A stretch of DNA of 64,000 nt from Eucommia ulmoides (lineage: Eukaryota; Streptophyta; Magnoliopsida; Garryales; Eucommiaceae): assembly GCA_016647705.1 (NCBI GenBank), contig CM028332.1, positions 31,439,300 to 31,503,299 on the forward strand, written 5' to 3'. Below the pieces are notes generated by a model, which was given only the letters and a program-made list of their open reading frames with translations, did not search any database and had not been told where the DNA came from. Within the stretch, counting starts at the first letter, position 1. Every line of letters begins with the position of its first letter. The position numbers and the translations under genes were made by a program. Below, one piece after another: positions 1-64,000 of the stretch.

Positions 1-198
1 TTTACTTTTGTATTTATTTTAGTTATTTTAGTCTTATAAGCCCTAAATTTGGACCCCTAAATAAAGTTAGGTTACGATAACCGCGGTACTTAGTGACAAT
101 TTAAATCAATCCGTATGGATACGACACTCTACTCACTACTACACTATTAAAACTTGACTCATACACTTGCGGTGTGTAGCAAAAATAAATCGCTACCA
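1..198 (+). repeat. Element A 5' LTR, 3' portion
   Basis: It matches the last 200 bases of the LTR at 16515-18331, including the stretch TAAAGTTAGGTTACGATAA and the terminal GCTACCA. The remaining 1.6 kb of this LTR lies left of the window. Confidence 0.85.
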
Positions 199-204
199 AG
201 TTTT

Positions 205-222
205 TGATGCCATGGCCGGTGA
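205..222 (+). promoter_or_regulatory. Element A primer binding site (tRNA-Asp type, degenerate)
   Basis: TGATGCCATGGCCGGTGA starts 7 bases after the LTR end. The complement of the plant tRNA-Asp 3' end is TGGCGCCGTTGCCGGGGA, so the site is recognisable but mutated. The position and the AAGTTTT lead-in match the better preserved sites at 49470 and 55543. Confidence 0.65.
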
Positions 223-406
223 TTGTTTTTAGATTGTTGTTAACATTGTGAATAAGTTACTTGATTTTAATTTAGGTATTTATTTTTAGTTCTAATTTTT
301 GTTTTTTAGTTTTGTTTCTTTTGTGAGGTACTTGAAGATGGTTCATCAACAAGTTTTCTTGAGATTTTTTAACGAGATTCCAAGTCGTTCTATTGTGCTT
401 AGGAAC
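223..406 (+). pseudogene. Element A leader ORF fragment, cut by element B
   Basis: Around 300-406 there is an open stretch whose layout matches the leader ORF of elements 1 and 2 (about 49635-49883 and 55850-55960): a T-rich leader, GTACTTG, then a peptide with GATTCCAAGTC in its DNA. The match to the other family members is partial. The frame is broken when element B begins at 407. Function unknown; it may be the start of a gag-like protein. Confidence 0.4.
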
Positions 407-1148
407 TGTAAGGCAGAGCATTTGTTACGCGTTTGTGTATTGACTACTCACAAGTGTACGAGGTCAAAGTTTAGTATGATGGATATTTAAAGATCGGGTA
501 TCGTATCCACAGGGATTGGTTGTCGTTATTATCGAGTACCGTAATTGTCATGACCTAATTTTATCTAGGTTAAAAAGAATGTAATTTAATTTATTAATAA
601 TGAATCCAAATATAAACTAATTTAATCTATATTAATTCTACTAATATGAGATAGTTAGGGGATGGATTATATAGGGATTAACTTTATTTACTTAAACGCG
701 TTTGATTTCGTTTAGTTTACAATAATGGTGTTCGACCTATTCGACAATCTCAGTTCGTAAACTCCTCTGCCACCTCTCCTGAGTATAAGACGAGGGATAT
801 TACGTGATTTTGTGTCAATGAAGAAGTCCCTCTCAACGTCTTAACAACCCTTGGTCACGTAAGTCTTGCCCCAACGTTATTGATTGCACACAATTCAACT
901 CCCAACCAAATAATTGGATCGTCGCATTATGTTTACCCTATCGTCAATCTCAGTTCTAAAACTCCACCGTCACTTCTCCCGATTGTAAGATGGGGGAATA
1001 CATGACTTCAAGTCAACGAAGAAGTCCCCCTCAACGTCTTAACGACCCTAACTCATGTGAGTCTTGCCCCCAACGTCATCGATTGGCGTTATGTTTACCT
1101 TACTTCAAATCCGGGGTTACCTTTCTCGAGTGTTAAACTCCATATTCT

Positions 1149-1186
<38 letters not shown>

Positions 1187-2055
1187 AAGCATAATAAACA
1201 TAACAACACAATAAACACAGTCAAACTACGATGAACAATCATCAAAGAAATGCAACTCAACAAAAACTACGTTTTTATAAATAATATTCATCCCTAAGAT
1301 AATCCACGTATAACTCGTGGTCATAATCGTATAAACATTGAAATCGAGCTAAACATGCTCAAAGAAACATAGAAGTTAAGAAATAAAAGGAAAAATGGAT
1401 GAACTTAGCCGATAGCCGAAGATTAGCCGCTAAAACCATTCACCGATCGATTTTCGTTCTCCGTGTGGTAATATTCTTCTTCGGATTTGTTTGAGCACTT
1501 CCCATACTCTTTCTATATTCTATACTAAGCCCTAAGGGCTCTAATGGCTGGAACTTACTCAAAGGAGATGAGAGGATATGGTATTTATAGGGAAAATATC
1601 TAAAAAAATATCTAAATTTGTGTAGAGGTCACCGCCACAGCGATGGGATTCAACGTCGCGGCCGTGAGTAGGTCGATTGGATGATCACTTCGGCGGTGAG
1701 TGGATTAAGTTAACATCCTGCATCTTCAGTGCTGTGGCGGTGGGTCTCGCGCCGCGACGGTGGATGTTCAGCAAGGATAAGTCATTCTTTGCATTTTCAT
1801 TGCCGCGATGGAGGTCTAGATGCCGCGACGGTGGGCTTCTTTTAGAATATTGCCACCTTGCTCATTTTTTCACAGTTCTTTAACCATTTTTTGTTCGATC
1901 TCATAGTTTTCGCTCCAGTTTCCTATCTTTTTGCTCACCACACCTGATTTATACAAAAAAAATAAAAACTAATTAAAACATATAAAAACGCTATAAAAAT
2001 GCTCTAAAACTTAACAAAACCGATTTGAAAATATATAGATAGATCACACCTATCA
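407..2055 (-). repeat. Element B 3' LTR
   Basis: On the minus strand it begins TGATAGGTGTGATC at 2055 and ends at 407. It is preceded by a purine-rich tract (complement of 2056-2078) like the one before the 3' LTRs of elements 1 and 2. A TATAAATA box lies at 1589-1582. A TA microsatellite (about 1150-1183) is present here and absent from the partner LTR. Confidence 0.85.
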
Positions 2056-3526
2056 AATACCCTCAAACTTGGAATTTTGCTAGTCGTCGAGCAAAACACA
2101 ATGAAAAACACAACTGAATTAAATAACAAATAACCTAAAAACAATCTAAACATAACGACATGCGAGTTTTACATTTTTCTAACAACCAAGTCATGTTTTC
2201 CCTCAACAATTGCCAGTCATATCGAGTTCAAGCAGTAAAAGACATCATGTGGTTCTAGAATTTCGACATGGAATAATGGTGAGCGCTATTCTAGATCTTG
2301 TAAATGTACTAGTGTGAGACTTAATAATATGGCTATACAACGACTGGATTGGATTATCCACCAACGAAACTTACGTCTTAGACCTTAAAGGACTAGGATA
2401 TCCATATGCCTGATTAGGGTCCACTCTCTACTAACGTAGGTTGAGTACTTCATAAAGATCAGAAGGACTTAGTTCGGTTATGGAATAGTTGGCCAAGGGT
2501 ATTTCGGAATAAAAAACGGGTTAACGTTGTTAACTTAACGTTACCCAAGACTCAATGCTTGGTATATTTACTCTCGAAACCCTCATAGATAAATTGGAAA
2601 ACAATCTCGAACAAACATTTAAGATCGATGTACTCACTTGTCAAAAGAAACGTAAATTTTTTTATTTTATTTTATTTTTTTATTTTTTATTTTTTTAATT
2701 TACCACACCCCTAAACTTATTCGATTAGTATGATTTCACGGGTGTGGTTAAAACGAAAGAAAAATAACAAGTAAGTACTCGAATACCGAACCAATTCGAA
2801 GTTCGCCCTAAACCCAACTACTCACATCAAGAAGCATTTGCAACTGCTAACTTGATTCACTCAAATGTGCCTTTAAATTTAACGATTAAGGTTTGGAAAA
2901 ATATCAACTGGCTAGGGTATTTGTTTATGTTTCAGAATTGCAATGTCATTTAGGCTTCGGTAGGGTAACGAGAGATAAACATATTACAGGGTAGGCTTAA
3001 AAAGGCTCAAGCGACAAAACGACTGCCTAAATCACGTCTCCTGAACTACCTCGCCTAGGATTTTGCCTCAAGCTTTCCCTTAATCAGGTTCTAGAATCCT
3101 TAATTGTCATTAATTTGGCTAATCGATAATCGTCCTCAAATCAATTGAATAGAAATACATTGAGTCTATGTGCTCATGTAAATTAGGATCTACAATAACT
3201 TTTACCATAAAGCATTATCAAGCACATAGAACACACATGTATTGGTATTACCCTTGACCTCGAAAACAACCAGGGGTAATCTCATCATCAGGTAACGGCC
3301 CAAATGAACGCAAAACTCATCATGCACACAATAACAACACAAAAAAACATAAAGATATTATAACCTAAACAATCATGCACACGGAAAAACAATAACACAT
3401 TTAACATAATATACTACACATCACTTCCGAACTCAAAACGGATAGTGTTCTCAAAAGCCCAATCATCATTCTTCAACATGTGAAATTTAAAGCATACTGA
3501 CGAATGGGGTTTAGAATACGTACCTA

Positions 3527-3549
3527 GGAGGCGAGAGAATCTCGCCTCC
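3527..3549 (-). other. Conserved hairpin in element B, next to a splice-donor-like site
   Basis: A perfect 10-bp stem (GGAGGCGAGA and its complement) encloses a 3-base loop. On the minus strand it is followed by TAG|GTACGT. The same structure is at 14976, 49925 and 56096 in the related elements. Confidence 0.6.
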
Positions 3550-3909
3550 GAATAAATTCGGCTATGACGGATTTAATTTATTTAACCTTGAGTTGCTTTC
3601 CATAAAGCGCGTGGTTTAATGTTCTCGGCCTGACATATTCAGAACACCTTCAAGCTTGGTGAGATTTTGCTTTGTTAGGCTCAATCTTTCAACGACACGC
3701 CTCACAGACATATGTGCGTGGCCATGCACAATAAAATGGCTTAGAATCCCATTGAAAGTAATGCATCAATACTCGCCTATCTAATATCGCCAAGTACCCT
3801 GCATAAGAAATAAAAAAAAAAAGTACAAACAAAAAGTATTTACAAAAGAAATTCCTAAAGTAAAATCGGGTCATTTACTCACAATATCAATAATAACAAA
3901 AAAATACAA

Positions 3910-3927
3910 TCTCCAGCAACGGCACCA
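3910..3927 (-). promoter_or_regulatory. Element B primer binding site (tRNA-Asp type)
   Basis: On the minus strand it reads TGGTGCCGTTGCTGGAGA. This differs from the tRNA-Asp complement TGGCGCCGTTGCCGGGGA at three positions, all transitions. It lies 6 bases inside the LTR boundary at 3934. Confidence 0.75.
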
Positions 3928-4401
3928 AAAACTTGTACGGTGGAGCATTTGTTACGCGCACACGTATTGACTACTCGCAATTGTATAAGGTCAAAGTTTT
4001 AGTATGATGGATCTTTAAAGATCGGGTATCGTATCCACAGGGATTGGTTGTCATTATTATCGAGTACCGTAATTATCATGACCTAATTTTATTTAGGCTA
4101 AAAAGAATGTAATTTAATTTATTAATACTAATACTAATATAACCTAATTTAATCTATACTAATTTTACTAATACGAGATAGTTAGGAGATGAATTATCTA
4201 GGGATTAACTTTATTTATTTAAATGCATTTGATTTCGTTTAGTTTACAATAATGGTGTTTCACCTATTCGACAATCTCAGTTCATAAACTCCCCCGCCAC
4301 CTCTCCCGAGTGTAAGACAAGGGATATAATGCGACTTCATGTCAATGAAGAAGTCCCCTTCAATGTCTTAACGACCTTAGGTCATGTGAGTCTCGCCCCA
4401 A

Positions 4402-5723
4402 TGTAGACACGGCATTTTGACCGCTTCGCAAAAATTATACTTTATTTTATAATTACCTTTATTTTATTTTCCTATTTATTTTATTTTGATTGTACCGTAT
4501 TTATGCGGTTTAATACTGCTAAATTAAGTTCTATTAATCTCTTAAGTAAATTAAATATTAGTAATTGATTTATTTTTTATTTTTACTTTTTTTGGTTTTG
4601 TAGATTTTTCGAAGTGGAATAAAAACGCGTTAATTCGGAACAAAATGGACAAGAAACATACGAGAACGAGAGAGGTCTAGACCGAACGGAGGTGGGGGGG
4701 GCTGCACAAAGGTCGCACGTGCGACCAGTGTACTGGCCGCATATGCGGCCAGCTTTACCCACCCCTTTTTTTCTTACCTTTTCGCGCGTTTTGTCGGACG
4801 AGTTTCAGAAATTCCTTCCTATAAATAGATGAAGGATCACAATAGGAAGGAGGAGGATTTTTTGGAGAAGGGAAAGATTTTTTTTGAGAAGGAGGAGGAT
4901 TTTTTTGGGGAGGGAGAGGTGAAATCTAGAGAGAAATTTTGAAGAAAATAATATTATTTTCATTTTATTGTAATTTTGAAGAATAAAAAAATCTCCAAGA
5001 AGGTGGTAAATTTTCATCTGTTGTAAATCTTACTCTTATTTTTTAATAAGTTGTTATTATACTAATTTTTTTTTTTTTTTTTGTAAATTAGATTTTTTTT
5101 TATTATTTTTTTATTTTTTTTTATTTTTTTTTTGAGTAAATAAAACGAGGTGGAAAATTCCCAACCTTCTATTGGAACGGTTTAAGTTTAGAAGGGAATT
5201 ACTCCCCTCGATGCGTGTGTGTGTGGGGGGGGGTGTTTTATTTAATTTGTGTGTATGTGTATGCGTGTGTATATGAGGAGATTACTTCCCTCAATGTGTG
5301 TGTATGTGTATGCGTGTGTATATGAGGAGGATTTCAAGATAAAATAAAAACATTTGGATTTAAATTTTATTTGGACTTAATCGGATAAGGTATCGTCTTT
5401 GGACGGGCGTCTTGGGGTGCTTGAGACCTTCCCCGAGCGTAACTGACCCCCGAACTCTTTAAACGAATCTCTGGTCAGACCATGTTATTTTAGGAGTCAA
5501 ATTTTTACTTAAGCCATCTTTTTTTAAATTGTTTTCAAAAAAGAAAAATATGGTGACCTAGCACATCATTTAAACCCAATGCTAGGTGGCGACTCCTTTT
5601 TCTAAAACAGGCTTAAGTATATTTTAATGAGAAAATCGACGTTTTTAAAAACCCTTCTCATTTTACCAGCGCCAAGCATATATCTATTTTTTTGATTTTC
5701 TCTGGAAAATCGGGGCGCGTTCA
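4402..5723 (+). repeat. Element C 5' LTR
   Basis: It is 1322 bp, beginning TGTAGACACGGC and ending GCGCGTTCA. A TATAAATA box is at 4820-4827. It has one copy of the 16-bp palindrome GGTCGCACGTGCGACC near 4710 and about one copy of the 120-bp unit that is amplified in the 3' LTR. Confidence 0.9.
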
Positions 5724-5725
5724 GC

Positions 5726-5743
5726 TGGCGACTCCGCTGGGGA
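5726..5743 (+). promoter_or_regulatory. Element C primer binding site
   Basis: TGGCGACTCCGCTGGGGA starts 2 bases after the LTR. It begins with TGG, the complement of the tRNA CCA end. I could not assign the tRNA from memory. Confidence 0.65.
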
Positions 5744-6053
5744 CCCATAGAGGGTCGAGCCCAATATGTCTGAATAAGTCCAACTAATCTAAAGTCCGAA
5801 TGTTAAATTTTTTTTTCCCCTCAATTCAGTAAATAAGTTGTGATTTTATTTATTTATTTATTTATTTTTATCATTTTTTTTTTATATATTTTCTTCTTCT
5901 TTTTCTTATTTCCTCTTAGGCTCTTATATCGTTGTAAATCCTCTGACAAAAGCAAAGTTGTCTTGTATCCATATTATCCCCTCAGGATTCTATGATACAA
6001 GACAAGAAATGGTTTTTTGGTACTCGTTGGATTGATGACGTCTTGGGAAGTCC

Positions 6054-6085
<32 letters not shown>

Positions 6086-6314
6086 TTTTCATGTACTATC
6101 ATTTGTTTTAATTGGTCGTTATCGAAATTGAAATCTTCAAACTAGAATGGGCTTTAAGACCACCTAAGACCCACGTGAACTAAAAAAAAGGATTTTTTTT
6201 GTAGGTAAAGAAGAAAAGGACAAGACAAAGAAAATTGGTCCCAGAAAAGCAAATCCAGTTCCCCCCTTTCGAAGTCCGATCTTTACACGCAGTCAACCAC
6301 AGACTCATTCCAGG
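5744..6314 (+). other. Element C untranslated leader
   Basis: Low-complexity leader between primer binding site and gag, with T-rich stretches and a long A run (about 6055-6082). No ORF or conserved structure seen. Confidence 0.5.
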
Positions 6315-8174
6315 ATGACATCAGAAAGCAATCCTGAATCTCCCCGAACGACCCAGATAGCTCAGATGTAGGAAACTATTGACAGGTTGATGGAAAGGAT
6401 CAACGAACTTAGCCGACCTCAGGAGGTGCCTATTCCTGCGTCCAACGGGACTCCTGTGACTGAATCCCCAAATGGAAACCCTGCAAGTATTGGGATGGAG
6501 AACTCAGGGCCAAATCCGAACCACGTCGGCCCGAACTTTGCAGTACCGGTCTACTATGGACCTCAGATGGGCCCTCATCCTTTCACCTATGGAGCTCCGA
6601 CATATCCCATCTAGGGGCATGTCTATTAGGCCTCACCAGAGGGCTCGGCCCCCGCCGCACCGCAGGTCCTCATTCACCCGGAGAGGGTCGTTGCTCCACC
6701 AAATAATTCAAATGATAGCCAACCGACCCCGGCCATTGAAACTGAAAACAAAGAAGAGAATGGCCCTCCACCGGCTTGGCTTCTGAAAATGGAAAAATTG
6801 GAGAAAACTATGGAAGAATGGCAAAAGGAGAAGCCGTCCAGGAAAGCGACGTACAAGGAGTTGTCAGCACCACCCGGGATTGTGTACCCGAAAAATTTCG
6901 TAGTTCCGGAGTTCACAAAATATGATGGCACTGGCCCTCCAGAATGGCATGTCAGCGTTTACAAAGAGGAGTTAGGAATTCATGCTCGGAATGAAGACCT
7001 TTGCCTAAAGATGTTTCGGAGATCGTTGAAAGGACCGGCTCTCAACTGGTACATGACCCTGGAGCTATCACAGATTAAAACATTTGAAGATCTGGTAGAG
7101 GCCTTCTGTGAGCAATATGTGTACAATAGGAATGCCGTGCCAGACCGCAATACCTTCTACCAGATACTGAAAAATAAAGACGAAAGTTTTCGGAGGTATA
7201 CTGCCCGTTGGAGGGAAGAGGCTGCCAAATTTGTCCCTAAGCTGAGTGAGGAAGCTCAGTTAGAGATATTCAAGTCAATTCAGTCACCGCCGTTCTATCG
7301 ATATCTCTCGAGCATAGCAGTGGTTTCTTTCGGCGATGCGATCAAACAGGCCGAGGTGACGGAAGAAGGAATAAGGAGCGGAAAAATTGAAGGGGCCCAA
7401 TCCAATCTGACGAAAAGGCCAGCCCCGCCAAAGATGAAAGAAAATGAAGTAGCTGTTGTCGTTTCCCCTCGGCAAACCCATTACCAGAATTACCCTCAAG
7501 CTTCCTGTCCCCAAAACTACCCGAACCAGAACAATCAATATCACAACTGCCCTCTTCAAAATCGCCAAAACCAAAATTATCCTCAAAACCAACCCTATTC
7601 CCAAAGCCACCCCCGCTATTACCAAAATATACCTCCCCCTTATCAAAACCATATTCCCCAATATTATCCTCAAGCCTACCCAGCACCCCCTTACCATACT
7701 TATCAACCACACCCGAACACCCCACCTCAAATTCCTAACCGCACTCCAAGGTCAGGAACCCAATATCACCAAGGCCTTCTACCTCATGCTACTGGGGAAA
7801 ATTTCTAGAACGACAACAGAGAGCTACAAGACCTTTCGATCTCGATCACCGAGTTGTACCGGAATTGTTTGAAACAGGGGATGCTGACACCCCTTCCATT
7901 CTACGAAGTTAAACCAGGGAGTAAAGCAGCTTCTTCAAATGCTTTCTGTGAATACCACTCAGGAACCAGAGGACATGCGACTGAGCAATGCTTTCAGCTG
8001 AAAGACAAAATTCAGGAGTTTATACGGACAGGAGCCATCACGTTTCCTAAAAAACCTGAGGCCAGTACGCCAAACTGTCAGCAGAATCCGTTGCCTGAGT
8101 ATGCACCTTCAAGAGGTGGTGAAGTCAATCTTTACCAAAATGTTGGTGGAGATGGGAGCGAGTTATGTGCCTAA
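6315..8174 (+). pseudogene. gag: Element C gag polyprotein (Ogre/Tat-like), one frame with four amber stops
   Basis: A single frame of 620 codons runs from ATG 6315 to TAA 8172-8174. It is broken only by TAG codons at 6369, 6612, 6627 and 7806; there is no frameshift. The N-terminal part is a short coiled-coil-like segment (MERINEL) and a Pro/Asn-rich stretch. The central retrotransposon gag domain (about 6789-7390) includes PEFTKYDG, FRRSLKGPALNWY and the ESFRRYTARWREEA segment. A long Gln/Asn/Tyr/Pro-rich linker follows (7460-7780). The C-terminal region holds CEYHSGTRGHATEQC followed by LKDKIQEFI, the zinc-knuckle-like motif typical of Ogre/Tat gag. Gag forms the cytoplasmic virus-like particle that packages element RNA. 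No pol follows. All four stops are one C-to-T change from CAG. Confidence 0.88.
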
Positions 8175-10035
8175 GGCTCAATTTGAAAAATCTAAAGACT
8201 GCAAAACTATTTTTTTGTTTGCTTTAAATTTGCGAGGTGTTTTGATAAAACTGGAAAATCTTTGCGTACTCACCTTTCCATCCCGTTGGTCTTTTGGATG
8301 GAAAAGGATTTGCTCTGTAATGACTTTTAAAATTTCAATAATGCAATACTGTTTATTCAAAACTGTGGTCTAATGTTTGAATCTTACTATTTCAGGTGCC
8401 CAAAATTGCCTGCATATGTTGTACGTGATGTGACTGAGTGAGGATGTGAATGTGTGATTTCAATACAAAGTTAAACCACGATTTAATGGGACTATAAACA
8501 AAGGAAGATCATGTTTATCCAAACGATGGTGAGATCTGAAAAGGCCCGTAACCAAATTCGTCAGCGATTCCAGAAGTACCGGGGGATTTAAAAGTCAAGA
8601 TTGGTATCCATTGTCCTTACGATGCTTTGATATATTGTTGCAAGCTAATCAAGCTATCTTTGGTGGTACTTTGATGATTGATGAAACTGGGTTTAAATAT
8701 CCCGATTTGCCTATTGTCTGAGTTACTCAATGGTAAAAAGGGAATACAATCATCTCAGGCCAATTATCCCAATGAAAAAATTTTCAAATGTTGCAAGAAG
8801 GTCTCAACTCCCAAAGAAAATCAAGTTCATTGATAAGCTCGGCTGTCCCTAAATCATTGTAAGTTCGATATAAAAAATAAAATAAAAAAAGAAGAAAATA
8901 ATAAGAAAAAAAAAAGAAAAAAGTGAAAAAAAAAAAAAGAAAAAAAAAAGAGGAAAAAATAAAAGAAATGGAAAAACGAAAAGTGGGATAACCGAACAAG
9001 AAGTATTGGTATAAATGTGGAAGAGATTTGAAGAGGAAAGAAAGATGATAGATAGATTTGTTCATATTTTCCGCCTCGGTCCAAATTAGCGGCAAATGAT
9101 ATTTTTTGGAATCAGAACTTGATGGATTTGAATGGAATTAGAATTTGAGAAAAGAAACACTGGTCGTGGTCTGAAAATGTATTAGAATCATATTCCTCTA
9201 CATTCTTGACTCAAGATCTCACAGAAAATCATATCGGGTATTAAAGGTACTCATTTTAGTAATTTTTGACATTTACCCATTTTTGGACTAAATCAGTTTT
9301 GCAGGACTTGAGAAAACACAGAGCATGCAGGAGTATTAGAACCCCAAGCATTGAAGCACCTACTAATTTGAAAAGACAAGAATCCAGTCGAGCAAGTCAA
9401 GGAGACCTCGATGAGGTATGTTGGGCCTTTCCCTGAGTTAAAGGGAACTAAAAAAAATAAAATTGTCGCATCATCCTGAAGCATGTCGAACTCTCAGTTG
9501 AAAAGCGAGACTTCTAAATTCAAAAATGGAAAAATCTCCCGATACTATCCCGTGACCCGAGAAAGTCAAGCGCCATCAAACGAGGGATTGCGACGGAAAA
9601 GGGGGGGACGGAATTGCGAGTCGTCAAGAGTGACAAGTTTTTCAAACTAAATTTTCGTGTTGCATGTGTTTTTTGTCCAATTACAGGGTTTTCAAAGGGC
9701 ATGGAAGCATGGATTTCTCTCTCACAAAGACTTCTTACCTTCCGGTTCAAATTAGAAACTTTTATTGCTGAAAGTTCGAAAGCTCTAAATGAGCGTCCAG
9801 GTATACGTTTTGTCCTGAAAAGGGCGAAAAGTGAACTACGCTGAACTTGATCCTCGGCATAATACTAAGGTACGCAGGCAATCTATAAATGTTCGGTCAT
9901 CTGAGAGTTCGGCTGGGGCACATTTATATCTTTGTTCTCTCATTCTGGCTCAGTCACAAGTTGGGGCATATTTTATACTCTTGAACTTTCTTTAAGCCCC
10001 TGGCCAAGAGGGCTGGGGCACGAATAATTTTTATT
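8175..10035 (+). other. Element C 3' interior without pol
   Basis: No protease, reverse transcriptase, RNase H or integrase motif is recognisable in any frame. The stretch includes an A/G-rich low-complexity block at 8875-8975 and two GGCTGGGGCAC motifs near 9911 and 10010. It probably replaces the lost pol region. Confidence 0.6.
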
Positions 10036-10556
10036 ACTCTAAACAAACCTCTAAACGGACACGTGTTCGTCATGAGTATCGTCAGGAGTCATTTTTTTAT
10101 TACTCTAAACAAACCTCTAAACGGACACGTGTTCGTCATGAGTATCGTCATGAGTCATTTTTTTATTACTCTAAACAATCCTCTAAATGGACACATGTTC
10201 GTCATGAGTACCGTCATGAATTATTTTATTACTCTAAACGATCCTCTAAACAGACACTTGTTCGTCATGAGTCATTTTTTATTACTCTAAACGATCCTCT
10301 AAACGGACACATGTTCGCCATGAGTACCGTCATGAATTATTTTATTACTCTAAAAATAATCATTTTAACAGACACTTGTTTGTCATGAGTATCATCACGA
10401 GTTAATTTTTTTATCACTCTAAACGATCCTCTAAATAGACATTTGTTTATCATGAACATCGTCATGAGTCATTCTTTTATTTTTCTAAACGGACACTTGT
10501 TCGTCATGAGTCTTCTTTTATTACTCTAAACGTACACTTGTTCGTCATGAGTCATT
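10036..10556 (+). repeat. Tandem array of about 67-bp units in element C
   Basis: Seven to eight diverged copies of a unit containing ATTACTCTAAAC, CCTCTAAACGGACAC, TGTTCGTCATGAGT and a T-rich stretch. The units vary in length, some being truncated. The array ends about 130 bp before the 3' LTR. Short in-frame peptides here are a by-product of the repetition. Confidence 0.85.
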
Positions 10557-10999
10557 TTATTTTATTTGTTCTATTATTGGAAAATACACTTAAAAAATAA
10601 ATAAAAATAAAAAATGGGACGATCAAAATGATGTGGTCTTTTATCTTTGTCAAGCAAGTGGGACTTGCATGACAAAGAGGGGCAACTGTAGACATGGCAT
10701 TTTGACCGCTTCGCAAAAATTATACTTTATTTTATAGTTATCTTTATTTTATTTTCCTATTTATTTTATTTTGATTGTACCGTATTTGTGCGGTTTAATA
10801 CTGTTAAATTAAGTTTTATTAATCTCTTAAGTAAATTAAATATTAGTAATTGATTTATTTTTTATTTTTTATTTTTTTTGGTTTTGTAGATTTTTCAAAG
10901 TGGAATAAAAACGCGTTAATTCGGAACAAAATAGACAAGAAACAGACGAGAACGAGAGAGGTCTGGACCGAACGGGGGTGGGGAGGGGGCTGCACAAAG

Positions 11000-11132
11000 G
11001 TCGCACGTGCGACCAAAAACTGGTCGCACGTGCGACCAAAAACTGGTCGCACGTGCGACCAGTCTGGCCGCACCAGCGACCAGATGCACTGGTCGCTGGG
11101 GCGACCAGTGTACTGGCCGCATATGCGGCCAG
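11000..11132. repeat. Cluster of GC-rich palindromes in element C 3' LTR
   Basis: Three copies of GGTCGCACGTGCGACC spaced by AAAAACT are followed by CTGGTCGCTGGGGCGACCAG and CTGGCCGCATATGCGGCCAG. The 5' LTR keeps only one copy of the first and the last. They lie about 70-200 bp upstream of the TATA-like position, in the presumed U3. Confidence 0.85.
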
Positions 11133-11534
11133 CTTTACCCACCCCCTTTTTTCTTACCTTTTCGCGCATTTTGTCGGACGAGTTTTAGAAATTCCTTCCC
11201 ATAAATAGATGAAGAATCACAATAGGAAGGGGGAGAATTTTTTGGAGAAGAGAGAGAATTGTTTTGAGAAGAAGGAGGATTTTTTTTGGGAGGGAGAGGT
11301 GAAATCTGGAGAGAAATTTTGAAGAAAATAATATTATTTTCATTTTATTGTAATTTTGAAGAATAAAAAAATCTCCAAGAAGGTGGTAAATTTTCATCTG
11401 TTGTAAATCTTACTCTTATTTTTTAATAAGTTGTTATTATACTAATCTTTTTTTTTTTTTTTTGTAAATTAGATTTTTTTATTTATTTATTATTTATTTA
11501 TTTATTTATTTATTTTTTTTTTTTGAGTAAATAA

Positions 11535-12360
11535 AACGAGGTGGAAAATTCCCAACCTTCCATTGGAACGGTTTAAGTTTAGAAGGGAATTACTCCCCTC
11601 GATGCGTGTGTGTGTGTGTGCGGGTGTTTTATTTAATTTGTATTAAATATAATGTGCTAACAAGATAAGGTGGAAAATTCTCAACCTTCCATTTGAACGG
11701 TTTAAATTTAGAAGGGAATTACTCCCCTCGATGCGTGTGTGCGTGTATTTTATTTAATTTGTATTAAATATAATGTGCTAACAAGATAAGGTGGAAAATT
11801 CTCAACCTTCCATTTGAACGGTTTAAATTTAGAAGGGAATTATTCCCCTCGATACGTGTGTGCGTGTGTTTTATTTAATTTGTATTAAATATAATGTGCT
11901 AACAAGACAAGGTGGAAAATTCCCAACCTTCCATTTGAACGGTTTAAATTTAGAAATGAATTACTCCCCTCGATGTGTGTGTGCGTGTGTTTTCTTTAAC
12001 TCGTATTAAATATAATGTGCTGACAAGATAAGGTGGAAAATTCCCAACCTTCAATTTGAACGGTTTAAATTTAGAAGGAAATTACTCCCCTCGATGTGTG
12101 CGTGCGCGTGTGAGCGTGTGTTTCTTTAACTCGTATTAAATATAATGTGCTGACAAGATAAGGTGGAAAATTCCCAACCTTCCATTGGAACGGTTTAGGT
12201 TTAGAAGGGAATTACTCCCCTCGATGCGTGTGAGTGTGTGCGTGCGTGTGTTTCTTTAACTTGTGTTAAATATAATTTGCTAACAAGATGAGATGGAAAA
12301 TTCCCAGCCTTCCATCAGAACGGTCTAGGTTTAGAAAGGAGATTACTTCCCTCAATGTGT
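11535..12360 (+). repeat. Seven-unit tandem array (about 120 bp each) in element C 3' LTR
   Basis: Units start with GGTGGAAAATTC near 11540, 11670, 11790, 11909, 12031 and 12163, with a diverged seventh near 12292. Each carries CCAACCTTCCATT, ACTCCCCTCGATG, a variable GT-rich run, and usually ATATAATGTGCTAACAAG. The 5' LTR has about one unit (5148-5280). Confidence 0.88.
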
Positions 12361-13911
12361 GTGTATGTGTATGCGTGTGTATATGAGGAGGATTTCAAGA
12401 TAAAATAAAAACATTCGGATTTAAATTTTATTTGGACTTAATCGGATAAAGCACTGTTTTTGGACGGGCGTCTTGGGGTGCTTGACACCTTCCCCGAGCG
12501 TAACTGACCCCCGAACTCTTTAAACGAATCTCTGGTCAGACCATGTTATTTTAGGAGTCAAATTTTTACTTAAGCCATCTTTTTTAAATTGTTTTCGAAA
12601 AAAGAAAAATATGGTGACATAGCACATCATTTAAACCCAATGCTAGGTGGCGACTCCTTTTTCTAAAACAGGCTTAAGTATATTTTAAAGAGAAAATCGA
12701 CGTTTTTAAAAACCCTTCTCATTTTACCAGCGCCAAGCATATATCTATTTTTTTTATTTTCTCTAGAAAATCGGGGCGCGTTCACCCAACGTCATTGATT
12801 GCACATAATCCAACTCCCGATCGGGTCATTGGATCGTTGCGTTGTGTTTACTCTATCGACAATCTCAATTCTAAAACTCCACCGCCACCTCTCCTAAGTG
12901 TAAGATTTGGGTATACATCACTTCGAGTCAATGAAGAAGTCCCGCTCAATATCTTAACGACCCTAGGTCACGTGAGTCTTGCCCCAACGTCATCGATTGA
13001 CGTTATGTTTACCTTAGTCCAAATTCGGAGTCACCTCTCTCGAGTGTTAAACCTCATATTCTCGATATATCTATCTAAGCATAATAAACATAACAACACG
13101 ATAAACACAATCAAACTACGAAGAACGATCATCAAAGAAACACAACTCAACCAAAACTAAGTTTTTATAAATAATATTCATCCCTAAGATAATCCATGTT
13201 TAACTCGTGGTTATAACCGTATAAACATTGAAATTAAGCTAAACATGCTCAAACAATCATAGAAGTTAAGAAATAAACGAAAAAATGGATGAACGTAGCC
13301 GATATCCGAAGATTAGCCTCTAAAACTATTTACCAATCGATTCTTCTTCTCCGCGTGGTAATCTTCTCTTTCGGATTTGTTTGAGCACTCCCCATACTCT
13401 CTCTATATTCTATACTAAGCCCTAAGGGCTCTAATGGCCGGAACTTGCTGAAAGAAGATGAGAGGAGAAGGTATTTATAGGAAAAATATCTAAATCTGTG
13501 CAAAGATCATTGCCGCGGCGGTGAGTAGATCAGTTGGCTGATCGCCTCGGCGGTGACGAAAGCCATGGATTTGGTTGACATCCTGTATCTCCAATGCTGC
13601 GGCGGTGGGTCTCGCGTCGCGGCGTTGGATGTTCAGCAAGGATAAGTCATTCTCTGCATTTTCACCGCCGCGGCGGAGGTCTGGACGCCGCGACGATGGG
13701 CTTCTTTCAGAATATTGTCTCCTTACTTGTTTTTCTACCATTCTTCGACCATTGTTTTCGCTCTAATTTCCTAATTTTTTGCTCTACATACCTGATTTAT
13801 ACAAAAAAGAATAAAAACTAATTAAAACATATAAAAACGCTATAAAAATGCTCTAAAACTTAACAAAACCGATTTTAAAATATATAAAGGTAGATCACAC
13901 CTATCAGAAAC

Positions 13912-14975
13912 GATACAGGGAGTTGCGTATTTGGTTCCCCAATCTTGGTTTCCCAAAAGAATGTCAACTACTACACTTCCTCGACAGGTTACAAGTCGTA
14001 ACAAGAACTTGGGTAGAAGAAGAAAGTGGTACAACCTTTTTTTTTCCAACTAACCGCGGACGAAGTTTATTTGTTGTTGGAAGACATGACCAATTTTGAC
14101 TATCGGAGTTAGAATTATTCAACAAGTCACCAAAGCTTGGGTGATAGTTCTAACATTTTGGCTCCATGGATTGACACCCCACACCAACTTATGGAGTCTT
14201 TCCATATCCTGGAAAATATGTTCACTACATTCATGGGAGAAACTCAGAGTATTATGAAGAAACTCATGAGCGTCTCAATAAGCATGAGGCCTATCTTAAC
14301 AATATTGAGATGACCTGCATTGATATTGACATGATCGTAAAGTCCCTCGGGACCCAAATCAGTTAACTTACTAGCTACATTGAGGCCAAGTCAGGAATGG
14401 TGGCACTGAGAGACACATAGGCCACATCCATATGTAAAAGCCACTATGAGGAATCGAATACAAGTGAGAGGAGCTTGGGTTTGTTTAATGACGATAATTC
14501 TAATGAGGAGGAGACCCAAGAATTGATGGACGATGAAGAATCACAAGACGACAATTGTGAGTCTTCACCTTCAGAGATTTATGTTTTGATGCCACCACCG
14601 ATCAAGGACGACTACATCTATGATGATCTGATATAGCTCGCTTGTCCTCCACTACCTTTACCAACGTTCATTCATGCCCACCAAACACATGTGCCGGAAA
14701 TGAGTAAGGTTGAGAGTACATGCCAAACATTTCCACATCTCACCATGCTTGAGGGAGTTTAAAACAAAAAAACCCATTCGTTGTGTTGTATGACACAATC
14801 TATGGCGGAAGTCGCTCTTTGATGAGCACTTCTTCGTTGTCAAGCCGAGGATGTTAAAATAAACACTTCTTGGGAGGCAACCTAAGTTTTCAAATAATTG
14901 AGCCTAAGGATGCAAGCTATGAAAGAAATCCCCACACCGGTCACCTTACCCAGAGCATCACCACCGACCACACTA
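13912..14975 (+). pseudogene. Element A interior: degraded gag-like remnant
   Basis: This is the continuation of element A after element B. Around 14050-14410 the frames encode broken stretches with the flavour of an Athila gag C-terminal region (for example NKHEAYLNNIEMT and SLGTQISQLTSYIEAKSG), interrupted by stops and frame changes. CTTCTTGGGAGGCAACC at 14866-14882 also occurs in element 2 (56038-56055). No enzymatic domain is present. Confidence 0.45.
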
Positions 14976-14998
14976 GAAGGCGAGATTGTCTCGCCTCC
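14976..14998 (+). other. Conserved hairpin in element A
   Basis: A 10-bp stem (GAAGGCGAGA against TCTCGCCTCC, one mismatch) has a 3-base loop and is followed by TTG|GTACGT. It corresponds to the hairpins at 3527, 49925 and 56096, with a slightly decayed stem. Confidence 0.55.
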
Positions 14999-16514
14999 TT
15001 GGTACGTGTTCTTATTCCATTGTGCCTAATTTTAATACATACTAAACCTTGAGTTTGGGGGTGAAACACATGTTGACTTATGTTTCTTGGATTTATGAAA
15101 GGCTTATGTGACTTTTCGTTCTATAACTTGTGTTCTTTTGGTCATGTTTTTAGTTCATTTTTTTTAAGTGTGTTTGAATAAATTGTGAATTTTGTTGAGA
15201 TAAAATGATTTGATATCAATGATGAATTTGGACAATTGATGTTCTCTTAGGTCTTTTGAAATGCATGTCATTGAGATTTCTGTGTGTTTGACTTGTGTTG
15301 ATTGAAGTTTACTCTTGACTCATTACAATTGAGCACCGTGAATCACGATCACTTGGCCTTTTGAGTACTTGGAGAACATTTAGGTGCTTTAGGTAGGTTT
15401 TAACATCTTATAAACACTTGAACCCATTTGAGTGAAACTTGAGGAAAAATACAAGGTTATGCGTTGTTGGAGAAATGATTAAGGCATTTTTTGGATCGTT
15501 TGGGCCTTTAAAGTTAACCCTTGAAAATTGTTTACCCTTTATTACCCCTATTGTGCCTTATTGCCTTATCATTTTGTTACCCACATTTGTGCCTCCACCC
15601 CACAAAATGCATTTCCAATTCCTAAATCATCACTATATGACATGTCTGCATGGATCACTGAGTGTAAGGACTAGCATGGGATGTCTTTGGAAAATCATTT
15701 GTGGAATGGGTTGTGAGTTTTGTTTTGTTTTTGAGTTGTTTATGTTGTTTAAAAAAAAACAATTAGGTGATGAGTTGTGTTACTTCCTTGTATTGTTCTG
15801 CAACATTGAGAACGATGTTGATTTTGAGTGTGGGGGTATGGTTTATATTTCATACCTAATTGTTCTTTTTTTTTTAAAAAAAAAATAATAAAAAGAAAGT
15901 GTGTGTTTTAGTTTGTTTGGTGAATAATACCTTGTGGGATCGATTGAAAGAAAACATTTAATGAAAGGGGGAGTTAGTGAAAAAAAAAATATTTCTTGGA
16001 AATCTTACAAGATCCATGAGTTGTGATACATGCCTAAGGTGATTTGAGCCTAAAAATAACATTCTTATTTACCTTCTACTCTAGCCATACATTACAACCC
16101 TTAAAGTCATTTTGATCTCAAATGACATATGAACATAATTAGTGGAGAGTGACATGAAAAATGGATTTATGGTTGTTCTCACATTCACTATCTAGAGATT
16201 GTTAATTGTCTCCTTCGCACATAAATATATTCGAGACTCGTTTGGTTGGGTGAGAGTGATTGTGCATGCACTTACACATCAAGAGTCTTGATTGGATTGA
16301 AATTTATGCTTGAAGTTGAAATTCTAGATAATCTCAATGTATGAATTTTCTTTTAGCTTTAGAGTAATTGGTGGCTGCGAAGATAATTACACAAGTTATT
16401 GAATCGATATGAAACTCATATTTTCTCATTTATTGCTTAGTACTTGATTTGTGTTTTCTTCTATTTTCTTTTCTTTTGCTTGAGAACAAACAAATATTCA
16501 AGTTTGGGGGTATT
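14999..16514 (+). other. Element A 3' interior
   Basis: AT-rich untranslated stretch with no domain recognised. The ORF at 15439-15888 is open by chance in T-rich sequence and has no recognisable motif. A GTTTGGGGGTATT purine-rich tract directly precedes the 3' LTR. Confidence 0.5.
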
Positions 16515-18331
16515 TGATGAGTGATTTATTTACCAACAAATCAAGTACTTTAGATTCAAATATTTGTCAGTTTTCAAGTATTTTTGTTAGTTTAATGTAT
16601 TTTTGTGTTATTTTGTAGGATCATAAATAAATTAGAGAAAAGGTAAAAATATGGTATTTAATCAGAAAGTCTAGGATTTGGTCAGAACGTTGGGGTTGTA
16701 GAGCGAAAATCAGGATTGCAAAGAAGAGAAATCGAGGAATAAATCATAATCCACTATGTTTTGGGGCTATAACGCCAATCAAATGGCGCTGCAGCTCGAG
16801 TCCCTAATCCACCGCAATTTGGGACTGCAGCGCTAAATAAACAGCACTGCAGCACAAGTTTAATTCATGCTACAGTGCCGATCAATAAACTTCAAGCTTT
16901 TTTTTTTTTTCTTTTTTTTTTTTTATCACGATGCAATCTAATTTTGGAAATACGCAAAACATGAAAGTAGTATATATTGTTCTTAAATTTTTAAATAATT
17001 TTGAATTATCTCAATCGGAGTTCGGATAAAAACGTTATGTCTATTTTTTAGAAGTTTCATGCTGCCCCACGAAAACTCGGGGCTACAGCATGAAAACGCA
17101 CGCTAGAGCACTGAGTTTCAGACTTGAACCTTATTATGAGCTTATATATACCACCTTATGCGTAAAACATGGTGGGGGCAAGATTTGGAAAAGAAAACAA
17201 CATTGGTGTGAGTTCTTGGGAGTAAAAACACAATGGAAGGCACAAAATTCATAGAGAGAGTGTTTAGAAATGAGGGTTGTTGAAGATTTGAATCCTTGAA
17301 GTTTATATCCACAAAAAAGTTTTATCTTCCTTTCTCTCACCCTAATCTTTCTTGAATTTATATTTGTTATTTTACATTTATAGATTTCTTGAAAGTATTA
17401 GTTATGAATTTACCTATGTTAAGTTAGTCATTCAATCTAGAGCTTAATATAATATTGTTTGAACCATGTTTTGAATATTTTATGAATTGTTAGTTTTAAT
17501 TCCAATGTATGCCTCTACATGTTTAATGCTTTCAATTCATGTGACCAATGAATCAGATGATATAAGGTTACGAATTTTATGCTCGAGAGAGATTGAGTTC
17601 GTGACTAGAATTGAGAGTGCATAGTTTAGGCTGTTGTGACACCTGGAGGAGATTAACACCTAGTTATTTGAGTTGGGAATTTAGAATCTTGATCAAGTTC
17701 AAGATTTATCAACTAGGATTTCTATTCAGCTGTATTTGTCTTATTAATGCTTCCAATTTATACTCACATATGATATTTTGGTTGATTTGAGAACTTGAGA
17801 TTTGACACTTGGGAGAGGTAGCTTCAGGTTCGGACTTAGATTAAACACAACATAAGTTTAAATAGATCGGAAGATTATTAAAACTTGGGTTGTCTTTAAG
17901 GTCGAGGTGTAATGAATGTTTTCACCTAAATACTAGATAGGGATATCCGTATTTAAGTGTTTACACATTGTCTCACTTAACACTTAGGAGAGGTAGTAAA
18001 AAAGCACGAGTGACTTTGATTATTGAATTAATGGAATTAACTAATAATTACTTAATAGGATAACATGGGAATTACGAGATGAAATCAAGCCCCTAGAACA
18101 ATTGTGCATAGAAAATCCATATTTTATTTTACTTTTGCTTTTGTATTTGTTTTAGTTATTTTAGTTTTATAAACGATAAATTTGGATGCCTAAATAAAGT
18201 TAGGTTACGATAATCATAGTACTTGGCGACGATTTAAACCAATCTTTTTGGATATGACACCCTACTCACCATTACACTTTTAAAACTTGACCCGTATATT
18301 TACGGTGTGTAACAAAACTAAATTGCTACCA
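16515..18331 (+). repeat. Element A 3' LTR
   Basis: It begins TGATGAGTGATTT after a purine-rich tract and ends GCTACCA, 1817 bp. The last 200 bases match 1-198. A TATATATA box is at 17143-17150. Upstream of it are short GC-rich repeats with CTGCAG palindromes, similar in layout to the U3 of the B family. Confidence 0.85.
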
Positions 18332-20220
18332 CATATCAGTCGTACCTGAGTTTCCTTAAGGTGTTTTTCCATCAGTTAGGTACCGGACTCTGTTTGCCCA
18401 TTAATCCCTACGTTCAAGCCGTCTGCAAGGAGTTTGGCCTGTGTCCATCACAACTGGCTCCGAACAGCATAAGGGTCGTGATAGCAACTTACATTATTTT
18501 CAAGGAAGATGGGATTGAGCCAAGCATGGAACGTTTTCGTGCTCTGTTCTTCACCAAGTCCCTACTGTTGGGTTCCACGTAGTGCTATGTGTCCTATGGG
18601 TCGACATTTTTGTCCGACTTAGATCCCAATGGTGCACTCGTGGAGGCTTAAGTACTTTTACCTCATCAGCAATAGTTGGGAGTTCGGGCCTGATAAGGAG
18701 GATCACTCAATTCCTGTTCAACCATTTTGGAGATAAATTGGTAAGGAGATCTTGGGGGGTGGCTGAGAACGGTACTCTAACAATTTGAACTCACTAGGCT
18801 CATGTTTCGTTTTTGCAAAGAGCGAGAAGCCAACAAAGAAGGAAAATAGGCTCCATCCAAAAATTGTTGTGCTGAAGGAGAGGGTCTTGAGGACACCCTT
18901 TCACCAGGAGAATGAGCTCTTGAGGTCGACTTTATACGACATTCACTTCTACCAAGCTCCATCTATACTCCTATTGAGCTCCCATTGAGACCAACGAATA
19001 GTAAGTTATTTTTTTTTTCCAATCATAATTGTTTTATGACTTGGCTCGATATTATGAGTTATTCTTGGCAGGAATAGACAACGTTGCTCTGCTGAGGAGA
19101 GTTTCTTTGAAGAGGAAGACTGGGGCCATGGGGAGCTCGATTGTCGCACAAGGATAGACCTCTCAGGGTAGTGCTCCACTTCTTCGGTCTCTGACTCACG
19201 TAGAGATGACGATCGAAAAATCCAGTCCCAGCGCACAGGATCCAGATACGCTGGTAGCTTCGTAATAGAGGGGAAAGAGACCCACTAGGGAACTGGCCCA
19301 ACAAAGCAAAAAGAAGAACAAACGTCACTCGAAGCTAACGAACGTTGTTCCTATTCCTCTAGATCCCAGTCACGATTTCTTAAGAGTAGGGAATATTGGT
19401 GTGGAGGTTAGAACCCGCATATTGAATATCCCAACGCTGATGCCAGAGTTCCTGAACCAAATGACACCACTTGCCGACAGGAATAAGATTGGCAGCACTA
19501 CCCCTTAGTGGCTCACTGGGGCCATTTTCAGAGATCCGACGGGAGTGAGTGTCGTGCACTTTATCAGTACTTTTAGATTATTTGAAAATATTTTTTCATA
19601 TTTTGAATCTTCGTCTTTTCTCCCCAACTTGTTTTCAATGACAGGTTGTCTTTCAATTCAATGGGCTAGCAAACTAGTTTTTCTTGGAGAGCGGACTTCT
19701 CACTGAGCTTGGTTCTCACTGAGCCACAATTCAGTAGAATGATGAGGTTGAGGCTAGTCTCCGTGTCGACCTGTCTGTTGTTCGGACCGAGAACCTCGGA
19801 CTTCGCGTTAATCGCCAGAACCTTAAGTATCGAATTAACACAATTGAGACTGAATTTTCCCACTATAAATGGTTTGTGAAGGGCTGAGAGAAGAAGTGGC
19901 GGGATGCCGTTGACTGGGTCAGGAAAAAGACTAGATAGGAGGCGGTAGAGAAGTGGAAGAAGGGCCTAAGACATCTGGAGCTTCAAGAGAAAATGGCTAA
20001 TGACTTTTTGGAGGTAGAAAACCAGGCCACATTGAAGGCCATTCCCCATCAGTTATGTGGAGATGGATTTCTCGAACAAGAAGAATGATGTCGAGCACAG
20101 AGGTATCGATCAGGAAGATTCTAGAGAAGATGGTGTTGACGAGGGGGCCCGAGGAGATCGAGATTGACACTTCTTCTCCTCATGTGGATATCCCTTAGGA
20201 CGAGGGCGAGGATGACTGAG
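18332..20220 (+). pseudogene. Element D antisense ORF (gypsy-type transposon domain, Transposase_28-like)
   Basis: Opposite to the pol genes of D, the plus strand encodes HQLGTGLCLPINPYVQAVCKEFG and CPSQLAPNSIRVVIATYI (18367-18500), which match the family annotated as putative gypsy-type transposon domain (PF04195). Further broken segments follow: ISNSWEFGPD near 18665 in another frame, and a charged coiled-coil-like stretch at 19880-20060. The acidic tail ends near 20220. The ORF is interrupted at its start by element A and contains many frameshifts. Such extra ORFs occur between integrase and the 3' LTR in Tat-lineage elements; their role is unknown. Confidence 0.6.
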
Positions 20221-20960
20221 CTATGGGTCGTAATTTCTTCAGCACTTAGGATTTTGTAGCCTTTTTTCACTTATTCTTTTTGTCGACTTGTAATGGGTTG
20301 ATAACACCCATATGTATACCTCCTTTTGAACATATCAATGGAATTCATTTTTGTGTATTCTTGCTTTTCTATGCCTGAGTATGTGAGATACTAAGTGACA
20401 TAGCTATGGTATTCTAGAGTTTATCCCTTCCTCTTGACGTTTTTGCCAAATTGCTTTTTGCTTGGTAATACCTTTAGAGTTGTAAAATTCTGAAAACATT
20501 TCCCATCTTTGCCTAGGACCATAGACCACTAGCCTCCCAGTTTGGGATACGAGTTGATTGAAAATAAATCGTCTCGCGAACTTAAGAGTAGGGTTTCCCA
20601 GGGTGCCTGGCCCTCTTGGTCCCCAGGGGCAAAACGTGATGGTTGGTCCCCTATGGCCGGTCATCGATGGATTCTCCGTAGTCAGGTTCATTCTTAAACC
20701 CTTTCAGCTTATCCCAATTTAGTCTATGCAAGAACACCTTCCCTTTCAAAATATCGAACTTATATTCGACTGGTGGAGAGAGGTATTTAGTTGCGAGCCC
20801 TCAAACCCGATTGATGCCCCAGTTTTGGTAGATGAGTGGATGACCTCGATCTTTCCATGAGCACGGACTATTGACCTATAAAGAGGGTTCGATTATCATC
20901 CTCGACGTTAAGTCTTGAGATGTCGCTTCTTGCGGAAAATTACTCGTGACGCTAAGCGTT
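20221..20960. other. Element D region between antisense ORF and integrase
   Basis: No confident domain. A short minus-strand open stretch (20691-20404) is low-complexity Pro/Gly-rich and unrecognised. Sequence near 20290-20360 resembles a 3' untranslated region of the antisense ORF. Confidence 0.35.
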
Positions 20961-21930
20961 GGGGTGCTGTTCTTAGAGAATCAAGGCAGCTTGCCGAACA
21001 CGGGCTTGTTCTTTTCATTCTTCTGGGAGATCAAGGTTGAGTGATAGTGCCGTATCGTTTTTAACTTGATTGAAGGCTATGGTAGTTCTGAGCATCGGCA
21101 CGATGATTTTCGTAGGGATTATAGCCTCGGAGCCAAAGGCCATGGCAAAATATATCTTCCCAATTGGGGTTCTTTGAGTCATATGATACACGCAGAGGAT
21201 GGGGTATAGATCTTCCACCCACCAGCCTTTCGATTTATCAAGTCTTGTGCTCAATCCATGTAGGATTCTTCTGTTTGTGACCTCCACTGGTCATTTTATG
21301 AAGGGTGACTGAGGGAGAGGAAGTGCGTTATGATCCCCAACTCTGTGCAGAAGGTAGTGAATAGAAAGTTGTCTAATTAAGTACCGATGTTGGACAAAAT
21401 CGCCCTTGGGACCCCAAAATAGCAAACTACGTTCTTCTATGCTAAATCACAATTTTTTTCTTTGGTGATTCGGGATAGAGGCTTAGCCTCAACCCACTTC
21501 GTAAAATAGTTAATAGCAATAATCTGGAACTTTCTCTGCCCAATTCCCTAAAGGAAAGGTCTGAGCAGGTCAACACTCAACTAGGCAAAGGGTCAAGGGT
21601 TGGTTATCGGAACCAACATAGTTGGAGGGACATGAGGATACGGTTGCCGCAAAGGGTCCAAGTATCTTAGGCCAGAATCCTTGGCGAAACAGCTTGCATG
21701 CAAGGAATCTTTCCTCGAGTGGTTGCCGCAAAGCCCTTCGTAAGTCTCACTTAGGACATACTCAACCTTCTCTAGATGGAGACATCTTGAATAAGGGCCC
21801 ATGAATGATCTCTGGTATAGAAGTCCGTTAAGGAGTATGTACCTCACCAATCGGTGGCGTATCATTCTGGCCTCTACATGGTCCCTGGAAGGGTTCCGTG
21901 CTCGAGGTACTACTTGATTGGCGTCCATCC
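20961..21930 (-). pseudogene. pol: Element D integrase
   Basis: Reading down from 21930, the zinc-binding end resembles the H2C2 region (YEGLCGNHSR). The core has FQIIAINYFTKWVEAKPL near 21500-21550, characteristic of gypsy integrases. Its C-terminal part (21287-21015) includes EVTNRRILHGL, RTPIGKIYFAMAFGSEAIIP and a NLDLPEE tail, as in Tat-lineage integrases. The catalytic core is full of stops and frame changes, and the second catalytic region reads SNIGT where SDNGTQF is expected. The enzyme would insert cDNA into chromosomes; this copy cannot be functional. Confidence 0.82.
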
Positions 21931-24860
21931 AAGTCAGCTGATCAGTGAGCTAATAGATGGTGGCCACCAGGTTCGCCATTGCAATGCTCGGTACGTCAAG
22001 GTAATTTACAGGGATAATTCTTTTCAGGGTATACTCCACCATCAAGGCGATGTTTTCCAGTGCGTCGGCGTACCTGTTCTCTTCCCAAGAAATTTAGGTC
22101 CCTTAGATTTTCTCAAAAATTTTCATAAGCGCCCTCACTTTCTCTGAGAAGGTGAATATGCTCGGGTCTTTGGCCATGCAATCGTCGTTCACTTGGTTGA
22201 CCACAAGTTGGGAGTCACAGAAGACCAATAGAGCTTGTACTTTGAATTACCTTGCCAAGCAGAGACTAGCAAGCAAGGCTTCGTACTTGATAGGTGTGAT
22301 TCACCTACGTATTTTCAAACCAAATTAAGTTAGTTTTCGAGCGTTTATATAGTATTTTATTACCTTTTAATTAGTTTTTGTACTTTTTGTATAAATCAGG
22401 TGTGTGGGGCAAAAAGATAGGAAACTGGAGTGAAAACGATGAGATCGAACCAAAAGCGATTGAAGAATGGTGGAAAAACAAGTTCGGAGGCAAAATTGTG
22501 AAACAAGCCCACCGCCGTAGTGTCCAGACCACCGCCACGGTAGTGAAGATACTGAGAAAAGAATAAATGTTACTGATGGACCACCACCTAGGCAGAGAAT
22601 TCCACCTCCTAGGCGAAAATCCGGCAGAGAAAACAAAAGTAGACTACTGACAGCCCACTGCCTAGGCGGAGAATTCTACCGCCTAGGCAGAAATTCAGTA
22701 GATTGTTCTTCCTAAGCCACCATTGTCTTCATCGCCGCGGTGATCACAAACCGACCTACCTCCACCTAGGCAGAGAATCCCTTCACCTAGGCGGAGAGCC
22801 TCTGCACAACCTAGATATTTGTTTAGATATTTTTGAGATATTTTGTCTATAAATATCATCCACTCCCCTTTTCTTGAAACTCCCCGGCCATTTGGGCACC
22901 TTAGGCCATATTTAGGATAGGTTTAGGAGTTTTATAGGTGGAGCTCACATCCCAAAGTGGAGAAGACGGCAAATCGATCGTTGAGCATTCTTAGCGGTTT
23001 ATCTTCGGACGAGGCTAAGTTCTTTGGTTGTTTTTCCTTATTTCTTTATATGAGGATCACGTGAGCATGTTTAGATTGTTATTTCATTGTAAATATGGCT
23101 AAGGCCATAGCTAAACATGGATTGTAGTAGGGATTAACACTATATTTATAAATACATTGTTTGGATGATTTCGGTGTTTCATTTGTGATTGTTCTTCATA
23201 GTTTGATTGTATTTATCATATTATTTGTTTATCATGATTAGTTAGATAAATGGAGAATACGGGGTTTTGACAAACCTCGGATTCGGATTAGGGTAAACAA
23301 ATGCCACGATTCTATAACCTGGTCAGGTTTTGAATCATGGGCAATCGATGACGTTGGGGCAAGACTCACGCGACCTAAGGTCATTAAAATGTTGAGGGAG
23401 ATTTCTTCATTAACTCAAAGTTGCATTATATCTCCCATCTTACACTCAGGAGAGGTGGGGATAGAGTTTTAGAATGGAGATTGTCGATGGGGTAAATACA
23501 ACGCACGATCCAATGACCCAGTCGGGAGTTGAATTGTGTGCAATCAATGACGGTGAGCGAGGCTCACGTGACCTAGGGTCGTTAAGATATTGAGAAGGAC
23601 TTCTTCGTTGACTCGAAGTCATGTATTCCCCCGTCTTAAAATCAGGAGATGTGGTAGTGGAGTTTACGTACCGAGGTTGTCAAATAGGTCGAATACCGTA
23701 AACGTGAGTAAATCGAAATCGAACACATATTTGTAAACACGTTAATCCCTAGGCAATTCTTTACCCTAAAACATATTACCATATTAATGTAGTTAATTTA
23801 GGTTATATTAATATTAGTTTAATTAATTAATTACATTTATTTTTCTCCTAGATAAAGTTAGGTCACGACAAACGTGGTATTCGATAGTAACGACACCAAT
23901 CCTATGGATAAGATAACCCGATCTTAATGATCACACTATACTAAAACTTAGACCTCGTATACTTGCAAGTGTAAGTAGCGGCGTATTTCACGCGCTACCA
24001 GTACTCAATCTAGTTGTTTGTAGCCTTGAATCCGAGCCTGAGAATGTATTCCACAACTTTTTTATCTGGGGCTACCAAAATCATTCTCACCCCACAGTTG
24101 CTCACATTGGACGATCCATCTGTGTAGAGCTGTCATGCTCTTGGGCCAAAATCGCAGGGACTAGAGAAGGTCCCCGAGTCTCCTATAGGACGAAGTTCCC
24201 CGACGATTTACTTTTGGATCCTGGTAGTCCATGAAGGTGAATTCTGTGATAAAATCAGTGAGGACTTGGCCTTTAATGATCGTTCTCGAATAGTATTTTA
24301 TATTAGAATTGTCCCAGCTCAGATCTGTATTTCATCAGCCTTCCTAAAACGTCAAAAGAGTACAAGATTTACCTCAGGGGTTGATCAGTCGAAACCACAA
24401 TTGTGGGCATCGAGTAACACTATCGGAGCTTTCTGGAGGCGATCAGCAAGGCATAAGCCAACTTCTCGAACTTTGAGTACCTTATCTCAACATCCAGAAG
24501 AACTCTGCTAGAGTAATACATTGGGCTCTCGACATCGTTCTCTTTCTGTACCAGGGTTGTACTCACTGTAGTTGCAGAAGCGAAAACGTATAAGTACAAC
24601 TCCTTCTCTCCCCTTTCGGGATGCTGAGTAAGGAAGTCGATGAGAAGTAGTACTTCATATCACATAATACAACTTCATACTCATTCGCCCAAAAGAAGTC
24701 TTTCTTCCCGTGGAGCACCTTAAAAAAGGGAAGACATCACTCTGAATATTTGGAGATGAACCAGTTCTAGGTTGCAAGCCTGTTGGTCGGCATTTGGATT
24801 TTCTTCTTTGAGTAGGGCGGGGAAATACTGAGTAGGGCATTGATCTGGTCAGAGTTGGCA
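21931..24860 (-). pseudogene. pol: Element D RNase H, split by a solo LTR
   Basis: The N-terminal part (24860-24006) encodes broken segments such as KYYFSSTSLLSIPKGE and SRTIIKGQVLTDFITEFTFMDYQD, as in gypsy RNase H. After the solo LTR (22288-24000) it resumes near 22280 with YEALLASLRLA, VFCDSQLVVNQVN and RYADALENIA, the second half of the domain. Several stops occur in both parts. Its normal role is to degrade the RNA strand during reverse transcription. Confidence 0.8.
22288..24000 (+). mobile_element. Solo LTR of the element B family
   Basis: It begins TGATAGGTGTGATTCACC and ends CGCGCTACCA. The perfect 5-bp target-site duplication GTACT lies at 22283-22287 and 24001-24005. Neither primer binding site nor internal sequence follows, so the element was reduced to one LTR, presumably by LTR-LTR recombination. 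A TATAAATA box is at 22848-22855. The presumed U3 carries several copies of the CCGCCTAGGCGG-type palindrome. Its insertion splits the RNase H coding region of element D. Confidence 0.95.
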
Positions 24861-25655
24861 TCAATTCCGCGTGGAGAGACCATATACCAAATAAATTTTC
24901 CTACAGATACACCGAAGATGCACTTGGTGGGGGTTGAGTTTCATACAGTGAACCCTTAGTTTATCAAAGAATGTCTAGAGGTACGCTAGGTGATCAGGAG
25001 CTCGCAAGCTCTTCTCTAGCATATCGTCGATGTAAACTTCCATAGTTTCACCGATCTCCTTTTTGAACATTTTGTTAACCAACCTTTGGTAGGTGGCTCT
25101 AGCATTACGCAATCCAAAAGGCATCCCATTGTAGTAGTATGTTCCCATGTTCGTAATGAAAGATATTTTTCTCTTTTCAAGTGGGAACAATAGAATCTGG
25201 TTGTAGCCGGCGTAAGCATCCAGAAAGCTCAAGAGGCTATAGCCTACAGTGGCATCGATGATTAGATAATACCTCGGTAAAGAAAAGAAGTATTTGTGGG
25301 AGGCCTTATTGAGGTCGTTAAAGTTTACGTAGAGTCTCAACTTGCCCACGGCCTTAGTACCAAGCACGATATTAGAGAACCAATCGGGAAACTTTACCTC
25401 CTCCACAACGCCAGACTTGATTAGTTTTTTCATTTCCTCTTCGATGATTTTTTGGAGCTCCGAATGGAAATTCTTCATCTTTTTCCTGACTGGAGGATGA
25501 TGCGGGACTACATGGAGCATGTGCATGGCCATTCTTGGATCGATTCCCAGAAGTTCATAATAAGACCAGGAGAACACGTCAATATTTTCCCCTAGTAGCT
25601 TCGTAAGCTCAGCCCACTGTTCCGAGGCGAGCTTGGCTCCTATTTTGACCATCAT
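24861..25655 (-). pseudogene. pol: Element D reverse transcriptase
   Basis: The open part (25655-24975, 226 residues) begins with VFSWSYYELLGIDP and continues through the RT core. It includes VRKKMKNFHSELQKIIEEE, LRLYVNFNDLNKA (motif with RxYVDFNDLN in active relatives), FLDAYAGYNQI, MPFGLRNARATYQRLV and the catalytic box VYIDDML near 25020. An in-frame stop then follows before the thumb region, which continues with FDKLRVHCMKLNPTKC. The enzyme copies element RNA into DNA. Although the YIDD box is preserved, several conserved residues are changed and the polyprotein is broken. Confidence 0.9.
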
Positions 25656-25849
25656 TTATTTAAGGGTTGGGTGGTTGGATACCTCAACCAAGTCTTCATG
25701 TGGGCAGGGGCTTGACTCGTCATCCTTGGGGTCATCAATCGACACTAGGACCTTTTTGGCATCTAGGGTCATGAGCTCAGAAGTTACTAGCTTAGACCCT
25801 TTGAGTCCAGACCCTATATTTGATTGTTATTTCTTCTAGTCTAGTACCT

Positions 25850-26470
25850 TCCAAGCATAAGCTCATGATGATTTCTGATTACCACTGACTTCTCCCACTC
25901 CTTGATAGGTGGAGAATTTCATAACCTGGTGGTACGGAGAGTAGAAGGCCTTGAGGGATGAAACTGTTGGGCACCCCATTATAGCATTATAGTGTGACAA
26001 CCTATCCACTACCAGGAACTTGGTCTACACCGTCGATGACCTTAGATTTATTCTGAGAATGATAGAAAGATATATCCATTTGAGGAAGTTAACTACTTAT
26101 TCCCCAAAACCAATAATGAAAGACTTATTGGGCTGTAGGGCACCGATCTCCGTCTTCAGTTTGTCAAAGGCCTACTTGAAGATGATGTCGACCAAACTTC
26201 CTCCATCAACCAGGATGCACCCCATCCTGTAATGACTGACTAGGTCCATGATGACCACGGTGTCATCGTGGGGCATATGCATTCCTCAGAGGTTAGCTTC
26301 GCTGAAGGAGACGATGTTGTGCAAGGAAGCATCAACTGCACTCAACTCATACACATCCTTGTCAGCTTTCATCTTAGTTTCCTACTTGTGCCTCTTCCTG
26401 AGGGATGACGTTTCTCTCCCGGAGCTGAATCCATCGTGGATGACATTGATCTCATCGTCCATGCGCTAGT
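25850..26470 (-). pseudogene. pol: Element D protease-containing region
   Basis: Frames on the minus strand give segments typical of the Tat/Ogre protease region. MHMPHDDTVVIMDLVSHYRM (about 26280-26220) and ILVDGGSLVDIIF (about 26215-26180) correspond to the family pattern with ILVDTGSSADILF; the catalytic DTG here reads DGG. TKFLVVDRLSHYNAIMGCPT (about 26025-25970) follows, as in active relatives. Several stops are present. Confidence 0.7.
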
Positions 26471-27960
26471 GATTGTCCTCGACCTCAACCATCTGGGGCT
26501 AAGAACGGTTGTGGTTTTCTCGTCCTCTGTAGGCCCGAGTCTCTCCTAGTGGTCATCCTCGTCGAGATGTCCCCGGTCTTCTCTTCATAAATATTTTCTA
26601 AGATAGCCTCTCTGGATGAGGGATTCAATCTCCTACTAGTGCTGGAAAAATCTTTATGTCGAGTGGCTTTGAACTTGCTAGAACTCTCAGTACTTTATTA
26701 TAGACCTCCCAAACGACTTCATTCTCAAGGGCTATAGAGGAAGGAATAAATCATGCCTTGAGTTTTAAGCAAAGATGGGAGACACCGAGGCTGTAAGCAG
26801 AGTGAACCTTTGCTGGTGACACCCTAGGAGAGGAAATGGTATCTTGTCCCCAGGTAAGGCTCCCAATCTCCTTTCAACTTGTAATTTTTTCGAGCCTTGG
26901 GCTTGATTTGAAACTTTATTCTTCGGTACCTTCTACTTGTTAATTCATTCCCTATCTCTTCTAGTTTCAGCACGGAGGTCAGCATTATAAAACCTAGTCC
27001 CACGATCCAGAGATTAATCGAGAGTGGGGGCAAGATTCAAACAAAGGTCATAAGATAACCTCTGATGCCGGAGCCCATCAACAAAGGCGTTCAGTGTCAC
27101 GATTTCAGGGAGTTTATCGCATGTGTTGGCTTCTCAGTTAAAGATAAAGGACATGGGCCATTGTCTTCGGCCTGGGTCGGGAATGACTTAAATGAGCCAG
27201 AAATAACAGCTTGAGCTCTCGGAAAGTGGAGATGGATGCTGTCCTCATGCCTTGAAACTAGGACCTCACTGCCCCTGAAAGGGTAAAGGGAAAGGCTTTG
27301 CATCGTAAGGTTATAACGGCCACACGCATGTCCATATGAGACCTGAGCATGGGCATGTGGTAGATTTCATCCGATGTCCAGTCATATGGACTCATTTGGG
27401 GGTGAGCAAAGCTTCTTGACACTACTTTTTCCTGAATGTCTTCCACAAATTGAGACATCACCTCCACAATAACGCCTTGTCCTACCCGACCTCCGTGCAC
27501 CTCTTGGAGGCAGGTTTCCATGTCAATAAAGCGACGTTCCACGACTTCTACTGCTTAGGTCTCCCCCCATATATGACTACCCATAGCTTGACCGCTAGGG
27601 GACGCTGATAGGTCTCTTACTGCATGTCCACGCTGTAGAGGAGTTGGGGATCTCGACATTACTAAAGGACCTTCTCCAGTCCTATAGACTCGTGGTCGCA
27701 AGGCAAAGGGCAATCCCCAGATGCATTCCCTTTCGGAGATGCCAAACGAACATCGTAGTGTTACGGTTGCTCCTCGGGCCTCGCAGTCTAGAGAGTTGGT
27801 CCGCTCTGGACAAGGAGCAACAATAGGTACCTGAGAATATCAATCCGAGATGCTTCTGGAACTCCTGAGGTCCGCCCTGCAAAATCCACGGAGGGCAGGT
27901 AGATGGCCCTGCCTAGTCTTGGGGGGTAGTTATCCTCGTTAGTGGGAGCTGAGTGGTGTG
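26471..27960 (-). pseudogene. gag: Element D gag
   Basis: The best preserved part (27542-27258) has PYDWTSDEIYHM and CKAFPFTLSGAVRS, the retrotransposon gag core of Tat-lineage elements, where PYDGTSDPEEHL and CKAFPLTL are usual. Beyond an in-frame stop, FRELKLLFLAHL and TPEIVTLNAFVDGLRHQRLSYDL continue the domain. A basic, degenerate C-terminal part extends to about 26471. It would form the virus-like particle; the frame is broken many times. Confidence 0.75.
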
Positions 27961-28117
27961 ACTTCCGAGCTTTCGACGAATCCGTTGAGTTCTCCAGAAG
28001 AAGACAATTGCTCGCAGCAGAAGCTTCAGTTCTGTGCCTATTTCTGTGACTAGACCTTGAGATCATCCAGTCTTAGCCGAGCAAGGAGTAATGATTAGGG
28101 AAAGACTTTTTGCATAG

Positions 28118-28135
28118 TTCCCACAAACGGCGCCA
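28118..28135 (-). promoter_or_regulatory. Element D primer binding site
   Basis: On the minus strand the site reads TGGCGCCGTTTGTGGGAA, 3 bases inside the LTR edge. This resembles the tRNA-Arg-type site reported for Ogre/Tat elements; the tRNA assignment is from memory and moderate. Confidence 0.65.
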
Positions 28136-28138
28136 AAC

Positions 28139-28684
28139 TGTTGGTTTCCAAAATGGCGAATACTTCGAGTACAGTCCATCTAGGAATAGGTGGATCCTCT
28201 TGCTGAGGTGGAGTTGCTGAGTCAGAGTTGGAACTAAAAATTCTTCAAGTAAACTATAACTGACCACCTGAGGTCTGGCTAGTTGGATTCTAGATTCCTG
28301 CGCTTTAGGGAGTTATACCTGCACAAGGCTTGGTCGAGATTATAAGAGCTCAGAGAGAAAATATTCCTAAAACGCGTCAAGTATGTAAATGAGTATTGAG
28401 CGTTACCTTGGGGTTGTATTACCCCTGGTATTTATAGGCATTGAATATTATTAGATTTACCTAATCGGGCCTAAGCATGGTTAATTAGGCAAAACCATGC
28501 GTTTAACCGATAATTTAGGGCGTTCAGGAGATATTCACTAGGCTTGGGCTTGGGCTTTTGGGCTCATTTGGAAAAGCCCACAGGCCTGTAGAGACGAGTT
28601 GGTAGAGAAGCTCATATATCTGTAGAGTTCGATAGGAGAAACGATTGAAATGGTGTGCCGGTGGAAAATCGATTCTCCCTTGAC
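28139..28684 (-). repeat. Element D 5' LTR
   Basis: On the plus strand it starts TGTTGGTTTCC at 28139, next to the primer binding site. The other boundary is placed at the CA of CCCTTGACA (28684) and is approximate. Most of it (from 28222) is repeated in inverted orientation at the right end of the palindrome. Confidence 0.6.
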
Positions 28685-31600
28685 AATACTATTCGTGTTT
28701 AGATGCTCTCAAAAGAGACTACTCAAATCATGCCTCGAGAATTACTAGCTTTGAGGTTAAAATGCCAAAAAGAGGTAATTGATTTGTTAAATATAATTTA
28801 ATATTGATTTATTATTTTAATGTTAATATAGTTAGATTCGGCTTTAAGGAATTGGATATTAATTGTGATTAATTTTTTTTATTCCGCTACGCAAATATGT
28901 TGTTTTTAATATCCATTCCCTTCAGGTTGTAAGACAAAAAACAGTACAAGAATATAAGAGAGAAGTGGAAAAAAATCAGCCTAGGGGCAGTATAGTGTGG
29001 TCTCTCCAATGTATAGACTATCCAGGGTTGAAACCCTTGACTCCCTTTTTTCCTATATTGTACTTTGATCCCAGAACTTTACATACTCTAGAATTACTAC
29101 CCATTCCTTTTGAAGCACTATCTAGATTTCTATGTCTAATTTGTGTGTGACCTATTGGGTTGTTACTTATTTAATTAATTAAAATTGGAACAATTCCAAT
29201 TTTGCGCTTATAAAGAAAAATTCTACACGACATCTCCACTAATTGTGTGTCATGTCTACCTGTATATCATAAGTATATCCAACTAATAAAAAATTTATCA
29301 AGAGAACTTCCACAATTGTAATTTCTATACTATACTATCTTTATATCTTCTATTCCGAAAAGAATCAACATGGTATGGATTATGTCAAAAACAAAACTTG
29401 TTTATCTATATGGGTTAATAATATAATTCTTTTATGATAGTAATTGGAATCTCATCCTAATAGTCACATTGTCTAGGATGGAGTCTTCGTTGAATTATAT
29501 CAAATTTAATCATATAGGACACATCCCTGTTTACTAAGTGTAATAGATGTAGACATCTCATTTTCTCTCTCTTTCTTTGCAAGATAAAAGATAAAAAAAA
29601 AAAAAATTAAAAAAAAATGCAATAATGTATATATGGGGTCTAAAATAAAAATTCGAACAAACTTTGAACTGACGTTTAAAGGGATGAATTGATGCCTTAG
29701 ATTCTTTGTTTAATTTTCTCTTAATGTTTAAATATAAGGAAAGTAAGAAAATCAGCAATTTGGAAGAAATCCAGCAAAAATAAAAGTTTCGGGCCAAAAT
29801 TAAAAGTTTGTAAAAATTATAGTCGGACTAAATTGATTAAATTAAAAGTATTTTTTTCAAATGAATATCACTCTTAATATAACTAATTTCGGTTTCCACC
29901 CAAGAATTTTAAGAAATCTTGACTTTTACACATACTTTTATTTTGACACCCAAAACTCTAGTTTTCATCGATTTAGTCAAATTGGCGGCCAAAAAAATTT
30001 TATTTTTCGAAATTAAATGTTCCGATCACTTAAGAAATGTTTTAATTATATTATTTTATTGTCAATTTATAAAATAAAAAACCAAAAAGTCAGCAATTTT
30101 ATCAAAGAAAAATGCCTAAAACATCAAAATCACTTCTAGCACACCCCTCGGAAATAAGATGAAGCATTGGATGCTTCTTAGAAGTTGAGATAGCCAAGAT
30201 TGAGCATCTCTAGGATATTTTCATAAAAGGAATAAACATATCAATATCTTGTGCAATCATCTATAAAGTAACCAAGTACTTTTGTTTTACCTTTAGTTTG
30301 TATTAATTTTAAATAAAACATCCATATGAATTAATTTTAGGTTTTGTTTTTCTTTTAATTGAAAGGAAACAATTGTGAGTCAATTTTGACTCAAGACAAG
30401 TCTCACATTTATGGTATTATTTTGGCATTTAGTAATTAAATTTATATTGTCGGCCTAAAGATCTACCCGAGAAGGGAGTGAATTAAGTAGTTATTGTTGG
30501 TATCCCAAAGTGGCATACACCTCGAGTATGATTCAATAAGGAATTGGTAGGTCCTCCGCTAAGGTAGATTTGCTGAGTTGGAATTGGAGCTGGAAATTCT
30601 TCAAGTGAACTATAACTAACCACCTAGGGTCTGACTAGTTGGAGTCCAGAGTCTAGAGTCCTGTCCATCAGGGAGCTGTACCTGCACAAGGCCTGGCTGG
30701 GATTTGTCACGGTGAAACCCCTCCGACATGAGAGTAAGAGCTAAAAGAGAAAAGGTTATAGAAACCCCGCGGGCCTCCGTCAAGCCTGTGGAGACAAGTT
30801 CGTAGAGAAGCTTGGAGAGCTATGGAATTCTGGAGAACAAACTAACTGGAGCGGTGTGCCAATAGAGAAAAATGGCTAAGTCCCTGAAGTTGTCCATCAA
30901 AGGGCACGACACAAAATTCTGGGTGGCAATACCCCTGCAAGGCACACTGATCTTTCCTAGGTACAAATGAGATTCTAGGGAATGAACCTTGGTCCATGTA
31001 TGCTCCTGCGTAGCACTTTAAGAGGTGGAACATGTCCATCATCATCGTGACATAGCCATATTGTAGAGTCTAAAGTGCCACGCAGGAGCATACATGGACC
31101 AAGGTTCATTCCCTAGAATCTCATTTGTGCCTAGGAAAGATCAGTGTACCTCGCAGGGGTACTGCCACCCAGAATTTTGTGTCGTGCCCTTTAATAGACA
31201 ACTTCAGGGACTTAGCCATTTTTTTCTGTTGGCACACCGCTCCAGTTAGTTTGTTCTCTAGAACTCCACAGCTCTCCAAGCTTCTCCACAAACTTGTCTC
31301 CACAGGCTTGACGGAGGCCCGCGGGGTTTCTATAACCTTTTCTCTCTGGGCTCTTACTCTCATGTCGGAGGGGTTTCATCGTGACAAATCCCAGCCAGGC
31401 TTTGTGCAGGTATAGCTCCCTGATGGACAGGACTCCGGACTCTGGACTCCAACTAGTCAGACCCTAGGTGGTTAGTTACAGTTCACTTGAAGAATTTCCA
31501 GCTCCAATTCCAAATCAGCAAATCTACCTTAGCAGGAGGACCTACCTATTCCTTATTGAATCATACTCAAGGTGTACACCACTTTGGGATACCAACAATA

Positions 31601-32454
31601 ACTACTCAATTCACTCCCTTCTCGGGTAGATCTTTAGGCCGACAATATAAATTTAATTACTAAATGCCAAAATAATACCATAAATGTGAGACTTGTCTTG
31701 AGTCAAAATTGACTCACAATTGTTTCCATTCAATTAAAAGAAAAACAAAACGTAAAATTAATTCATATGGATGTTTTATTTAAAATTAATACAAACTAAA
31801 GGTAAAACAATAGTACTTGGTTACTTTATAGATGATTGCACAAGATATTGATATGTTTATTCCTTTTGTGAAAATATCCTAGAGATGCTCAATCTTGGCT
31901 ATATCAACTTCTAAGAAGCATCCAATGCTTCATCTTATTCCCGAGGGGTGTGCTAGAAGTGATTTTAATGTTTTAGGCATTTTTCTTTGATAAAAATGCT
32001 GACTTTTTAGTTTTTTATTTTATAAATTGACAATAAAATAATATAATTAAAACATTTCTTAAGTGATTGAAAGATTTAATTTCGAAAAATAAAAAAAATT
32101 TGGCTGCCAATTTGACTAAATCAATGAAAACTAGAGTTTTAGGTGTCAAAATAAAAGTATGTGTAAAAGTCAAGATTTCTTAAAATTCTTGGGTGGAAAC
32201 CGAAATTAGTTATATTAAGAGTGATATTCATTTGAAAAAAATACTTTTAATTTAATCAATTTAGTCCGACTATAACTTTTACAAACTTTTAATTTTGGCC
32301 TGAAACTTTTATTTTTGCTGGATTTCTTCCAAATTGCTGATTTTCTTACTTTCCTTATATTTAAACATTAAGAGAAAATTAAACAAAGAATCTAAGACAT
32401 CAATTCATCCCTTTAAACGTCAGTTCAAAGTTTGTTTGAATTTTCATTTTAGAC

Positions 32455-32497
<43 letters not shown>

Positions 32498-33891
32498 CAT
32501 TTTTTTTTAATTTTAATTTTATCTTTTATCTTGCAAAGAAAGAGAGAAAAAATGCAATGTCTACATCTATTACACTTAGTAAATAGGGATGTGTCCTACG
32601 TGATTAAATTTGATATAATTCAACGAAGACTCCATCCTAGACAATGTGACTATTAGGACGAGATTCCAATTACTATCATAAAGGATTTATATTATTAACC
32701 AATATAGATAAACGGGTTTTGTTTTTGACATAATCCATACCATGTTGATTCTTTTCGGAATAGAAGATATAAAGATAGTATAGTATAGAAATTACAATTG
32801 TGGAAGTTCTCTTGATAAAATTTTTATTAGTTGGATATACTTATGATATATAGGTAGACATGACACACAATTAGTGGAGATGTCGTGTAGAAATTTTCTT
32901 TATAGGCGCAAAATTGGAATTGTTCCAATTTTAATTAATTAATTAAGTAACAACCCAATAGGTCACACACAAATTAGACATAGAAATCTAGATAGTGCTT
33001 CAAAATGAATAGGTAGTAATTCTAGAGTATGTAAAGTTCTGGGATCAAAGTACAATATAGGAAAAAAGGGAGTCAAGGGTTTCAACCCTGGATAGTTTAT
33101 ACATTGGAAAGACCATACTATACTGCCCCTAGGCTGATTTTTTTCCACTTCTCTCTTATATTCTTGTACTGTTTTTCGTCTTACTACCTGAAGGGAATGG
33201 ATATTAAAAACAACATATTTGCGTAGCGGAATAAAAAAAATTAATCACAATTAATATCCAATTCCTTAAAGCCGAATCTAACTATATTAACATTAAAATA
33301 ATAAATCAATATTAAATTATATTTAACAAATGAATTACCTCTTTTTGGCATTTCAACCTCAAAGCTAGTAATTCTCGAGGCATGATTTGAGTAGTCTCTC
33401 TTGAGAGCATCTAAACACGAATAGTATTGTCAATGGAGAATCGATTTTCTACCGGCACACCATTTCAATCGTTTCTCCTACCGAACTCTACAGATATATG
33501 AGCTTCTCTATCAACCCGTCTCCACAGGCCTGTGGGCTTTTCCAAATGAGCCCAAAAGCCCAAGCCCAAGCCTAGTGAATATCTCCTGAACGCCCTGAAT
33601 TATCGATTAAACGCATGGTTTTGCCTAATTAACCATTCTTAGGCCCGATTAGGTAAATCTAATAATATTCAATGCCTATAAATATCAGGGGTAATACAAG
33701 CCCAAGGTAACACTTAATGCTCATTTACATACTTGACGCGTTTCATGAATATTTTCTCTCTGAGCTCTTACAATCCCGGCCAAGCCTTGTGCAGGTATAA
33801 CTCCCTAAAGCGCAGGAATCTAGAATCCAACTAGCCAGACCTCAGGTGGTCAGTTATAGTTTACTTGAAGAATTTTCAGTTCCAGCTCTGA
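28222..33891. repeat. Giant inverted repeat (palindrome), arms about 2.8 kb, 50-bp spacer
   Basis: The left arm (28222-31020) and right arm (31071-33891) are reverse complements along their whole length; the spacer is 31021-31070. By eye the arms are roughly 97% alike, with substitutions and small indels. For example, a 61-residue chance ORF in each arm (28965-29150 and 33148-32963) differs at three residues. A TA microsatellite (32456-32490) is expanded only in the right arm. The left arm starts inside the LTR of element D and the right arm ends at the corresponding base, so the right copy lacks the outer 83 bp of that LTR. Arm content from outside in: D-family LTR, AT-rich non-coding DNA, a copia-LTR edge, and a second D-family LTR. 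Confidence 0.93.
30495..31020. repeat. Second D-family LTR inside the left palindrome arm
   Basis: It starts TGTTGGTATCCC and shares with 28139-28684 an ordered series of motifs: CTGAGTTGGAATTGG, AATTCTTCAAGT, CTATAACTAACCACCTAGGG, ACCTGCACAAGG and GGTGTGCC. It is clearly diverged from that copy. Its inverted partner in the right arm runs from about 31071 to 31597. Just before it (30455-30494) is a short match to the copia LTR edge at 41488. Confidence 0.65.
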
Positions 33892-34088
33892 TTAAAAAAT
33901 GAAAAAAAAAAAACATAAAAAAAATAAATTATTTTGCCCTTTTATTCTGTTACTTTTGACCGAATTTTTTACAGAAAAATCATTTAAAAATGTGTTGATA
34001 AATAGAGGGTTTAAAATGAAATGTACAAACTTAGAATGACTGCTTAGAAACATGTCAATTGTTAGAGGGTTTAATATGTACTTTTCCC
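33892..34088. other. AT-rich junction between palindrome and element E
   Basis: A-rich low-complexity sequence followed by TAGAGGGTTTAA repeats (34005 and 34065). No gene seen. It truncates the 3' end of element E. Confidence 0.5.
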
Positions 34089-34600
34089 AATAAAAAATGA
34101 TGTTGAATCTTTATGTGCTTGTTTCGTGAATGTTGTATTGGATTCTTATTTAAGCAAATAGCACTTTTGTTATCGCAATAGATAGGTACTTCCTCCATGT
34201 ATATTCCAAAATCATATAATTATTATTTAATATATAAAATTTGTGCGCAACAATTACCATCTACAATATATTATGCCTCAGTTGTAGATAAAGGTAATTG
34301 AATTATGTTTCTTGCTAAACCATGAAACTAAAGTATGTCCCAAAAACTGACATGAATCGCTTGTGCTTTTACGCTCAACTTTGCATCAAGCAAAATCAGC
34401 ATCGGAGTAACTAATCAGTTTAAAGTCACTCCCCCAGGATACCATAATCCTAAATCACTTATTCCTTTTAAATATCGAAAGATTCTCTTGACAGCTATTA
34501 GATGTGATTCTTTCAAACAAGATTGAAATCTTGCGCCCAAGTATACACTAAACATAATATCAGGTCTACTAACAGTAAGATACAACAAGCCACCAATCAT
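34089..34600 (-). pseudogene. pol: Element E RNase H and end of RT
   Basis: 34600-34415 encodes MIGGLLYLTVSRPDIMFSVY and HLIAVKRIFRYLKGISDLGL, the copia segment between RT and RNase H. The RNase H continues with ADFKLISYSDADF-like sequence near 34420 and ends with VPIYCDNKSAICLNKNPIQH and SRNKHIKIQHHFL (about 34190-34090), with stops in between. This is the normal C-terminal end of copia Pol. Confidence 0.8.
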
Positions 34601-35347
34601 ACCTCAATACATTTTCTCATTGATGTTTTTACCCAAATCATCTTTTTCTATTTTTGTAGTTGTTACCATGGGAGTTTTGTATTCTTTAGCACCATTAAGG
34701 TCATACTTTTTCAATAACTCATCAGTGTACTCGGCCTGATTAATAAAAAATTCTTCTTTAATTTGTTTGATTTGTAACCTAAGATAAAAGGTTAATTCTC
34801 CTATCATACTTATTTTAAACTCGACCTACATAATCTTGGCATACTCTTGACAAAAATCCTCATTAGTAGAATCGAAACTAATATCATCCACATATATTTG
34901 TACTAATAGGATTTCATATTCATTTTACTTGATAAACAACGTTATATCACTTAAACCACGTCGAAAACCATTTTCAATTAGGTATCGGTTAAGTCTCTCA
35001 TACCAAACTCGAGGAACTTGTTTGAGTCCATATTTAGACTTTCGAAGTTTAAAAACGTGATCGGGTAATTTATCATTTTAAAACCCAATGGTTGTTCAAA
35101 TTAAACTTCCTTAGTTAAAAATTCATTTGGGAATACACATTTGACATCCATTTGAAATAGTTTGAAATTTTGTGAATATTCAAATTCCAATAACATTCTA
35201 ATAGCTTCCAATCTCACCACAGGTGCATATGTCTCATCATAATTAATTCTTTTTTCTTGATTATAACCATATGCTACTAATCTTACTTTGTTTCTAATCA
35301 CCATACATGTTCCATCTTTTTTATTACGATAAACCCATTTAGTATCA
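34601..35347 (-). pseudogene. pol: Element E reverse transcriptase, C-terminal part
   Basis: The segment resumes directly after element F with KWVYRNKKDGT, then VRLVAYGYNQEKRINYDETY and APVVRLEAIRMLLEF (35304-35101), the start of the copia RT core. The catalytic box QIYVDDISFDSTNE is intact near 34895-34855. LTFYLRLQIKQIKEEFFINQ and DELLKKYDLN follow (34807-34604). Frameshifts and stops separate these parts. Confidence 0.88.
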
Positions 35348-36202
35348 ATACACTACAACAAAAATGGATTTTAGCGGCAATTCTATTAGCCGCTAATACT
35401 GCAGTCGCTATAGGTTATAGCGGCTAATTTATAATTGCCACTAAGATTTAGCGGCTATTTAGATTTCATATAGTGGCAAATTTAAATGCCATTAAAAATA
35501 AATAAAAAAATATAAATTAATTATTTATTTTTATATTTAGTGACCAATAATGATTTAGCCGCTAAATATAAAAGATTTAGCAGCTAATTTAGATTTTGTA
35601 CAGCGACAAATTTAAATACCATTTTTTATATTTAGTAGCAAATAATGACTTAGCCGGTAAATGTTTTACATTTACCTACTATTGTATTTTTTAATTTTTC
35701 ATTTGGTAGCATATAAATATATAGCCAATAAACGCTTTAAGATAATAACGAAATAAGATGAACTTTATTAATTACCAACAAGAATTCAAATGAGAATGCA
35801 AATAATTGAAAACATAAACCTGATATCCCAAGGAAATGCTGAAAAAATTAGATCAATGAAATAATATTGAATTGAACCCCTAATTTAAGATTAATCAATA
35901 CAATCTAAACTAATAATTTTCTAAATTCTCTTGGAAGAGTGAAACCCACATCAAACACTCAATTAGCCAAAAAAAAAAAAAAAACTACACCTGTATGTAT
36001 ACAAAAACATAAAAAGTTTTATGGTGCTTCATAGAATATAACCGGGAAATGCTAAACACAACTAAAATGACCATCATATCACCTTTTTAACTCATTTGCA
36101 AGTAAAAATCATCTCACTTTTTAAACTTTAAAATCTAGAAACATCAGAGACAACCAATAAAGAAGTAAATAAGTAAGAGAAGAACCAGATGTATATACTT
36201 CA

Positions 36203-36332
36203 GAATAGGTGATTCTCAAGGCTTCCTCGGAACATGAACTCATAAACAAGCAGCCTGTGATCATCCTCACAGCAAATTCCAACCAACTTAACCAAATCAG
36301 GATGTCTGAGCTGCCCAAGGAAGTTAACATCT
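36203..36332 (-). pseudogene. Captured receptor-like cytoplasmic kinase exon (RLCK VII/PBL-RIPK type)
   Basis: The minus strand is open as [20 protein letters not shown] followed by [20 protein letters not shown] and HLF. This is the N-lobe exon of RLCK VII kinases (kinase subdomains III to V, including the hinge LVYEFM). An AG acceptor precedes it (CCAGACAG at about 36342-36333 on the minus strand), and the match stops at HLF, where the family exon ends. Catalytic loop, DFG motif and the rest of the kinase are absent. The parent protein is a membrane-associated immune or developmental signalling kinase. The fragment itself cannot be an active kinase; it lies inside CACTA element F. Confidence 0.85.
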
Positions 36333-36989
36333 GTCTGGCATGGGCAAACCATCATCAAACCAACAAATTAAAAATCAAAGAATTCTATGAGAAATGGAGG
36401 AAAAAAAAATTTAAATAAAAATAATGCCTTTAATGAAGAGCTACAGTGCAACCCAAGGATATGGGAATTATTTCAACTAGAAAACCATCATAAATTGTTG
36501 TATTCTCCAAATGGAAATTGCACTTTACAGTAGACTTCTAAAGGGTTCAATTTCGGATATGCGTTCAGCAACAGTCATGGGCTAAACAACTTCCTTTGAA
36601 ACAAGGTAAACAAACAAATAGCGCTTGACAGATGCTAAGATACAACAAGACAGTGTTAAACAGCTAGGCAACTCAACTTGGTTCCGTATAAGGTATGGGT
36701 TAGAATTCTTAAACCACCAGATTTGGCGTGAATAAACTACAACATCCAAATAGTAAAAATGGAAAAGAGAATATTAAGTCTACATAGATATCAATATAAC
36801 CCTTAAGGTAAGTTGGATCATTAATACTCCCTCGCATAAATCCAGAGAAGCTCCAATACAATGTATAAAAGGGAGACAAAAGGCAACAAAATTGTAAGTG
36901 CAACAAAGATTGGAAGTAGGGATGCAGACTAAAATAAGAACAAACTCACCAGCCACTCTCGGTGGACCTGAAGGTAGAGTTTGATTTAC

Positions 36990-37098
36990 CTTCAACTCGT
37001 CTCCAAGCTCGACGGTACAGTTTTAGGGCTTCAAGAAACTTATTGTGCTCTTTATCTGTCCAGTTTAATTTGGTTATGATGTACGCCTTTCTCACTTG
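36990..37098 (-). pseudogene. Captured MYB-domain exon of a REVEILLE/LHY-type gene
   Basis: The minus strand encodes [20 protein letters not shown] followed by [17 protein letters not shown], the N-terminal half of the single SHAQKYF-type MYB repeat in circadian regulators of the REVEILLE family. Two residues usually between K and N (a short RE-type pair) are missing. The exon ends at GAAG|GTAAAT (36990), the expected exon end after the W..IE segment with an intact splice donor. The second half with the SHAQKYF signature is not present. It lies in the same orientation as the kinase exon inside element F. Confidence 0.8.
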
Positions 37099-37449
37099 TT
37101 AAGTTTCAACCTATATGGGCTCAAAAATTCCATATCATGTCTATTCAAGAGAATCGATACTTAATTTGATTGTCCAATTAGAGGTTAAGACGATATTCTT
37201 TACATAATATTAGCTAAGATAATACTGAATCGTTTCTAGGGCTCATTCAATTCCGCACAACTAATACAGACCAGCATGGGAGACAAATAAAGGAGCAAGA
37301 ACAAGAGACGCCAGCGAACAGAAACAAGTCTCACAATGCTTTGTATTAAGAAATCAATGAATTAATAGAATTTCAACAAAAAACATCATCAATTTAATCA
37401 AATTCAGCAGCAATTAAGCAAAATTCAACTAAAAAAGACCAATTGAAAT

Positions 37450-37660
37450 AAACCCTAGAAATTATTAACCTTTTCTCGAAGAGTGAAGATATTAACCCCG
37501 ATGCTATCTGCAATCTTCGATAATATGGTTAGAAAGCGTCCTTCGAATCCCCTGCCATATCTTCGACTTCAAACACAATGTCGAAACTCTTTGAATCGGC
37601 GACGATGACTCCCATGACGTCCTTCTCTTTAGATCTGATGAGACAGTGTTTGCTATCATG
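37450..37660 (-). pseudogene. Unidentified coding-like segment in element F
   Basis: On the minus strand SKEKDVMGVIVADSKSFDIV and FEVEDMAGDSKDAF read open, then after a +1-type shift FLTILSKIADSIGVNIFTLR follows with a plausible continuation. The composition looks like real protein-coding sequence and differs from the surrounding AT-rich DNA. I did not recognise the family. It may be a third captured exon. Confidence 0.35.
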
Positions 37661-38297
37661 GATATGAAGCCTCAGAATTGAAATTAGAATTCAACCGAAC
37701 ACTACAGTAGAAGTCACAAACAATGTCATCGATCAATAAATGTTTATAAATCTTATTGGAGATGGAGAACTGGATGTAGGAGACATGGGTGTTCTTCTGG
37801 CCGCGCTGTTGCCCTGTTGTCGTCGAATTTTCTATCAACGACGGTTCAGGCGGTGGGAACTGATCGATTGATCAAGGTCATAACCGCCACTTACAGAGAG
37901 GAAGAGCAACTGTGCAGTTCAATTTCTTTTGGGATTGAAGGCTTGCGAGAGAGATTGATTTAGAAATAATTAAATTAGGGTAGTTTTAGTAGGTGGATAT
38001 GAAAGAATAAAAAATAGAATTTAAAAATATTTAATTGTTGTTTTTAATTTTTGTTTTTAGTAATAATTGAATAATTTATTTGTTTATTACTTTGATTATT
38101 TTTATTTTTTTTAATTTAAAGAGAAGGATATTGAAATTTTTGCACCAAAAATTGGAACCAAAATTATAACATTTATCGGCATTTAGAACAAATTTGCAGC
38201 AATTAAATAATTTGTCACTAAAAATACATCATTAGTGCCTATTTTTTAACTGTCGCTAAAATAATTGCCGCTATAAGTAATTTTTCTTGTAGTGATA

Positions 38298-38600
38298 ATA
38301 GGAAAAAAGTCAGGTCTGAGAACTAGAGACCAAATTTTATTTCTCCCAAATTGAAGTAATTTCGCTTGCATCGCAGATATCCAAGATTTATCGGTTAAAG
38401 TCTTGTTTACATTCTTAGGTTTAATTTCTTGTAGAAATGAAAGATTAATTATATGTCTAAGGGAAGATATTGTACTTCCACATTTCTCGAAATTACTAAT
38501 AATTTCTTTTACCGAGTGTCCCAAAACTGTTTTTATAGCTCATGGTAATGTCGTCCCTTCATTTTGTGGCTTCTTATCCTTTGGATTTGATTGTTATTTT
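38298..38600 (-). pseudogene. pol: Element E reverse transcriptase, N-terminal part
   Basis: NVNKTLTDKSWISAMQAKLL followed by QFGRNKIWSLVLRPD (about 38410-38310) is the canonical start of the copia RT domain. It is cut by element F at the ATA duplication and continues at 35347. Confidence 0.85.
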
Positions 38601-39425
38601 CTTATTTTCACTCCTAGGTTCTTTTTTCCTAATCATTATACCTGCATCATTATCATCATCACTATCTGAAGCATACCAAAGGAAAATACTATAATCTGAT
38701 TTGGCATCAAATTTATCTAAATTATTCTTATCATTTAAAACGGAACATTTACATCCAAAAACTTTAAAATAAGAAATATTTGGAGTTTTTCCATTCTAAA
38801 TCTCATAAGGAATTTTATTAAAACCTCTCTAGATAGATACTCTATTAATAATGCGACATGCACTACTTACTGCTTCGGGCCAGAAATATTTAGGTAGATT
38901 ATTCTCATTCAACATAGTGCTGACTATTTCTTGAAAGGTCATGTTCTTTCTTTCCACAACACCATTTTGTTGTGGTATTCTTGGTGCGGATAAATTGTGA
39001 GAATATCCATGTTCATCACAATAACTAATAATCTCATCATTTTTAAATTTTTTACCTCTATTCCTACGAATATTAATTATGCATGATTGTTTCTCATTTT
39101 GCACACGTTTACAAGATTTGGGGAAAACAAATTTCATCTTACTTTTCTTGAATAAGAAAAATACCTATGTTAGTCTAGAGTAATCATCAACAATCACAAA
39201 TGTATAAAATTTTTCTCTTAAACTAGCAATGACATTAGGGCCAAACAAGTCAAGATGAAATAGTTTAAGACACTTTGATGTGAATGCATGCAATTTCTTC
39301 TTGAATAATGATCTAGATCGCATCAAATTGACATGCATCACATAGCTTATCTTAATATATTTTATAGCAGGCAATCCATGTACTAGATTTTTCTTAGACA
39401 AATTAAAAATTAACCCCATACTTAC
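38601..39425 (-). pseudogene. pol: Element E integrase
   Basis: The pre-integrase and core start is at 39419-39165: LSKKNLVHGLPAIKYIK, FHLDLFGP with the first catalytic Asp, and FVIVDDYSR. The next part (39137-38829) reads INIRRNRGKKFKNDEI, where active enzymes have SD before the Gly-rich turn, so the second catalytic Asp is replaced by Asn. It continues with SAPRIPQQNGVVERKN, carrying the catalytic Glu, and LPKYFWPEAVSSACRIINR. The zinc-binding Cys pair is degraded. The stretch down to 38601 is a frameshifted C-terminal part. Confidence 0.85.
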
Positions 39426-39599
39426 ATGCCCAATACATCTATATCATAACCAACTATTTTTAAGTGAAGCATTTAAGCATGATAAATTTTGTACCCAAAA
39501 ATCCTCGAATGAACACATGTAAACATTTTCAACGCATGATGAAACAAGTAATATACTACTATCACGCCTATTCTTAATATGGATTTATTATTATCAAAT

Positions 39600-39870
39600 A
39601 TAACATTATATCTTTTGTCACATAACTAACTTATACTAAGCATATTATATTTGAGACCGTCTACTACTAACACATCTTTAATAGTAGTACATTCATTACC
39701 GATATTACCAAGATTGATAATCTTACATTTTGCGTTGTCTCCAAAAGTCACATAACCTTCGTCTTTTGGTGTTAAAGACGTAAATTTAGGTTTTTCACCC
39801 GTTGTGCCGAGAAAAATCACTATCTGGGAACCATTTATTCTTTTCTATTAATGCTTTCAAAATAACCTGC
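39600..39870 (-). pseudogene. pol: Element E protease
   Basis: KWFPDSDFSRH (about 39835-39800) corresponds to the family pattern W..DSGCSRH, so the catalytic DSG reads DSD. It is followed by KFTSLTPKDEGYVTFGDNAK, and by LVVDGLKYNMLSIS near 39640. This copy is inactive by sequence. Confidence 0.8.
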
Positions 39871-39899
39871 AATAAGCACATCAAATAGTTCCTAAGTGA

Positions 39900-41030
39900 C
39901 ACTCAATCTAAGTGGGTCCAATCTTGTTAGCCGGAACAATTTTAGTTCCTTTAGGAACCCATACTTGTTTATATTTAGATAATCTTTGAAAACACATACT
40001 TACAATATGCCTCACAACATTACATCTAAAACATTTAACAAGATTTTTAGTTTCAGAAAAAAAAAAAAAAAAAATTATGAAATTTTTTTTGTTTAATATT
40101 TTTCTAAAAACCAATTCTAGCTTTATCAAAATTTTCTATTTAGCTTCCCAAAAGTATTTTCAAATTATGTTCACCAATCGTGAATTTGAGAACAATAGAA
40201 TGTAAATCCAAAATGTTGGATTTCAATTCATTTTAGATTCAAATTTAACCATTTACTTGTTAGGTGTATTGATTGTACTTTGTAGAGTATTTGTTTGTGA
40301 ACATTGATTTTTATAATCATGCGTTAATTCTTGATAGACATGAAATAGTTCATCAAAGTTTAAAGGACAAGAACTAGAGAACTTTGTTACCTTATCTCCA
40401 GTTTCCATCAGAGTAAGCATGGATGAATCGTCGCTATTTGATTTTTTAGAGCTGCTTGACTCCGAGTAATCCCAGATAATTTTCATAGACTTTTTCTTGC
40501 TCTTTTCACCTTTTTCTTTTATTTTATTTTTTATTCTTTGGCTTGGGACAATCAGATTGAAAGTAATTAGTTTTGTGATAATTATAGCATTTAACAATAT
40601 TCATGCTAAATTTTTTATTTCCATGGAATGTTCGTCGAGTTATATTTCTAAAATTTTTGTTGAGAAGCACCACATTCTCTTCTTGTTCAATATCAAATCT
40701 TGTATCATCACTATCATAATTTTCTTCATTATTTTGAGCTTTCAACGCTAGGGATTTCTTTTTACTGCTTCCTGATCCATCCTCAAATCCATGAATAGTT
40801 GTCTCATGGGTCATTAGGTTACCAATGAGTTCATCAATAATGTATTTGGTGAGATCCTTGGTTTTCTCAATTGTAGTCATTTTTGGTTTCCAAACTTTAG
40901 TCAACGATCTCAAAATATTTCGTACTTTGTCCTGAATGGAATATAACTTTTCGAGTTGGCTAAGACTGTTACAGATCTTGTTGAATCTAATGTACATTTT
41001 CAGAAATGTTTCTTCGTCACCCATTTTGAA
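39900..41030 (-). pseudogene. gag: Element E gag
   Basis: The UBN2-type gag domain (41024-40524) includes MYIRFNKICNSLSQLEK, LRSLTKVWKPKMTTIEKTKD and the Ser-rich GSGSSKKKSLALKAQ. A zinc-knuckle remnant CYNYHKTNYFQSDCPKPKNK follows; its His position is altered. A second open stretch (40597-40253) has DYSESSSSKKSNSDD and FDELFHVYQELTHDYKNQCS, a coiled-coil typical of copia gag. A further C..C remnant, CFRCNVVRHIVSMC, lies near 40030. Gag builds the cytoplasmic particle; frameshifts separate the parts. Confidence 0.82.
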
Positions 41031-41470
41031 CAGTTCGAATTAATGAACCAAGGTATTGATTTTGGATTGCTTTACTTGATTAGTTCCCTCATGTGTAATT
41101 TGTAATGCCTCTGAAGTTTCTTTCGCTGATTCGCAACCTGAAACCCTACTATACTTATTTGCATCTAAACAAAAAAAACAAAATGTTTATAGCTTGAGCA
41201 TTAATAGATAACCTTTGTTTATCATATAGATCCAATTGTTTTTTTTTAACAACTCCATTTTTTTCAGGAATATACGGGTCATCTTCAATGACTAACTAAA
41301 CATCATAGTTAGTTGCTTGTAGAAAGATAATCATTCTATCTTTCTAGAATGAATAGTTATTACCTATGAACAATGAAGTATGATGCATAGATTGTCCTTC
41401 AGGTTAAGCCTTTACATGGTACGCCATATGATCTTTTTAGCTAGGATTTTAAGTATATCAAGTTAAATCA

Positions 41471-41482
41471 GCTTTGGTACCA
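41471..41482 (-). promoter_or_regulatory. Element E primer binding site (initiator tRNA-Met type)
   Basis: On the minus strand TGGTACCAAAGC resembles TGGTATCAGAGC, the usual copia site, with two transitions. It lies 5 bases from the presumed LTR edge. Confidence 0.65.
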
Positions 41483-41487
41483 ATCGT

Positions 41488-43140
41488 TGACCAAAAGATC
41501 TACCTAAGAAGGGGGTGGGTAGTTATAAAAAATTAAACCATAAATTCAAATTCAAGATATCAATTTCTATAATTTATTATTATCATGTTAAGCAGCGAAA
41601 ATATGTTTAATTAAGTGCATACTCAAACCCAAAAAAAAAAGAAAAAGAACAATGCAGTACTCAAGAATTTATCCTGGTTCGGCAATCTAATCTTATGTCT
41701 AGTCTCTCGAGCTTCACAGGAATTTCGCAATCTACTAACTCCTTGATCCTTTTTTTAGGTAGGAACCAGATCCCTGATTCTTTTTGTAGACTTAGAATCA
41801 ACATTTACAACCTTGATTCTTTTCACACGCTCATAATCAACCTTTCATTCTCTCACACTATTACACTTATCTTTTTCCAGGCTTAGGAAGAACACTTACA
41901 AAACTCAAACTCTATTATAAGAAGAATTAAGACTTAATATTTTCAATGGCTAAAGATTAACCTAATCTTCTTAGCAAGATAAAGATCAAACCCTAATCCT
42001 TTTTTAGGCGAAAGATTAAACTCCAATTTTTTTCTCAGGTAAAAGATAAAAACCTAGCTACCTTGATTAGATACTGACATTAACGTGTCTAATCTACTCA
42101 AACTCATAAATACAAAAGATTTTCAAGTTTCTTTCAAGAAAGAGTTTCTTCCAACTCAATACAATTATACTCAATTAATGTCCTAAAATATTAAGTGATA
42201 GATTTAATGTGAGACACAAATCTGATTTAACCAATTGAAAGGACAAATAACAAATAATCAGATTTCTTAAATAAAATCATTTTGAAAGATTTTCACAAAA
42301 TAAGATTTGAAAATGATTTTTTCGCAAAACAACTTATCCAAGAAATTAAACAAATAATCTAAGGAAGCAATATAAACAGCTTGGAAAGATCTCACTGTAA
42401 TTCGTTGGAAACGATTATGATAATTCAATAGCGAACACAAACCGGTGATAAGAACTTTGAGCGCCTTTGATCAAGAACTCTTTCAATAATCTCACTTATA
42501 ATTTTCAGTGTAAAATTCTCTTTTAGAATTGCCAAAATCTAAATGATTTTTATTATCATTTTTTAATGTTACAGGTCTATATTAATAGACCTAAAACTAA
42601 ACCTATAACGGTTAGTTTTCAAAAAGTATGACATTAAATGAAACTTTAAGACACCATATGTCATATACCTTCAAAATAAGTATGTTCCATTTAAAAAATA
42701 GTTTTAGAAAAGCTCAATTTGGTCCTTAAAATTTTTCCAAATCAAAATCCTTAAGAATATAAAGTATTTCTATATATATATATATATATAAACCATTAAA
42801 TTCCCTTAAAAAAATCATTTAAAATCGTAAGAAAGAAGATAAATGCCCCCAAAAACTGAATCAGTTAAAAAAATTGACTGCGACCAGTTTGACCGAGCTT
42901 TACGCCGGTCGACCACCTCCTTTAACGGTCAATTTTATGACTGTTGAACAGCCATTGGTCGGTTGACCGATCCCATGGTCAGTTAACCGATTATACCAGG
43001 TCACCCATTTCATTTCCTTAAGCCACTACTTTGGTTATGACTTTACACTTCAAAAAATCATATTAGGACCCTAAACTTTTCAGTACACACATAAGACTTA
43101 TTCATTTTCAAGCGCCGTGCATAATCCTAATTCGAATTGT
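41488..43140 (-). repeat. Element E 5' LTR (right boundary approximate)
   Basis: The plus-strand edge reads TGACCAAAAGATCTACC next to the primer binding site. The following sequence has the layout of copia LTRs, with CTGGTTCGGCAATCTAA near 41673 and a run of GGTCGACC/GGTTGACCGA motifs at 42900-43000. The far boundary is a guess because the partner LTR is missing. Confidence 0.45.
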
Positions 43141-43475
43141 ATTAAGAGTATAAAGGTAATGAGTTGTTTTCACCTAATATTCTTAAATGTTTTCAATATT
43201 CTTCAAATTTTCATTACCTTCATTTTGTATCTGTTATGAATTCTTCAACGATTTTTCTTTTTAATCAATTTTTTTTCTCATTTTAATATATAAAAATTAA
43301 ATCTGAAGCCACTCAAAAAAAAATAAAAAATAAAAAAATATTAGCTCTATAAAAAATAAATTTTTAGTTGTATAGGAAAACGTTATAGATATACTCACAT
43401 CCCTCGAAAAATCATTTTTTCTTTCGTACACCGAAACCACGACTATTTGTTTATTGGAAGTGTAGTCCCTTCAAT

Positions 43476-43516
<41 letters not shown>

Positions 43517-44016
43517 AAAACAAGAAATCTATATGTATAGTGACGTAGAAGAGACACTGATGGAGATTTTGTAATTTGTTTTTTCAATTTTGTCCTTTTC
43601 TCTTTTTGCAATTTTTATTTGCTACTCAAAACTACACACACCCTTAAAGTTTAATTATATTTACATTTTCTCCTAACTTTTAATATTTCCATATTACTCT
43701 AACTTTTAATTTTTTAATGTTTTCATATTAATCTGAAATATATTACTTTTAATTTAATTGACTGATCTTATCTGTTAATTGTCACAATTTTAACAAATAA
43801 CTATACTTTGTACTCTTGCAGTTTATATTATTTTTTTAATTAATTTTCAAATTTTAAGAAAAGAAACTTAAATTGGCATTCTAATTAGCCACCTCAATTT
43901 TTAAATTAAATAAATAGTTGATTTTATTCTTACAATTTGAGTGTAGTTGGTTTTAATTCTTAATATTTTCATATTCATATATTCAGAATGAACAATCATC
44001 TCTCAATTTGTTATTC

Positions 44017-44880
44017 AATTTTATAGATTTTATCCTTAAATTTTGATTGATATTACATTATACTTCTTAATATTTAACATTTTCATTTTCTATTAGTTTG
44101 AAGTCTATGATGGAAGTAAAAAATAAAAAAATTAAATAAAACTAAAAACATAAAGAACACATAGAAAATAAAGTAAAAAATATTGAATAATGAAAAAAAA
44201 AAAAACAATAATAAAATACAAATAAAATACAAAATATTAAGATATGAAATATCAAAAAAAATAAAAAAATAGCAACTATAAATGAATGAAAATAAAACAC
44301 AATCTAAAAATAAAAATATATAAAATAAAAATAATTAAAGACAATAAAAAAAATGAAGAATCTAAGAAGGAAGAAGAATTAAATATTGAATATAAGTTTT
44401 TTTTTTTGGTTCCATTCTCTTGATTCCCTCGTGTTGTAATTTATAAAATAGCATCATTCAATTTTATAGATTTTACCCTTAAATTTTGATTGATATTACA
44501 TTATACTTTTTAATATTTAACATTTTGATTTTCTATTAGTTTGAAGTCTATGATCGAAGTAAAAAATAATAAAATAAAATAAAATAAAACTAAAAGGGCA
44601 AAGAACACATAAAAAATAAAGTAAAAAAATATTGAATAATGAAAAAAAAAACAATAATAAAATACAAAATATTAAGAAATGAAATATGAAAAAAATAAAA
44701 ATAAATAGCAACTCCAAATGAACGAAAATAAAACACAATCTAAAAATCGAAATATATAAAATAAAAATAATTAAAGACAAAAAAAAAAAAAAAAAAAAAA
44801 ATTTCTAAGAAGGAAAAAGAATGAAATATTGAATATAAGTTTTTTTTTTTTTTTTTTTTTCCCATTCCCTTGACTCCCAC
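44017..44880 (+). repeat. Tandem duplication of about 430 bp
   Basis: Two head-to-tail copies (about 44017-44450 and 44455-44885) share TTGATTGATATTACATTATA, TAGTTTGAAGTCTATGAT, the AAAAATAAAGTAAAAAA block and the ending GTGTTGTAATTTATAAAATAG. They differ by small indels, mostly in A/T runs. Confidence 0.8.
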
Positions 44881-45357
44881 GTGTTGTAATTTATAAAATA
44901 GTGTCACTTTATATAATTCAAAACACTATATATAAGAAGTGAGTGTAAAAATCTAAAACCTATTGATAGTGGGTTGTGACATCTAAATTTGGGTTTATTG
45001 TAATTTTTTTATTTTTTATTTTTAAGATGCATTTATATGAGGTTTCATACTTGATTAAAATTAAATTAAGTTAATGTAGTATTTTTAACGAGCATATAAT
45101 TTAAAATTTGTATTCTAATATTTTTTATTTTTTTACATTTTCAAGTGTCCTCACGTTAACATAAAGTGTGAGATTAATTTCATTAGGAGTTTCGTGATTA
45201 TTTTTCTCAACAAATATTTTTTCACATACTTAAATTTTTTATCTTATAAAGATTTATTAGCGGCTTTAATTCAAACGTTTATTACTATATGCTATATTGG
45301 TACTCTAATGGTTATATAGTGTGGAAGGTAAAATGTTGAAAATCAGAAAACGGTTAG

Positions 45358-45380
45358 CACGTGCTTTGCACGGGACCTAG
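45358..45380 (+). other. Helitron-like 3' terminus
   Basis: CGTGCTTTGCACG can form a 5-bp stem with a 3-base loop. It is followed by GGAC and CTAG, with T after it, the arrangement of Helitron 3' ends (hairpin, then CTRR, target A/T). No 5' end could be fixed; a TC-start candidate near 44919 is not preceded by A. Confidence 0.4.
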
Positions 45381-46891
45381 TTAAAAAGAGAATCTCTAGT
45401 TGAAAAGATAAAAAAGAAGACAGGACGGACCTATTATTTCGTACACATGCTATGGAGGACGACAAACTTATGACGTGATGTGCCATGACAAGACACTATA
45501 CGAAATAAAAAAGAAACACGTGTATTCGGAAATTATGCATTGCTTGTTATTGCCTGTTGGGTGGTGTTCGTTGGCTAAAATTTCTAATTCGTGTTTGTTA
45601 TTTGACTTTAATTAAACACAGTCTATTAATTTGGTTCTTTTCGCAATCAAGATAAATCCTTCTCTCCGTTTTTCACCAAACGAAAAGTAATAAAATAATA
45701 ACCAAAAATAAAAAATCTTACATGAACTAGTTATGTCAACTTTTATTGTATTTATTATTTTGTCTAAAAAATAAAATAATAATAATAATAGTACTAAGCT
45801 GAACATGAAAAAAATTATTAGATTGCCCTCATATAATTGACGACATTATTTTTGTCTTATCTTTTATTTTTATTTATTTTTAGTCTTTCAATTAAATTTA
45901 CCAAATTGATATTAACTAATATTATTAATTGATATTAACTAATAGTTAATATTATAATTAACATCAAATTTATCAAGTTGATATTAACTAATATTTAGTA
46001 TTATAGTTAATTATAAATGAAATATTAGTAAAAATAAATTAATAAAAGATAAAAAAAAAAAATAAAATCAATTAAGATTAAAAAAAATAAATTCTTGTCA
46101 TATATCTTAATTGTAGCAGTTGACTGATTGCGAATTAAAAGGACGACTCTAGTTGTTGACAAATTGATTACCCAGGTTAATATCTTAGACACTCCCTTAT
46201 GTCATTTAAAATGTTAATGTTGCCCAAAAGCCTTAACACGTGGAAAGGATTAAACACGTGTTAAAAAATCTTTACAATCTTCTTTTTCAACCTACAAAAT
46301 CGATTAGCTCTAAGAGACATTGATGTAGTATCGGCCAAATAACCTCTAGCGTGAGAATAAGTTAGTTTGTTTATAGGTGAAAGCTCTAGTACTTGAATCG
46401 TAAAATAACATGTTGATATCTTCCCTTTATATAGATTTCGCAATTTGTGTCGTTTTCTTGGTGAGGTCGCTCTCTCCACGATCTTCTCCTTAATGTATGG
46501 GATTTGGTGCCACAATCCTTTCCTCAATGCATAGGATTTGGCGGTGATCTTGCTTATGCACGGTTAGTTGCGATATTTCTTATGCATGAGGGACGTGAAG
46601 ATCTTGGACTGACCTATTCTTGGCCTTTCCACTGTGGGTTTTGATTACCCGTGATTGGGCCTCCATACCAGGCCTTTTCTTATTTAAATATTGGGCTGTT
46701 TTGGCCTCTTCCCTAATGGGCTAGTGTGTTTAGCCCAAAATGATTACCGGGTTACTTCTTTTGGGTCAGATCATTGACCCGATCCAACCCACCAAGCTCT
46801 CAAGTATTTATCTATCCTGGGCAGGAGCTTATCCCATATCACTTGTCCTCCTGACTTTCGTGGCGATTTAAAGAAGAGAGATGAAAGATCA

Positions 46892-47160
46892 CACTACAAA
46901 AAAAAGTAGTATTAGTGACAAATTTTAACAACGAAAATAAAATTCGTCTCAAAAGGGTGTATTGGCGAGGAAATTCGGTTTTCTCGTTAAAGCACAATGA
47001 CTATTGGCGACGACACAAAAAATTTCTCACTGAAAATTAGTTTTAGCGATGAAATATAAAATTCGTCATCAAATTTGTCACAAATACTTTATCGCTATTT
47101 AATTTTATTTTAGCAACAAACAATTAATTATTAGCAACAATTACTTTTTGTGGCTAAAAA
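46892..47160 (+). repeat. CACTA 5' terminus and subterminal repeats
   Basis: The sequence starts CACTACAA and carries repeated short motifs around GTGACAAATTT, GCGACGACA and TTAGCGATGAAAT. These are the kind of sites transposase subunits bind near CACTA ends. No matching TTGTAGTG end follows within the window. Confidence 0.65.
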
Positions 47161-47373
47161 AATTAATTTTTTTAGCCACCAAATAATTCCTCACTAATTA
47201 TCAAAATATTAGTATTAATATATTTATATTTAATTATCAAATATTAGTATAGTATAGCCATACACAATTGAAGCCCATTCAAGCCTAATTCACAAGATCA
47301 AAATATTAGGATTAATATATTTATATTTAATTATCAAATATTATAATAGTATATCCAATATCAAGAGCAAACC

Positions 47374-47672
47374 TTGCCTAATTCACAAAGACCAAACCTC
47401 TTCACAAGACGAAACCCACCGATCTACTTTCTTTGTCTGTTTTTCGCTGCTCACGAATCTCATGAATCTCGCAAGAATGAAATCTTGGTGCCAAGAATTG
47501 CTGCTTTCGTTCATCTCCTTTCCTTTTTAATTATGGTATATTTCCTCTTTAATTTTCGAAAACCTAATTCTCCGATTCACTATTGCAATTGGTGTTCTCC
47601 GCACTGCACTCCACCTGTTCCATGCTCTAATCCTAGTTCTCCTCTTGAAGGTTGTCCAACCCACTGGTCAGG
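47374..47672 (+). pseudogene. Exon-like segment with splice donor, family not recognised
   Basis: Less AT-rich sequence than its surroundings ends at GGTCAG|GTACGC (47672), followed by a CT-rich tract. One frame reads VLRTALHLFHALILVLLLKV, another is open for 113 codons. I cannot assign a family. It may be an untranslated first exon of a CACTA gene or a captured gene end. Confidence 0.3.
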
Positions 47673-47821
47673 TACGCACGTTTTCTCTCTCTCTCTCTCT
47701 CTCTATCTCAATTAGAATGAGATTTTTTATTCTTTGTCATTTTGTACCCTAAATTAAAGAAATTGGAATAAACACAGATGTATTTGTGTTTATAAATTAA
47801 AGAAATTCACACTTTAGATAT

Positions 47822-49463
47822 TGATAGGTGTGAAAAACCTATCTATTTTCAATCCGAATTTGTTAGTTTTCGAGTACGTTTATAGTTATTTTTATTATGT
47901 TTTAATTACTTTTTATCTTTTTGTATAAATCAGGTGTGTGGGGCAAAAAGATAGGAAACTGGAGCTAAAATGATGAGATCGAATCAAAGCGGTTCGAAGT
48001 TACGGTGGATAAACAAGCTCGGAGGCTAAAAGATGAAATAGGCCCACCGCTTAGGCTTCCAGACCACCGCCTAAGCAGTGAAGAAGCTGAGAAAGAGAAA
48101 AATATTACTGACTAACGACCGCCTAGGCGGAAATCCAGCAGAACAATAGAATGTTCTCCCAGTCCACCGCCTACTTCACCGCCTAGGCGATCAGATAGAA
48201 CCAAACTAACTCCACCTAGGCGAAGAATCCACCGCCTAGGCAGATTTTTCCTGCACAGTCTTGAGATATGTTTAGATATTTTTGAGATATTTTGGCTATA
48301 AATACCCTCTCTCCTCCCCCTTGGCTGGTGAATCTCTTGCCCCCATGGATTTTTGAGCCCCTTAGGCTATATCTAAGGGTATAGTTAGGGATTTTAGAGG
48401 TGGAGCTCACATCCCGAAGTGGAGTAGACGGTGAATCGATCGTTGAGCGTTCTTAGCGGTTTATCTTCGGACGAGACTAAGTTCTTTGATTGTTTTTTCT
48501 TATTTCTTTATCTTAGGAGTATGTGAGCATGTTTAGCTCGTTATTTTATTTTATATGCGGCTATGGCCTCGAGTTAAATATGGATTGTAGTAGGGATTAA
48601 CAATAAATTTATAAATATGTTGTTTGGATGATTTTGGTATTGCGTTTTTGTTTGATCTTCATAGTTTGATTGTATTTATAGTATTGTTTGTTTATTATGC
48701 TTGGATTGATAAATTGAGAATAAGGGGTTTTGACAAACCCCGGATTCGGATTAAGGTAAACAAACACCACGATTCTATAACCCGGTCAGGGTTTGAATCG
48801 TGGACAATCGATGACGTGGGGCAGACACACGCTATCTAGGGTCGTTAAGACTATGAGGGGGACTTCTTCATTGACTCGAAGTTGCATTATATCCCTCGTC
48901 TTATACTCGGGAGAGGTGGCGAGGGAGTTTTAGAACGGAGATTGTCGATAGGGTAAATACAACGCGACGATCCAATAATCCGGGAGGGAGTTGGATTGTG
49001 TGCAATCAATGACGTTGGGCGAGACTCACGTGACCTAGGGTCGTTAAGACGTTGATGGTGACTTTTTCGTTGGGTCGAAGTCTTGTATTCTCCCATCTTA
49101 CACACGGGAGAGGTGGCGGTTGAGTTTACGTACCGAGGTTGTCAACTAGGTCGAACACCGCAAACGTAAGTAAATCGAAATCGAATATGTATTTGTAAAC
49201 ATGTTAATCCCTAGGAGATTCTTCACCCTAAAACATATTAGCATATTAGTGTAGTTAATTTAGGTTATATTAGTATTAGTTTAATTAATTAAATACATTT
49301 GTTTTCACTTAGATAAAGTTAGGTCACGACAAATACGGTATTCAATAGTAACGACACCAATCTCTGTGGATACGATAACCCGATCTTAACGATCACACTA
49401 TACTAAAACTTAGACCTCGTATACTTGCGAGTGTAAGTAGCGGCGTGTTTTCCCGTGCTACCA
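47822..49463 (+). repeat. Element 1 5' LTR
   Basis: TGATAGGTGTG to GTGCTACCA, 1642 bp. TATAAATA box at 48297-48304. CCGCCTAGGCGG-type palindromes lie at 48115-48245 in the presumed U3. Two diverged copies of an about 200-bp unit lie at 48770-48955 and 48960-49150. Confidence 0.92.
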
Positions 49464-49469
49464 AGTTTT

Positions 49470-49487
49470 TGGCGCTATTGCCGGGGA
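49470..49487 (+). promoter_or_regulatory. Element 1 primer binding site (tRNA-Asp)
   Basis: TGGCGCTATTGCCGGGGA matches the complement of the tRNA-Asp 3' end at 16 of 18 positions. Confidence 0.85.
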
Positions 49488-49634
49488 TTGTTTTGATGTT
49501 ATTGTCGGAGAAACGCGGTAACGGCTGGGGACTTTAGATAGGAAAAGCAAGTGTTTCGTATTGCTGGGGGATTGGCGATTTCGTTAGTATTGATATTGTG
49601 TGTAAATGACTTAATTTTACTTTAGGCATTTATT

Positions 49635-49883
49635 TTGTATATAAATTTTGTCTGTAGTTTTGTTTTTGTTTCCAATGCAGGGTACTTGGCGATGTTAGAT
49701 CGACGGGTATTGATGCATCCCTTTCGACGGGATTTCAAACTGTTTATTGTGCTTGGCCAAACACATAAGCCGGTGAGGCGTTTCGTTGAAAGATCGAGCC
49801 ATCCAAAAAAAAATCTCGCCAATCTTGAGGGCATTGTAAATGTCAGGCCGAGGACATTAAACCACGCGCTTATTGGGAGATAG
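49635..49883 (+). CDS. Conserved short leader ORF of the B family
   Basis: The 82-codon ORF contains GYLAMLDRRVLMHPFRRDFK and VRRFVERSSHPKKNLANLE. Element B (3874-3689) has YLAILDRRVLMH and element 2 (about 55857-55940) has MLDQRVLVHPF in the same position after the primer binding site. Conservation in three copies suggests a once-coding start, perhaps the remnant of the Athila gag N-terminus, but a shared ancestral sequence without function would look similar. It ends about 40 bp before the conserved hairpin. No known domain recognised. Confidence 0.4.
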   Translation: MYINFVCSFVFVSNAGYLAMLDRRVLMHPFRRDFKLFIVLGQTHKPVRRFVERSSHPKKNLANLEGIVNVRPRTLNHALIGR

Positions 49884-49924
49884 CCTAAGCAATTATTTTT
49901 GATCCATCACATCCGACTTGATTC

Positions 49925-49947
49925 GGAGGCGAGATTCTCTCGCCTCC
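49925..49947 (+). other. Conserved hairpin next to splice-donor-like site, element 1
   Basis: A perfect 10-bp stem starting GGAGGCGAGA with a 3-base loop is followed directly by CCAG|GTAAGT (donor at 49951). Same structure at 3527, 14976 and 56096. Confidence 0.65.
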
Positions 49948-51424
49948 CAGGTAAGTGTTCTAAACACCATTCGTCAGCATGCTTTAATTCCATATGTTGA
50001 GAATGAGGATTGGGTTCACTGAGGACACTATCCACTTTGAGTTTGGCGGTGATGTGTAGTATGTAGTATTGTTAGTTTATATGTTATTATTATTATTTTT
50101 TTTTCCGTATTGCATGTGTGTTTAGGTTAGAATGTGTTTATATTTTTGTGTTGTTGTTTTCATGTTGAGTTTTGTGTTCATCTGGGCCGTCACCCAATGA
50201 TAAAAATTATCCCTGGTTGTTTTCAAAGTCAAGGGTAATACCCATGCATGTGTGATTTTGTGTGCTTGACTATGTTTTTTTGGTAAATATTATTGTAAAT
50301 CCTAATTTGCACGGGCACATAGACTCAATATATTTCTATTCAATTGATTTGAGGATGATTATCGATTAATCAAATTCATGACACATTAAGTATTCTAGAA
50401 TTTGATTGAGGGGAAGCTTGAGGTGAAATCCTAGGCGAGGTAGTTTAGGAGACATGATTTAGGCATTTTGTTTATCACTTGAGCCTTTTTAAGCCTACCT
50501 TGTTACATGTTTATCCCTCGTTACCCTGTCGAAGCCTAAATACAAATTCAATTCAGAACACATAAACTAATACCCTGGCCAGTTGATCGTTTTCCAAACC
50601 TATATCGCTGAATTTAAAGGCACATTTGAGTGAATCAAGTTAGCCGTTGCAAAGGCTTCTTGATGTGAGCGGTTGGGTTTAGGGTGAACTTCTAATTGAT
50701 TCGGTATTTGAGTACTCAATTGTTGTTTTTTATTTGTATTTCACACACCCCTTTAATTATAACAATCAAATAAGTTTGGGGGTGTGTTCGTTGAAAAAAA
50801 AAGAATCAAAGGTAAATATGGTTTTTATTTCCGTTTCTTTTGACAAGTGAGTACGTTGGTTTTAAATGCATGTTCGGGATTGTTTCCAATCTTCCTATGG
50901 AGATTCGAGAGTGAATGTGCCAAGCGTTGAGCCTTGGGTAATGTTAAGTTAGCAACGTTAACTTGTTTTCTATTCCGAAATACCCTTGGCCAAATTAACC
51001 TTAACCGAACCAAGTCCTAATGATCTTCATGAACTACTAAACCTACATTAGTGGAGAGTGGACCCTAATCCAGCTTTTGGTAATCCTTAACTCGTAAATT
51101 TTGTTGGGGGATAATCCAATCCGATTGTTGTATAGTTATATTATTGAGTCTCACACTAACACGTTTACAGGATCTAGAATAGCGTTCACCATTATTGCAT
51201 GTTGAAATTCTAGAACATTCCATGATGTGTGTTACCACCTGAACTCGATACTACTGGCGGTTGTTGAGGGAACAATAACTTGGCTGTTAGACAAATTTAA
51301 AACTCGCATGTTGTTATGTTTAGATTGTTTTTAGGTTGTTTGTTATTTATTTCGGTTTGTGTATTTTTCATTTTAGCGTGTGTGTTTGGCTCGAGGACTA
51401 GCCAAATTCTGAGTTTGGGGGTAT

Positions 51425-53150
51425 TGATAGGTGTGAAAAACCTATCTATTTCCAATCCGAATTTGTTAGTTTTCGAGTACGTTTATAGTTATTTTTATCA
51501 TGTTTTAATTAGTTTTTATCTTTTTGTATAAATAAGGTGTGTGGGGCAAAAAGATAGAAAACTGGAGCTAAAATGATGAGATTGAACCAAAGCGGTTCGA
51601 AGTTACGGTGGATAAACAAGCTCGGAGGCTAAAAGATAAAACAGGCTCACCGCTTAAGCGTCCAGACCACTGCCTAAGCGGTGAAGAAGCTGAGAAAGAG
51701 AAAAATGTTACTGACAGATAACCGCCTATGCGAAAATTCCATCGCCTAGGCGGAAATCCAGCTGAAGACGAAGATGGGCTATTGACAGCCACTCGCCTTG
51801 GCAAAGTTTCCTTCGCCTAGGCGAAAATCTAACAGAATGTTCTCCCAGTCAACCGCCTACTTCACCGCCTAGGCGATCAGACAAAACTGACCTAACTCCG
51901 CCTAGGCGAAGAATCCACCGCCTAGGCGGATTTTTCCTGCACAGTTTTGAGATATTTTTAGATATTTTTGAGATATTTTGGCTATAAATACCCCCTCTCC
52001 TCCCCCTTAGCTGGTGACTCTCTTGCCCCCATGGCTTTTTGAGCCCCTTAGGCTATATCAAAGGGTATAGTTAGGGATTTTAGAGGTGGAACTCACATCC
52101 CGAAGTAGAGAAGACGACGAATCAATCGTTGAGCGTTCTTAGCGATTTATCTTCGGACGTGGCTAAGTTCTTCGATTGTTTTTCCTTATTTATTTATCTT
52201 AGGAGTATATGAGCATGTTTAGCTCATTATTTTATTGTAAATACAGCTATGGCCGCGAGTTAAATATGGATTGTAGTAGGGATTAACAATAAATTTATAA
52301 ATACGTTGTTTGGATGATTTCGGTGTTGCGTTTTTGTTTGTTCTTCGTAGTTTGATTGTATTTATCATATTGTTTGTTTATTATGCTTGGATTGATAAAT
52401 GGAGAATAAGGGATTTTGACAAACCTCGGATTCGGATTAAGGTAAACAAATGCCACGATTCTATAACCCGGTCGGGGTTTGAATCGTGGACAATTGATGA
52501 CGTGGGGCAAGACACACGTTACCTAGGGTTGTTATGACATTGAGGGGGACTTCTTCGTTGACTCGAAGTTTCATTATACCCCTCGTCTTACACTCGAGAG
52601 AGGTGGTAAGGGAGTTTTAGAACTGAGATTGTCGATAGGGTAAATACAACGCGACGATCTAATAACCCGGGAGGGAGTTGGATTGTGTGCAATCAGTGAC
52701 GCTGGGCGAGACTCACGTGACCTAGGGTCGTTAAGATGTTGAGGAGGACTTATTCGTTGGCTCGAAGTCATGTATTCTCCCATCTTACACTTGGGAGAGG
52801 TGACGGTGGAGTTTATGTACCGAGGTTGTCAAATAGGTCGAACACCATAAACGTAAGTAAATCAGAATCGAACACGTATTTATAAACACGTTAATTCCTA
52901 GGAGATTCTTCACCCTAAAACATATTAGCATATTAGTGTAGTTGATTTAGGTTATATTAGTATTATTTTAATTAATTAAATACATTTGTTGTCTCCTAGA
53001 TAAAGTTAGGTCACGACAAACGCGGTATTTGATAGTAACGACACCAATTCCTGTGGATACGATAACCCGATCTTAATGATCACATTATACTAAAACTTAG
53101 ACCTCGTATACTTGCGAATGTAAGTAGCGGCGTGTTTTCCTGCACTACCA
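51425..53150 (+). repeat. Element 1 3' LTR
   Basis: TGATAGGTGTG to TGCACTACCA, 1726 bp. TATAAATA box at 51983-51990. Five or more CCTAGGCG-centred palindromes lie at 51720-51930. It is about 84 bp longer than the 5' LTR owing to the extra U3 segment. Confidence 0.92.
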
Positions 53151-53155
53151 GATAT

Positions 53156-53839
53156 GTTCTAGTTTGTTTATTTAGGGCTTTAATTGAGATTGATTTGTTC
53201 AGGTTTGTATTCTTTTTCTCTCTCTCAAAAATTGATTTTTGCTCCTCGTTTTTGTTCTGTTCCTATTCCAATTTTCAGTTTCTATTCTATTATTGTTCCC
53301 ACTTTTAGTTTCTGGTCTGTTACTGTTCCCATTTTTAATTTCTGGCTATTGCTATGACGTAAACAGGGATTGTGGACTGTTGAGAGTGGGACAACACTTT
53401 TTAAATAAGTTGTAAGTTGTGTATTTGTAAGGCTTGTAGTAAGTGTTTCATCGCACCATCGTAATTAAGAATCCCCATGAACCAAAATTCATGGCTATCA
53501 ACTGATATAATTAATTAAGGTTTGTTCATGCTTCGGTCTATTCCTTCTCGGTTTGTTGTTCTATGCGATCTTCAAGCTCTGTTTGATTTTTGTTCCTGCT
53601 TCAGTTTGGTTCCTGATTCTCTATATTGTTCTGTGTATTGTTTATTTGTTTCATTTATGTTCTTGTTTCTGTTTATAATGTTTATATGATCTGTTTCATT
53701 CAATTTCTGTTCCTGTTTCATTCAATTTCTGTTCATGGTTTCATGCATCTCTTTATTGGTCTGTTTATTATTTATTGATTAAAGATAATCATTTGATAAT
53801 GTTAGATGGTTGATTTCTTTAGTTAAATGGTTGGTCTAT
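53156..53839 (+). other. Intron-like T-rich spacer between elements 1 and 2
   Basis: No ORF of note. Repetitive phrases such as TGTTCCTGTTTC and TTTCTGTTC recur through 53230-53740. TTCATGGTTTCATGCATCT at 53724-53742 recurs, slightly changed, right after element 2 (59092-59109). This is probably part of the interrupted host element G. Confidence 0.5.
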
Positions 53840-55536
53840 TGATAGGTGTGATCCACCTACGTATTTCCAAACTGAATTAAGTTAGTTTTCGTGCGTTTAT
53901 ATCGTATTTTATTATATTTTAATTAGTTTTCATACTTTTTGTATAAATTAGGCGTGTGGGACAAAAAGATAGGAAACTGGAGCGAAAATGATGAGATCGA
54001 ACCAAAAGCGATCGAAGAACGGTGGAAAAACAAGTTCGGAGGCAAAATTGTGAAACACACCCACTGCCGCGGCATCCAGACCACTGCCGCGACAATGAAG
54101 AAGTTGAGAAAGGCAAATGTTACTGATGGACCACTGCCTAGGTAGAAATCCAGCAGAGAAAACATCAATAGGCTACTGACATCCCACTGCCTAGGCGGAA
54201 GATCCATTTGCCTTGGCAAAAATTCAACAGATACTTTTCCACGTCCACTGCTGTCTTCATCTCCATGGTGATCAACTAACCGACCTACCCACCGCCGCGG
54301 CGCTGAATCCCACGGCCGCGGTAGTGAGCCTCTGCACAGCCTAGATATTTTATTTAGATATTTTGAGATCTTTTTCTTATAAATACCATTCCCTCTCTTC
54401 CTTTCTTGACCTCCTGGCCATTTGTGCACCTCAAGCTATATTTAGGCTAGGGTTTAGGAGTTTTAGAGGTGGAGCTCATATCCCGAAGTGGAGGAAGACG
54501 GCGAATCGATCGTTGAGCATTCTTAACGGTGTATTTTCGGATGAGGCTAAGTTATTCGGTTGTTTTTTCTTATTTCTTTATCTTAGAATCATGTGAGCAT
54601 GTTTAGCTCGTTATTTCATTATTTATGCATCTAAGGTCATAGCTAAACATGGATTGTAGTAGGGATTAACATATAATTTATAAATACGTTGTTTGGATGA
54701 TTTTGGTGTTTCGTTTGTGATTGTTATTCATAATTTGATTGTATTTATCGTATTGTTTGTTTATTATGCTTAGTTAGATAAATAGAGAATATAGAGTTTT
54801 GACAAACCCCGGATTCGGATTAGGGTAAACAAACGCCACGATTCTATAACCCGGTCGGGGTTTGAATCGTGGACAATCGATGACGTTGGTGCAAGACTCA
54901 CGCAACCTAAGGTCGTTAAGAAATTGAGGGAGACTTCTTCGTTGGGTCGAAGTTGCGTTATATCCACCGTCTTACACTCGGGAAAGGTGGCGAGGGAGTT
55001 TTGGAATGGAGATTGTCGATAGGGTAAATACAACACACGGTCCAATGACCTGGTCGGGAGTTGGATTGTGTGCAATCAATGACGCTAGGCGAGACTCATT
55101 TGACCTAGAGTCGTTAAGACGTTGAGGGGGACTTATTCGTTGACTTGAAGTCATGTATTCCGCCATCTTACACTCGAGAGAGGTGGCGGTGGAGTTGACG
55201 TACCGAGATTGTAAAATAGGTCGAACACCGTAAATGTGAGTAAATCGAGATCGAACACATATTTGTAAACAAGTTAATCCCTAAGCAATTCTTCACCCTA
55301 AAACATATTAGCATGTTAGTGTAGTTAATTTAGGATATATTAGTATTAGTTTAATTAATTAAATATATATGTTTTCCTCCTAGATAAAGTTAGGTCACGA
55401 CAAACGCGGTATTCGATAGTAACGACACCAATCCCTATGGATACAATAACCCTATCTTAATGATCACATTATACTAAAACTTAGACCTCATATACTTGTG
55501 AGTGTAAGTAGCAGCGTATTCCTACGCCGCCTACCA
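53840..55536 (+). repeat. Element 2 5' LTR
   Basis: TGATAGGTGTGATCC to GCCTACCA, 1697 bp; TATAAATA box at 54378-54385. U3 palindromes here include both CTGCCTAGG and CCGCCGCGG-type forms. Confidence 0.9.
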
Positions 55537-55542
55537 AGTTTT

Positions 55543-55560
55543 TGGTGCCATTGCCGGGGA
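55543..55560 (+). promoter_or_regulatory. Element 2 primer binding site (tRNA-Asp)
   Basis: TGGTGCCATTGCCGGGGA matches the tRNA-Asp complement at 16 of 18 positions. Confidence 0.85.
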
Positions 55561-56095
55561 TTGTTTTGATGTTATTACCAGAGATATATGGTAACGACTC
55601 AAGACTTAAGTTTAAAATAGGAGAAGTAAATGTATCATATTTTCGGGAATTGTTTTGATTTTATTGTCGGATAAACGCGGTAACGACTCATGACTTAAGT
55701 TTTAGATAGGAGAAGCAAGTTTATCGTATTATGGGGATTGGCGAAGTTGTTATTATTGATATTGTGTGTAAATGACTTAATTTTACTTTAGGCATTTCTT
55801 TTGTATATAATTTTTGTTTGTAGTTTTGTTTTTGTTTTCTTATGCATGGTACTTGGCGATGTTAGATCAACGGGTATTGGTGCATCCCTTTCGATGGGAT
55901 TCCAAGTCATTTTATGTTGCTTGGCCAAGCATATAAGCCGGTGAGACGTTTCGTTGAAAGATTGAGGCATTCAAGCAAAACCTCGCCAATCTTAAGGGCG
56001 TTCTGAAAATGTCGGGCCAAGGACATTAAACCACACGCTTCTTGGGAGGCAACCCAAGGTCCAATAAGTTAAATCCATCACATCCAATTTAATTT

Positions 56096-56118
56096 GGAGG
56101 CGAGATCCTTTCGCCTCC
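56096..56118 (+). other. Conserved hairpin next to splice-donor-like site, element 2
   Basis: Stem GGAGGCGAGA pairs with TTTCGCCTCC, the terminal T opposite G giving a wobble pair in RNA, around a 3-base loop. It is followed by CCAG|GTAAGT. Confidence 0.62.
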
Positions 56119-57398
56119 CAGGTAAGTGTTCTAAACCCCCTTCGTCAACATGTTTTAATTTCATAATGTTGAGAATGATGATTGGGCCACTAAGAACACT
56201 ATCTGTTTTAAATTCGAAAATGATGTGTAGTATGTAGTATGTTAGTTTATGTATTACTATTTTCTCGTATTGCATGTGTGTTTAGGTTAGAATGTGTTTA
56301 TATTTTTGTGTTGTTATTTTCATGTTGAGTTTTGCGTTCATCTGAATCGTTACCCGATGATGAATATTATCCCTGGTTGTTTTCGAGGTCAAGGGTAATA
56401 CCCATGCATGTGTATTCTGTGTGCTTGACTATGTGTTTTGGTCAAAATTATTGTAGATCCTAATTTGCACGTGAACATAGACTCATGTATTTTTATTCAA
56501 TTGATTTGAGGACGATTATCGATTAGCCAAATTCATGACACATTAAAGATTCTAGAACTTGATTGAGGGGAAGCTTGAGGCGAAATCCTAGGCGAGGTAG
56601 TTCAAGGGATATGATTTAGGCATTCTCTTTGTCGCTTGAGCCTTTTGAAGCTTACCCTGTTAAATGTTTATCCTTCCTTACCTTGTCGAAGCCTAAATGC
56701 CAATTCAATTCTAAACACATAAGCTAATACACTGGCCAGTTGATCGTTTTCCAAACCTTAATCGCTGAATTTAAAGGCACAGTAGAGTGAATCAAGTTAG
56801 CAATTGCAAATGCTACTTGATGTGAGCAATTGGGTTTAAGGTGAACTTTGGATTGGTTCGGTATTCGAGTACTCACTTGTCGTTTTTCGTTGTTTTAACC
56901 ACACCCATGAAATCATACTAACAGAATAAGTTTGGGGGTGTGCTTAGAAAGTGGAAAAAAAAATCAAATGTAAATACGATTTTTATTTTATGTTTCTTTT
57001 GACAAGTGAGTACGTCGGTCTTAAATACATGTTCGAGATTGTTTCCAATCTTTCTGTGGGAGTTCGAGAGTGCATGTGCCAAACGTTGAGCCTTGGGTAA
57101 CGTTAAGTTAACAACGTTAACCCGTTTTCTATTCCGAAATACCCTTGGCCAAATGTTTCACCATTATTGCATGTTGAAAATCTAGAACATTACATGATGT
57201 GTGGTATCGCCTGAACTCGATATGATTGGCGGTTGTTGAGGAACAAAAATAAATAGGCCGTTAGAAGAATTCAAAACTCGCATGTCGTTATGCTTAGATT
57301 GTTTTAAGATGTTTGTTATTTCATTTAGTTGTATTATTTTTCATTTTCGTGTGTGTGTTTGGCTCGAGAACTAGCTAAATTCCAAGTTTTGGGGTATT

Positions 57399-59088
57399 TG
57401 ATAGGTGTGATCTACTTATGTATTTATAAACTGAATTAAGTTAGTTTTCGAGCGTTTATATAGTATTTTATTATGTTTTAATTAGTTTTCATACTTTTTG
57501 TATAAATCAGGTGTGTGGGGAAAAACGATAGGAAACTGGAGTGAAAACGATAAGATCGAACCAAAAGTGATTGAAGAACGGTGGAAAAACAAGCTCGGAG
57601 GCAAAATTGTGAAACAAGCCCACCACCGCGGTGTCCAGACCACCACCACAGCGGTGAAGAAGCTGAGAAAGGAAAATGTAACTGATGGACCATCGCCTAA
57701 GCGGAAATCCAGCAGAGAAAACAAAAATAGGCTACTGATAGCCCACCGCCTAGGTGGAGAATTCCACTGCCTAGGTGAAGATCCAGCAGAATGTTCTTCC
57801 TAAGACACCGCTGTCTTTATCGCCATGGTGGTAAAAAACTGACCTACCTCTGCCTAGGAGGAACCCTTCGCCTAGGCGGAGACCTTCTGCACATCCTAGA
57901 TATTTTTAGGATATTTATTTAGATATTTTGCTTATAAATACCATCCCCTCTCCCCCTATCTTGAACCCCCCGTCCATTTGGACACCTCAGGCCATATTTA
58001 GGCTAGGGTTTAGGAGCTTTAGAAGTGGAGCTCGCATCCCGAAGTGGAGAAGACGGTAAAGCGATCGTTGAGCATTTTTAGCGATTTATCTTCGGACGAG
58101 GCTAAGTTTTTCGGTTGTTTTTCCTTATTTCTTTATCTTAGGATCATGTGAGCATGTTTAGCTTGTTATTTCATTGTAAATGCGGCTATGGCCATAGCTA
58201 AACATGGATTGTAGTAGGGATTAACAATAAATTTATGAATATTTGTTTGGATGATTTCGGTGTCGTGTTTGTGATTGTTCTTCGTAGTTTGATTGTATTT
58301 ATTGTATTATTTATTTACCATGCTTAGTTAAATAAATGGAGAATACAGGGTTTTGACAAACCAAGGATTCAGATTAGGGTAACAAACGCCATGATTCTAT
58401 AACCCGGTCGGGGTTTGAATCGTGGACAATCGATGACGTTAGGGTAAGACTCACGCTACCTAGGGTCGTTAAGATGTTGAGGGGGACTTCTTCGTTAACT
58501 CGAAGTGGAATTATATCTCTCATCTTACACTAGGGAGAGGTGGCTATGGAGTTTTAGAATGGAGATTGTCGATAGAGTAAATACAACGCACGATCTAATG
58601 ACCCAGTTAGAAGTTGGATTGTGTGCAATCAATGACGCTGGGCGAGACTCACTTGACCTAGGATCGTTACGACGTTGAGGAGGACTTCTTCGTTGACTCG
58701 AAGTCATGTATTCTCCCATCTTACACTCGGGAGAGGTGGCGGTGGAGTTGTCGTACCGAGATTGTCAAATAGGTCGAACACCGTAAACGTGAGTAAATCG
58801 AGATCGAACACGTATTTGTAAATACGTTAATCCCTAGGAAATTCTTCACCCTAAAACATATTAGCATATTAGTGTAGTTAATTTAGGTTATATTAGTATT
58901 AGTTTAATTAATTAAATAAATTTGTTTTTCACCTAAATAAAGTTAAGTCACGACAAATGCGATATTCGATAGTAACGCCACCAATCCCTGTGGATATGCT
59001 AACCCGATCTTAATGATCACACTATACTAAAACTTAGACCTCGTATACTTGGGAGTGTAACTAGCGGCGTATTCATACGCCCCTACCA
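57399..59088 (+). repeat. Element 2 3' LTR
   Basis: TGATAGGTGTGATC to CCCCTACCA, 1690 bp; TATAAATA box at 57933-57940. It is followed by AGTTTCATGG in place of a duplicated target. Confidence 0.88.
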
Positions 59089-59293
59089 AGTTTCATGGCT
59101 TCATGCATCTATAATGTGTAAGGATAGAATCAATAAAATTCATTTCAGATGATGTGCAAAACAAACAGATCACATGCAAACAGAAAAGATAACACCATTT
59201 AATATATTGAATTTCTCTAATACATCAAATCTATGTGGTATAAACATGAAAGGCCAATAATAGATTATCAATAAATACATCAGAATTACCTAC

Positions 59294-59562
59294 TCTGAAC
59301 TGGCCATAGTACCATAGCTTGCCAGCAACAGAATTTGGCTAGTATCTCCTAATATAGGATGTGCTTGGAGCTTTTCCTTCAGAGAGTTTATGTCATCCCA
59401 GCCAGTCATAGAAACAAGAACAACGCTAGGTGGTTCTGACTCACATATATTGCTCAAAAGATATTCAATGAAGTTGAAATTAAGACAGTCAGGATTCCAG
59501 CAGGATAAAGACTCCTGCATCTGGGGGCTATATTCGTTAAAATCTGTGGACCTTAGTGCACC
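59294..59562 (-). pseudogene. Captured exon of a DExH-box RNA helicase (DHX36/DExH3-like)
   Basis: The minus strand is open from an AG acceptor (GTATTCAG, 59570-59563) to a GT donor (AGA|GTAGGT at 59294). It encodes YSPQMQESLSCWNPDC, IEYLLSNICESEPPSVVLVS, MTGWDDINSLKEKLQAHPIL and LLLASYGTMASSE. This matches the helicase C-terminal domain start of plant DHX36-type DExH helicases, where VLVFMTGWDDI and LLACHGSMASSEQ are the usual forms. The family exon is expected to continue with Q at that splice site. Neighbouring exons are absent: flanks are intron-like and then transposon sequence. Changes in conserved positions (H to Y, C to S) suggest relaxed constraint. It is antisense to the CACTA transposase. 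Confidence 0.82.
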
Positions 59563-60750
59563 CTGAATACATTTTTAATCATTAAGAATGGAAGTGATAC
59601 AATCTCACATACTAAGTCTCTGCTGGAAATAGCTGTTGATGATGTGTACCTCAATAGCCGAAGCAATTTGGCTCTTCCTTTGCTATTATTTCTATATTTA
59701 ATCTTCTTGGGTAATGGGATCCCCGTTTTTGTACCCTTCGGTCCCCTCATAAATTTCATATTTTGGGCAATCAATAATCTAACAATATGGGCTTTCACCC
59801 AAAAATACTAGTTGAACATATGTATTTTGTTAGTTATATATATATTGACGTGTCCGTCGTGTCTGTGTCGGGGTTTTTGAAATATTGTGGTGTCGCTGTG
59901 TCAGTGTTCGTGGTTCCTAGCATATATGAGATAACTAGGGAAGGCATTATATATAGTATTAAAGGATACCGATGAGTAATGACCTTTCTAATGTATTGAC
60001 AACGAGGGTAGCACAGTAAATTGTCAAAATGGAATTTAATTGTTTATTTCAGTTACTACCCTGTTTATCTTTTTATTTATAGCTGATTAATAATTTAATT
60101 GTTTAATTCTTAACTATTTAATTGTTAAATCCTGTGTACATGAATAATAACACACACATGTTCAACAACTTGAAAAAAAAAAAAAAAAGCAACTTATTGA
60201 AGTATTTGTTCAACAACTTTTGGAAAAAAACAAAAAACAAAAAACCCAACAATTTAAAAAAAAAAAAAAAAAAAAACGACAACTTTTTAAAGTATTTGTG
60301 CAACAACTTTTTTTTTTTTTTGGAAAAAAAAAAACCCAACTATTTATGCTTTTTTTTGGAGAACTTTTTCCATATCCGCAACGGATGAACATTTTTCAGC
60401 TCGAGCATTTTTTCTATGTTTTGTTTTTTCAAATAATCTGTTCAGTTTTTTGTACTTTTTGTTCCCAGGAAAATTGGATAAAATATATGGGAATATTTAT
60501 ACTGAAATTATTGATCAAAGTTCATTCCCATATTTTCTACTGAAATTATTTATTTGCAGTTTTTTTTTTTTTTTTTTAAGTATCTGTTCATTTTTTTTTT
60601 TGCCTTTTTTATGTTCTGTTTTTTTAATACATGTTTAGTGTTTTTTTCTTTTCATCTATAGCCTTTTTTCTATGTCGGGTATCCAAAATGTCCAAATGGG
60701 ATCCGATTTCTTTTTAATTTCTATTTTTTTTTGTACGTGCTTATAGGAAA
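59563..60750. other. Non-coding stretch upstream of the CACTA transposase
   Basis: 59563-59800 continues as intron-like sequence on the minus strand. 59840-59920 has repeated GTGTCGG/GTGTCTGTG phrases. 60160-60350 is an approximate tandem duplication containing AAGTATTTGT and CAACAACTTTT between A and T runs. No gene seen. Confidence 0.5.
60165..60350 (+). repeat. Two-copy A/T-rich tandem repeat, about 95 bp
   Basis: Each copy has CAACTT, AAGTATTTGTNCAACAACTTTT, GGAAAAAAA and AACCCAACNATTT. The poly-A/T tracts make ORFs on both strands that are not genes. Confidence 0.7.
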
Positions 60751-63700
60751 ATGGATAAGAGTTGGATGGATGTCAAATATAGATTTAGCAAAGAATACAT
60801 GAAGGGGGTGAAAGCCTTTATAGAATTTGCACGAACTAATGTTGCCAGTAATTCAAACAAAATACGTTATCCTTGTCGAAAGTGTTTGAATTTTGTCTCC
60901 AAAACATTCTACGATGTGCATCGTGACATACTTATGTACGAATTTCAACTAAGTTATAGAGAATGGATATTTCATGGGGAGAGGGCTTATGTGATTGTTG
61001 TTGATCATACAAGCGACGATGAAATTCCCGAGATGTTGGAAGATATGTTAGGCACAAACCATACAAATTTTAGTATGGATGATGGTGATGGTGGAAGGGA
61101 AGATCAAGATGATTTGCATGATGGTGAAAATACAACATTCGAGAGGATGCTTAGAGAATCACAACGGGAACTATATCCCAATTGTTGTAAGTATTCAACG
61201 CTTTCATTTGTTGTAAAGTTCCTCCACATGAAGGTAATGAACAAATGGAGTAACAAATCCGTGAATTCGTTTTTTCCTTTTTTAAAGGATGTTTTGCCTG
61301 AAGGTGAGACAATCCTTTCTTCATACTATAGGGGAAAAAAGAATGTTATGAGATTTGGGATTGGGTTATTTGTCAATTCACGCTTTTAAATATGATTGTG
61401 CTTTGTTTTGGAAAGAGAATGATAAAGATGACAATTGTCTGATATGCGGCGAGTGTAGATGGAAGAGAAACGACAGAAAAGGTAAGAAGATTCCGCATAA
61501 AGTGCTACGCTACTTTCCATTGAAACTGAGGTTGCAAAGATTGTTTATGTCGTGAAAAACGGCCGAAGATATGAGGTGGCATAAAGAGAAACGCGTTAAT
61601 GATGGTGTTTTGAGATATCTTACTGATGCTGAAGGTTGGAAGAATCTGGATAGAAAATTTCCTGCATTTGCCAACGATCATCGCAATGTGAGATTGGGTT
61701 TGGCTACGGATGAGTTTAATCCATTTGGCAATATGAGCAACTCTTATAGTATGTGGCCTGTCTTGCTTATCCTGTATAATTTGCCACCATGGAAGTGCAT
61801 GAAAGAGCCTTTATGATGTCGTTGTTAATTCCAGGACCAAAATCTCCAGGAAAAGATATCGATGTGTATATGCAACCATTAGTCAATGAATTGAAAGATC
61901 TATGGTCAAATGGGGTACGCACCTACGATGCCTACTGTGCAAGTCATTTCACCCTACATGCTGCACTTCTTTGGACTATAAATGACTTTCCTGCTTATAC
62001 CAATATGTCTGGGTGGAGCACGTATGGATTTAAGGCATGCCTTACGTGCAATGATGAAGCTCATTCAACAAGAATACGTTCCAAAACATGTTATATGAGG
62101 CACCATCGTTTTTTGCTAGCAAATCATGCTTGGCGTAATAGTAAGAAATTTAACGGATTGTCGGAGCATGATCCAAGACCTAAACAAATGTCTGGGCATG
62201 ATGTATTACAACAACTTTTGGATTTATCGGGCACTTTCAAACGGGAAAAATATCCAACTAACAAGAAGAGAAAGCGTTAGGAAGATGAAAGTAATTGGAC
62301 AAAGAAGAGTATTTTATTTGAACTTCCTTATTGGGTAGAGCACCAAATGAGACAATGTCTTGATGTCATGCACATTGAGAAGAATATATGTGATAATGTT
62401 GTTGGGACAATACTTAGTATAGAAGGCAAGAACAAAGATACAATAAAAGCACGGATGGATTTAGCTGACATTGGAATAAGAACTGAGTTACACCTAAAAA
62501 AGATTGGTGATTCGTATGTGAAGCCTCCCGCATGTTACACTTTGTTAAAGAGCGAGAGACAGGGATTTTGCGAGTTTTTGAAGTCTGTTCGATACGCAGA
62601 CGGTTATGCGGCACATATCTCACGATGTGTGAGCACTGCAGATGGTAAAATGTTTGGATTAAAGAGTCACGATTGTCATGTATTGTTGCAACGTCTTGTT
62701 CCTGCTGGAATACGAGGTTACTTAGACAAACAAGTATGTACTGCACTGTTTGAGTTGGGAGAATTTTTTCGACAATTATGTTAAAAAATGCTACGACTTC
62801 AGGTAATAGAGAAATTAGAAAAAGACATTGTTCTCATCCTTTGTAAATTGGAGATAATATTTATTCCTGCATTCTTTGATGTGATGGTACACTTAGCTTT
62901 CCACCTTCCTGCTGAGGCAAAACTCGGGGGGCCTGTACATTGTCGATGGATGTATCCAATTGAGAAATATCTCAAAACTCTCAAAGGATTTGTTACCAAT
63001 AAAGAACATCCTGAAATATCGATAGCTGAAGCCTATACTACTAAAGAAAGCTTGGTATTATGTTCGATGTATCTGAAAGGAATCAAAACTAGATTTAATC
63101 GTGATGAGCGGAATGACAATGGCGGTAACCAAGAATGTAATATAGGGTTATCAGTTTTTTTTGCAAAAGGTGCGCCCTTTCGGACATGCACATGTATGTA
63201 CTGAATTAGGAACAAATTTTCAACTCATGCATTGGTATGTCTTGAATAACTGCGAAGAGGTAAAACCATATATTGAGTAAGTTGAAATTCATTTGTGAAT
63301 ATTTACTTGCAACAATTTTTAATTCTTTATTTGATATAAATATTTTTTCATAGTGAGCATGAATATGAACTTATGTTGGAAAGTGAAGAAAACATTCATC
63401 AAAGGCAGCAACAATATTTCCCTTCATGGTTCCAAGCACATGTAAGTACCAAAGTTTGTGTTTAACTAATGAAAATTATGCTATTTTTATTGTTTATTAT
63501 TTAGATGAGAAAGTTGCATAGTAAAGGATCTCTGGAAGCTACAGATGAATTGTATGCCTTGGCTAACGGCCCTGACAAGAGAGTTAGGTTGTACCCAGCC
63601 TGCATAGTCAATGGTGTACGATTCCACACAAAGGACCGTGATGATTATCTCACTAGTCAAAATTGTGGATTGATGGTTGAAGTGGATCATGCAGGAAAAA

Positions 63701-64000
63701 CTATTGATTTCTATGGTGTTCTGAAACAAATTATTGTGTTAAGTTACATATATGATCATTCAGTTGTGGTGTTCAATTGTGATTGGTTTGATCTAAGAAG
63801 CAAGAAGACATTCCAAAAGGATTCATATTACATCAGTATCAATGTCACTAAAACGTGGTATAAGAATGACTCTTTCATACTAGCAGACTAAGCGCAACAA
63901 GTTTTTTACATCAATGACACGAGACTAGGGAGAAATTGGAAACTTGTACAGCATATACGTCATCGACATGTTTGGGATGTGCCAGAGGTAGAAGAGGATG
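60751..64000 (+). pseudogene. CACTA (En/Spm) TNP2-type transposase, multiply broken, runs off window
   Basis: The start MDKSWMDVKYRFSKEYMKGV with a CRKC pair is the transposase-associated domain (60751-61100). The TNP2/Transposase_21 core follows: KKIPHKVLRYFPLKLRLQRL, RNVRLGLATDEFNPFGNMSN, MMSLLIPGPKSPGKDIDVYM and MHIEKNICDNVVG. Then come the DUF4218-like part (GGPVHCRWMYPIEKYLKTLK), an intron (GTAAGT 63280 to AG 63353), a second intron (63440-63504), and a DUF4216-like end (63505-64000). Defects: frameshift near 61353, TGA 61553, 1-bp deletion near 61806, TAG 62278, shift near 62782, and TAA 63889. The protein would cut element ends in the nucleus; this copy cannot be functional. Confidence 0.93.

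Follow-up and report, generated by a model that had tools for sequence, protein, structure and literature searches.

A 5.7-kb near-palindrome lies in the window (the whole 64,000-nucleotide stretch of Eucommia ulmoides DNA analysed here), and it raises the questions of how such a structure arose among transposon remnants and whether it could act as a source of silencing RNA. In a self-BLAST comparison it appears as one inverted match of 28222–33891 to itself, with 94.79% identity over 5701 columns, the spacer counted in. Self-comparison and arm alignment, the checks proposed in a preliminary description of this DNA, confirm the palindrome reported there, with reverse-complement arms of about 2.8 kb around a 50-bp spacer at 31021–31070, and the arm alignment also bears out that the arms end at the same LTR base, 28222 pairing with 33891. 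Its parts are:

28222..31020, plus strand: left arm, probably the original copy; 2799 bp, by self-BLAST and arm alignment; runs leftward into the D element
31021..31070, plus strand: spacer, 50 bp, by arm alignment and family matches
31071..33891, minus strand: right arm, probably the inverted copy; 2821 bp, by self-BLAST and arm alignment

The arms are identical at 2690 of 2795 ungapped columns (K2P 0.039); the 105 substitutions (3.8%) comprise 77 transitions and 28 transversions (ts/tv 2.75), and there are three indels (25, 4 and 1 bp). Among the 40 candidates scored of 5402 in the 947-Mb assembly, the whole arm is present at the palindrome locus only, twice and inverted. A survey for inverted pairs of at least 150 bp within 2 kb covered 54 loci plus the window (265,473 bases, a non-random sample); eight of the 54 loci contain parts of the 28222–33891 palindrome, and the other inverted pairs all lie in five loci chosen for a fold-back terminal repeat.

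Composition of the arms

The arms consist of old dispersed repeats in mosaic, combining a fragment of a D-family (gypsy) LTR, unclassified repeats, and another LTR, with an internal deletion (LTR2):

28138..28668, minus strand: D-family LTR; TATA motif near 28430; 3′ end complete and followed by the primer-binding site (PBS); compared with the family, without the 5′ part
28701..29540, unoriented: two unclassified dispersed repeat stretches, 28701 to about 28930 and about 28992 to 29540
29541..30240, unoriented: about 690 bp of a longer unclassified dispersed repeat, 70–83% identical to other places
30495..31020, minus strand: LTR2, left-arm copy, without about 195 bp that include the TATA segment
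31030..31600, plus strand: LTR2, right-arm copy and spacer, without the same 195 bp and about 50 bp of the 5′ end
33445..33891, plus strand: right-arm D-LTR fragment, truncated 84 bp short of the LTR 3′ end; its TATA motif, near 33677, is directed outward (right)

The palindrome takes in the portion of the D-family LTR at 28138–28668 from 28222 onward. The preliminary description had the whole structure built from LTR fragments, which is shown for about one third of each arm (28222 to about 28668, and 30495–31020); the remainder consists of unclassified dispersed repeats and about 250 bp without other matches. Copia LTRs, also proposed as arm content, did not emerge from a comparison that covered the copia element of the window (34000–47000) alone: a word-7 BLAST of the arm interior (28690–30500) against that interval gave one 35-bp stretch at 80% identity (30446–30480 with 41483–41517), which we do not accept as an LTR, and otherwise A/T-rich or short matches. 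No gene was recognised in the arms. The two frames scanned of the six arm frames of at least 80 aa had no Pfam match, and a tRNA scan (bacterial code) and an Rfam search at gathering scores gave no hits over the window. Nor does the palindrome qualify as an LTR retrotransposon, two LTRs bounding a PBS and a coding region not being found inside it.

Junctions and a probable origin in break repair

The sequences that flank and join the arms are as follows:

24975..28137, minus strand: internal region of the D element; gypsy-type RT at 24975–25655; PBS adjoins the LTR
33889..33891, unoriented: TGA microhomology at the outer right junction, common to the D LTR and the fold-back element end
33889..34099, plus strand: fold-back family terminal repeat, truncated, with copia sequence adjoining its outer end at 34099
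34100..41039, minus strand: copia element, decayed, in which Pfam identifies gag and RT; ends abruptly at 34099

On the left, the arm is continuous with the D element and its PBS, a perfect 18-nt match at 28135 on the minus strand that lies outside the palindrome and is the sole gypsy PBS match at three or fewer mismatches; the right arm stops inside the same D LTR. Since the D element and primer-binding site continue directly from the left arm, this arm is probably the original copy. On the right, the fold-back terminal repeat interrupts the copia element, and the copia break at 34099 reads, by eye, as the RNase H region. Of 42 additional terminal-repeat matches, seven begin at 33889, and TGATTAAAAAAT is found in three of the four terminal-repeat copies aligned in register. 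At the centre, the spacer from about 31030 to 31070 is LTR sequence continuous with the right arm, and about 9 bp (approximately 31021–31029) match neither arm. Most of the LTR2 family matches that reach the centre begin at 31030 or 31033, and in five of eight loci, those five being in register, the family LTR continues with sequence unlike 31021–31029. These 9 bp have the appearance of filler; alternatively, they could be a diverged bit of LTR2.

An inverted duplication of one chromosomal segment, which the preliminary description had considered the simplest origin, is supported by the presence of the whole arm here alone (40 candidates scored), by the asymmetric flanks, and by the marks at the junctions. 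We think it probable, at roughly two chances in three, that the palindrome is a relic of illegitimate DNA repair, namely an inverted templated insertion of 2.8 kb. Two features by which products of such repair may be recognised were both found, these being joins with microhomology or filler (TGA at 33889–33891; about 9 bp at 31021–31029) and an inverted segment belonging to a single locus (40 of 5402 candidates scored). A break would have fallen between LTR2 and a fold-back transposon seated inside the copia element, and the 2.8 kb to the left of it would have been copied in inverted orientation into the gap, either with the sister chromatid as source or through template switching. The copy would have been joined at its start to the trimmed left end via the filler of about 9 bp, and at its end, inside the D LTR, to the remaining fold-back terminal repeat via the TGA microhomology; the intervening sequence, comprising the 5′ end of LTR2, the second half of the fold-back element, and the end of the copia element, would have been lost, and both arms would afterwards have decayed like methylated, unused DNA. 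We infer this order of events, since no sequence of the locus before the duplication was found. For joining mediated by polymerase theta, 2.8 kb would be a long templated insert. Filler DNA and microhomology are typically found where plants repair breaks or integrate T-DNA, and templated filler is ascribed to polymerase theta (PMC8395108); the junctions treated there likewise have short filler, microhomology, and inserts that are sometimes inverted, whereas the copy inserted here is old and 2.8 kb long.

The same marks as those of a templated insertion would be left if two broken sister chromatids fused (breakage-fusion type) and the product then broke again inside the D LTR and was joined to the fold-back end; the sequence at hand cannot tell the two apart. 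Within LTR2 the ends of the arms are separated by about 40 bp and have a short filler between them, as expected of two sister ends trimmed independently, and the second junction has microhomology. However, fusion calls for a second break just 2.8 kb away as well as survival of a dicentric, and we regard it as unlikely, while still giving it some weight.

Decay of the arms and the silencing question

The differences between the arms are concentrated at CpG columns, of which 17 of 106 differ as compared with 3.3% elsewhere, and C-to-T or G-to-A changes number 22 and 24, compared with 8 and 7 in the reverse direction. Each arm has derived changes: when the left arm served as query, 27 fell in the right arm and 14 in the left, and when the right arm served as query, 22 and 19, respectively. 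From this pattern, both arms look to have decayed like methylated, unused DNA. The longest identical run, 146, is not unusual in a gene-conversion test (p 0.30); uneven mutation or some conversion between the arms is possible, since the spacing of mismatches is slightly clustered (dispersion p 0.02 and 0.04). Selection for hairpin pairing was not seen, wobble-compatible mismatches not being enriched (33 versus 44, p 0.25).

These patterns bear on whether the palindrome is a natural hairpin silencer, in which a transcript crossing the centre would form a 2.8-kb dsRNA and give rise to Dicer-like siRNAs against D-family LTRs and other repeats in trans, as proposed for maize Mu killer. Such an RNA would fold almost completely (for the inner 891 nt the computed folding energy is -818.7 kcal/mol, as against a mean of -274.8 in 20 shuffles, far beyond chance), and perfect runs of at least 21 hold 2316 of the 2690 matched bases. 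Matching of arm 21-mers to other repeats in trans is possible but limited: in 43 other loci, exact 21-mers amount to 2.9% for the D LTR, 5.7% for the 690-bp repeat, and 7.7% for LTR2, and at two or fewer mismatches to 56–57% in these three of the five arm segments; the remaining two segments have no exact 21-mers and about 1% at two or fewer mismatches, in a set of 43 loci that lacked relatives of at least one of them. Read-through is conceivable from the right-hand copia element, which faces the palindrome and is cut off short of its end, and in the head-to-head palindrome VIM4-VIM2 of Arabidopsis Cvi-0 siRNAs arise by read-through (PMC13213937). However, the copia reading frames are full of stops, the D-LTR TATA motifs of both arms point outward, and LTR2 is without its TATA segment; there is no bias to wobble-compatible changes, the decay is methylation-like, and the D-LTR relatives listed are 69–82% identical, so that no recent target is evident. 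By analogy with VIM4-VIM2, outward promoters would not exclude siRNAs. We nevertheless consider a silencer improbable: the palindrome could fold into a hairpin if transcribed, but the role is unsupported by sequence, and we infer its lack of function only from the absence of sequence evidence for one. A bolder form of the proposal, in which read-through from the copia side yields a 2.8-kb dsRNA and siRNAs against several unrelated repeat families (D-family LTRs and unclassified repeats), making a multi-target silencer from one repair event, seems to us very improbable; in that reading, the copia 3′ end was lost in the same rearrangement.

Other explanations and comparison with known palindromes

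A further reading, in which the palindrome as a whole is a large mobile element of the fold-back type, is highly unlikely. The fold-back family is present in the assembly, with palindromes of 0.94 kb (L048) and 0.70 kb (L050), and the locus resembles fold-back transposons with long terminal inverted repeats in its inverted repeats and in the family terminal repeat that abuts the right arm. However, in the window and 10 kb on each side this terminal repeat occurs at 33889–34099 only, with short matches elsewhere that fall nearly all in its A-rich part, and the left arm leads straight into the D LTR and D element. We reject this identity on finding both features of the class missing, the 5.7-kb palindrome having no fold-back end on the left and no second whole-arm copy (40 of 5402 candidates scored). 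The family shows no clear common length of target-site duplication in L048, L049, L050, and L052 (n = 4). Palindromes are a known class of read artefact, but an assembly or sequencing fold-back, which the preliminary description had also argued against, is scarcely credible here because the divergence of the arms is mutation-like (3.8% substitutions, ts/tv 2.75, enriched at CpG with 17 of 106 versus 3.3%, and only three indels), and the flanks differ on the two sides.

Mu killer (Muk) of maize (PMC3440606) is likewise an inverted transposon duplication made by rearrangement, from which a long hairpin RNA could in principle arise. For Muk, which duplicates part of MuDR in inverted orientation, silencing is proven genetically, transcripts have been measured, and the target is one active element, whereas the palindrome described here is known from sequence alone and is a mosaic of old diverged repeats with LTR TATA motifs pointing outward; in silencing plants, the Muk paper attributes antisense transcripts to a promoter inside Muk and not to flanking read-through. 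VIM4-VIM2 and PAI4-PAI1 of Arabidopsis Cvi-0 are likewise chromosomal palindromes, head-to-head and tail-to-tail, and genes placed head to head would presumably be driven by promoters facing outward, like those of the D LTRs here. Both carry genes and have measured siRNAs with cis and trans effects (PMC13213937), in contrast to the arms here, in which no gene is recognised.

We take the palindrome to be an ordinary old rearrangement. Were the locus transcribed, it would count as a natural hairpin silencer directed at multiple repeats, a kind of which, to our knowledge, there are few proven cases. If it is ordinary, it would show legibly how nested transposons can become a kilobase palindrome through repair, both joins being still visible, and how such a palindrome decays.

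The palindrome and its content

When the window is compared with itself, 28222–33891 forms one inverted match, and this comparison and the alignment of the arms agree exactly with the palindrome coordinates of the preliminary description. The arms are identical at 2690 of 2795 ungapped columns, and they differ by 77 transitions, 28 transversions and 3 indels (K2P 0.039); the largest indel is a TA run at 32457–32492 that lengthens the right arm by 25 bp. In a search of the assembly (391 contigs, 947 Mb) with the whole left arm, among the best 40 of 5402 candidates only the palindrome locus covers the whole arm, twice and in opposite orientations. The structure of the palindrome is confirmed: fragments of transposons were duplicated here in inverted orientation, and the duplication is old.

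Features of the palindrome, in window positions
28222–31020: left arm (arm alignment)
31021–31070: spacer (arm alignment)
31071–33891: right arm (arm alignment)
28222 to ~28668: D-family LTR fragment; most family matches end by there
28701–~28930 and ~28992–29540: two dispersed stretches, 63–80% identical to other places
29541–30240: further dispersed repeat of ~690 bp, 70–83% identical to other places
30495–31020: LTR2, related to the D LTR, left copy (sequence comparison)
31030–31600: LTR2, right copy (sequence comparison)

From the outside in, each arm contains the D-LTR fragment, the two dispersed stretches, the ~690-bp repeat, about 250 bp, and LTR2. The ~690-bp repeat is part of a longer one, as several copies have 1.3–1.7 kb in common. 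Both arms lack the same ~195 bp of LTR2, including its TATA segment, and this deletion thus predates the duplication. The gypsy assignment follows from the reverse transcriptase domain (RVT_1) and primer-binding site of the neighboring D element and from the common LTR similarity; no Pfam match was found in the two arm frames scanned, of six of at least 80 aa.

Elsewhere in the window, a 1.2–1.7-kb LTR-like repeat is present at 22283–24001, 47819–49562, 51422–53151, 53837–55641 and 57394–59093, and inverted at 446–1688, with some copies holding a ~195-bp internal tandem copy in the self-comparison, which also reveals closely spaced direct repeats, probably tandem arrays, at 10019–10564 and 11530–12380. 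The interval 60718–62280 holds what is left of a tnp2-type DNA transposon (Transpos_assoc, Transposase_21).

Junctions and origin

On the left outer side the D LTR runs on to its own 3′ end at 28138, beside an 18-nt primer-binding site (28135) without mismatches. We take the left arm as the original and the right as the inverted copy, because the left keeps the natural order of D body, primer-binding site and LTR. On the right outer side the D LTR breaks off at 33891, where it is joined to 211 bp (33889–34099) that have 42 further genome matches at 79–89% identity. This sequence is a terminal repeat of a fold-back element family: at two loci (L049 and L052) paired copies flank inverted elements of 1.4–1.5 kb, and two others, L048 (0.94 kb, 64%) and L050 (0.70 kb, 72%), each consist of one palindrome. 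Terminal repeats in this family are about 200 bp or more, and some copies are palindromes over their full length. The TGA at 33889–33891 is common to the D LTR and the terminal repeat, and seven of the 42 further matches begin at it. At the repeat's outer end the sequence of a decayed copia element (34100–41039) ends, in what by eye is an apparent RNase H region; from 33677–33891 the right-arm D-LTR TATA motif, near 33677, points antisense into this element.

At the center, LTR2-family similarity extends across the spacer up to 31030–31033 from the right arm, so that the arm ends lie about 40 bp apart within LTR2; beyond that point the family sequence differs from the window at five of eight loci, those printed in register. 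Positions 31021–31029 match neither arm and may represent short filler at one join; such filler and microhomology are signs of plant end joining (PMC8395108). The natural order on the left, microhomology at one join and filler at the other support the origin by inverted duplication that had been proposed. Repair of a break located between the fold-back element and LTR2 would have copied the neighboring 2.8 kb in inverted orientation. Sister-end fusion in place of such repair would look the same. A break in or near the fold-back element, an inverted repeat in its own right, is suggestive only.

Decay and age of the arms

The arms differ at 17 of 106 CpG columns and at 3.3% of other columns. We polarized the 105 mismatches in two tests, with the left and the right arm as query; each resolved 41, leaving 35 and 33 ambiguous and 29 and 31 with too few copies, respectively. 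When the left arm was the query, 27 of the resolved changes were right-derived and 14 left-derived; with the right arm the counts were 22 and 19. C>T/G>A changes were commoner than the reverse in both tests, at 22 versus 8 and 24 versus 7. Such decay looks like that of methylated DNA losing cytosines. A plant substitution rate of 1.3e-8 per site and year would date the duplication to about 1.5 million years ago, and slower rates would make it older.

A possible hairpin

The preliminary description also proposed that the locus could silence D-family and copia LTRs in trans, and a transcript spanning the center would indeed fold into a hairpin, as seen when the inner 891 nt are folded. The silencing role itself is possible yet unsupported, at about one chance in ten. 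It is weakened because the D-LTR TATA motifs, recognized by eye, face outward in both arms, because the hairpin pairing is not protected (33 wobble-compatible mismatches in a plus-strand transcript versus 44 in a minus-strand one), and because the D-LTR relatives, 69–82% identical among the matches listed, are old. Against a locus without such a role, the copia element is oriented toward the palindrome, and 56–57% of the 21-mers from three of the five arm segments match other examined loci with at most two mismatches. Also against it, the head-to-head VIM4-VIM2 palindrome makes siRNAs via read-through (PMC13213937).
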